Assembly (NCBI RefSeq): GCF_012935695.1
Contig: NZ_CP052859.1
Location: forward strand, 1,343,001-1,407,000
Source of the DNA: Pseudomonas sp. ADAK18
GTDB lineage: Bacteria; Pseudomonadota; Gammaproteobacteria; Pseudomonadales; Pseudomonadaceae
Reading direction: 5' to 3'
Length of the DNA stretch: 64,000 nucleotides
A program made the translations under genes and the position numbers. This document shows, in pieces, positions 1-64,000 of the stretch. The notes beneath the pieces were generated by a model. That model worked only from the letters and a program-made list of their open reading frames with translations, did no database searches and was not told the origin of the DNA. Each line of letters begins with the position of its first letter. Within the stretch, counting starts at the first letter, position 1.

Positions 1-120
1 GCCATTCGGCCCAATGATGGTGTGGATGGTGCCGGCCTCGACCTTGAGGTTGACGCCATTCACCGCGTGGAAGGCGCCGTAGGCCAGTTCCAGGTTTTGG
101 GTTTCCAGCAGGATGCTCAT
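1..120 (-). CDS. Branched-chain amino acid/amide-type ABC transporter ATPase (LivG-like), partial
   Basis: Only the first 40 residues are in the window; the gene runs off the left edge. The translation starts MSILLETQNLELAYGAF and ends at the beginning of a Walker A loop (IIGPNG), the usual N-terminus of LivG/UrtD-type ABC ATPases. Its ATG overlaps the stop of the upstream permease by 4 bp (ATGA), so it belongs to the same operon and its translation is probably coupled. It should energise import by the two permeases encoded just upstream. The substrate cannot be told from this fragment. Confidence 0.85.
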   Translation of the reverse strand, partial: MSILLETQNLELAYGAFHAVNGVNLKVEAGTIHTIIGPNG

Positions 121-1127
121 AGCAGCGTCTCCTTGGTCACGACGTTGGCCTTGCGGCTGCTGCGAAGGCGTTCGAACAGCGCCGACAATCCGCCCCACAA
201 TCCGCCGCGCATAAAGATCACCACCATGATCAGGATCACCCCCAGCAACATCAGCCAGCGCGGCCACAGGTCGGAGAGAAAATCCCCCAGCAGCACGATG
301 GAGCCAGCACCCAGCAACGAGCCGAACAGCGAGCCGGTGCCGCCGACGATGGTCATGATCAGGATGTTTTCGGACATCGCCAGGTCGATATTCGACAACG
401 GCACAAAGTGCAGCAGCATGGCGTACAGCGCGCCGGCAATCCCGGTGACGGCACCGGACAGCACGAACACCAGGATCTTGAAATGGCGGGTGTCGTAGCC
501 GATGGCCGAGGCGCGGGTTTCGTTTTCGCGGATCGCCATCAGCGTGCTGCCGAACGGCGAGGCAATCACCCGGCGGGCGCCAATGAAGATCAACAGGAAC
601 AGCACCGCGACAAAACCGTAGAAGGCGCGGGCATCGGTCAGAGACAGCAGCACGGTGTCACCGATACGGATCTCGGGGCGTGGCACGCTGAGCAGGCCGT
701 TGTCGCCGCCGGTCCAGTCGCTCAGGGTGTAGGCGACGAAGTAAGCCATCTGACTGAAAGCCAAAGTCAGCATCACGAAGTAGATGCCGGTGCGCCGGAT
801 TGCCAGGGCGCCCACTAAAAAGGCCAGGAACCCGCCAACCACCGCAGCGCCCAACAGCGCACTGAACAGACCCAGTTGCAGATGGATCATCAGCAGCGCC
901 GCACAATACGCACCGGCGCCGAAGAAGATGCCTTGGCCGAAGGACAAGAGCCCGGTGTAGCCCAGCAGCAGATTGCAGGCCAGGGCCGCCATGGCAAAGA
1001 TCAGGATTTCGGTGGCCAGGGTCGCAGAGGGCAAAATCAACGGCAGGCCGATCAATACCGCAAGCACCAACAGCAGCATGTAGCGCGACTGGGTCTTGGC
1101 GAACGGCAGGGGATTTTTCTCGCTCAT
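117..1127 (-). CDS. LivM-type ABC transporter permease
   Basis: A 336-residue polytopic inner-membrane protein. After a short basic N-terminus come many hydrophobic segments, and the family-typical stretch LLGYTGLLSFGQGIFFGAGAY lies near residues 53-73, as in LivM/UrtC permeases. A second conserved stretch (SENILIMTIVGGTGSLFGSLLGA) lies in the C-terminal half, as expected for the cytoplasmic loop that contacts the ATPase. The gene sits 1 bp after the LivH-type permease and overlaps the ATPase start, so the order is binding protein, LivH, LivM, LivG. It forms half of the membrane channel of a hydrophobic amino acid, amide or urea family importer. The substrate is undetermined. Confidence 0.9.
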   Translation of the reverse strand: MSEKNPLPFAKTQSRYMLLLVLAVLIGLPLILPSATLATEILIFAMAALACNLLLGYTGLLSFGQGIFFGAGAYCAALLMIHLQLGLFSALLGAAVVGGFLAFLVGALAIRRTGIYFVMLTLAFSQMAYFVAYTLSDWTGGDNGLLSVPRPEIRIGDTVLLSLTDARAFYGFVAVLFLLIFIGARRVIASPFGSTLMAIRENETRASAIGYDTRHFKILVFVLSGAVTGIAGALYAMLLHFVPLSNIDLAMSENILIMTIVGGTGSLFGSLLGAGSIVLLGDFLSDLWPRWLMLLGVILIMVVIFMRGGLWGGLSALFERLRSSRKANVVTKETLL

Positions 1128-1128
1128 G

Positions 1129-1989
1129 TCAGGCTCTCCCGAACAGGCCGTAAGGGCGTACCAGAATCACCACGGCCATTGCGCCGTAGATCATCAGGCT
1201 CGCACCCTGGGGCCAGAGTGTGGTCATCAGGCTTTGCACCACGCCCACCAGCAGGCCACCGACGAGGGCGCCGCTGAACGAACCCATGCCGCCGATTACC
1301 ACCACCACGAAGGCAACGCCGAGAATTTCCGGGCCGACAAAGGGCTGGGCGCCGCGCAATGGCGCGAACAGCACGCCGGCGACACCGGCCAGGGCTACGC
1401 CGAGGGCGAAGGTCATGGAAAACAGGCGGAAAATATTGGTACCCAGCAGCGACACGGTTTCGGTGCTTTCACTGCCGGCCCGCACCAGGGCGCCGAAACG
1501 TGTGCGTTCCAGCAGCAGCCACAGGCCCAGGCCCACCAGGCCGGAGAAGGCGATCAGGAACAGACGGTAGTAGGGGTAGACGAAATCGCCGATCACCAAT
1601 ACGCCGCGCAACAGTTCCGGTACGGCGACGCTTTTGCCCACCGGGCCCCAGATCATCACGCTGGCTTCCTGGATGATCAGCGCGATCCCCAGGGTCACCA
1701 GAATCTGGAACATATGCGGTAAGTGGTAGATCCGCTGGATCAATAATCGCTCGATGGCCCAGGCCAGGGCGGCCACCACCAACGGCGCGATCAGCAGTGC
1801 CAGCCAGAAGCTGCCGGTGAGGCTGACAGCGGTGTAACAGATGTAGGCGCCCAACAGGAAAAACGCACCATGGGCGAAGTTAACGAAGTTCAGCAGGCCG
1901 AAAATAATCGTCAGCCCGACCGCAATCAGGAAGTAGATCATCCCGAGGCCCAGGCCATTGAGAATCTGGAACAGGTAAAGATTGAGCAT
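1129..1989 (-). CDS. LivH-type ABC transporter permease
   Basis: A 286-residue polytopic membrane protein beginning MLNLYLFQILNGLGLGMIYF. The typical LivH features are GLTIIFGLLNFVNFAHGAFFL early on and VVIGGMGSFSGALVGGLLVG toward the C-terminus. The open frame extends 47 codons further upstream, but that extension lacks membrane or family character. The ATG at 1989 has an AGGA-type ribosome site, so it was chosen. The gene lies 67 bp downstream of the binding-protein gene and 1 bp upstream of the LivM-type permease. It pairs with LivM to form the translocation path of this importer. Confidence 0.9.
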   Translation of the reverse strand: MLNLYLFQILNGLGLGMIYFLIAVGLTIIFGLLNFVNFAHGAFFLLGAYICYTAVSLTGSFWLALLIAPLVVAALAWAIERLLIQRIYHLPHMFQILVTLGIALIIQEASVMIWGPVGKSVAVPELLRGVLVIGDFVYPYYRLFLIAFSGLVGLGLWLLLERTRFGALVRAGSESTETVSLLGTNIFRLFSMTFALGVALAGVAGVLFAPLRGAQPFVGPEILGVAFVVVVIGGMGSFSGALVGGLLVGVVQSLMTTLWPQGASLMIYGAMAVVILVRPYGLFGRA

Positions 1990-2056
1990 GCAGGAGTCCT
2001 CAAACAGGAGGTCGCTGGCGCGACCCTGCCGTGTGTAACCGATAGTTTTTAGCGGA

Positions 2057-3259
2057 TCAGCCGAGCACGCAGCCCGTGGTTTCCACCGGCGGGAATGACT
2101 GGCCGGCGCTGAGCACCTTGGCCAGGTCATCCTTGTCGGCCATGTCGCCGGCTGCCTTGCCCACCAACAGGTAGTAATCCTTGATCACCTGGTGGTCGCC
2201 GGCGCGGATAGATTCCTTGCCGGTCGGGCCTTCATAGCTCAGGCCCTGCATGGCCTTGGCCACGGTCGATCCGTCGAAGCTGCCGGTCGCGATGATGGTG
2301 TCGAGCATGACCTTGGTGCTGATGTAGTCGGCAGCCAACGGGTAGGTGGGATTGATGCCGTATTTGGCCTGGGTCAGCTTCACCAGCTCGCGGTTGAGCG
2401 GCGTGTCGACCTGATGCCAGTACTGTGCGCCGAGGTACACGCCTTCCAGCACATCGCTGCCCAGTTCCTGAAATTGGTCGAGACCGGCGGACCACACCAG
2501 CAGCACCTTCATGCGCTCCTTGATGCCGAAGTTCACCGCCTGGCGCAGGGTGTTGGATGACTGGCTGCCGAAGTTAAGCAGCACCAGCACGTCGGGTTTG
2601 GCAGCGATGGCATTGGTCAGGTAACCGGAGAATTCCTGTTCCTGCAATGAGTGGTAGCTATTACCGACATGCTCCAGGCCGTTCTCTTTGAGCACGGTCT
2701 TGGCACCTTCCAACAGCGCTTCGCCAAACACGTATTGCGGCGTGATGGTGTACCAGCGCTTGGCGTTCGGTAGCAGTTTGATCAGCGGGATCAGGGTTTC
2801 GCGGATTGCACCGTAGGTCGGTACCGACCAGCGAAAGGTCGCACTGTTGCAGTCCTTGCCGGTGACTTCATCGGCGCCCACCGGGGTCATGAATACACCG
2901 CCGACCTTGGCCACTTCCTTGGCCACCGCCAGCGCCGAGGAGGACAGGGTGCAGCCCTGGAAGAAGCGTGCGCCATCCTGTTGAATCGCTTCCTGGACCT
3001 TGCGCACCGCCTTGCCGGCGTTGCCTTCGGTGTCGATCACCTTGTAATTCAGCGGCCGGCCCAATAGCTCGGGATACTGTTCCACCGCCAGGCGCGAACC
3101 CATGTCGGCAAATTTGCCATAGCTGGCAAAGGCGCCAGACATGGACTTGAGGCCGTAAAAGGTAAAGGGCTCGGCGGCGAATGCGCAGCGCACACTCAGC
3201 GGAAGGCTGAGGGCGGCTGCAGCGGTAAGACTGGCTTTCAACAACGTACGACGCTGCAT
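2057..3259 (-). CDS. Periplasmic substrate-binding protein of Liv/amide-type ABC transporter
   Basis: A 400-residue exported protein. The N-terminus MQRRTLLKASLTAAAALSL resembles a signal peptide with a twin-arginine-like RR followed by LLK, with probable cleavage after AFA. The mature part has the type I periplasmic binding fold seen in Liv/AmiC/Urt proteins (YGLKSMSGAFASYGKFADMG, then VFMTPVGADEVTGKD and YVFGEALLEGAK). The start at 3259 was preferred over an upstream in-frame ATG because the signal peptide begins there and GGGAGT precedes it. It is the first gene of the transporter operon, and a REPIN-like repeat separates it from the GntR regulator. The ligand is unknown; amides, short-chain amino acids and urea derivatives are possible. 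Confidence 0.88.
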   Translation of the reverse strand: MQRRTLLKASLTAAAALSLPLSVRCAFAAEPFTFYGLKSMSGAFASYGKFADMGSRLAVEQYPELLGRPLNYKVIDTEGNAGKAVRKVQEAIQQDGARFFQGCTLSSSALAVAKEVAKVGGVFMTPVGADEVTGKDCNSATFRWSVPTYGAIRETLIPLIKLLPNAKRWYTITPQYVFGEALLEGAKTVLKENGLEHVGNSYHSLQEQEFSGYLTNAIAAKPDVLVLLNFGSQSSNTLRQAVNFGIKERMKVLLVWSAGLDQFQELGSDVLEGVYLGAQYWHQVDTPLNRELVKLTQAKYGINPTYPLAADYISTKVMLDTIIATGSFDGSTVAKAMQGLSYEGPTGKESIRAGDHQVIKDYYLLVGKAAGDMADKDDLAKVLSAGQSFPPVETTGCVLG

Positions 3260-3369
3260 GGGGTGACTCCCTGGTTTAATTATTGGCAGGAGTGGCAATG
3301 GCAAAACGGCGCATCACGGCCTGTGGGCAGGCCTTTTATTGGGTGAAACGGTCTTTTTTTCGCCGCCTT

Positions 3370-3470
3370 CGTAGCAGCTGTCGAGCTCAAGCGAGGCTGC
3401 GTGGGCGGTGCATGACGTGATGATTAGGGTGCGTCCTACGCAGCCTCGCGTGAGCTCGACAGCTGCTACG
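3370..3470. repeat. REPIN-like inverted repeat pair
   Basis: Two 32-bp arms, 3370-3401 and 3439-3470, are inverted copies of one another with a single mismatch, separated by 37 bp. This is the architecture of REPIN elements common between genes of P. fluorescens-group genomes. It lies in the gap between the GntR gene and the binding-protein gene and could form a long hairpin in the transcript. Confidence 0.8.
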
Positions 3471-3477
3471 GTTGTTG

Positions 3478-4248
3478 TCAGTGGCTGTGATCAAACTCCA
3501 GTAGAAAATGTGGGCTGACTTGGCCTTCCAGCGCGGTCATGTGGTGTTCGGCGTCGCACATGTGCTCATGCATCAAGCTGCGGATGGCCGTTTCATTCTC
3601 GGCGCGAAAGGCGATCAACAGTTGCTTGTGGTAATCGAGGTTGGCTGCGTCGAACTGCTTGCGCTTGGGCTTGTAGGCTTTCTTCAACACCACCAGGTCG
3701 CGCAGCAGGTCATTGAGAAACTGCGCCATGAAACTCAGCAGCGGGTTGGGGCAGGCCTTGGCCAGCAGGTTATGGAACTCAAGCTCTGCCAGACGTTGCT
3801 CACGCTGACCAGCCTCGCTGTCTTCCGGGGCGCTGCAAAAGTCCACGTTGTCTTGCAGGGCGCGGTAGTCGTCTTCGCTCAAGCGGCCTAGCACCGACAC
3901 GGCCAGTTCTACCTCAATGACTTTGCGTAGTTGGTACACCTGCTCGCCGTCCAGGTGCTGGAAGTGCAGGTAATTACGCAAGGCGCGGCTGGCCGGTTCG
4001 GTCCCGGCCTGGTTCAGGTAGGCACCGCCACTGGGGCCGGTACGGGTGTTGACCAGTCCTTCAACTTCCAAGGCCTTGAGTGCTTCGCGGGCCGAACCCT
4101 TGGAGCACTGGAAGCTTTCCATCAGCTCACGTTCAGTGGGCAGACGGTCTCCGGGCTTCAAAGCATCGGTGACGATGGAGCGCTTGACTGACTCGACAAT
4201 CACGTCGGAAAGCTTCTGGCGTTTGCGTCGCAGGGGGCGGCTGAGCAT
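3478..4248 (-). CDS. GntR-family (FadR/FCD subfamily) transcriptional regulator
   Basis: A 256-residue regulator. An N-terminal winged helix (residues about 10-75: IVTDALKPGDRLPTERELME, then CSKGSAREALKALEVEGLV) is followed by an all-helical FCD ligand domain. The FCD domain has the expected acidic/histidine metal-ligand pattern (ELEFHNLLAKA, then LDYHKQLL and LMHEHMCDAEHHM). It is encoded on the same strand just upstream of the ABC transporter operon and probably controls it in response to the transported substrate or a breakdown product. A perfect 9-bp inverted repeat lies immediately upstream of its start codon, suggesting autoregulation. Confidence 0.9.
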   Translation of the reverse strand: MLSRPLRRKRQKLSDVIVESVKRSIVTDALKPGDRLPTERELMESFQCSKGSAREALKALEVEGLVNTRTGPSGGAYLNQAGTEPASRALRNYLHFQHLDGEQVYQLRKVIEVELAVSVLGRLSEDDYRALQDNVDFCSAPEDSEAGQREQRLAELEFHNLLAKACPNPLLSFMAQFLNDLLRDLVVLKKAYKPKRKQFDAANLDYHKQLLIAFRAENETAIRSLMHEHMCDAEHHMTALEGQVSPHFLLEFDHSH

Positions 4249-4253
4249 GTTTT

Positions 4254-4282
4254 CTATTTATCGTATTAATGCGGATAAATAG
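4254..4282. promoter_or_regulatory. Candidate GntR operator (9-bp inverted repeat)
   Basis: The arms 4254-4262 (CTATTTATC) and 4274-4282 (GATAAATAG) are perfect inverted copies with an 11-bp spacer. They lie 6-34 bp upstream of the ATG of the GntR regulator. The position suits an autoregulatory operator. The spacing is wider than a canonical FadR box, so the assignment is an inference. Confidence 0.5.
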
Positions 4283-4384
4283 TACTTAATAGGGCTTGGA
4301 GCGAGGCGTCAACGGAGGGTGTCGTTTTCAGTAAAAAAGGGTCGTAATCGAGGCTGGCACAATCATGACCGTTCCTTGCGCGTG

Positions 4385-6007
4385 TCACTGTGCAGCGGTT
4401 GCGTCACTGCACAGGGTTGATCGCGGTGGCATCGTTCCATGGACCAGGTACTCGCCGACCCATTGGTTTACACATGCACTCACCCCGCTGAACGACACGC
4501 CATGCAGGTTGACGCCCTTGAGCAGGACCCGGCTGGCCGGCAGTGTCCGTTCAAAGGCCCAGGCGGCGCCCATGGCTGGGGCCTGGTCATCGAAATCGGC
4601 TTGCACCATCAACAAGTTTTCGGCTTCGGCCAAGCGTTTGTGGGGCAGGGGATTGGCTGTGCGTTGTGGCCATGCCGTGCACTGGCGGCCTTCCAGGAAG
4701 CTCCCTGCGATGGGGTACTTCACCGCATATTCAGCTTCCGTCCGCGCCCAGAAGGTTTCGTTCGAGTAGCCCGAGCTATTGCACAAAATGGCGTGCCTCA
4801 CCGAGTCGGCAGCTGACATGCGCAAGGGCCCTGGTGCCGGTAGATTGGGCTGGAATGGCTCGCGAACGCGTTGCAGCAATAGTCCAAACAGCGATTTTGC
4901 CCGGTGTTCGATGACGGCTTCGGGACTGAAGACATAAGCCCGAGCTCGTGCCAGGAGCGCCAGATCGTCGGCGCCCGGTGTTTCCTGCAACCAGCGGCTG
5001 AGCAGGTGCGCACTCATCAAGCCTGCGGGATCGCTGTAGTAAAGGTTGTTGGAGCGTAGCGCTGCGCGAACAGTGGGCTGCAACTGCAGGAACACTTGCC
5101 GCACCGCCTCCCGGGTCTCACCCAGTTGGTAGACCTGTGGGTTATTGGCGGCGGGAGTGGCCACGAAGTGATCGAAGATTCGCTCTTTCTCCCGGGCAAC
5201 GATCAGGCTTGCGTGTTCGAGCGACGAGGTCCAGTCGATATTCGAGTCCAGCACCATGCGTCCGAGCTGTTCCGGGAACAGTCCGCCGTACCAGGCGCCG
5301 AGCCATGTACCGTAGCCGATCCCCAGGTAGTTGAACCGCAGTTCGCCCAGGTGCCTGCGCACAAACTCCAGGTCTCTGGTCGTCTGCTCGCTGGTGATGT
5401 AGGGCGTCAACGGGTGTTTGGCGCAGGCCTGCGCGATGACCCGAGCGTTGTGGCGCATCGCTGCCAGGTTGCCTTCGCTGCGGTCTTCGGTGACATCCCC
5501 TTGAGGCATGATCGAGGCGTCGGATCGGCACTCCAGGCGTGATCCTGGCAGGCTACTCAACCCCCGAGGGGTAATTTCGATTACGTCATAGGCGTCGGCC
5601 AGTACCCGATAGGTTTCCCCCCACGCGGGTTGCGTTGCGTAATGCTTCCAGACGGTTGCCAGATGCACGGCGAATGCGCCGCCAGTATCGACCCCGGGCC
5701 CGCCAGGATGGGTGAAAAGCGCGCCTTGGCGAGAGAGTGGTTGTTTGGCACCAACGCGTGTGATGTCGAAACTGATGGTGCCCAGGTCGGGTGTGGCGTG
5801 GTCCAGTGGCGCGGTGACGACGCCGCACTGGGTCCTTCCAAGGACCTCGGGGTCCACCCGGTCTAGGGACGGCCGGGTACATTCCAACAACCACTCGATG
5901 CCGGTTTTCGGCGATTCAGTATTGGCATGGACAATGGCGGGCGCCAGCACCGTCAGCAACAGCCCGCAGCCAATCGTGATGCCTCTTGCAGCGTCATGGG
6001 TTTTCAT
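4385..6007 (-). CDS. Exported alpha/beta hydrolase with TAP-like C-terminal domain; nucleophile apparently lost
   Basis: A 540-residue protein with an N-terminal signal peptide (hydrophobic GCGLLLTVLAPAIVHA). It shows the layout of tripeptidyl aminopeptidase/proline iminopeptidase-like hydrolases: HPGGPG oxyanion motif near residue 100, a nucleophile-elbow region near residue 231, and a C-terminal TAP-like domain with the expected acid (ADFDDQAP) and histidine (VNLHGVSFSG). The elbow reads GIGYGTWLG where the family has GxSYGT. Residue 231 is Gly (GGC) instead of Ser (AGC), one base change away. The fold is confident, but peptidase activity is doubtful unless another residue substitutes. The gene stands alone between the GntR gene and the two-component genes, on the same strand. 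Its substrate is unknown. Confidence 0.85.
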   Translation of the reverse strand: MKTHDAARGITIGCGLLLTVLAPAIVHANTESPKTGIEWLLECTRPSLDRVDPEVLGRTQCGVVTAPLDHATPDLGTISFDITRVGAKQPLSRQGALFTHPGGPGVDTGGAFAVHLATVWKHYATQPAWGETYRVLADAYDVIEITPRGLSSLPGSRLECRSDASIMPQGDVTEDRSEGNLAAMRHNARVIAQACAKHPLTPYITSEQTTRDLEFVRRHLGELRFNYLGIGYGTWLGAWYGGLFPEQLGRMVLDSNIDWTSSLEHASLIVAREKERIFDHFVATPAANNPQVYQLGETREAVRQVFLQLQPTVRAALRSNNLYYSDPAGLMSAHLLSRWLQETPGADDLALLARARAYVFSPEAVIEHRAKSLFGLLLQRVREPFQPNLPAPGPLRMSAADSVRHAILCNSSGYSNETFWARTEAEYAVKYPIAGSFLEGRQCTAWPQRTANPLPHKRLAEAENLLMVQADFDDQAPAMGAAWAFERTLPASRVLLKGVNLHGVSFSGVSACVNQWVGEYLVHGTMPPRSTLCSDATAAQ

Positions 6008-6127
6008 CAGCGGTCCTGGATTGCCATTTTTCGAGGCGACGTTTTACCAAGGACTGCAGGGGAGGAATGTAGGTGAAAATGACGCTGGATGTACGAAAGA
6101 GGACTTTTGATTTTCGGGTCGAGTTGT

Positions 6128-7432
6128 TTACCCCAACCCCACCCTGACCTCGGCACACAATCCACCGCCTTGCCGATTGCTAAGCGTCAGCGTTCCCCCA
6201 ATTGCCACCACCAACTGCTGAGCAATCGCCAATCCCAACCCAGTCCCCCCGGTGCCCCGATTACGCGAACTCTCCACCCGATAAAACGGCTGCATCACCT
6301 GCACCAATTCATCCTCGGCAATCCCTGGCCCGCGATCCAATACCTTGATCGACAACTCACCAGCCGCCGTCCCGACCTCCAACTGCGCCGCCCCGGCAAA
6401 CTTCAGGGCGTTGTCCACCAGGTTCACCAGCACCCGGCGTAAGGCATGGGGCCGAGTATTCAGCACCACCGCGCTTTTCCCGCTTAAGCTGACCTGCTTG
6501 TTCATGTCCTGATAGTCAAACATCACGCTGTCGAGAAACGCATCCATGTCGATCCGGCAACTCGCTTCGGTGGCGCCGTGGACGCTGCGGGCATACGCCA
6601 CACCTTCGCGCACCAGATGCTCCATTTCTCCCAGGTCACTCCACAGTTTTTCCTTCTCGTTGGAGTCGTCCATGAACTCGGCCCGCAGCTTCATGCGGGT
6701 GATGGGCGTCTGCAAATCATGGGAGATTGCTGCGAGGATTTGCATGCGCTCCTTGAGGTATTCGGCAATACGCGCCTGCATGGCATTGAATGCGGCGGCG
6801 GCGTGGGCGACTTCGGTGGGGCCGGTTTCGTCCAGCGGTGTCGGGTGGGTGTTGGGGTCGAGAGTTTCCACGGCGCGGGCCAGGCGGGCCAGCGGGCGGA
6901 TGGCGATGCGCACGGCCATCCAGGTACACCCCAGCAATAAGGCCAACTGCAGGATCAGCACCACCGGCAGCCACAACGCCAGTGGAACGGCAGCGGGGCG
7001 CACGTCGATGGTGATCGGGTGGCCATCCGCCAGGGTCAGGTCGGCCTGGAAGTGTTTTTGCAGGCCGGGGATGTCCCGAAAGGTCAGGGCGTACTGTTTA
7101 CCCAGTGCGTCGGCAATGGACGTCGCAGCCATGGGCACGTTGTCAGTGCTCATGGGCACGCCGGTTTCTCCGGCACCCAACAGATAGCGGTAGTTCTGTC
7201 GGTCGAGGCGCGGTAGCCAACTGGCCCGTTCAGCGGCGGGCAGGCGGTCGAGGATGGCAATCGAGGTGGAGACGTCGTTCTCCAGGTTGCCCAGCATGGC
7301 GGTCCTGGCGCTGATATAGCGCTCATAAAACTGCGCACTGAACGACAGACCATGGGCGCAGATCAGGCTCACCAGGAAAATCAGCGACAACTGCGACGCC
7401 AGGGTGCGCGGCCAGCGAAACCCCGGCTTCAT
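6128..7432 (-). CDS. Sensor histidine kinase (EnvZ-like architecture)
   Basis: A 434-residue inner-membrane kinase. It has a first transmembrane segment at about residues 12-34, a periplasmic sensor loop of about 115 residues, a second segment at about 151-175, a HAMP region and a dimerisation domain with phosphoacceptor His238 (ISHDLQTPITRM). The ATP-binding domain has N (NLVDNALKFA), G1 (DRGPGI) and G2 (GTGGTGLGLAI) boxes. Its ATG overlaps the stop of the response regulator gene (ATGA), so translation is coupled. It should phosphorylate the partner OmpR-type regulator in response to an envelope signal. The signal is not evident; nearby arnT/ais genes make an envelope-stress role conceivable but unproven. 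Confidence 0.92.
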   Translation of the reverse strand: MKPGFRWPRTLASQLSLIFLVSLICAHGLSFSAQFYERYISARTAMLGNLENDVSTSIAILDRLPAAERASWLPRLDRQNYRYLLGAGETGVPMSTDNVPMAATSIADALGKQYALTFRDIPGLQKHFQADLTLADGHPITIDVRPAAVPLALWLPVVLILQLALLLGCTWMAVRIAIRPLARLARAVETLDPNTHPTPLDETGPTEVAHAAAAFNAMQARIAEYLKERMQILAAISHDLQTPITRMKLRAEFMDDSNEKEKLWSDLGEMEHLVREGVAYARSVHGATEASCRIDMDAFLDSVMFDYQDMNKQVSLSGKSAVVLNTRPHALRRVLVNLVDNALKFAGAAQLEVGTAAGELSIKVLDRGPGIAEDELVQVMQPFYRVESSRNRGTGGTGLGLAIAQQLVVAIGGTLTLSNRQGGGLCAEVRVGLG

Positions 7433-8169
7433 TCCTGAGCCCCGAGGATTTCCACCGGCAGTGAGAACACATAGCCTTCGCTGCGCACGGTCTTGATGTA
7501 GGCCGGCTCACGTGCATCGTCCAACAAACGCTGGCGCAGGCGGCTGACCAGCAGGTCGATGGAGCGGTCGAACAGGTCGGCATCCCGGCCCTGGGTCAGG
7601 TTGAGTAACTGGTCACGGTTGAGTACCCGTTGGGGATGGTCGAGGAACACCCGCAGCAGGCGGTATTCCGCGCCACTCAAGGCCACCAGGGTGTCATCTT
7701 CGTCCAGTAAATGGCGGGCGGTGGTGTCCAGGCGCCAGCGACCGAAGCGGATCAAACGACCGCTCTCACTGACGATCAGGTTGGGTGGCAGCATCCGGGT
7801 GCGGCGCAATACGGCGTTGATCCGTGCCAGCAGTTCCCGGGCAGCGAAGGGCTTGACCAGGTAGTCGTCGGCGCCCATTTCCAGGCCGATGATACGGTCG
7901 GTCTCGTCGCTGCGTGCGGTGAGCATCAGGACCGGCGTGGACTTGTGTTTGCCGACCCGCAGTTCGCGGCACAGCTGCAAGCCGTCGTCGCCCGGCATCA
8001 TGATGTCGAGCACGATCAGGTCCACGGGGGTGGATTCCAGAAAGCTGCGCATCTGCCGGCCGTCGGCCACGACCGTGGTGCGCAAGCCGTTCTTTTTCAG
8101 GTAGTTGCCCACCAGTTCCCGGATCTCCCGATCGTCGTCGACAATCAGAATGTGATCGACATGATCCAT
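7429..8169 (-). CDS. OmpR-family response regulator
   Basis: A 246-residue regulator. The N-terminal receiver domain has the acidic pair DDD at residues 11-13, phosphoacceptor Asp55 in LIVLDIMMPGDDG, the switch Thr in MLTARSDE, and the conserved Lys in LVKPF. The C-terminal winged helix is of OmpR/PhoB type (LSGAEYRLLRVFLDHPQRVLNR and DRSIDLLVSRLRQRL, ending VRSEGYVF). It is the first gene of a two-gene operon with the kinase. An 8-bp perfect inverted repeat about 80 bp upstream may be a regulatory site. Target genes cannot be read from the window. Confidence 0.93.
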   Translation of the reverse strand: MDHVDHILIVDDDREIRELVGNYLKKNGLRTTVVADGRQMRSFLESTPVDLIVLDIMMPGDDGLQLCRELRVGKHKSTPVLMLTARSDETDRIIGLEMGADDYLVKPFAARELLARINAVLRRTRMLPPNLIVSESGRLIRFGRWRLDTTARHLLDEDDTLVALSGAEYRLLRVFLDHPQRVLNRDQLLNLTQGRDADLFDRSIDLLVSRLRQRLLDDAREPAYIKTVRSEGYVFSLPVEILGAQE

Positions 8170-8249
8170 CCGCTGCTTCCTCGTTAGTGGCCCGTAGGTG
8201 CGCAGTCTAGCTATTGGCAGCGGCCTTGCCTTGTGCCCTTTGTATTGCA

Positions 8250-8275
8250 GTGTATCTGGCAGGTGCGAGATACAC
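8250..8275. promoter_or_regulatory. Inverted repeat upstream of the two-component operon
   Basis: GTGTATCT (8250-8257) and AGATACAC (8268-8275) are perfect inverted copies with a 10-bp spacer. They lie about 80 bp upstream of the response regulator start and 55 bp downstream of the glycosyltransferase stop. The repeat could be an operator or a weak transcript hairpin; no T tract follows on either strand. Confidence 0.3.
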
Positions 8276-8330
8276 GTCGAAGCAAAAGTCCTGCCGGGTT
8301 TCCCTCAGATTATTGAAAGCGCAGGGCACT

Positions 8331-9860
8331 TCAATGGGCGGACGGGATGAACGCCACACTGCCACCCGAGCGCTTGTGAAAATATCGCTCGCCATTGTCC
8401 GGCTGCGTCGTGATCACCTGGTGGTCGTTGCCCAGGAACGCCAGCGGCGTCGGATCTTCCTTGGAGTACTGGGCGACGATGATCGTGCGTCGCGGGTCCC
8501 AGCGTTTGCCGCTGGTTTTTTCCAGCCAGGCCATGAAGGCGGCGCTGTCGCCTTGGCGCGGGAAGTCCTGGCTTTCGGCGACGTAGTAGAACGGTGCGCC
8601 GTTATTTTGCAGGTACATCGGTAGTTTGTTGTCGACTTCCACCATGACGAATTTCCATTCGTCCCAAGGGGCGCTTTTAACGGCTTGGGTTTGCACATCT
8701 TCGGCGAAGCGGGTCACGCCGCCGTTGCCGTTGGTCCATGGGTAAATCACCCCGAGCACCAGCAGCATGGCCCCGGCTGCAATGCCGAACCCCCATTTCC
8801 AACCCTGCCCGCTGAGCTTTCCAGCCGCACGTTTTTGGGCAATACGTTCGCTGACCCACCACGCCGCCAATAATTGAGCGAACGGCACCAGTGGCAATAC
8901 GTAGTAGCTGCGACGGCTGCCACTGGCGGTGAAAAACACAAACAACAGGCCCAGGCCCCAGACGAGCCAGCGGGTGTTGGGTTCAGTCTTGCGCCAGTGC
9001 CGCACGGCCAGCCACAAACCGAGTATCCAAAACGGTGCCCACGGCAAGGTGTAGGCTGGGAGGTAAATCAGGTAGGTGTAGATCGGCCCCATATGGTCGA
9101 AAGGGTCGAAGAAGCGCACCACGTTCTCGCGAAATACCAGTTCCAGGCCGCTTTCACCGTAAGTCGGTGCGCCGTAGAGACGAGACAGCACAAACGGAAT
9201 CGCATAAAACGCCCCGGCGATTACCACCGCCAGCAGCAGGCGTGGGTTGAGGTGACGCTTGTAGCGCTGTTCGCTGAGCAGGTGCGGCAGCAGCACCAGG
9301 CCCGGTAGCACAAAACCGATCAGCCCCTTGAACAGTGAAGTGGCTGCCAGCAGCAGGAAAAACACGGTGTAGCGGCCCAGCCGCGTATCGTCCGGCCCGC
9401 GCCAATACCACCAGACCGCTGCGAGCACACCGCAGACGGTCAGCACATCCGCCGTGGCCACCCGGGCCCAGAAGATAAAGTAGAAGGTGGTCGCCAGCAT
9501 CCAGCCGGCAATCAGCCCTGTACCCTTGCGGTACAGGCGTTCGCCAATCAGATAGACCAGCCAGATGCTCAGCCAGGCTGCGATCACCGAAGACAGACGC
9601 AGTGACCAGGGGCCGAGGCCGCCCATCATGTTGGCGAAGGCTGTAATCAGCCAATAAGAGGGCAGGGGTTTGTCGTAATAAGGCGCGCCCTTGAGGTAGG
9701 GGTCGAAGTAATCACCACTTTGCAGCATTTGCAGGGCGATGTTCGCCCAGCGGGTTTCCGGCCCCCACAGGTCACGACTGCCCAGGCCCAGCAGCAGGAT
9801 CACAGCTGACACACCAAGGAGCAGGAGCAGCGCCCCTCGTTCGGTTTTCCAGAAGCTCAT
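8331..9860 (-). CDS. ArnT-related GT-C family glycosyltransferase, second copy with altered acidic motif
   Basis: A 509-residue polytopic membrane protein starting MSFWKTERGALLLLLGV; an upstream in-frame ATG lies in non-hydrophobic sequence and was rejected. It follows the PMT_2/GT83 plan: an N-terminal membrane helix, a first periplasmic loop with the substrate-contacting motif, about a dozen hydrophobic segments and a C-terminal periplasmic part. In ArnT the loop carries PDExR; here it reads LWGPETRWANIA, so one acidic residue is missing. It probably moves a sugar from a polyprenyl-phosphate carrier to an envelope acceptor, but not necessarily aminoarabinose to lipid A. It lies 78 bp downstream of arnT in the same direction. 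Confidence 0.8.
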   Translation of the reverse strand: MSFWKTERGALLLLLGVSAVILLLGLGSRDLWGPETRWANIALQMLQSGDYFDPYLKGAPYYDKPLPSYWLITAFANMMGGLGPWSLRLSSVIAAWLSIWLVYLIGERLYRKGTGLIAGWMLATTFYFIFWARVATADVLTVCGVLAAVWWYWRGPDDTRLGRYTVFFLLLAATSLFKGLIGFVLPGLVLLPHLLSEQRYKRHLNPRLLLAVVIAGAFYAIPFVLSRLYGAPTYGESGLELVFRENVVRFFDPFDHMGPIYTYLIYLPAYTLPWAPFWILGLWLAVRHWRKTEPNTRWLVWGLGLLFVFFTASGSRRSYYVLPLVPFAQLLAAWWVSERIAQKRAAGKLSGQGWKWGFGIAAGAMLLVLGVIYPWTNGNGGVTRFAEDVQTQAVKSAPWDEWKFVMVEVDNKLPMYLQNNGAPFYYVAESQDFPRQGDSAAFMAWLEKTSGKRWDPRRTIIVAQYSKEDPTPLAFLGNDHQVITTQPDNGERYFHKRSGGSVAFIPSAH

Positions 9861-9900
9861 GGGGCGATTCCAATGCAGGTAAGGGTGGGGGCGGATCAAA

Positions 9901-9924
9901 TGTGGGAGCGCAAGCGCCCCCACA
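9901..9924. repeat. Hairpin between arnT and the second transferase (REP-like or terminator)
   Basis: A 10-bp stem with one mismatch (TGTGGGAGCG against CGCCCCCACA) and a CAAG loop. The TGTGGGAGC core recurs in the hairpin at 61981-62010, so it looks like a REP family member. On the minus strand it is followed by only three T residues, so termination of the arnT transcript would be partial at best. Confidence 0.5.
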
Positions 9925-9938
9925 TTAGTGCTGCTGTG

Positions 9939-11594
9939 TTACAGGGATTGCGGGTAAATGATGATTTCCAGATTGCCCTTGTAATACCGCTTGCCTCCTG
10001 GCGGCAGTTGCCCGGCTTCACGCATTTCGCTGGTGCTCTTGACCCGCATGATGACTCCCACCGAACCTTGGCGGCGGGCTTCGGCCAGCCAGGACTGGAC
10101 GCTATCCAGGTCGACCTTGCGGTAGGCCGAGTCGGGGTAGTTAAGGCCATAGCGCAACTCGCCGACGGTGTCATAGAACGCCACCTCGGGACGTCGCAGG
10201 CGCCAGGACAAGGCCGATGCGGAGTCCAGTTCATTGCTAAGCAGTGCGCGGGTCTGCTGCAGCTCGTCCAGGTGTTCAAGGATGAACTGGTCGGGCATTT
10301 CGTTATCCGTCACCACGGCTGGCATACCCACGGGCAGCAGGGCGACCAGCAGGCCGATGCCCAGGGCTGGCATCGCCCACAGGGTCAGTGGGCGCAGCAC
10401 CTGCAACAGATTTGTCAGCATCCAGCCCATCAATACGATGTAGGCCAGGGACAGGCTGAACATCTCACTGTGACTGTTGCCATACAGCGGCCGGTCGATT
10501 TGCAGGTAGATCAGGACGACCATCGCCGTCAGGCCGATCAGGAAATTGAGCAGGCCGTTGATGAACAGGGTCCGGGGTTTGGCACGGGTCACCAGGTCGA
10601 TCAGGGTATGCCCCATCAGCAACGCCAGGGGCAGCAGGCACGGCATGATGTAGGTCGGTAACTTGCCTTTGCTCAGGCTGAAAAAGGCCAGGGGCAGCAG
10701 GAACCACAGGGCCAGGAAAACCATGGCCGGCCGGCGTTTTTCCTGCCAGGTCTTGATCAGCGTCGCCGGCAGCAGTGCGGCCCACGGCAGGCAGGACACC
10801 ACGATGATCGGCAGGAAGAACCACCACGGCCGGGCGTGTTGTGCGTTGTCGGCGGCAAACCGGCGGATGTGCTCATGCCAGAAAAAGAAGCGCCAGTAGT
10901 CGGGCTCCTGGGCGTGCACCGCCAATGCCCATGGCAGGCATATCACTGCGGCCACCAGCATCGCCAATGGGCCGTAACGCAGCAGTTCCCCCAGTCGGCG
11001 TTGCCAGATCATGTAGGGCAGGGCGATCAACACCGGCAACAGCCAGGCGAGAAACCCCTTGGTCAGGAAGCCCATGCCGCAGGCGACGCCCAGCAGCGCC
11101 CAGAATGCGAGTCGGCTGCGTTGGGTGCGGCTGTCGAGGGCAAACCACAGTGCGACCAGGCTCAGGTTGACCCAGAACGTGAATTGCGGGTCGAGGTTGG
11201 AGTACCCCGCTTGCCCGGCCACCAGACCAAAGCTCATGTAAAGCAGGGCACAAGCAAGGCTTTTGCGTGGGTCGTTCCACAGGCGGCGGGCGATCAGGTA
11301 GGCCAGCAATACGCTCAAGCCCGTCGTCAGCGCCGAGGCAATACGTACCCCGAACAGGTTTTCGCCAAACACGGCTTGGCCGAGCGCGATCAGCCAGTAG
11401 CCCGCGGCAGGTTTTTCAAAATAACGTACGCCCATGAAGTGTGGAGACACCCAGTTGCCACTCATGAGCATTTCCTGGCTGATCTGGGCATAGCGGCTTT
11501 CGTCTGGCGTCCATAGGCCATGCAGCCCCAGAGGCAACAGGTAGAACAGGGCAAATGCCAGTAACAGCAAGGGCAGCGGTTTGATTCGGGTCAT
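9939..11594 (-). CDS. arnT: ArnT-like 4-amino-4-deoxy-L-arabinose (or related sugar) lipid A transferase
   Basis: A 551-residue polytopic inner-membrane transferase, close to the usual length of Pseudomonas ArnT. The first periplasmic loop has the intact motif [13 protein letters not shown], followed by [11 protein letters not shown] and multiple hydrophobic helices. The C-terminal periplasmic domain ends [16 protein letters not shown], as is typical for ArnT. The start at 11594 is preceded by GGGGGAG and was preferred over an upstream ATG. ArnT enzymes move aminoarabinose from undecaprenyl phosphate to lipid A, lowering negative charge and giving polymyxin resistance. The arnBCADEF genes that make the donor are not in this window. 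The Ais/PmrG-like gene upstream supports a lipid A or LPS role. Confidence 0.82.
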
Positions 11595-11968
11595 CAATAG
11601 TGCTCCCCCAGGCAGCGTTGGCGGCAGACCGACGTGAGTGTCGAATCCGCCCAAGAGCAGGTGCCGGGGTTTCTCGGAAGGGCCAAGGGGATCAGGGATA
11701 AAAACTCAATATAAAAAACACGCACAGAGAGTCATTCCTTAAACAGTCTGTTAGTCGTCGGGGAGAACAAAGAATCACGCAGTGCAGTCAAGTCGGTGCC
11801 GGGTGCGATGTCCAACAACACACTGGAACTTTTCATCATGTCTAAACACTATTTGTTAGCTAGCTACTAAAGTACCCAGGGTGAACATGTATTCGAACAG
11901 CAAAAGATGCCATGCCGTGGCTGTCTTCTTGCTGAACAAATTGGGTGTTATTAGATGTAATCAAGTGT
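11595..11968. other. Gene-free gap upstream of arnT
   Basis: No open frame with coding character is seen on either strand. The stretch is locally AT-rich (about 11700-11730 and 11840-11970) and presumably holds the arnT promoter. I looked for a PmrA-type repeat and found only weak, badly placed TTAA-containing pairs. Confidence 0.5.
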
Positions 11969-12652
11969 TTAAAGTTGTTTAAGTGCGGCCGGCCAGTCCT
12001 TTGTATTCATGATGCCCAGTGCCTTGAGTTTGCCGTTGGCACCAACCTTCACGAACAACGCGCTACCGTATTCGGCGTGAGCCGCGCGTGGGTAACCAAG
12101 TTCCTTCTCCAGGTCGCTGATGCAGGCACTGTGGGTCACCAGCAGCAGGTTGCGCCCGCCGGCTTTATGCGTAATCAACTCCTCGGCTATAGCGTTGCCA
12201 CAGATGGCCAGGGGGCCGGGGGACAACTCGGTCTTGCCGAACATGAAGAGCGAAGTCTGTGCAGTGCGTGTGGCGGGGCTGCTCAGTACATCACTGTTGC
12301 CCATGCCCAGGGTTTGAAAGGCTTTACCCACGGCGGTAGCGATGACAGTACCGGCAACGGTCAGGCCGTCTGCCGGGCCCAGGCAAGGGTTACTGGAGCG
12401 GTCGCAGCGCTCCTCGTGGCGTATCAATACGATCAGGTCGCCGTCGCGCCAACTGGACACGACGCCCGAACTGAGCATGCGATGGCCCACGCTCAAGTCC
12501 GGGGGCGAAGTTGGCCAGAACATCACGCCAGTCACCAGCACGCCAATAACGGCAATACCCGCCAGGCTCAGCCAGAGCTTCTTGAGTCGTTTTACCGAAG
12601 CCCAGCGCGAGCGGGGTTTGGGCAGGATCAGGTCAACCACACTATTCACCAT
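11969..12652 (-). CDS. ais: Ais/PmrG-like LPS core heptose phosphatase (histidine phosphatase family)
   Basis: A 227-residue protein with one N-terminal membrane anchor (about residues 27-46) and a periplasmic histidine-phosphatase domain. The catalytic start LIRHEERCDRSSNPCL (Arg78, His79) matches the Ais/PmrG signature, where the usual RHG becomes RHA or RHE followed by ERCDRS. The second histidine of the family fits LLLVTHSACI. Ais enzymes remove phosphate from heptose II of the LPS core and are induced with lipid A modification genes. Here the gene precedes arnT in the same direction with a 374-bp gap. Family assignment is firm; the exact substrate is by analogy. Confidence 0.8.
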   Translation of the reverse strand: MVNSVVDLILPKPRSRWASVKRLKKLWLSLAGIAVIGVLVTGVMFWPTSPPDLSVGHRMLSSGVVSSWRDGDLIVLIRHEERCDRSSNPCLGPADGLTVAGTVIATAVGKAFQTLGMGNSDVLSSPATRTAQTSLFMFGKTELSPGPLAICGNAIAEELITHKAGGRNLLLVTHSACISDLEKELGYPRAAHAEYGSALFVKVGANGKLKALGIMNTKDWPAALKQL

Positions 12653-12980
12653 GGGCAGCTATCGGTAGCGTTAAATTAAACAGGCACAACTAACAGGCGC
12701 AGGTTGCAACGGAGCGAGAGCCTGTCACAGCGCTGCTGTCTTTTTGCTGAACATTCCGATGTAAAAAAATATTTAGGTACGGCAACTAGCAAGTTGCAGA
12801 TAGCCGATTTGCTATCTGCTCATGGGGGGCAATTTAAAGTGCGGGAGGTTGGCGGCTAGTGAAATGAATGTGAAAAAATTGCGGCGGTTCATGGGGTCGC
12901 TCCTTTGGCCCAGTGTTGTGACATAAAAATGTGACAACCGTTATTCTCTGCCTTCAGTCCAATGGCAGGTGGGTGCTCAA
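12653..12980. other. Divergent intergenic region with hairpin and direct repeat
   Basis: An AT-rich region between the ais-like gene (minus) and the ABC exporter operon (plus). It holds a perfect 9-bp stem hairpin at 12796-12819 (GCAGATAGC and GCTATCTGC, 6-nt loop). It also holds two direct copies of TGTGACA at 12917-12923 and 12930-12936, spaced 13 bp apart, about 45 bp upstream of the exporter start. The direct repeat could be a regulator site. No gene is seen. Confidence 0.5.
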
Positions 12981-13649
12981 ATGCTGCAGGTGCAAGGTGT
13001 CTTCAAGAGCTACGGAACACCTTCGGGGCCATTGGTGGTTTTGACAGGTGTCGACCTGACCCTCAATGAGCGTAGCAGTCTTGCGTTGATGGGCGAGTCT
13101 GGAAGTGGAAAAAGTACCTTATTGCACCTGGTGGCCGGGCTCGACCAAGTGGATCAAGGCACTATTGAGGTCGGTGAGCAGCGCCTGGATCGCATGACCG
13201 AGTCGCAACTGGCCCATTGGCGCCGTACCGAAATTGGCCTGGTGTTCCAGCAGTTCAACCTGATCGGTAGCCTGCGGGTGGAGGACAACCTGGCGTTTCA
13301 AGCGCGCCTGGCGGGGCGTTTTGATCCGTTGTGGCAGGCGCAGTTGGTGGAGCGCCTGGGCCTGGGGGATTTGCTTCAGCGTTACCCCGAACAATTATCC
13401 GGTGGCCAACAACAACGGGTGGCGGTGGGGCGGGCGCTGGCGTCCCGGCCAGGGTTGCTGCTGGCGGACGAACCCACCGGCAACCTCGACGAAGCCACCA
13501 GCGATGAAGTCCTGCAGCTGATGCTGGACCTGTTGCACGACAGCGCCACCAGCTTGCTGATGGTCACCCACAGCCCCCGAATCGCCGCGTGCCTGGACCG
13601 GCAGATGGTGTTGCATCGCGGCCATGTGGTCGCGGCGCAGGCCCGCTGA
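12981..13649 (+). CDS. LolD/MacB-type ABC transporter ATP-binding protein
   Basis: A 222-residue ATPase with Walker A GESGSGKST, Q-loop VFQQFNLI, signature LSGGQQQR, Walker B LLLADEPTGNLD and the H-loop His in MVTHS. This matches the LolD/DevA/MacB class of type VII ABC systems. The ATG at 12981 was preferred over a GTG 12 bp upstream because AGGTGGG lies 7 nt before it. The FtsX-type permease starts 1 bp after its stop and an AttH-like lipoprotein follows, so the three form an operon. It probably powers periplasmic work (lipoprotein or lipid extraction, or envelope remodelling) rather than import. Confidence 0.92.
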   Translation: MLQVQGVFKSYGTPSGPLVVLTGVDLTLNERSSLALMGESGSGKSTLLHLVAGLDQVDQGTIEVGEQRLDRMTESQLAHWRRTEIGLVFQQFNLIGSLRVEDNLAFQARLAGRFDPLWQAQLVERLGLGDLLQRYPEQLSGGQQQRVAVGRALASRPGLLLADEPTGNLDEATSDEVLQLMLDLLHDSATSLLMVTHSPRIAACLDRQMVLHRGHVVAAQAR

Positions 13650-13650
13650 G

Positions 13651-16128
13651 ATGCGGGTCATCTATTGGACGTTGCGGGCGCTGCTCAGCCATTGGCGTCG
13701 GCACCCGGTGCAATTTTTCAGTGTGCTGACCGGGTTGTGGCTGGCCACTGCGCTGTTGATCGGCGTGCAGGCCCTCAACAGTCAGGCGCGTGACAGCTAC
13801 GCCCGGGCCAGTCAGTTGATCGGTGGTGAGCCCCAGGCCAGCCTTGTCGCGCCGGACGGTTCGAGTTTTTCGCAAGCGCTGTTTGTCACGCTGCGCCGTG
13901 CCGGGTGGCCGGTGTCTCCAGTGGTCCAGGGCCGCGTGGTACTCAAGGGGCACGAAGACCTGCGTGTGCAATTGATGGGCATTGACCCGGTGTCGCTGCC
14001 GGGAGGCGGATCACTTGCCGGGCAGACCTTGGACCGTGGGCAGATGGTCGCCTTCTTCAATCCGCCGGGCCGTACCTGGGTCGCACCAAAGACGCTGCAA
14101 GCGTTGGGCCTGCAAGAGGGCGAGCAACCCCTGACAGCCAGCGGCCAGCCTTTGCCACCGCTGCACGCACAACCCGATATGGCCCCCGGTCTTTTGCTGA
14201 CCGACATCGGCTTCGCTCAACCGCTGCTGGATATGCCTCAACGTCTGTCGCGGCTATTGCTGGACAAGGCCTTTGCCGCGACTCATCCCGCCTTGCCGGC
14301 AGAGATAAGCGGTCAGCTGCAACTCAAGGCCGGCGAGGAAAACAACCTTGCGCGCCTGACCGAAAGCTTCCACTTGAACCTTGATGCCCTGGGCTTTCTG
14401 TCCTTTGTGGTGGGGCTGTTCATTGTCCACGCCGCCATCGGCCTGGCCTTGGAACAACGACGCGGCCTATTGCGCACCTTGCGTGCCTGCGGAGTCAGTG
14501 CGCGGGCGCTGATCCTCAGCTTGAGTATCGAACTGGGTGGCCTGGCCTTGTTGGGCGGGCTGGCCGGGGTGGCCAGCGGGTACCTGTTGGCCAGCCTGTT
14601 GCTGCCGGATGTGGCGGCCAGCTTGCGGGGACTGTACGGCGCCGAAGTGGCCGGGCAACTGAGCCTCAGCCCACTATGGTGGGCCAGCGGCCTGGGCTTG
14701 AGCCTGCTCGGTGCATTGCTCGCCGGGGCCAGCAGCTTGTGGCGGGCGGCGCGGCTTCCGTTGTTGGCGCTGGCCAATGCCCAGGCCTGGCACCAGGCTC
14801 ACGGGCGCTGGTTACGTCGTCAGGGTTGGGTGGCGGCTGCGGCCTGGTTGGTTGCATTGTTGGCGTTGTGGTTGGGTGACAGCCTGATCAGTGGTTTCGT
14901 GTTGATGGCGGCCTTGTTGCTGGGGGCTGCCCTGGGTTTGCCGGTGTTGCTCAACGTCCTGCTCAAGGCCGTGCTGGGCCGTAGCCGCTCGGTGCTGGGC
15001 CAATGGTTTCTCGCTGACTGTCGTCAACAACTGCCGGCCTTGAGCCTGGCGTTGATGGCTTTGTTGTTGGCGCTGTCGGCCAATATCGGTGCCGGTTCCA
15101 TGACCTCGGGCTTTCGCCAGACCTTCAGCAATTGGCTGGAGCAGCGGCTGACCGCCGAGCTGTATGTCAATCCGCAAAATCCGGCCCAGGCCGAACAGTT
15201 ACAGCAGTGGCTGGCGCAGCAACCCTTGGTGCAAACGGTGCTGCCCACCTGGCAAGTGCCGGTGCAATTGCAGGGCTGGCCGGCGGATGTTTTTGGTGTG
15301 GTGGATGACCCCACCTATCGCCAGCACTGGCCGTTGCTGCAAGCCGTGGCAGGTGATCCGTGGGATCAGTTGGTGCAGGGCGATACGCTGATGCTCAGCG
15401 AGCAACTGGCACGCCGGTTGAAAGTACAATTGGGCGATACGGTGACGATCCCGACGCCACAGGGGGCATGGTCGCCCACGGTGGTGGGGATCTACGCCGA
15501 CTATGGCAACCCCAAGGGACACATCCTGGTCAACACCCGGCATCTATTGCAGCACTGGCCAGGGGCATCCCCGGCACGTTTCAACCTGCGGGTCGTGCCG
15601 GAAAATGTGCCGACGTTGGTGCGTGAGGTACAAGCCCGGTTTGCCCTGGAAGACAGCCGTATCGTCGACCAACAGCAACTCAAGGGTTGGTCGAGCCAGG
15701 TCTTCGAGCGCACCTTTGCCGCCACCGCCGCCCTCAACAGCTTGACCCTGGGCGTTGCCGGAGTGGCGTTGTTCATCAGTCTGCTGACCCAGAGCCAAAG
15801 CCGGCTGGGCCAATTGGCGCCGTTGTGGGCGTTGGGGGTGACGCGGCGACAATTGATGCTGCTCAACCTGGGGCAAACCTGGCTGCTGGCGGTGCTGACC
15901 CTGGTGCTCGCGTTGCCGCTGGGTTTGCTCCTGGCGTGGTGCCTGGACGCGGTGATCAACGTCCAGGCCTTTGGCTGGCGCCTGCCGTTGCAGGTGTTCC
16001 CCTGGCAGTTGGCCCAGTTGCTGGGGCTGGCGATGCTCGCCACGTTGTTGGCCTCGGCCTGGCCGCTCTGGCAGTTGTACCGCAGTCGCCCGGCCGATTT
16101 GCTGAGGACCTTTGCCCATGAAGATTAA
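13651..16128 (+). CDS. FtsX-like ABC transporter permease (duplicated FtsX domains)
   Basis: An 825-residue membrane protein starting MRVIYWTLRALLSHWRRHP. It has one N-terminal helix, a large periplasmic domain, a first block of three membrane segments (about residues 245-370), further helices near 400-460, a second periplasmic domain, and a C-terminal block of three segments near 690-820. This is the ten-helix layout of LolCE-related and AttF/AttG-like fused permeases. The ATG at 13651 follows the ATPase stop directly. The 3' end overlaps the AttH-like gene by 11 bp. It should form the membrane part of a mechanotransmission-type exporter with the preceding ATPase. Confidence 0.88.
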   Translation: MRVIYWTLRALLSHWRRHPVQFFSVLTGLWLATALLIGVQALNSQARDSYARASQLIGGEPQASLVAPDGSSFSQALFVTLRRAGWPVSPVVQGRVVLKGHEDLRVQLMGIDPVSLPGGGSLAGQTLDRGQMVAFFNPPGRTWVAPKTLQALGLQEGEQPLTASGQPLPPLHAQPDMAPGLLLTDIGFAQPLLDMPQRLSRLLLDKAFAATHPALPAEISGQLQLKAGEENNLARLTESFHLNLDALGFLSFVVGLFIVHAAIGLALEQRRGLLRTLRACGVSARALILSLSIELGGLALLGGLAGVASGYLLASLLLPDVAASLRGLYGAEVAGQLSLSPLWWASGLGLSLLGALLAGASSLWRAARLPLLALANAQAWHQAHGRWLRRQGWVAAAAWLVALLALWLGDSLISGFVLMAALLLGAALGLPVLLNVLLKAVLGRSRSVLGQWFLADCRQQLPALSLALMALLLALSANIGAGSMTSGFRQTFSNWLEQRLTAELYVNPQNPAQAEQLQQWLAQQPLVQTVLPTWQVPVQLQGWPADVFGVVDDPTYRQHWPLLQAVAGDPWDQLVQGDTLMLSEQLARRLKVQLGDTVTIPTPQGAWSPTVVGIYADYGNPKGHILVNTRHLLQHWPGASPARFNLRVVPENVPTLVREVQARFALEDSRIVDQQQLKGWSSQVFERTFAATAALNSLTLGVAGVALFISLLTQSQSRLGQLAPLWALGVTRRQLMLLNLGQTWLLAVLTLVLALPLGLLLAWCLDAVINVQAFGWRLPLQVFPWQLAQLLGLAMLATLLASAWPLWQLYRSRPADLLRTFAHED

Positions 16129-17182
16129 GTGCCTGTTGTGGGCTTCACTGCTGTTGCTGAGCGCCTGCGATAAGCCGGTGCCGCCTGAGGAAAGCTTCGC
16201 CGGCCTTGGCAGCGATGCCGCAGACTTTGCCCAAGTGGTTCCTGGCAAAGTCTTCAACTTTCCTGAGGATCACGGTCCCCATGATGGTTTTCGCATCGAG
16301 TGGTGGTACGTCACCGCCAACCTGAAGGATGCCGAGGGCAACCCCTTCGGCGTGCAATGGACGCTCTTTCGCAACGCCCTCAAGGCCGGGCCGGTACAAC
16401 CGGACTGGCATGATTCGACGATCTGGCTCGGCCATGCCGCCGTCACCTCCGCCTCCAGCCACTACGCCGCCGAGCGATACGCCCGAGGCGGCGTGGGGCA
16501 GGCCGGCGCCCAAGCGGTGCCCTTCAGTGCCTGGATCGACAACTGGAGTTTCGCCACCCGCCCAGGTGCCGCGAGCACCTTGACTGACATGCAGCTCAAG
16601 GCGGGCGATGGGCATTTCAACTACGACCTGCACTTGACGTCCAGCCGGCCACTGATCCTTCAGGGCGACAATGGCTACAGCCGCAAATCCGACCAGGGCC
16701 AAGCCTCGTACTACTACAGCCAGCCGTTTTTCCAGGCCAGCGGCAGCCTCACCCTCGATGGCAAAACCTATCAGGTCAGCGGCCCGGCCTGGCTCGACCG
16801 CGAGTGGAGCAGCCAGCCACTGACGGCCAACCAGACCGGCTGGGATTGGTTCTCCCTGCACCTGGACAGTGGTGAACAATTGATGTTGTTTCGGGTGCGG
16901 CAGAAAGAAGGTGAGTCCTACCTGACCGGCACCTGGATTGACAAGGAAGGGCGAACCCAAACCTTGCACAATCAAGACATTCAACTCACGCCGCTGGACA
17001 GTACCCAGATCGACGGACGCCGTATTCCAACACGTTGGTCGCTGAAAGTGCCTGGCAAACAGCTCGACATCACCACCGAAGCGGTAAACCCGAAGGCGTG
17101 GATGAAGGTGAGCATTGCGTATTGGGAAGGGCCGGTGCGGTTTGAGGGGGGAGTGGGGTATTTGGAGATGACGGGCTACTAG
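16118..17182 (+). CDS. AttH/CrtC-like lipoprotein (lipocalin-like domains)
   Basis: A 354-residue lipoprotein with an N-terminal signal MKIKCLLWASLLLLSAC; the LLSAC box gives lipidation at Cys17. The body has the AttH/carotenoid hydratase-related signature (HDGFRIEWWYVTANL, then VQWTLFRNAL and DREWSSQPL), two lipocalin-like halves. It overlaps the permease gene by 11 bp, so it is the third gene of the exporter operon. AttH-like proteins accompany LolD/FtsX-type transporters in many Proteobacteria and may bind a lipid or hydrophobic molecule. The true ligand is unknown. The ATG at 16118 was chosen because the signal peptide begins there. Confidence 0.85.
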   Translation: MKIKCLLWASLLLLSACDKPVPPEESFAGLGSDAADFAQVVPGKVFNFPEDHGPHDGFRIEWWYVTANLKDAEGNPFGVQWTLFRNALKAGPVQPDWHDSTIWLGHAAVTSASSHYAAERYARGGVGQAGAQAVPFSAWIDNWSFATRPGAASTLTDMQLKAGDGHFNYDLHLTSSRPLILQGDNGYSRKSDQGQASYYYSQPFFQASGSLTLDGKTYQVSGPAWLDREWSSQPLTANQTGWDWFSLHLDSGEQLMLFRVRQKEGESYLTGTWIDKEGRTQTLHNQDIQLTPLDSTQIDGRRIPTRWSLKVPGKQLDITTEAVNPKAWMKVSIAYWEGPVRFEGGVGYLEMTGY

Positions 17183-17310
17183 AAGTGGCTGTAAGAATTA
17201 GCTTACAAATAACTGGACATATATACAGTATTTATTTACATTCCATCCCAGGTGACCGGATGTCACCGAGCACTTGAGCGTTAAATTTTTTAACTATGGA
17301 TGGATAAAAA

Positions 17311-18825
17311 ATGAAATCTAAAAAAGCCTTTATGCTGGGCGCGGCCATGGCCGCTTCCTGCTTTGTTTCGACCTTTGCCCTGGCCGAGCAATACCCTCAA
17401 CTGACCCAGAAAACGGCTCAGCCTGCTGACAAACAGGGCCTGAAGCAAGGCGCCAAAGTGGCGGTACACAAGGCCTCTGCTGAGCTGAAACAGCAATTGC
17501 AAGCGGCCTCCCAACTGAAAAAAACCACCCTCAAGGCCAAGCCAGTGGCCAGTGCTGGCGTGGTTGAAGGCAGCGCTGCACGCGCGCCGGCCACCAAGGT
17601 GCTCAAGCAACGCGCGAGTCAGGCCGGTGTGGCGCCGGTTGCCAAGGCTGCGCTGGTGGCCGGGTGTGAAACCACGCTGGATATCAACGTGCTTTACCCG
17701 GTGGACGGTATGCAGACCGGCGACTTGCTGTGCTACCACTTCAACCTGCCGCAGAAATCCCGGATCAACGCCTTGTTGATTGGTCAGAGCGAGGGCACCG
17801 ACATGTCGTTGACCCTGTTTCAGGATGACGGCCAGGGCAATCCTGTTTCCCTGGGGACTTCCGACAGCCCGGGCAATGCCGATGAAGGCTTGAGCGGTGT
17901 GGTGCCGGCCGGTGATTACTATTGGTTCATGGAGACCAAGGCGGCCGTGGTCGGTTCGACCTTTCAGTTGGGGGTGGCCGTTGATAGCAACATCGATGAC
18001 TTCGAACCCAATGACACACCGGACACAGCCTTCCAACTGCCGGATACCTTGAACTTCTTCAGCGGCAATGCGGACACCCTGGATGATGTCGATTACTTCG
18101 ATTTCACTGCGGTGCGTGGCCAGGCAGTCGGCATCGCGCTGACGGCTGACGCGGCGAGCGGCAGTACCCGTGGCAAATGGATTCTCGAGCGATTCGATGG
18201 CACCAACTGGGTGACCTTGGGCGCCAATATCCCTACGACGACTGTCTCCAGCCCAGGCGTCAATGGTGTAGTCAAGGTTCGGGTGCGTCCCAATCAGCAC
18301 CCCAACGAGCCGTGGAGCGCGAGCGGTAAATACACCCTGTCGTTGGGTTCCAGCCCCCGTATGAACAGCGGTGATGTCAAGGGCGAGCCCACCGTGATCC
18401 GCGTTCCCAGTTCCAGCCCTTATGGTTTCATGACCACCCAGGCCTACCGGACGCTGAACTGGTCGATGAACCTGTCGGACAGCACCGGCGCACCATTGGT
18501 GGGGCTGCACCCGATCCTGTTCCTCGACCAGCACGTCAATCCGACAACCGGCGATATCCTCTACAAAGCCTATCCGGCCACCACCAACAGCAGTGGCCAG
18601 GCGACGTCTACCGTCAACCTGGGGACGTGCTTCGGTGACTTCGAAGCGACCTCTGTCGACTATTCCATGGGCTACAACAACACCTGGCGTACGGAGTACA
18701 ACTTCGGCGTGTGGCGCATGGGCGTACTGGAGTTTCCGGGCATCGGTATCGGCGGTGACAACGTGCAGTTCGTCACCTTCGGGCACCTGTGCAAGCAAAC
18801 CCTGATCAGCAGCACCAAGAGCTGA
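17311..18825 (+). CDS. Secreted protein with PPC-like beta domains, function unknown
   Basis: A 504-residue exported protein. A clear signal peptide (MKSKKAFMLGAAMAASCFVS, cleavage likely after ALA) is followed by a Lys/Ala-rich stretch of about 90 residues. Next comes a region resembling two pre-peptidase C-terminal (PPC) beta-sandwiches (CETTLDINVLYPVDG to about residue 225, then DDFEPNDTPDTAFQLP to about 350). The C-terminal part, about residues 360-504, has two cysteines (NLGTCFGDFE and FGHLCKQ). No protease or other catalytic domain is attached. It has its own AT-rich upstream region (17183-17310) and a strong terminator, so it is a single-gene unit. I do not recognise a specific family. 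The PPC-like folds suggest binding or surface association. Confidence 0.75.
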   Translation: MKSKKAFMLGAAMAASCFVSTFALAEQYPQLTQKTAQPADKQGLKQGAKVAVHKASAELKQQLQAASQLKKTTLKAKPVASAGVVEGSAARAPATKVLKQRASQAGVAPVAKAALVAGCETTLDINVLYPVDGMQTGDLLCYHFNLPQKSRINALLIGQSEGTDMSLTLFQDDGQGNPVSLGTSDSPGNADEGLSGVVPAGDYYWFMETKAAVVGSTFQLGVAVDSNIDDFEPNDTPDTAFQLPDTLNFFSGNADTLDDVDYFDFTAVRGQAVGIALTADAASGSTRGKWILERFDGTNWVTLGANIPTTTVSSPGVNGVVKVRVRPNQHPNEPWSASGKYTLSLGSSPRMNSGDVKGEPTVIRVPSSSPYGFMTTQAYRTLNWSMNLSDSTGAPLVGLHPILFLDQHVNPTTGDILYKAYPATTNSSGQATSTVNLGTCFGDFEATSVDYSMGYNNTWRTEYNFGVWRMGVLEFPGIGIGGDNVQFVTFGHLCKQTLISSTKS

Positions 18826-18843
18826 TTTGTTGCAGTTGTTCCA

Positions 18844-18878
18844 GGGATACAGGCCTTGTGGTCTGTATCCCTTTTTTT
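18844..18878 (+). terminator. Rho-independent terminator of the secreted protein gene
   Basis: A perfect 9-bp stem (GGGATACAG and CTGTATCCC) with a 10-nt loop is followed directly by seven T residues (18872-18878). It lies 19 bp after the stop codon at 18825. Confidence 0.92.
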
Positions 18879-18882
18879 GTCT

Positions 18883-19053
18883 CTAGGGTTTCAGTGCAAC
18901 CTGCAGCGGTGCCGCGCCATGCTCCATCGACTGAGCCTTGGGTGGCGACCAGTTGACCGACTGGACCTTGGTGGGCATCAGCAACAGGAAGGCAATAACC
19001 GTGATCAGGATCACCAGCAGCAGGTGCCGAGCTTTTCGTGGGCGGGTGTTCAT
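18883..19053 (-). CDS. Small single-span membrane protein, 56 residues
   Basis: A short open frame starting MNTRPRKARHLLLVILITV. Seven of the first ten residues are polar or basic (Arg4, Arg6, Lys7, Arg9), followed by one hydrophobic helix (about residues 11-26). The 30-residue tail contains QSVNWSPPKAQSMEHGAAPL and should face the periplasm. Its ATG overlaps the stop codon of the upstream hydroxylase-family gene in an ATGA arrangement, which argues for real, coupled translation. It ends just before the terminator of the opposing gene. I recognise no family; an accessory subunit or stabilising peptide of the hydroxylase is a guess based only on position. Confidence 0.6.
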   Translation of the reverse strand: MNTRPRKARHLLLVILITVIAFLLLMPTKVQSVNWSPPKAQSMEHGAAPLQVALKP

Positions 19054-19736
19054 GACCGTTCCTGGGTGTCGTTGGGCTCGTGGGTGGCGGGCTCCCAGTG
19101 CAGGGTGCCAAACAGGTAGTCCATCAATGGCAGGACGATGTTGAAGTTGCGTCCCTGCATCAGTTCACGACGGTGATGCAGGGCGTGCAGTTGACGCATC
19201 TGGCGAATCCAGGGGAGGCGCGCCAAGGGGTGGTGGTCGTGCAGGTGTTCGCAGGCGTGGAAAATTTCGTAGAGCAGGTAGCCGAGAATCATGCAGCCGG
19301 CGAACAGGCCGGCGACGTTGGGGTTCAGTTGCTTGAGCAGCCACCAGGCGGGAAGGGTGATGGCCAGGCTGTGGAGGATGATCAGCCAGGCGGGGAACAG
19401 GATGACGCGCCAGTCTTTTGCGCTTTGGTAGGTCATATGCCCGGGGGTGAAGAAACTGTGGTGGTCGCCGGTATGGCGGGCGTAGAACAGCTGGGCGAAG
19501 GTGTGTTTGTGGTGGCCCAGGTGGCGATGGACGAGGTAGATGCACAGGTTGAAGAACACCAGAGACAGCGGGATGGTCAGCCATTCCAGGGGTTGGACCT
19601 GGTGGACGGTGGACCAGAACAGCGTGATGCAAAGCAGGCCGTAACCCAGTACGAAACCGGCGTGTAGCCAAGGGTTGTAGCGGGGGTGGACGCTGGCGCG
19701 GTAGCGGGTGCGGAAGGCCTCGGTGGGGTGGGGCAT
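19050..19736 (-). CDS. Sterol desaturase/fatty acid hydroxylase superfamily membrane protein
   Basis: A 228-residue membrane protein with several hydrophobic segments and the histidine clusters of the di-iron hydroxylase superfamily: HRHLGHHKH, HTGDHHSF, HACEHLHDHHPL and LHALHHRRE. These should bind two irons for O2-dependent hydroxylation or desaturation of a lipid. The open frame continues far upstream, but the ATG at 19736 (MPHPTEAF) begins the region with protein-like character. The gene is divergent from the MarR-type gene and coupled to a 56-residue membrane peptide. The lipid substrate is not known. Confidence 0.83.
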   Translation of the reverse strand: MPHPTEAFRTRYRASVHPRYNPWLHAGFVLGYGLLCITLFWSTVHQVQPLEWLTIPLSLVFFNLCIYLVHRHLGHHKHTFAQLFYARHTGDHHSFFTPGHMTYQSAKDWRVILFPAWLIILHSLAITLPAWWLLKQLNPNVAGLFAGCMILGYLLYEIFHACEHLHDHHPLARLPWIRQMRQLHALHHRRELMQGRNFNIVLPLMDYLFGTLHWEPATHEPNDTQERS

Positions 19737-19869
19737 GGGCGTGGCTCGTTGTTGTTTTTTTGGGTGGAGTGAGCTTAGTTGGTTGTGGGGATTATGCGAG
19801 TTCGTAGCTTGCACACCCCAGTCCCCGACTCTAAGCTCCACCACTCCTGCCCCTAGCGACGCGTAAACC

Positions 19870-20292
19870 ATGCCCACCCCGAGACCCTCGTTGACCCTCA
19901 CCCTGCTGCAAGCCCGCGAAGCGACCATGGCTTTCTTCCGCCCGCTGCTCAACGAGCACGACCTGACCGAGCAGCAATGGCGAGTGATCCGCATCCTGCG
20001 CCGCCAAGGCGAGCTGGAAAGTCATCAATTGGCCCATCTGGCCTGCATCCTCAAACCCAGCATGACCGGTGTGTTGGCGCGGTTGGAACGTGACGGTATC
20101 GTGCGGCGCAGAAAGTCTGCCGAAGACCAGCGTCGGGTGTTCGTCGCCCTGACCGAGCTTGGGCACCAGCGCTTTGTCGACATGAGCGGGGGGATGGAAA
20201 GTAACTACCTGAAGATCCAGGAACAGTTTGGCGAGGAGCAACTCGAGCAACTGATGACGCTGCTCGAAAAGCTCAAAGGCATCAAACCCTGA
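19870..20292 (+). CDS. MarR-family regulator resembling HpaR
   Basis: A 140-residue winged-helix regulator. The sequence LLQAREATMAFFRPLLNEHDLTEQQWRVIRIL, given here in parts (LLQAREATMAFFRPLL and LTEQQWRVIRIL), and the wing region CILKPSMTGVLARLERDG, then DQRRVFVALT, match the HpaR subgroup. HpaR represses homoprotocatechuate catabolism, but no hpa genes are visible here. It is transcribed divergently from the hydroxylase-family gene and ends 3 bp from the convergent outer-membrane channel gene. It could control its divergent neighbour or a distant hpa operon. The upstream ribosome site is weak. Confidence 0.85.
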   Translation: MPTPRPSLTLTLLQAREATMAFFRPLLNEHDLTEQQWRVIRILRRQGELESHQLAHLACILKPSMTGVLARLERDGIVRRRKSAEDQRRVFVALTELGHQRFVDMSGGMESNYLKIQEQFGEEQLEQLMTLLEKLKGIKP

Positions 20293-20295
20293 ACC

Positions 20296-21726
20296 TTATT
20301 GCTCGGCGGTTGCCAGGCTTGGCCACTGTGCCCACGCGCCACCCAGCGCCGTATACAGGTTCACCTGCGCCACCAGTTGCGCCAACCGGTCGGCAATCAA
20401 CATCTGCTGCGAACTGAACAGCGAGCGTTGTGCGTCCAGGAACGTCAAGTTGCTGTCCACGCCGCTGCGGTAGCGGTGTTCCGCCAGGTCGTAGTAGGCC
20501 TGGTTGGCCTGCACGAAGTCCCGTTGCGCCTCCAGTTGATCGTTGTAGGTCTGCCGTGCGGCGAGGCCGTTGGAGACTTCCTGGAAGGCGGTCTGGATGG
20601 ACTTCTCGTATTGGGCGACGAGGATGTTTTTCTGGATCTTCGCGTAATCGAGGCTGGCCCGCAGGCTGCCGGCATTGAAGACCGGCAGGTTGATCTGTGG
20701 CTGGAACGTCCAGCTTCCCGAACCGCCCTTGAACAGTCCTGACAGGTCCTTGCTGGCGCTGCCGGCATTGGCGGTCAAGGTGAGGGAGGGGAAAAACGCG
20801 GCGCGGGCGGCGCCGATGTTGGCATTGGCGGCCTTTAGTTGGTATTCGGCCTGGAGAATGTCCGGGCGCCGTTGCAGCAGGTCTGATGGCAGCCCGGCCG
20901 GGACCCGGGCAATCAGGTCGCCATCCAGTGGGCGTGCGGGCAGTGTTTCGGGGACCGGGCCACCGACCAGCAAGCTCAGGCTGTTTACGTCTTGGGCAAC
21001 CTGGCGCTGATAACGGGCGACGCTTGCCCGCGTGCTTTGCACACTGGTGCGGGCCTGGATCACGTCCAGCGAGGAAGCCTTGCCGGCGCTTTTGCTGCGG
21101 GAGGTCAAGCGCAGGCTGCGCTCGTCAACTGCCAGGGTTTTCTCTGCCAGGGCCAGCAGCTCCTGGTCGGCACGCCAGGTCAGGTAGCCGTTGGCGACGT
21201 TGGCCACCAGGCTCAGTTGGGCGCTGCGCCGGGCTTCTTCGGTGGACAGGTAGGTCTGCATGGCCTGCTCACTGAGGCTGCGCACGCGTCCGAAGAAATC
21301 CAGTTCATAGGCGCTGATTCCCAGCGTCGCCGAATAGGAGGAGGTGATGGCGGATTTGCCAGTACCGGTGATGTCGCCCGGTAGTTTCTGGCGCTTGCCG
21401 GCGCCGCTGGCGGACACGGCCGGGAACAGGTCGGCCCGTTGAATGCGGTACTGCGCCTGGAACGCTTCCACGTTCAAGGCCGCCACTCGCAGGTCACGGT
21501 TGTTGGCCAGGGCGTCGCGGATCAACTGCTGCATCGCCGGGTCATGAAACAGGTGCTGCCAGTCCGGTCCCGAGGCTGTATCGACCCCCGTCAGCGCGGC
21601 GGTGTAGGCCGGGCCCTGAGGGTACTGCGCAGGGGTGGGTGCTTCGGGTTGTTGGTAGTCCGGGATCAGCGAGCAACCGCCGAGGATCCACGCAACCGTC
21701 ACCAAAGAGATGGGGAGCTTGCTCAT
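20296..21726 (-). CDS. NodT/OprM-family outer-membrane efflux lipoprotein of the lipopeptide locus
   Basis: A 476-residue outer-membrane channel protein. The signal sequence ends in a lipobox (ILGGCS, Cys18). Two repeated OEP halves follow, with typical signatures ([24 protein letters not shown], cut here as [30 protein letters not shown]; and [20 protein letters not shown]). It trimerises in the outer membrane and docks with a periplasmic adaptor. It lies beside the LuxR regulator and NRPS1 at the edge of the synthetase locus, so it is the likely exit duct for the MacA/MacB pair encoded at the far side. That pairing is inference from context. Confidence 0.88.
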
Positions 21727-21792
21727 TGACCAGCCTCAGGAAAAAAGGGAAGAGGCGCGCCGGGTTGCAGGGCTCGCCAGAGTGAAGGTGCT

Positions 21793-22599
21793 TTAGGCGC
21801 CGACCATCCATTTGGCCAGGCCATGGCGGCCACTCACCCCCAGCTTGGCGGCGGCGCGTTTGAGATAGGTTTCGATGGAGCTGTTTTTTACGCTGAGCTT
21901 CTCGGCCATCTGCGGTACGGTGCCGCCGGTCAACAGCCCCAGGCAGACTTCCTGTTCTCGCGCCGACAGGGTGATGTCACTGAGGGACAGGCGCTTGTAG
22001 AACTCACGCTGCAACTGTGACTGTTCCAGCAACGTTTGCGATTCCACCGCCCCGTTTACCGGCTCGGCCCGTAGGGCTTGTCGGCTGGCCTGGGCGTGCC
22101 GCTCGATCAACGGCAGCAAGGTGTCGGACAGACGTTTGAGAAATGACAACTGCGCCAGGGAGAACACCGGTTGTGTATGCGGGCGGTAAAGCGAAATCAC
22201 GTAGCGACGATTGGCCCTGCGTGACACCAGATTGCACTGATGGGACGTGCCTCGCACATGGGGACTATTGGCTTTGGCGTTCATCTGGATCAGCAGCGAA
22301 TCATCCATGCCCAGCATTTCCTTGAGCAGCGGGTGATCGTTGCGATGGTGCAGGGTGCGCGGTGCGGGTAGGTCTTCCTTCAAACCGGCGCTGCCCAGCA
22401 ATGTAATGTCCAGTACGCTGGCCTGTTGCTCGTCCAGGGTCCACTCACTGAGGTCCACCAGGTGAGCCGGCACCAGTTTGTCCACCAAGTGCAGCATCCG
22501 CGTTGCAAAGTGCTCATTGCCTGTACTTGAAATCAACTCTCCCAATTCGAAATAGAAATGTGGGCTTTCCATCTGTCGAATACTGCTGATCAGGCTCAT
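21793..22599 (-). CDS. LuxR-type transcriptional regulator, upstream side of the NRPS locus
   Basis: A 268-residue regulator with a C-terminal GerE helix-turn-helix (LSAREQEVCLGLLTGGTVPQ, then MAEKLSVKNSSIETYLKRAAAKLG). Its long N-terminal part has no recognisable autoinducer-binding, receiver or PAS signature. This is the class of LuxR activators flanking Pseudomonas lipopeptide synthetases (ViscAR/MassAR type). Three in-frame starts exist; the ATG at 22599 was chosen because AAGGA lies 9 nt before it. A candidate RsmA/RsmE motif covers that ribosome site. It is divergent from NRPS1 and very likely activates it. Confidence 0.88.
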   Translation of the reverse strand: MSLISSIRQMESPHFYFELGELISSTGNEHFATRMLHLVDKLVPAHLVDLSEWTLDEQQASVLDITLLGSAGLKEDLPAPRTLHHRNDHPLLKEMLGMDDSLLIQMNAKANSPHVRGTSHQCNLVSRRANRRYVISLYRPHTQPVFSLAQLSFLKRLSDTLLPLIERHAQASRQALRAEPVNGAVESQTLLEQSQLQREFYKRLSLSDITLSAREQEVCLGLLTGGTVPQMAEKLSVKNSSIETYLKRAAAKLGVSGRHGLAKWMVGA

Positions 22600-23102
22600 A
22601 TACATCCATCCTTGATGTCGAAAACCGTCAACGGTTGCCGGGTGCATCAGCAGACCGTCCGTACTCCTTAAACGTAATGCGGCGCTCGAGATTTTATTTA
22701 GCCATACAGATTTGTCCTACGTATGTAGCGGAAACGGGGGACACAACCTGCCATAGAATCCAGGAAATGAGTTCGCTATTTCTGACAGGCGGAAGATTTT
22801 TGGTCTGATCAATAGTAGTTTTTAGAGTTATTTAACTAGTTGATAAAAAACAATTTTTGTTGATGTCTCAGGCTCATTAGTTAGCTAGGCATCGGAAGAA
22901 AATGGTCAATCTCCTACATTCATTTAATCGTTTCAGCAGTGAACGTTTAGCCAGCCCGGTTTTTGGACACCGACACCGGTCCTCTAAAGCCTCGAACTGT
23001 CCGGGTTTCGGGTGACAGACAGTCCCGGGAGGCAGTGCTTAAATCCGTTGATTTCGCCTGAACGGGCAGCCTTGCGCGCCCTCTGGACACCCCTCCCATG
23101 AG
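22600..23102. other. Divergent promoter region between luxR and NRPS1
   Basis: About 500 bp without a gene. A distinctly AT-rich core lies at about 22690-22935, unlike the GC-rich surroundings. It should contain the promoters and regulator sites for luxR and NRPS1. I did not find a convincing lux-box palindrome by eye. Confidence 0.55.
22606..22615 (-). promoter_or_regulatory. Candidate RsmA/RsmE site over the luxR ribosome-binding site
   Basis: On the minus strand the leader reads UCAAGGAUGG, matching the A/U-CANGGANG-U/A consensus except at the last base. The GGA is part of the only plausible Shine-Dalgarno sequence for the ATG at 22599. Binding there would block translation, the usual mode of Gac/Rsm control. 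Confidence 0.5.
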
Positions 23103-26100
23103 ATGGACCTTATGACGCTTTTTTCTACCACTGCCGTGGGCGACGTTGCTGTGAACGAGGCTTCTTGTGGCACCTTGCCGGTGTTCCCGCTCACCGCCGC
23201 ACAGCGGGATATCTGGCTTGACCAACTGCGCCTCGGCGACTCGCCGCTGTACAACATTGGTGGTTATGTCGACCTTGCGGGCCCTGTCATTCCCGAACTG
23301 ATCCAGCGAGCGGTAGAACTGTTGGTGTTCAAGCACGATGCATTGCGCACAGTGCTGCTGCTCGATGGCGATGGCATGCCCCGGCAAACCTTCACCTCAG
23401 CATTGGCGGTGCAGGTGCCGTTGCACGACTTTTCCACCTTGGCTGATCCACAGGCTGCGACCCAGGCCCTGATGCAGCAGCAGATGGCGCAGGTCTATTC
23501 CATGGAGCGCGGGCCCTTATTCCGCTTCTTCCTGGTCAAGCTCGATGACGATCATTACCGCCTCGGCACCCAGGCTCACCACCTGATTCTCGACGGCTGG
23601 GGCTTTGGTCAGATGCTGCAATCCCTGGCCGGGATCTACTGTGCCCTGGAGCAGGGCCGCCAGCCGGACTTGGTGGCGCCGTCCTATATCGACTTCATCG
23701 ACAACGATGAACACTATCGCGAGTCGGCCCGTTACGCCCGCGACCGAAAGTACTGGCTGGATAAATACCAGGCCCTGCCCGAGCCGCTGCTGGTCCCTCG
23801 TTATCGCCCGCACCGCGACAACGACCAGGCGCCCAGCAACACGCTGGTGCAGCCGTTTCCCGTGGCCTTGCTGGACCGTATGGAGCAGGTTGCGAACCGC
23901 TACCAGGCGTCGGCGTTCCACGTCTTGCTGGCGGCGATGTACGTGTATTTCACCCGTACCACGCAGCGCCAGGAGTGGGTCGTCGGGCTGCCGATTCTGA
24001 ACCGCTCCAACGCGCGCTTTCGTTCGACCCTGGGGCTGTTCGCCCAGGTCAGCGCCGTGCGCTTTCAGTTCAACGAGCAACTGCCTTTCAGTGCACTGGT
24101 GCGCGGTGTGCGTGATCAGCTCAAGCAGGATTTTCGCCACCAGCGTTTCCCCTTGAGCGAGATGAATCGCGAGTTGGGGCTATTACAAGCAGACCGTGGC
24201 CAGTTGTTCGACCTGTCGGTGTCCTATGAGCAGGATGATCATGATTACCGCTACGGCCAGGCCATGGCCCATGCGATCAAGGTCTCCAACCATCATGAGC
24301 AACTGCCGATTGCCATCCACCTGCGCAGCAATCGCTACAACCACACCGCTTGCCTGCACTGCGTCTACAACCAGGCCTATTTCCAACACGACGAGGTGCA
24401 GGCCCTGGCGGAGCGCTTTACCCATGTGCTGGAACAGGGGCTGGAAGACACCACCTTGCCGGTGGCTGGGTTCTCGCTGCTGACGCCCCGTGAAGCCGAG
24501 CAATTGCGGCACTGGAATGCGACGGCTCAGGCTTACCCCCCCGGGCAAACCCTCCACCAGCGCATCGAAAACCAGGCGGCACTGACGCCGGATGCCGTAG
24601 CCGCGCTGTACCAGGGCCGGCCACTGACCTATGCCGAGTTGAATCGGCAGGCCAACGGGTTGGCGCATTACCTGTTGGAGTTGGGCGTTCAACCCGACGA
24701 CCGCGTGGCCATCGTCGCCCGGCGCGGGCTGGAGACGTTGGTGGGCTTGCTGGCAATCCTCAAGTCCGGTGCCTGTTATGTGCCGGTGGATCCGTCCCAT
24801 CCGGCTGAACGCCTGAACTACCTGCTCAGTGACAGCGCGCCGGTGGCGGTGCTTACGCAGCAGGAGTTGCTGGCACGCTTGCCGGCCCTTGATGTGCCGG
24901 TGATCAACTTGGATCAACCTGCCTGGCAGCAGCATTCGACGGCCAACCCGCAAACGGCCGTGACGCCCACCCACCTCGCTTACCTCATCTACACCTCGGG
25001 CTCCACCGGGCAGCCCAAAGGGGTGATGGTGGAGCATCACACCGTGGCCAACTTGGTGGACTGGCATTGCCAGGCTTTCGGTCTGGGTCAGGGCAGCCAT
25101 ACCGCCAGCGTTGCCGGTTTCGGCTTCGATGCCATGGCCTGGGAAGTCTGGCCGGCCTTGTGCATCGGTGCGACCCTGCATCTGCCGCCAACCCACGACG
25201 GCGCGGAAGACATCGACGCGCTGCTGGACTGGTGGCGCGCACAACCCCTGGACGTGTGTTTCCTGCCCACTCCAGTGGCTGAATACGCCTTCAGCCAGAA
25301 CCTCGAACACCCGACCCTGCGCACCTTGCTGATCGGTGGTGACCGTCTGCGCCAGTTCGCCCGCGCCCAGCGCTTCGAGGTGATCAATAACTACGGCCCT
25401 ACCGAAGCCACGGTCGTGGCCACTTCAGGTCGGGTCGAGGTGGGCCAGCCATTGCACATTGGCAAGCCCATCGCCAATGCCACGGTGTACGTGCTGGACG
25501 AGCAGCAGCGTCCGGTCCCTGTGGGTGTTGTCGGCGAGCTGTACGTTGGCGGCAAAGGCGTGGCGCGGGGCTATTTCAACCGTCCGGAAATGACCGCAGA
25601 ACGCTTTCTCGACGACCCGTTCAACCCCGGCCGCCTGTACCGCACCGGCGACCTGGCGCGCTGGCTGGAGGACGGTAACCTTGAGTACCTGGGGCGCAAC
25701 GACGACCAGGTGAAAATCCGTGGCGTACGCATCGAACTGGGGGAAATCGAAGCCGCGCTGGCCAGCCATCACGGGATCGCCGAAGCCGTGGTCCAAGTCC
25801 GTGAGGGACAATTGCTGGCCTGGTTTACGGCACCTGAACCTGCGGCAATCGACGCGCTTCGTGCCCATGTGCAATCCCGCGTGCCGGACGCGATGGTCCC
25901 CGTGGCCTATATGAAACTGGACGCGCTCCCATTGACCGCCAACGGTAAACTCGACCGCAAGGCCTTGCCGGCGCCAGGGCCGGAGGCTTTTATCACCCGC
26001 CGCTATGAAGCCCCGCAGGGGGCTGTGGAAACCGCCCTGGCACAGATCTGGGCCGAGGTGTTGCAGGTCGAGCGGGTAGGGCGCCAGGACCATTTCTTCG

Positions 26101-29100
26101 AACTGGGTGGGCATTCCCTGCTGGCGGTCAATCTGGTGCAGCGCATGCGCCACGCCGGGTTGCAGGCTGATGTTCAGGTGTTGTTTGGTCAACCCACTCT
26201 CGCGGCGTTGGCCGCTGCGGTGGGGGTTGGGACGGAGCTTGAGGTCGCGGCCAATCGCATCCCGGCCGATTGCACACGCATTACCCCGGACATGCTGGCG
26301 TTGGCTGAGCTGGATCAAGTGACGATCGATCGCGTCGTCGCCGCGATTCCCGGTGGTGCTGCCAATGTGCAGGAGATCTATCCGTTGGCACCGTTGCAGG
26401 AAGGTCTGCTCTACCACCATGTGACCGACGAGCGTGATCCCTACCAGCAACACGCGATGTTCACCTTTGCCGGGCGCGAGCAGCTGGACGCCTTTGCCGA
26501 GGCCTTGCAACAGGTGATCGCCCGACATGACATCCTGCGCACCAGCCTGGTCTGGGACGCCATCGAGCAACCGATGCAGGTGGTCTGGCGCGAGGCACGG
26601 CTGACGCTGGAGCAGATGACACTGCCGGGCGATGCCATCGTCGACCGGTTGCGCGAACACTTCGATCCACGCCAGCGACCGTTGGACCTGCGCCAGGCCC
26701 CGATGATGGCCTTGGCGTTTGCCGAGGACCCGCAGAACAACCGTTGGGTCGGCATGTTGCGCTTCCATCACCTGGTCAACGACGCAACGTCAACCACTGT
26801 ACTGATGGACGAAATCCAGGCCCACATGCAGGGTCAGCACCAGCGGTTGCCCGCGCCGATTGCCTACCGCAACTTCGTCGCTCAAACCCGCGCACCGGAT
26901 CGTCAGGCCCGGCATGAGGCGTTCTTTCGTGAGCGTCTGGGGGATATGGATGAGCCGACCCTGGCCTTCGGTTTGCAGGAGCGCCAGGCGGATCGTCGCG
27001 AGACACAAGAAGTCGAGTGCGTGCTGCCCGACGCCCTCGGCCAGCGTCTGCGGCTACAGGCACGTACTCTGGGCGTCAGTGTGGCGAGCCTGTATCACCT
27101 GGCCTGGGCTCATGTACTCGGCAAGGTCTCGGGACGTGACGACGTGGTATTTGGCACCGTGTTGCTGGGTCGTTTGCAGGCGGGAGAGGGCGCGGACCGT
27201 GCCCTGGGCATGTTCATCAATACCTTGCCACTGCGTCTGCGGCTGGCCGGGCAACGGGTGCGCGATGCGGTCCTGGACACCCATCGTCAACTGAGCGCCT
27301 TGCTTGCCCATGAACAGGCTTCCCTTGCGTTGGCCCAGCGTTGCAGCAGCCTGCCGGCCTCCACCCCTCTGTTCAACAGCCTGCTGAACTACCGGCACGG
27401 TTTGGCCGACGATGATCAAGGGCTGCTGCGGGGTGTACCGGGGGTCGAGTTGCTGAGCAGTGAAGACATTCTTAGCTATCCGTTGATGCTCACTGTGGAT
27501 GACCTGGCCAGCAGTTTCCGGCTCAAGGCCAAGGCACCGCGTAAGGTCGGCGCCCAATGTTTGCTGGATTACCTGGGCACTGTACTGGCAGGGTTGGTGC
27601 AAGTCCTTGAACAGAAGCCGGATACGCTGCTGGGCAAGGTTGCAGTGATACCAGCGGCCGAGCTGCAGCAGTTGTTGGTCGATTTCAACGCCACTGAAAT
27701 CGATTACCCCGCGCACTTCACCGTCCAAGGGCTATTCGAGGCCCATGTTCGGGAGATTCCTGACACCGTGGCGGTGCAAGCGAGTGAGCGGCAACTGACG
27801 TATCAGCAGCTCAACGAGCGCGCTAACCAACTAGCCCACCACTTGCGCGAGTTGGGTGTGCAGCCAGATGCTCGGGTGGCGTTGTGCGTTGAGCGCGGCC
27901 CGGAACTGGTGGTGGGATTGCTGGCGATTCTCAAGGCGGGTGGCGCCTATGTGCCCATGGATCCCGGCTATCCCCGAGAGCGCTTAGCCTACATGTTGCA
28001 AGACAGTGCCCCCGTGGTGTTGCTGGTCCACGGCCCGACTCGCGACTTGCCGGGGGACGTCACTATGCCGGTGATCGACTTTGACCGCTGCGTCTGGCAG
28101 CACCAACGGCTGACCAATCCCGAGATCCCCGGCTTGAGTGTCGATAACCTCGCTTACGTGATGTACACCTCTGGCTCCACCGGCACGCCCAAAGGTGTGA
28201 TGGTCGAACATCGTGGCCTGGGTAACCTGATGCTCTGGGGGGCACGGCTGTGCCCGAATGCTCGGGGGGGGGCCTTGTTGCAGCGGGCGCCGTTCAGCTT
28301 TGATGGTTCGGTGTGGGAGCTGTTCTGGCCATTGGCCAATGGCATGCGCCTGGTCTTGGCACGACCCGATGGGCATCGCGAACCGTCCTATCTGGTGCAA
28401 GTGATCCGCGAACAGTCCATCACCGTGATCAAGTTCGTGCCGGCCATGCTGCAACAGTTCCTCGAACTGGAAGAGTCCAGCCTCTGCACCAGCCTCACCG
28501 ATGTGTTGTGCGGTGGCGGCGAACTCACCGAAGCCCTGGCCCGAGGCGTCCAGGCTCGCTTGCCCAAGGTTCGCCTGCACAACGTCTACGGCCCTACTGA
28601 AGCCACCGTCGATAGCAGCGCCTGGACCCTGGAGCCGGGTGCACCGGTGCCGTCGGTGCAGTTGCCCATTGGCCGGGCCATCAGCAACACCCGGCTGTAT
28701 GTACTGGACGAGCACGATCAACCGGTACCCGTGGGCGTCAGCGGCCAGTTGCATATCGGCGGCGTGGGCGTTGCCCGGGGTTACCTGGGGTTGGCGCAGA
28801 TGACGGCCGAACGTTTTATCGACAGCCCGTTTGTGGCGGGTGATCGCCTGTACCGCACCGGGGACCTGGTGCGTTACCTGCCAGACGGTAATCTGGAGTT
28901 TCTCGGTCGCAACGACTTCCAGGTCAAGCTGCGGGGCGTTCGCCTGGAGCTGGGAGAGATCGAATCGCGTCTGGCCGCCCACCCGGCGCTACGTGAAGTG
29001 GCGGTGCTGATTCGCGATGAGCGACTGGTGGCCTACTTCACCGTTCGCGGTGAGACGCCAAGCCTTGAGAGTTTGCGCATCCATGTGCTGGAGCTGTTGC

Positions 29101-29510
29101 CGGAATACATGGTGCCGTCGGCGTTTGTGCAGCTTGAAGCGCTGCCCCTGAATCCGGCTGGCAAGCTCGACCGCAAGGCCCTGCCGGAGCCGGGGTTGGA
29201 GGCCGTGGTGAGTCGTACCTACGAGGCGCCGCAGGGCGAAGTAGAAACGCTGATGGCCGGCATTTGGGCCGAAATGTTGAAGTTGGAAAGGGTGGGGCGT
29301 CATGATCACTTCTTTGAACTGGGCGGGCACTCATTGCTGGCGGTAGGCCTGGTGGCGCGCTTGCGCAAGGCGGGACTGGAGGTGGATGCGCGGACCTTGT
29401 TCAGCCAGCCGACGCTGGCGGGGTTGGCGGGTAAGGTGGGGGCGCTTGTGCAACGGGTGGAGGTGCCGCAGACGTTGATTCCGCAGCTGGATCGGCGGCG
29501 TAGGCTTTGA
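23103..29510 (+). CDS. Lipopeptide NRPS 1: Cstart-A(Leu)-T-C-A(Glu/Gln)-T
   Basis: A 2135-residue, two-module non-ribosomal peptide synthetase. A starter condensation domain (HHLILDG, His159-160) should N-acylate the first residue with a 3-hydroxy fatty acid. Domain 2 is adenylation (core YTSGSTG at 630) with pocket residues D-A-W-F-L-G-N-V-V, the Leu code. The carrier has Ser1005 in LGGHSL. The second condensation domain (His1222-1223) is of the dual C/E type but has degenerate motifs (HHLVNDATS, and HHVTDERD without GD). The second adenylation domain (core at 1688) reads D-G-W-K-L-G-V-V-D; Lys278 fits an acidic or amide side chain, so Glu or Gln. The second carrier has Ser2077. There is no thioesterase, so the chain passes to NRPS2. 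The start may be the ATG at 23112 instead. Confidence 0.95.
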   Translation: MDLMTLFSTTAVGDVAVNEASCGTLPVFPLTAAQRDIWLDQLRLGDSPLYNIGGYVDLAGPVIPELIQRAVELLVFKHDALRTVLLLDGDGMPRQTFTSALAVQVPLHDFSTLADPQAATQALMQQQMAQVYSMERGPLFRFFLVKLDDDHYRLGTQAHHLILDGWGFGQMLQSLAGIYCALEQGRQPDLVAPSYIDFIDNDEHYRESARYARDRKYWLDKYQALPEPLLVPRYRPHRDNDQAPSNTLVQPFPVALLDRMEQVANRYQASAFHVLLAAMYVYFTRTTQRQEWVVGLPILNRSNARFRSTLGLFAQVSAVRFQFNEQLPFSALVRGVRDQLKQDFRHQRFPLSEMNRELGLLQADRGQLFDLSVSYEQDDHDYRYGQAMAHAIKVSNHHEQLPIAIHLRSNRYNHTACLHCVYNQAYFQHDEVQALAERFTHVLEQGLEDTTLPVAGFSLLTPREAEQLRHWNATAQAYPPGQTLHQRIENQAALTPDAVAALYQGRPLTYAELNRQANGLAHYLLELGVQPDDRVAIVARRGLETLVGLLAILKSGACYVPVDPSHPAERLNYLLSDSAPVAVLTQQELLARLPALDVPVINLDQPAWQQHSTANPQTAVTPTHLAYLIYTSGSTGQPKGVMVEHHTVANLVDWHCQAFGLGQGSHTASVAGFGFDAMAWEVWPALCIGATLHLPPTHDGAEDIDALLDWWRAQPLDVCFLPTPVAEYAFSQNLEHPTLRTLLIGGDRLRQFARAQRFEVINNYGPTEATVVATSGRVEVGQPLHIGKPIANATVYVLDEQQRPVPVGVVGELYVGGKGVARGYFNRPEMTAERFLDDPFNPGRLYRTGDLARWLEDGNLEYLGRNDDQVKIRGVRIELGEIEAALASHHGIAEAVVQVREGQLLAWFTAPEPAAIDALRAHVQSRVPDAMVPVAYMKLDALPLTANGKLDRKALPAPGPEAFITRRYEAPQGAVETALAQIWAEVLQVERVGRQDHFFELGGHSLLAVNLVQRMRHAGLQADVQVLFGQPTLAALAAAVGVGTELEVAANRIPADCTRITPDMLALAELDQVTIDRVVAAIPGGAANVQEIYPLAPLQEGLLYHHVTDERDPYQQHAMFTFAGREQLDAFAEALQQVIARHDILRTSLVWDAIEQPMQVVWREARLTLEQMTLPGDAIVDRLREHFDPRQRPLDLRQAPMMALAFAEDPQNNRWVGMLRFHHLVNDATSTTVLMDEIQAHMQGQHQRLPAPIAYRNFVAQTRAPDRQARHEAFFRERLGDMDEPTLAFGLQERQADRRETQEVECVLPDALGQRLRLQARTLGVSVASLYHLAWAHVLGKVSGRDDVVFGTVLLGRLQAGEGADRALGMFINTLPLRLRLAGQRVRDAVLDTHRQLSALLAHEQASLALAQRCSSLPASTPLFNSLLNYRHGLADDDQGLLRGVPGVELLSSEDILSYPLMLTVDDLASSFRLKAKAPRKVGAQCLLDYLGTVLAGLVQVLEQKPDTLLGKVAVIPAAELQQLLVDFNATEIDYPAHFTVQGLFEAHVREIPDTVAVQASERQLTYQQLNERANQLAHHLRELGVQPDARVALCVERGPELVVGLLAILKAGGAYVPMDPGYPRERLAYMLQDSAPVVLLVHGPTRDLPGDVTMPVIDFDRCVWQHQRLTNPEIPGLSVDNLAYVMYTSGSTGTPKGVMVEHRGLGNLMLWGARLCPNARGGALLQRAPFSFDGSVWELFWPLANGMRLVLARPDGHREPSYLVQVIREQSITVIKFVPAMLQQFLELEESSLCTSLTDVLCGGGELTEALARGVQARLPKVRLHNVYGPTEATVDSSAWTLEPGAPVPSVQLPIGRAISNTRLYVLDEHDQPVPVGVSGQLHIGGVGVARGYLGLAQMTAERFIDSPFVAGDRLYRTGDLVRYLPDGNLEFLGRNDFQVKLRGVRLELGEIESRLAAHPALREVAVLIRDERLVAYFTVRGETPSLESLRIHVLELLPEYMVPSAFVQLEALPLNPAGKLDRKALPEPGLEAVVSRTYEAPQGEVETLMAGIWAEMLKLERVGRHDHFFELGGHSLLAVGLVARLRKAGLEVDARTLFSQPTLAGLAGKVGALVQRVEVPQTLIPQLDRRRRL

Positions 29511-29643
29511 AGGGGCCGGCTTGAGAGCCACCCCCACAACCCACAACAAAGTGGTACGCCTTTCCCGCCCCGGCAGTTAGCATTGCGTCCATCCGCCCGA
29601 CATTCAACGGGCGGATCACCGCCAACCAGCCGGTCAAACAATA

Positions 29644-30654
29644 ATGGAACGACGCCAATTCAGCGGGGGTATGCAGGGGAAAAACCTGCGTTACCTGAAC
29701 GAAGCCCCTGGCCAAACACCGCAAAAGATCCAAACAGGCTTCCTGCTGCTCGAACACTTCTCGCTGCCAGCATTTACCCAGGCCCTGGATACGATCATCA
29801 CGGCAAACCTGCTGCGCCCCGGGCTCTTTTCCACCTGTACCTTCGGTTTGGGCGAAGGCGAGATCGTCAGCGACCTGGGCCTGGTCATTCGGCCAGAGGC
29901 GCGGCTTGGGGCCTCAGTGCTTCCCGAACTGGACTTGTTGGTGATTTGTGGCGGCTACCGTACAGCGCTCACGGCCAGTGACGAGTTCCTGCACCTGCTC
30001 AAGGCCGCATCGCAGCAGGGTGTCAGCCTGGCCGGGCTGTGGAATGGCGCCTGGTTCCTGGGCCGGGCGGGTGTGCTGGACGGTTATCGTTGCGCCATTC
30101 ACCCCGAGCATCGTCCTGCACTGGCAGAGATCGCCAAGGCGACCCAGGTCAGCAGCGAACCCTATGTGATTGATCGCGACCGACTCACCGCGTCCAGTCC
30201 CTCCGGCGCTTTCCACATGGCGCTGGACTGGATCAAAAGTGTGCATGGCAAGGCGCTGGTGGAAGGGATCGAGGACATTCTGGCGTTCGAAGAATCGCGT
30301 TATCGGCGCGTCAAACCGGTGACCCATATCTCGGTGAGCGCGCCATTGCGCGAGGTCGTGAAGTTGATGGAGGCCAACCTCGAAGATCCGTTGGCGCTGG
30401 ATCAGTTGGCGGTCTATGCCGGCCGTTCACGGCGACAACTGGAGCGCTTGTTCAGGGAGCAACTGGGCACCACCCCGCAGCGTTACTACCTGGAACTGCG
30501 CATCACCGAGGCGCGGCGTTTGCTCCAGCACACGGAAATGTCCCAGGTCGAGGTGCTGGTGGCCTGTGGTTTCGTGTCGCCCAGTCATTTCAGCAAATGC
30601 TACAGCGCGTTTTTCGGCTATCGGCCATCGAAGGAAACACGACGAGTCAAGTGA
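29644..30654 (+). CDS. GlxA-family AraC-type regulator (DJ-1/PfpI-like plus HTH)
   Basis: A 336-residue regulator lying between NRPS1 and NRPS2. Residues about 30-200 form a DJ-1/PfpI (class I amidotransferase-like) domain (IQTGFLLLEHFSLPAF, then LDLLVICGGYR and GLWNGAWFLGRAG). The usual nucleophile position reads NGAW, without Cys, so no enzyme activity is expected. Residues about 230-330 are an AraC/XylS double helix-turn-helix (LDQLAVYAGRSRRQLERLF, then EVLVACGFVSPSHFSKCY). Related Pseudomonas regulators (ArgR, GbdR, CdhR) sense arginine, betaine or carnitine. Its position interrupts the synthetase operon, and a terminator-like hairpin follows. Its role for the lipopeptide is unproven. Confidence 0.88.
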   Translation: MERRQFSGGMQGKNLRYLNEAPGQTPQKIQTGFLLLEHFSLPAFTQALDTIITANLLRPGLFSTCTFGLGEGEIVSDLGLVIRPEARLGASVLPELDLLVICGGYRTALTASDEFLHLLKAASQQGVSLAGLWNGAWFLGRAGVLDGYRCAIHPEHRPALAEIAKATQVSSEPYVIDRDRLTASSPSGAFHMALDWIKSVHGKALVEGIEDILAFEESRYRRVKPVTHISVSAPLREVVKLMEANLEDPLALDQLAVYAGRSRRQLERLFREQLGTTPQRYYLELRITEARRLLQHTEMSQVEVLVACGFVSPSHFSKCYSAFFGYRPSKETRRVK

Positions 30655-30766
30655 CCGACCGCTCTACGGTGCACGTGCAAGGTGTGTGCCGCCCCCTCTT
30701 GTCCCTACTTCCCATGTCACCCCCACTGACCTGAATGCTCTAGTTTTCCAACCCTGCGGGGAGCCC

Positions 30767-30795
30767 TGCGGCTGAACGCCGCACGCTGTTTTTTT
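30767..30795 (+). terminator. Probable terminator between the AraC-type gene and NRPS2
   Basis: A 6-bp stem TGCGGC/GCCGCA with a 5-nt loop is followed, after 5 nt, by seven T residues (30789-30795). It lies about 115 bp after the regulator's stop. The gap between stem and T tract makes it less than ideal. Confidence 0.5.
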
Positions 30796-30898
30796 GCGCA
30801 GCCCTCCCGGCAAACCCGCTCGTCTTCGGGCACTTGTGTGACAGCTGAAAACAGACTTTCTCCTCAACTGTATCCGACTCAAAAAGCAGGTTACTCCC

Positions 30899-55320
<24,422 letters not shown>

Positions 55321-55349
55321 AGCTGCATCGATCTGAAGATTTAAGTGAG

Positions 55350-55371
55350 GCCCGACCAAACCCGGTCGGGC
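55350..55371 (+). terminator. Hairpin between NRPS3 and macA
   Basis: A perfect 8-bp GC stem (GCCCGACC and GGTCGGGC) with a 6-nt loop lies 30 bp after the NRPS3 stop. Only TT follows, so it may be an attenuator or RNA-stabilising structure rather than a full terminator. macA starts 28 bp later. Confidence 0.5.
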
Positions 55372-55399
55372 TTGCCCTCAACACCTTTTGTGGTCATTT

Positions 55400-56551
55400 A
55401 TGGAAAAGTCGAAGTTTCGCAAGGTTGGATTAGGCCTGGTGTTGGTGGTTGCGGCGGGGTTGGTTGTCTATGCGGTGCAAGCGCCGGCGGACGCGCCGCA
55501 GTACCTCACCGCTACCGCTGAACGCAGCGATATTGAGAATGCAGTGCTGGCCACCGGTCTTCTGGAGGGCATCAAACAGGTGGATGTCGGTGCCCAGGTT
55601 TCCGGCCAGTTGAAGTCCCTCAAGGTCAAGCTTGGGGACAAGGTGAGGAAGGGGCAGTGGCTGGCGGAAATCGATCCGCTGATCTTGCAAAATACCTTAC
55701 GCAAAGCTCAGGTGGATGAGGAAAACCTCCAGGCCCAGCGCCGCGCCACTGCCGCCCAGCTCAAGCAGGCCAAGTCGGTCTACGAGCGTTATCAGAGGCT
55801 GCAGGACGACGAGTCGGTGTCGCGCCAGGATTTTGAGAACGCCGAGTCCAACTACCATGTGCAACAGGCCAACCTGTTGGCCCTGGATGCACAGATCAAG
55901 AGTGCGCACATTCAGATCGACACCGCGAAGGTCAACCTGGACTACACCCGCATCGTCGCGCCAATTGATGGCGACGTAGTGGGCATCGTTACTCAGGAAG
56001 GCCAGACCGTGATCGCTAGCCAGTTGGCGCCGGTGCTGCTCAAGCTGGCAGACCTGGACACCATGACCGTCAAAGCCCAGGTATCGGAGGCGGACGTCAT
56101 CCATATCAGCCCCGGCCAGCAGGTGTACTTCACCATTCTCGGCGAGGCCGACAAACGCTACTACGCCAAGCTGCGCGGTACGGAACCTGCGCCACAGAAT
56201 TTCCTGGACACCCAGCCCGCCGGTACTCCGAAACAGAACACGGCAGTGTTCTACAACGCGCTTTTCGAGGTGCCCAACGTCGACCACCGTCTGCGCATCG
56301 CCATGACCGCCCAGGTGCGCATCGTGCTGGATACCGCAAAGGCGGCGCTGACGGTGCCGGTGGCGGCGCTCGGCCCGCGCAATGCCGACGGCAGTTTCAC
56401 GGTGCGGGTGCTGGGTGCAAAGGGTAAGGCCACCTCGCGTAATGTCCAGACCGGTATCAATAACAACGTCAAGGTGCAGATCACCGATGGCCTGGTTGAG
56501 GGTGACCAGGTGGTGATCGGCGATGCTGCGCCAGCCGTGGCGGGGGGCTGA
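55400..56551 (+). CDS. macA: MacA-type periplasmic adaptor of lipopeptide exporter
   Basis: A 383-residue membrane fusion protein. A single N-terminal helix (about residues 8-27) anchors it in the inner membrane. It continues with a barrel-sandwich/lipoyl half (DVGAQVSGQLKSLKVKLGDK), a helical hairpin (about residues 90-160), the second lipoyl half (ARIVAPIDGDVVG region, read here as TRIVAPIDGDVVGIV) and beta-barrel/membrane-proximal domains. The ATG at 55400 was chosen over a GTG 12 bp upstream. The stop lies 3 bp before macB, so they are co-transcribed. It should link MacB to the NodT-type channel encoded at 20296-21726. MacAB pairs beside Pseudomonas lipopeptide synthetases contribute to product export. 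Confidence 0.92.
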   Translation: MEKSKFRKVGLGLVLVVAAGLVVYAVQAPADAPQYLTATAERSDIENAVLATGLLEGIKQVDVGAQVSGQLKSLKVKLGDKVRKGQWLAEIDPLILQNTLRKAQVDEENLQAQRRATAAQLKQAKSVYERYQRLQDDESVSRQDFENAESNYHVQQANLLALDAQIKSAHIQIDTAKVNLDYTRIVAPIDGDVVGIVTQEGQTVIASQLAPVLLKLADLDTMTVKAQVSEADVIHISPGQQVYFTILGEADKRYYAKLRGTEPAPQNFLDTQPAGTPKQNTAVFYNALFEVPNVDHRLRIAMTAQVRIVLDTAKAALTVPVAALGPRNADGSFTVRVLGAKGKATSRNVQTGINNNVKVQITDGLVEGDQVVIGDAAPAVAGG

Positions 56552-56554
56552 CGG

Positions 56555-58513
56555 ATGAGTCAGCCATTACTGGAACTTAAAGGCATTACCCGCAGTTTCA
56601 TGGCCGGCGACCGGGAGTTCATTGCCCTCAAAGGCATCGACCTGACGATCAATGCCGGGGAAATGGTGGCGATCACCGGGGCCTCGGGCTCGGGCAAGTC
56701 GACCCTGATGAACATCCTCGGCGGGCTGGATTACGCCACGGCCGGCAGCTACAAGATCAATGGCATCGAAACCCGGTCCCTCAACGATGAGCAGTTGGCT
56801 GAACTGCGTCGCGACTACTTCGGTTTTATCTTCCAGCGTTACCATTTGTTGGCGCACCTGAGTGCCTTGCACAACGTGGAAATGCCGGCAATCTATGCTG
56901 GCACGCCCCAAACCCAGCGCTACAGCCGGGCTGGGGAGTTGTTGGCTCGGCTGGGGTTGTCGGGGCATTTGACCCATCGGCCCAGCCAGCTTTCTGGTGG
57001 CCAGCAACAGCGGGTGAGTATCGCCCGGGCGCTGATGAATGGCGGCGAAGTGATCCTCGCCGACGAGCCCACCGGTGCTCTTGATACCCACAGCGGTAAG
57101 GAAGTGATGCGTATCCTGGCGGAGTTGCACGCGGCCGGGCACACCGTGATTATCGTTACCCACGACCCGAAAGTGGCAGCCAATGCCCAGCGGATTATTG
57201 AGGTGCGCGACGGCGAGATTGTCAGCGATCGCGCCAACGAAAGTAGTGGCCTGGATCTGCCCAACGAAGTCCCCATCGAGCCCAAGCACAGTGGTCCACG
57301 GCGCTTGGTGGCCAGTCTCGGGTTGTTCAAGGAGGCTTTCAACATGGCTTGGGTGGCGCTGGTCTCCCATCGTATGCGCACCTTGTTGACCATGCTTGGT
57401 ATCGTCATCGGCATCACGTCTGTGGTGTCGATTTCGGCTATTGGCGAAGGTGCCAAGCGCTATGTGCTCAAGGACATCCAGGCCATTGCGAGCAACACCA
57501 TCGACATCTTGCCCGGCACCAGTTTTGGTGACAGCCGGGCCTCGGCTATCGAGACCCTTCTACCCTCCGATGTGGACGCGCTGAACCAGCTGTACTACGT
57601 GGACAGCGCAACCCCGATGGTGGGCCGCAACCTGCTGTTGCGCTACGGCAACATAGACGTGGATGCTCAGGTGAACGGTGTCAGCGACCGCTACTTCCAG
57701 GTCAAGGGCCTGAAGCTGGAAGCCGGCATTTCTTTCAGCGAAAGCGATGCCAGGCGTCAGGCGCAAGTAGTGGTGATCGATCACAACACCCGTCACCGGC
57801 TTTTCGGCGCGGGGGTGGATCCGTTGGGCCAGGTGATCCTGATCGGCAACCTGCCGTGTACGGTGATCGGCGTGACGAAGGAAAACAAGAACATGTTCGC
57901 CGCCAGCAAGGCTCTTCAAATCTGGGTGCCTTATGAGACTGCGGCCGGTCGGTTATTGGGGCAGCGCCATCTGGACAGCATCACCGTGCGCATCAAAGAC
58001 GGGCAGCCGAGCAAGGTGGTGGAAGATAACGTCAACAAACTCATGCAGCAGCGTCACGGTACTAAGGATTTCTTCACCAACAACCTCGACAGCATCATGC
58101 AGACGGTGCAGAAAACCAGCCGTTCCCTGACGTTGCTGCTGTCGTTGATTGCGGTGATTTCGTTGCTGGTGGGCGGGATTGGGGTGATGAATATCATGCT
58201 GGTATCGGTCACCGAACGTACCCGCGAGATTGGTATTCGCATGGCGGTTGGAGCGCGGCAGTCGGATATTCGTCAGCAGTTCCTGGTGGAGGCGGTGATG
58301 GTCTGCCTGATTGGCGGGATGATCGGCATCTCGCTGTCGCTGGGCATCGGTTTGTTGTTCTCGTTGTTCGTCAAAGAATGGGAGATGGTGTTTTCCGTGG
58401 GCTCGATCGTCACCGCGTTTGCCTGTTCGACAATGATCGGTATCGTGTTTGGCTTTGTACCGGCGCGCAATGCGGCGCGGCTGGATCCTATCGAAGCGTT
58501 GGCGCGGGATTGA
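56555..58513 (+). CDS. macB: MacB-type ABC exporter (ATPase plus FtsX permease)
   Basis: A 652-residue exporter. The N-terminal ATPase (residues 1-230) has Walker A GASGSGKST, signature LSGGQQQR and Walker B ILADEPTGALD. A linker leads to the first membrane helix (about 275-300), a large periplasmic MacB domain (about 300-520), and three C-terminal helices with the FtsX signature (GGIGVMNIMLVSVTERTREIG and FGFVPARNAARLDPIEALARD, given here as GIGVMNIMLVSVTERTREIG). The length is normal for MacB. It acts as a dimer with MacA and an outer-membrane channel, moving substrate from the periplasm outward. Its position after the synthetases marks it as the probable lipopeptide exporter. Confidence 0.93.
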   Translation: MSQPLLELKGITRSFMAGDREFIALKGIDLTINAGEMVAITGASGSGKSTLMNILGGLDYATAGSYKINGIETRSLNDEQLAELRRDYFGFIFQRYHLLAHLSALHNVEMPAIYAGTPQTQRYSRAGELLARLGLSGHLTHRPSQLSGGQQQRVSIARALMNGGEVILADEPTGALDTHSGKEVMRILAELHAAGHTVIIVTHDPKVAANAQRIIEVRDGEIVSDRANESSGLDLPNEVPIEPKHSGPRRLVASLGLFKEAFNMAWVALVSHRMRTLLTMLGIVIGITSVVSISAIGEGAKRYVLKDIQAIASNTIDILPGTSFGDSRASAIETLLPSDVDALNQLYYVDSATPMVGRNLLLRYGNIDVDAQVNGVSDRYFQVKGLKLEAGISFSESDARRQAQVVVIDHNTRHRLFGAGVDPLGQVILIGNLPCTVIGVTKENKNMFAASKALQIWVPYETAAGRLLGQRHLDSITVRIKDGQPSKVVEDNVNKLMQQRHGTKDFFTNNLDSIMQTVQKTSRSLTLLLSLIAVISLLVGGIGVMNIMLVSVTERTREIGIRMAVGARQSDIRQQFLVEAVMVCLIGGMIGISLSLGIGLLFSLFVKEWEMVFSVGSIVTAFACSTMIGIVFGFVPARNAARLDPIEALARD

Positions 58514-58549
58514 AGAGGGCGTCTACCAGGGCGGGCCGTGTCGACCACC

Positions 58550-58660
58550 TGTAGCCGCCGGCGCAGCCTGCGATCGGCTGCGCAGCAGATCGCCAGGATC
58601 TTGAAACTGCCGAAGGTCCTTCGGCCCTTATCGCAGCCTCATTCTTCGGCAGCGGCTACA
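58550..58660. repeat. Intergenic palindromic repeat element
   Basis: About 111 bp, beginning TGTAGCCGC and ending in the inverted form GCGGCTACA, with an internal smaller hairpin (CGAAGGTCCTTCG) at about 58611-58623. It fills the gap between the convergent macB and luxR genes. It resembles dispersed REP-like intergenic repeats of Pseudomonas and may serve as a bidirectional transcript end. Confidence 0.65.
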
Positions 58661-58726
58661 ACGGGCCAAATGTATGGCCTGACAGGGCTCTTGCCTGGTG
58701 ACTGCAGACGGTATCTAACCAGAGGG

Positions 58727-59455
58727 CTACAGGGTAGCGCCGTCTTGTGCCGAATACATCCACCGCAACAACGAATGCCGCCCGCTGATGCCCATCTTGA
58801 TCGCGGCACGTTTGAGGTAGCTTTCGATAGTGTTGACCTTCAGCGCCAGTTGCTCGGCCAACTCCGGTGCGGTACGTCCGGCCAGCATGCCGACACACAC
58901 TTCCAGCTCACGGCTTGACAGCTTCAGGTCCGATTGCGCCAGGCGTTCGTCAAAGCGTCGACGCAGGGTTTCGATGCCCTGATTTTCGCTGCTCTGGGTG
59001 AGGGCGCTGTTGTCATTGCTGCACGGCTGGATCGCGGCGATGTGTTTCTCGACCATGGGTAACAGCAGCGATGAGAAATCCTGCAGGATGATCCGTTCCT
59101 GGGCAGAAAAATTCTGCGACTGGTGCGAGCGATACACAGAGAGCACGTAATTGAAATCATCCTTGCGCCGAGTCAGGTGCAACTGAGCGGCGGGCCATGC
59201 GGGGTCGGATGCTGTGGGTGCTGTGTGGGTACTGCCGGCTATTGAGTCGGTGTACACCGGGAGCAGGCCTTCGACCCTTGAGGTGCATGCCTTGCGCTTC
59301 GGCTGGCCCTCTGAATTCACACGCAATTGCTTGATGTGCGTGGCATCCACATCCAGTTGGGTCAGTATCAGGTCATGTAGCATGCGCGGGAAGTGGCGGC
59401 TGCCGGTGCTGGCGATGACCTTGCCAATGTGTGGGAACAGGTGTGAGTTCATCAT
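58727..59455 (-). CDS. LuxR-type transcriptional regulator, downstream side of the NRPS locus
   Basis: A 242-residue regulator with a C-terminal GerE helix-turn-helix (LSSRELEVCVGMLAGRTAPE, then LAEQLALKVNTIESYLKRAA). Like its partner at 21793-22599 it lacks a recognisable ligand-binding or receiver domain. It corresponds in position to the ViscBCR/MassBCR regulators downstream of macB in known lipopeptide loci. The frame allows starts at 59464, 59455 and 59452. The GGA at 59462-59460 suits ribosome binding for the latter two, and 59455 was chosen. The same GGA lies in a full-consensus RsmA/RsmE motif. It is convergent with macB and probably co-activates the synthetases. Confidence 0.87.
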   Translation of the reverse strand: MMNSHLFPHIGKVIASTGSRHFPRMLHDLILTQLDVDATHIKQLRVNSEGQPKRKACTSRVEGLLPVYTDSIAGSTHTAPTASDPAWPAAQLHLTRRKDDFNYVLSVYRSHQSQNFSAQERIILQDFSSLLLPMVEKHIAAIQPCSNDNSALTQSSENQGIETLRRRFDERLAQSDLKLSSRELEVCVGMLAGRTAPELAEQLALKVNTIESYLKRAAIKMGISGRHSLLRWMYSAQDGATL

Positions 59456-59456
59456 T

Positions 59457-59466
59457 TCGTCCATGA
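59457..59466 (-). promoter_or_regulatory. Candidate RsmA/RsmE site at the second luxR start
   Basis: The minus-strand transcript reads UCAUGGACGA, matching all ten positions of the A/U-CANGGANG-U/A consensus. The GGA lies 4-7 nt before two alternative ATG codons. Occupancy would block ribosome access. Confidence 0.6.
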
Positions 59467-59702
59467 GTTTTGTGGGTGAAGAGGCTGCCTTATCGCGATG
59501 GGTTTTAAGATGATAAGTAGAGTGAATAACCTACAGTGATAGTAGTGGCGGCCGAGTCGTATCCTAGTACAGCCTTGGGATAGCAGGGGGATCCAATCCG
59601 TAAAAAAAATATTAAGTCTTGCGAGGGCGACAACCCGAAAGGGTCGGATTGAATTGTCTATCGGCGGGAGTAGTTGAACACTGCACTGTTGCAGTGGTGT
59701 GT

Positions 59703-59724
59703 CGAGGAGGCGGACACCTCCTCG
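59703..59724 (-). terminator. Hairpin downstream of mdeA
   Basis: A perfect 8-bp stem (CGAGGAGG and CCTCCTCG) with a 6-nt loop lies 9 bp after the mdeA stop. No T tract follows on the minus strand, so it may be a weak terminator or a 3'-end stabilising structure. The remaining gap to the luxR start (59465-59702) holds no gene. Confidence 0.45.
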
Positions 59725-59732
59725 GCGTGGAT

Positions 59733-60983
59733 TTACTTGGCGTGTACCTCAAGCTGAACCGCTGGCTTTGTCACCGGAGTGCGCTTGATGCATTTGGCCA
59801 GGGCCTGCTGCACATCCGCCAGCAAATCGGCGACGTCCTCAAGGCCTGCCGACAGCCGCACCAGCCCTTCGGAAATCCCGTGATGGGCGCGTTCTTCGGG
59901 GGTGTAAGTGGAGTGGGTCATGGTCGCCGGGTGCTGGGCCAATGACTCGGCATCCCCCAGGCTCACCGCACGGCTGAACAGCTGGAGCGCATTCATGAAA
60001 CGCCGTCCGGTATCGATGCCACCCTTGAGTTCGAAGGCGATCATGCCGCCGGACAACTTCATCTGGCGGGCGGCCAATTCGTACTGCGGGAACGACTTCA
60101 GTCCGGGGTAGGTGACCCATTCCACCGCTGGGTGCGCCTGCAATGCTTCGGCGATGGCCTGAGCGTTACTGCAGTGGCGATCCATGCGCAGGGCCAACGT
60201 CTTGAGACCGCGCATCAACAGAAAAGCATCTTGAGGCGACAGTACGGCGCCGGTCAGATCCTTGAGGCCTTGCAGGCGAATTCGTTGGGCCAGGGCCTGG
60301 GTGGTGACGGCGATGCCAGCGGTGATATCACCGTGGCCGCTGAGGTATTTGGTGGCTGAATGCACCACCACATCGGCGCCCATTTCCAGAGGACGTTGCA
60401 GGTAGGGGGTGCAATAGGTGTTGTCCACCACCACGGTGATACCGGGCCGTTGGTGAGCGATCTCGGCTACGGCCGCGATGTCCACCAGTTGCAGATTGGG
60501 GTTGGCCGGGGTTTCGAAGTAGATCATGCGGGTTTGAGGCGAGAGTGCCGCGCGCAAGGCGGCCAGGTCCGATAGGTCGACATGGCGCACCTTGACGCCG
60601 AATTCGCCGATCCCGTGGTGCAGCAGGGCGAAGGTGCAGCCGTAGAGCGTCTGGCTGACGATGATTTCGTCACCTGGGCGCAGCAGGGTCCAGAAGGTGG
60701 CGGCGATTGCACCCATGCCGGAGCTGAAGGCCACGCCAGCTTCGCCGTTTTCCAGGGTGGCCATGCGTGACTCCAGCAGGGCCAGGGTCGGGTTGGAGAT
60801 GCGCGTGTAGAAGTGCCCGCGTTCTTCACCGGCAAAGCAGCCGGCGCCGTATTCGGCGGTGGGAAAGGCGAAGGTGGCGCTGAGGTAGATCGGCGGGATC
60901 AGGGCACCGTGGTGGTCTTGTGGATCATAGCCATGGTGGATGGCGCGGGTGGAAAAGCCGAACGTGTTGTGTTTATTGTTCAT
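59733..60983 (-). CDS. mdeA: Methionine gamma-lyase
   Basis: A 416-residue PLP enzyme of the Cys/Met metabolism family. It splits L-methionine to methanethiol, 2-oxobutyrate and ammonia in the cytoplasm. The sequence is closely similar to the P. putida enzyme: TLYGCTF places Tyr114 and Cys116 at the positions that distinguish methionine gamma-lyase from cystathionine lyases. VVVDNTYCTPY and HSATKYLSGHGD give the PLP Lys212. The start at 60983 (MNNKHNTFGF) is preceded by AAGGAG; the open frame upstream of it is not coding. The C-terminus is about 15 residues longer than I recall for P. putida. The divergent mdeR neighbour supports the call. Confidence 0.93.
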   Translation of the reverse strand: MNNKHNTFGFSTRAIHHGYDPQDHHGALIPPIYLSATFAFPTAEYGAGCFAGEERGHFYTRISNPTLALLESRMATLENGEAGVAFSSGMGAIAATFWTLLRPGDEIIVSQTLYGCTFALLHHGIGEFGVKVRHVDLSDLAALRAALSPQTRMIYFETPANPNLQLVDIAAVAEIAHQRPGITVVVDNTYCTPYLQRPLEMGADVVVHSATKYLSGHGDITAGIAVTTQALAQRIRLQGLKDLTGAVLSPQDAFLLMRGLKTLALRMDRHCSNAQAIAEALQAHPAVEWVTYPGLKSFPQYELAARQMKLSGGMIAFELKGGIDTGRRFMNALQLFSRAVSLGDAESLAQHPATMTHSTYTPEERAHHGISEGLVRLSAGLEDVADLLADVQQALAKCIKRTPVTKPAVQLEVHAK

Positions 60984-61071
60984 GGTCGGACGCTCCTTAT
61001 TTCCTACGATGCTATGCTCATAACCGAGGCCGAACGTTCCATACTTTGCCGGGAAAAGCCGGTGGGTTGGG

Positions 61072-61578
61072 ATGAAAACCAATAAAAATGAATTTTTGAG
61101 GCAAGACATGCCTGGAAGCCTGGACCGTACCGATAAAGCCCTGCTGGATGCCCTGCAGGGTAATGCCCGTTTGACTGTGGCCGAGCTGGCCGAGCGTGTT
61201 TCCCTGACCACTTCGCCGTGTTGGCGACGGGTGAAACATCTGGAAGACAGTGGGGTGATCAGTGGTTATCAGGCGATTCTTTCGCCCAAGGCGCTGGGGT
61301 ATGGGGTGACGGCGTTTGTCAGCATTATGATGGATACCCATTCCAAGGAAATTGCCCGGGCGTTTGAGCAGCGGTTGTTGGCGATTCCCGAGATTGTGGC
61401 GTGTCATAACGTTTCGGGGCGGTATGATTTTTTGCTGGAAGTGGTGGCGAAGGATCTGGAGTCGTTTGGGGAGTTTGCGCGGGAGGTTTTGCAGACGTTG
61501 CCTTGTGTTAAGGAGATTTATTCGAGTTTTTCGTATAAGTCGGTGAGGTCGTTGAGGGTGATTCCGTTGCCGGGGTGA
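61072..61578 (+). CDS. mdeR: Lrp/AsnC-family activator of methionine gamma-lyase
   Basis: A 168-residue Lrp/AsnC regulator. The N-terminal helix-turn-helix (LDRTDKALLDALQGNARLT, then ELAERVSLTTSPCWRRVKHL) is followed by a C-terminal RAM/AsnC ligand domain (VACHNVSGRYDFLLEVVAKD). It is divergent from mdeA with an 88-bp intergenic region, the same arrangement as P. putida mdeR-mdeA, where MdeR activates mdeA in response to methionine. The ATG at 61108 is an alternative start with a GAGG site; the upstream 12 residues are not needed by the fold. Confidence 0.88.
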   Translation: MKTNKNEFLRQDMPGSLDRTDKALLDALQGNARLTVAELAERVSLTTSPCWRRVKHLEDSGVISGYQAILSPKALGYGVTAFVSIMMDTHSKEIARAFEQRLLAIPEIVACHNVSGRYDFLLEVVAKDLESFGEFAREVLQTLPCVKEIYSSFSYKSVRSLRVIPLPG

Positions 61579-61614
61579 CGTGGCGGCCTGGTAGCCGACC
61601 AGGCTGTTTGGTTG

Positions 61615-62369
61615 TTTGAGTACATATCCATTTCTTCGGTGATGGCTACTTATGGTTCCGCTCTTACAGCGGGTCACTTTTGGCAAACGCCCCAAAAGTA
61701 ACCAAAAGGTCTTGCCCCACCATTCGGCGCCTCGCTGTGGCTCGGCGTGCCCTCACTCCGGCATTGCTCCGTGGGCCGCCGCGACGGGCCATCCATGGCC
61801 CAACGCGGCTATCCCGGCATCCATGCCGGGATGCCCACTGCGCAATGCCTGCGTTCGGCCATCATGGTTAATGGGGCCTGATAGATCAAAATCAAAAGCA
61901 CGGCGGCCTGAAAGCCGACCTGAGTGGTAGAAGCAAAGGCAAGGTCCAGCAAGGGCCAGAGCGAAAGCAGATCTGCTTTTCTGTGGGAGCTGGCTTGCCT
62001 GCTCCCACAGTAGACCGTGCCCGTTTTTGATTTTGCCTTCGATTCACACCACTCAAGCCGGCCGGTAGGCCGCTGTGTTCTTGATCTGCTTTTGACTTTG
62101 ATCTTAGGCGCCCCGTTAAACCACGCTGGCTGAACGTAGGCATTGGTCCGTGGGTAAACCGGCAGGACGCCGGTTTAGCCGCACTGGGCCAGGGATGGCC
62201 CATTGCGGCGGCCCACGGACCAATGCCGGAGTGAGGGCACACCGAGCCTAGGCGAGGTGCCGAGTGGTGGGGCAAGAGCGTTTTGCTTACTTTTGCGCTG
62301 TTCAAAAGTGAGCCGCTGTAAGAGCGGAACCCTAATCAGCCATCACCGCAACAACGGATATGCACTCAA
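61615..62369. repeat. Large imperfect inverted repeat, about 750 bp, no gene
   Basis: The left arm (about 61615-61931) and right arm (about 62048-62369) are inverted copies of the same sequence with scattered differences. The outer edges share TTGAGT and CATATCC, then GGTTCCGCTCTTACAGCGG, and the similarity continues through CTTGCCCCACCA, CCCTCACTCCGGCATTG and GTGGGCCGCCGC. Each arm has its own small hairpin. The centre (61932-62047) contains a perfect hairpin at 61981-62010. No coding frame with protein character is present. It separates mdeR from the convergent MocR-type gene and reaches 4 bp into the latter's 3' end. Confidence 0.75.
61981..62010. repeat. REP-like hairpin inside the large inverted repeat
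   Basis: A perfect 10-bp stem (CTGTGGGAGC and GCTCCCACAG) with a 10-nt loop. The TGTGGGAGC core is shared with the hairpin at 9901-9924. Confidence 0.7.
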
Positions 62370-63766
62370 TCACCCCTCAACAACCCCTCAACCCCCTCCC
62401 AAACCCTAAAATCATCACAATGCCCCACATTAAACCGCATAAAATCCCGCATCCCCCCCTCATACCCAAACAACGCCCCCGGCGCCAACACCATCCCGCG
62501 TTTCAACCCCGCCTCAGCCAGCCGCTCCCCATTCACCCCCGCCGGCAACCGCGCCCAGATAAACATCCCCCCTTCAAACCCCATGGGCAACTCACACCCA
62601 CACCGCCGCAACCACTGCTCAACCCGCCCTCCGGCCTCCAGCAACCGCTGAACCATACGCTTGCGATGCTTGGCATAACTCCCCTCACTGAGCAACCGAT
62701 AGACAATCTGCTCAAACAACTCCGACGTAATCCCGCCACTCATCAACTTCATATTGGTCAAGTTGGCCGCCAATTGCGGCGCCGCCACCACATAGCTGAC
62801 CCGCACATTCGCACTGAGGCTTTTCGAAAACCCGGATAGATAAGTCACCTGTTCCAGCCCGGCGAGGGCGGCCAGACGTGGCGGTGGGTTGGGGTGCAGG
62901 TCGCCGTAAAGGTCGTCCTCGACGATATGGCAACCGTATTGCCGGGTCAGTTGCAACAGGCGAAAGGCTTGCCCCGGGCTGAAGGAATGCCCGGTGGGGT
63001 TGTGCAGCACGCCGGTGGTCAGGTACAGGCTGGGTCGCTGCTCGGCGAGTAGTTGCTCCAGGGCGGCAAAGTCGAAGCCGTCTGGCCGCCGCGCGATCGT
63101 CACCACCTTGACCCCGTGCAACGCCAGGTTGGCGTGGAAGTTGAAATAGCAGGGGGCGTCCAGCAGCACCGTATCCCCGGGGCGCGCCAGCAGACGCATC
63201 AACATATCCAGGCCTTGCAGGGTATTGGGGGTGGTGATGATTTGTTCCACCGGTACCGACAGCCCTTCGCCCTGGAGTTTCTGTTGCAGGGCTTGGCGCA
63301 AGGGCAGCAGGCCGGCCGGGGTGCCGAGGCTGGCGACACGCAGGGACGGTGCGCGCACTGCGCTGCGCATGGCTTGGCGCAGGGCGTCGGAGTCGAGCCA
63401 GTCTTCCGGCAGATGGCCGCCGCCGGGGCGCAGGCCGCCGGGGGCGATTGCCAAAGGGCGGCGCAGTACGCTGAGCAGGTCCTGAGGGAGCAGATCCACC
63501 CAGGTGCTGGAGGACGGCTGGGCCAGGCGGCTGGCGACAAAGTGCCCGCGACCCTGGCTGGAGGTCAGCAGATGGCGACCGCGCAAGCGGTCCAGTGCCT
63601 CGTTCAGGGTGAATTTACCGACCCCCAGTTGCTCGCCCAATTCACGTACCGACGGCAGTTTGCTGCCGGCGGCCAGCTCGCCTGTTTCGATGGCCTGGGT
63701 GAATGCATCGACGATTTGCTGAACCTTGGGCGCACGGTCATGGAAGCGAATCTGCGGAATAGGCAT
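62366..63766 (-). CDS. MocR/PdxR-type GntR regulator with aminotransferase domain
   Basis: A 466-residue fusion regulator. Residues 1-75 form a GntR winged helix (AIETGELAAGSKLPSVRELG, then LGVGKFTLNEALDRLRGRHLL). Residues about 110-460 are a fold-type I aminotransferase domain with NPTGHSFSP, the PLP Lys in LSGFSKSLSANVRVSY, and a pyridine-contact Asp in EDDLYGD. Such proteins bind PLP and an amino compound as effectors and rarely act as enzymes. It is divergent from a LysE-family exporter gene, with a perfect 16-bp palindrome between them, so it probably controls that exporter. Its last codon and stop lie inside the edge of a large inverted repeat. Confidence 0.9.
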   Translation of the reverse strand: MPIPQIRFHDRAPKVQQIVDAFTQAIETGELAAGSKLPSVRELGEQLGVGKFTLNEALDRLRGRHLLTSSQGRGHFVASRLAQPSSSTWVDLLPQDLLSVLRRPLAIAPGGLRPGGGHLPEDWLDSDALRQAMRSAVRAPSLRVASLGTPAGLLPLRQALQQKLQGEGLSVPVEQIITTPNTLQGLDMLMRLLARPGDTVLLDAPCYFNFHANLALHGVKVVTIARRPDGFDFAALEQLLAEQRPSLYLTTGVLHNPTGHSFSPGQAFRLLQLTRQYGCHIVEDDLYGDLHPNPPPRLAALAGLEQVTYLSGFSKSLSANVRVSYVVAAPQLAANLTNMKLMSGGITSELFEQIVYRLLSEGSYAKHRKRMVQRLLEAGGRVEQWLRRCGCELPMGFEGGMFIWARLPAGVNGERLAEAGLKRGMVLAPGALFGYEGGMRDFMRFNVGHCDDFRVWEGVEGLLRGD

Positions 63767-63789
63767 GCTGAGTCCTGGGTTTACCGCAA

Positions 63790-63805
63790 ACTTTACCGGT
63801 AAAGT
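63790..63805. promoter_or_regulatory. Palindromic operator of the MocR-type regulator
   Basis: ACTTTACCGGTAAAGT is a perfect 16-bp palindrome, 24 bp upstream of the regulator start and about 85 bp upstream of the divergent LysE-family gene. Further GTTTACC half-sites flank it on both sides (about 63779-63785 and 63827-63833). Multiple half-sites are common for MocR regulators. Confidence 0.65.
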
Positions 63806-63890
63806 CTGCGTGGATATACACAGAGTTTACCTGCCTCGGGCAGGCCTTGCAGTTCTAGACTGCACGGCATTCCTTCCTGTGGTGAAACCC

Positions 63891-64000
63891 ATGGCCAGCG
63901 CCCTGACCCTGTCGTCCTTTCTGTATTTCCTGCTGTTGTGCACCACCCTGGCGTTCAGCCCGGGCCCCATGACTCTGTTGTTGCTTAGCCTGGGCCTTAA
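63891..64000 (+). CDS. LysE-family amino acid exporter, partial
   Basis: Only the first 36 residues are in the window; the gene runs off the right edge. The translation has an N-terminal hydrophobic helix (SSFLYFLLLCTTLAFSPGP) ending in the PGPMTLLL motif typical of LysE/RhtB efflux proteins. It is divergent from the MocR-type regulator, a frequent pairing in which the regulator senses an amino acid and induces its export. The substrate is unknown. Confidence 0.8.
   Translation, partial: MASALTLSSFLYFLLLCTTLAFSPGPMTLLLLSLGL

Follow-up and report, generated by a model that had tools for sequence, protein, structure and literature searches.

A viscosin-lineage Pseudomonas lipopeptide synthetase with predicted Ser3, Leu8 and Ser9, probably rebuilt by homologous recombination

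In lipopeptides of the viscosin group, the ring is a 9:7 lactone on residue 3. The enzymes of this family (viscosin, WLIP, massetolide, viscosinamide, pseudodesmin and pseudophomin) comprise nine modules in a 2+4+3 arrangement and end in a tandem thioesterase (TE), with LuxR-type regulator genes in the flanks and a MacAB exporter. Variation within the family is described as confined to positions 2, 4 and 9 (Cesa-Luna et al., PMC9948697), with Leu, Ile or Val at positions 4 and 9 (PMC8777863). The poaeamide family (PPZPM, poaeamide A) is built by ten modules encoded in split gene clusters, and in the published view the PPZPM branch arose from viscosin-type enzymes via duplication of the Leu7 module. 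Orfamide synthetases likewise have ten modules, the last one for Val or Ile. An additional nonapeptide, LP9, is a prediction from a putisolvin synthetase in which three modules of psoB are missing (Cesa-Luna et al. 2023, PMC9948697).

How does the locus analysed here compare? It lies in a 64,000-nt stretch of Pseudomonas sp. ADAK18 (NZ_CP052859.1), hereafter the window, in which three long NRPS ORFs (N1–N3) occupy positions 23103-55320 on the plus strand (Table 1). The ORFs contain nine condensation (C) domains above the Pfam cut-off, nine adenylation (A) motifs in a 2+4+3 distribution and nine carrier motifs (GGHSL), and N3 ends with the two serine motifs of a tandem TE (GWSFG and GHSFG), bearing out the architecture given in the initial annotation. 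Judged by their sequence, the three genes are intact and encode the nonapeptide Leu-Glx-Ser-Ile/Val-Leu-Ser-Leu-Leu-Ser. The regulators, MacAB, the NRPS sequence lineage and residues Leu1, Glx2, Ile/Val4, Leu5, Ser6 and Leu7 are those of the viscosin family, whereas Thr3 is replaced by Ser3, Ser8 by Leu8, Ile/Val/Leu9 by Ser9 and the dual-type C9 by an LCL domain. By pocket codes and trees alike, the window breaks the rule that only positions 2, 4 and 9 vary. Together with the upstream OEP protein, whose orthologue also adjoins the clusters of three other genomes (G364, G286 and G308), MacAB is predicted to export the product as a surfactant, probably an antimicrobial one.

Table 1. Genes and recombinant tracts of the lipopeptide locus, in window positions
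Feature	Position	Strand	Remarks
OEP outer-membrane efflux protein	20296..21726	-	Pfam PF02321; likely export partner
LuxR-type regulator (GerE domain), upstream	21793..22647	-	Pfam PF00196
NRPS 1 (N1)	23103..29510	+	2135 aa; modules 1-2; predicted Leu1, Glx2 (Glu likelier)
A2 core tract of N1	27489..28451 (approximate)	+	DNA identity 76.2% to ISL-62, 75.1% to P. spelaei
DJ-1/PfpI + AraC-type regulator, between N1 and N2	29644..30654	+	Pfam
NRPS 2 (N2)	30899..43912	+	4337 aa; modules 3-6; predicted Ser3, Ile/Val4, Leu5, Ser6
A3 swap tract	32462..34081 (approximate)	+	Ser-specific A replaces Thr domain of viscosin-type relatives
NRPS 3 (N3)	43909..55320	+	3803 aa; modules 7-9 + tandem TE; predicted Leu7, Leu8, Ser9
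Module 8	47311..50370 (approximate)	+	LCL C of viscosin C8 type + Leu A-T of viscosin A7 type = extra Leu
Module 9, C + A core	50371..53113 (approximate)	+	second LCL C, viscosin C8 type; Ser A closest to own A6
A9 end, carrier, tandem TE	53114..55320	+	resembles last (Ile9) module of viscosin-type relatives
MacA-type membrane fusion protein	55388..56551	+	Pfam HlyD families
MacB-type ABC exporter	56555..58513	+	Pfam MacB_PCD, ABC_tran, FtsX; end of tract closest to P. spelaei
LuxR-type regulator (GerE domain), downstream	58727..59464	-	Pfam PF00196

The pocket codes read DAWFLGNVVK in A1 (Leu), DGWKLGVVDK in A2 (Glx), DVWHMSLVEK in A3 (Ser), DAMFLGCTYK in A4 (Ile/Val) and DVWHMSLVDK in both A6 and A9 (Ser); A5, A7 and A8 have Leu pockets, and the Leu pockets show an alignment gap at position 278, where F was taken from the extracted residue strings. 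The residues are those we take these codes to specify, and the same codes sit at matching positions in relatives; that of A4 is identical to the Ile9-domain codes of P. fluorescens ISL-62 and P. nabeulensis. In the domain trees, module 3 does not group with Thr domains nor module 9 with Ile/Val domains, so that Ser at both positions, and with it the order proposed in the initial annotation, holds by codes and trees. The K at position 278 of A2 suggests Glu rather than Gln, yet A2 domains for Glu and for Gln fall into mixed clusters and the domain of Ile type is promiscuous (Cesa-Luna et al., PMC9948697), which leaves Glu/Gln and Ile/Val unsettled by the A2 and A4 codes. No named lipopeptide or isolated compound with the predicted order was found in the literature searched, in agreement with the earlier reading; supplementary tables S1 and S4L of PMC9948697 may list the cluster.

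C1 is at most 24% identical to C domains other than C1 of ISL-62, P. spelaei and P. karstica, and by this low identity and its position it is assigned to the starter type, the two features on which the starter condensation of the initial annotation stands. It would join a 3-hydroxy fatty acid to Leu1, after which, assuming co-linearity, the chain would grow as Leu-Glu-Ser-Ile/Val-Leu-Ser-Leu-Leu-Ser. By motif, the C domains of N2 are of the dual epimerisation/condensation type, and as C3 to C7 all appear to be dual, residues 2, 3, 4 and 6 are likely D-configured (5 too, if its domain is active). C9, in contrast, carries the LCL motif HHIVSDGWS where ISL-62 C9 has HHLVMDH, and the dual domain that marks the last module in the viscosin family is thus missing; with C8 and C9 of the LCL type and nothing to epimerise Ser9, residues 7, 8 and 9 are likely L. 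By analogy to viscosin-group enzymes with Thr3, the tandem TE would most likely free the peptide as a 9:7 lactone via Ser3.

The initial annotation had derived the locus from an orfamide-like ancestor that lost its tenth module. Orfamide positions 1-9, as given there, equal the predicted order except for Ser3, the orfamide cluster is likewise unsplit, and the two orfamide-type N3 genes examined begin, like window N3, with C domains of dual, LCL and LCL type; orfamide enzymes, however, have ten modules and a terminal Val/Ile where the window has nine and a terminal Ser. Against this origin, every window domain compared (seven of nine A, namely A3 to A9, all nine C and the TE, set against complete domains from reference clusters that contribute mainly N3 and part of N2) is closer to viscosin-type than to orfamide-type relatives. 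AU tests rejected an orfamide grouping for A8 (p 0.000628), C8 (p 3.3e-5) and C9 (p 2e-53), in quick IQ-TREE trees of 49 of 271 A and 34 of 233 C domains, p values that are weakened by the groups having been named after a first FastTree run. The NRPS sequences instead cluster with the viscosin family in a clade shared with poaeamide-type domains: 21 LCL C domains of viscosin, poaeamide and window type unite with support 100. A canonical viscosin-type cluster is for the most part the nearest match of N1, of the stretch running from C6 through module 7 and of the flanks, and layout and identity are common with ISL-62. We thus regard an orfamide-family synthetase as a very improbable source. The loss of a last module nevertheless survives as a mechanism, now in a viscosin-lineage enzyme, because a terminal unit of epimerising C domain and Ile pocket is gone and Ser stands beside the last carrier and the TEs.

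ISL-62 is the sister of ADAK18 by rpoD (98.54% identity, support 0.982, in a tree that used 13 of 22 genomes and ORFs of one strand only). Its cluster has the same gene layout and reads Thr3-Ile4-Leu5-Ser6-Leu7-Ser8-Ile9; the best N1 segment is 92% identical to it, and most DNA outside the tracts resembling P. spelaei is nearest to ISL-62. Very probably, homologous recombination rebuilt the specificity of a lipopeptide assembly line that is intact and of viscosin lineage; the ancestral enzyme possibly went through a stage with ten modules, as in the poaeamide group.

Three steps would account for the product. In the first, module 3 would have exchanged its A domain, with the junctions close to the C-A and A-T linkers. 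Per 60 aa, the A3 tract is 26-71% identical to ISL-62, P. karstica and P. nabeulensis and 93-100% to P. spelaei, while C3 upstream and T3 downstream stay ISL-62-like; over N2 as a whole, identity to ISL-62 is 76-100% outside A3 and 26-70% inside it. No donor of A3 emerged. Within the genome, its best copies, A6 (80% DNA identity) and A9 (77%), belong to the cluster itself. Outside it, among the best 120 of 1435 candidates scored, only P. spelaei N2 is close (97%), followed by a match at 77%; P. spelaei aside, the nearest Ser domains are 80-82% identical. The protein searches (best 120 of 1795, of 1435 and of 802 candidates) are poorly suited to counting relatives, because scores sum over repeated modules and long NRPSs rank first. 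The N3 protein cluster (P0087) has three member sequences.

The second step would add an A(Leu)-T-C unit after Leu7. The third would be a deletion that began in a Ser A domain and ended in the C-terminal region of the last, Ile-specific A domain; the dual C domain and the Ile pocket would have gone with it, so that Ser now adjoins the last carrier and the TEs. In sliding windows, modules 8 and 9 resolve into a C8-type C, an A7-type A-T, a second C8-type C, a Ser A and an Ile9-type end, with the module 9 junction in the C-terminal region of A9; the last modules of N2 were absent from the comparison pool, and A6 is hence not visible there. A9 is 91% identical to the cluster's own A6 and 84% to ISL-62 A8; gene conversion may therefore have overwritten it, blurring the deletion step.

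Alternatively, N3 could be a poaeamide-type Leu-Leu-Ser-Ile protein that arrived by recombination and lost its last module. The poaeamide-type cluster of P. poae DSM 14936 (G161) has the same Leu7-Leu8-Ser9 order and C types (dual, LCL, LCL), followed by the dual C-Ile10 module that is absent from the window. In the FastTree run, three A8 domains of poaeamide type join window A8 (support 0.93), and in the AU test of A8 a local copy (p 0.323) does about as well as a poaeamide origin (p 0.237), neither being rejected. The quick IQ-TREE tree, however, sets poaeamide-type A8 beside P. nabeulensis A7 and apart from window A8, a joint C8 is rejected (p 0.00265), and the window TE is nearest to ISL-62 and P. 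nabeulensis; on balance we hold this origin of N3 to be unlikely. A TE search covered 398 genomes of the genus (drawn from a larger group), 144 of which matched; clusters were fetched from 40 of the 144 by rank and gene length. ISL-62 corresponds by its coordinates to G211 of this sample. Their family labels were assigned here from code order and gene length (including G161 and P. trivialis DSM 14937, G031), with codes whose fourth letter cannot be relied on where the pocket is one for Leu, Ile or Val. No N3 ending in Leu-Leu-Ser was read in these 40 clusters, although the reading overlooked A motifs in two or more of them (G350 and G284 included).

P. spelaei CCM 7893 seemingly falls outside the 398-genome sample, as no listed TE match is near 98%. 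Its cluster (L053-L055) has Ser3, Leu8, Ser9 and the gene layout of the window, so that the residue order, with a Val-type A4, is not confined to the window genome—an addition to the initial annotation. It differs from the window in this A4, in a Gln-like A2 (Q278) and in C6. The changed tracts are mostly 95-98% DNA-identical between the two species, and the DNA is nearest to P. spelaei at about 31.6-36.4, 38.0-40.0 and 47.2-58.4 kb. Synonymous divergence (dS) between them is 0.113-0.143 in six blocks (A3, C4, C8, A8T8, C9 and T9-TE), as opposed to 0.351 in N1 outside A2 and 0.375 in module 7; C3 (0.209), C5A5T5 (0.221) and A6T6 (0.256) are intermediate, and A9, at 0.264, is not low. The window–ISL-62 dS of C8 rests on 12 codons. 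The high identity and low dS of the changed tracts suggest exchange between species: the tracts, one of which includes the TE and macAB, would have been swapped between the two lineages, or each lineage would have acquired them from a third source. Of 15 blocks, 12 have a dN/dS of 0.037-0.158, and the three in which the two genomes are of different type (A2, A4 and C6) have 0.166-0.250. No paper pairing P. spelaei with a lipopeptide was found in the literature searched, with the proviso that supplementary tables S1 and S4L of PMC9948697 may list it.

The published LP9 scenario, a putisolvin-type synthetase with three modules excised, would likewise give a 2-4-3 layout, and a nearly identical predicted order. 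A likely real case exists in the P. putida putisolvin-type protein P0215, which aligns at 82% with PsoB residues 3228-7431 and whose N2 reads Ser-Val-Leu-Ser where the window has Ser-Ile/Val-Leu-Ser; it is probably LP9, judging by the description of the latter rather than its sequence table. Were its neighbours Leu-Glx and Leu-X-Ser, as in putisolvin, P0215 would make nearly the nonapeptide of the window, yet it belongs to the putisolvin lineage and is explained by module excision; by its sequence, it codes for nearly the same middle order independently. As an origin of the window itself the scenario is extremely unlikely: a grouping of window C8/C9 with C domains of putisolvin type is rejected (AU test, p 0.00384), N2 has its 76-100% match outside A3 in ISL-62 whereas P. 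spelaei N2, of window layout, is 63% identical to PsoB, and putisolvin-type TEs (G142 and G348) are 55-57% identical. The equation of the window with LP9 was dropped, given the viscosin-type parent represented by ISL-62 and the trees.

Could the same enzyme close a different ring? The TE is 98% identical to that of P. spelaei, within the tract shared with it, and only 78% to that of ISL-62, and ring choice may therefore have changed: closure on Ser6 would yield a 9:4 ring (Ser-Leu-Leu-Ser) akin to the 12:4 ring of putisolvin; the putisolvin-type end shares the pattern Ser-Leu-X-Ser with residues 6-9 and the C types dual, LCL, LCL with modules 7-9. The TE is nonetheless of viscosin lineage, where rings close on residue 3, and Ser3 appears a workable latch, since a synthetic D-Ser3 pseudodesmin analogue is reported to be as active as the natural compound (PMC7187754). 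We consider the smaller ring rather doubtful. Improbable as well is a broader scenario, in which a co-selected package of two separate tracts (the A domain of module 3, and the stretch from module 8 to the TE with macAB) moved between Pseudomonas species and altered ring chemistry along with residues, so that a viscosin-type 9:7 stapled-helix lipopeptide became one with a 9:4, putisolvin-like ring of Ser-Leu-Leu-Ser, convergent with P0215/LP9.

Under the favoured reading, a rebuilt viscosin-lineage enzyme, the locus would be a natural and apparently maintained case of three NRPS edits in one lineage—A-domain swap, unit insertion and deletion of a terminal module beside the carrier and TE—for which ISL-62, a close unedited relative, provides the 'before' state, with junctions fine enough for NRPS engineering. 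The product would be a natural counterpart of synthetic D-Ser3 pseudodesmin, one of a set of analogues described as 'novel and non-natural' (PMC7187754). A near-identical nonapeptide from viscosin and putisolvin enzymes would, moreover, point to selection on this sequence.

As a correction to the initial annotation, whose finding omitted it, Pfam identifies the DJ-1/AraC-type regulator gene between N1 and N2. Its orthologues had no adjoining NRPS match in any of ten other genomes (fetched stretches of at most 20 kb), and it is probably a bystander chromosomal gene; in ISL-62, with its identical gene layout, the product is 97% identical.

What does this locus encode? The stretch covers bases 1343001-1407000 of a genome held in one contig of 6471780 bases, and its three synthetase genes (NRPS 1-3; modules 1-2, 3-6 and 7-9) are accompanied by two LuxR-type regulators, an outer-membrane efflux protein and a MacA-like plus MacB-like exporter, the usual surroundings of Pseudomonas lipopeptide genes. 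Within the three reading frames lie nine C domains above the Pfam cut-off, nine A motifs (2+4+3), nine carrier motifs and two thioesterase (TE) serine motifs, bearing out the 2+4+3 modules with tandem TE of the initial annotation. Its proposed order, Leu-Glx-Ser-Val/Ile-Leu-Ser-Leu-Leu-Ser, likewise agrees with the A-domain pockets, which, aligned to PheA and checked against printed strings, give Leu1, Glx2, Ser3, Ile/Val4, Leu5, Ser6, Leu7, Leu8 and Ser9. The codes include DGWKLGVVDK for A2 (Glx), DVWHMSLVEK for A3 (Ser) and DAMFLGCTYK for A4 (Ile/Val), the last being identical to that of the Ile9 domains of P. fluorescens ISL-62 and P. nabeulensis. C8 and C9 carry the HHxxSDGWS motif of LCL-type C domains, while motifs of the dual type mark C3-C7 and, less clearly, C2; C9 of ISL-62 is dual. 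Judged by its sequence, the locus encodes a lipopeptide synthetase of the viscosin lineage that is intact and has been altered by recombination in three places, changes that it has in common with P. spelaei.

Coordinates of synthetase genes and related features (window positions)
Feature	Position	Remark
NRPS 1 ORF	23103-29510	ORF reading
A2 core tract, NRPS 1	27489-28451	DNA identity: ISL-62 76%, P. spelaei 75%, P. karstica 82% (nearer)
DJ-1/AraC-type regulator gene	29644-30654	extra gene between NRPS 1 and NRPS 2
NRPS 2 ORF	30899-43912	ORF reading
NRPS 3 ORF	43909-55320	ORF reading

When named genomes were scanned using NRPS 1 as query, 41 loci came up, headed by ISL-62 (92%), P. spelaei CCM 7893 (91%) and P. 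karstica CCM 7891 (86%), whose clusters we analysed together with part of that of P. nabeulensis. ISL-62 has the gene layout of the window but the canonical viscosin order Thr3-Ile4-Leu5-Ser6-Leu7-Ser8-Ile9; P. nabeulensis has Thr-Val-Leu-Ser-Leu-Ser-Ile, and P. karstica has Thr3, its contig stopping in NRPS 3 past module 7. P. spelaei, in contrast, shares Ser3, Leu8 and Ser9 with the window, its A4 being Val-type. In an rpoD tree using 13 of 22 genomes, the window strain is sister to ISL-62 (98.54%; support 0.982), with P. spelaei next (97.68%).

Compared with ISL-62 per 60 residues, NRPS 1 is 86-100% identical to residue 1440 and past 1800 but 60-83% in between, around A2, and NRPS 2 is 76-100% identical outside A3 but 26-70% inside it, the change running from the C-A linker to near the A-T linker and the following carrier being ISL-62-like. 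In NRPS 3, module 7 is collinear with ISL-62; thereafter C8 resembles viscosin C8, A8-T8 resembles A7-T7, C9 resembles C8 again, and A9 is a Ser domain to ~270 residues past the A3 motif, followed by sequence like the end of an Ile9 module and its TEs. This likeness series amounts to one A(Leu)-T-C unit having been inserted and one C-A(Ile) unit having been lost from the end; as the C domain lost was the epimerising one, more than a pocket was altered. At A2 position 278, K in the window against Q in ISL-62 and P. spelaei suggests that residue 2 fits Glu better than Gln, and a Gln/Glu difference from these relatives. In a gene that we take to be amphisin-type, the final module, presumably for Asp/Glu, carries K and the presumed Gln module carries Q. 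Published A2 clusters mix Glu and Gln (PMC9948697).

The initial annotation had suggested that the cluster may come from an orfamide-like ancestor by loss of a tenth module. In form the loss stands, a terminal unit having been deleted and the Ile9-type end and TEs kept, but the orfamide ancestry does not. The window, four relatives and 40 other clusters together supplied 271 A, 233 C and 44 TE sequences, and in this pool the nearest neighbours of each window domain compared (seven of nine A, all nine C, TE) were viscosin-type. With groups picked after a FastTree run and likelihood trees of the quick kind, AU tests rejected placing the window with orfamide-type domains for A8 (p 0.000628), C8 (p 3.3e-5) and C9 (p 2e-53), as well as C8/C9 with putisolvin-type C domains (p 0.00384) and C8 with poaeamide-type C8 (p 0.00265); for A8, neither a poaeamide link (p 0.237) nor local copying of A7 (p 0.323) was rejected. 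LCL C domains of viscosin, poaeamide and window type (n=21) formed a single clade with support 100 in a quick likelihood tree, within which window C8 and C9 group together with support of just 21. After P. spelaei, A3 is nearest to viscosin-lineage Ser domains (80-82%) and the TE to ISL-62 and P. nabeulensis (78%). A9 (51811-53113) is closest to A6 of its own cluster (42000-43500; 91% protein identity), and the same pairing in P. spelaei (93%) suggests continuing gene conversion between these Ser domains.

In 400-bp DNA windows, ISL-62 is closest for most of the flanks, NRPS 1 and C6 through module 7, and P. spelaei at ~31.6-36.4, 38.0-40.0 and 47.2-58.4 kb (the last from C8 to the end of macB), these tracts being mostly 95-98% identical, with 88-94% at edges and in A9; the DJ-1/AraC-type gene is about equally distant from both. 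Between window and P. spelaei, dS is high in NRPS 1 outside A2 (0.351) and module 7 (0.375), intermediate in C3 (0.209), C5A5T5 (0.221), A6T6 (0.256) and A9 (0.264), and low in A3 (0.142), C4 (0.117), C8 (0.143), A8T8 (0.131), C9 (0.113) and T9-TE (0.117). As plain descent would hardly lower dS threefold in the changed blocks alone, we infer recombination between the two lineages after the species split, in either direction or via a third donor; the A9 value may reflect conversion with A6. The macA and macB genes (55388-58513) fall within the spelaei-like tract (95-98% DNA identity versus 83-93% to ISL-62), so that the exporter genes seem to have moved along with the TE. Low dN/dS (0.037-0.158 in 12 of 15 blocks; 0.166-0.250 in A2, A4 and C6) speaks for purifying selection and hence for an enzyme in use. 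C6 (~40800-42200), the domain acting on Leu5, has 94% DNA identity to ISL-62 and 72% to P. spelaei. Since viscosin and WLIP types are told apart by the configuration of Leu5 (PMC9948697), this residue may differ in stereochemistry between the window and P. spelaei products.

The published viscosin family comprises six sequence types varying only at positions 2, 4 and 9 (PMC9948697); the predicted product would therefore fall outside the family definition, though its enzyme lies inside the lineage. In line with the initial annotation, the literature searches found no isolated compound with the predicted nonapeptide order. A Ser3 latch is chemically sound, given that synthetic D-Ser3 pseudodesmin is described as equal in activity to the natural compound (PMC7187754). 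Whether the ring closes on Ser3 or Ser6 matters for shape and function because ring size sets helix type: with more than five residues in the ring the helix is stapled, with fewer it is of the catch-pole kind (PMC12948218).

For comparison, Cesa-Luna et al. predicted 'LP9' from a putisolvin enzyme without three psoB modules (PMC9948697). A protein search with residues 3180-7431 of the putisolvin synthetase PsoB retrieved P0215 (4201 aa, named P. putida, six members), a four-module putisolvin-type NRPS 2 that aligns over its full length to PsoB 3228-7431 (82%), end to end with modules 6-9 (Ser-Val-Leu-Ser), a few 100-residue windows fitting other PsoB modules better. Going by this NRPS 2 protein alone, P0215 is probably the LP9 enzyme; if the genes on either side are of putisolvin type, an unrelated enzyme would yield nearly the same nonapeptide as the window. 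Both putisolvin-type NRPS 3 genes examined also have the dual-LCL-LCL series.

Trigenic clusters in print have an untranslated 150-300 bp between their first two genes (PMC9948697), where the window holds the DJ-1/AraC-type gene. Its orthologues (81-84%) had an NRPS match beside them in none of ten other genomes, over stretches of up to 20 kb (for genome G030, one side covers just 1.9 kb). In this genome and a further one, G032, the orthologue directly adjoins that of window gene 59733-61211, which in the window lies 29 kb away with the cluster in between. The DJ-1/AraC-type gene looks like a bystander that marks the integration site. Another NRPS (G000:C1:1309653-1318724), with an open frame of 4330 aa, lies ~24-33 kb ahead of the window start; from its size, it may be a PvdL-type pyoverdine enzyme.
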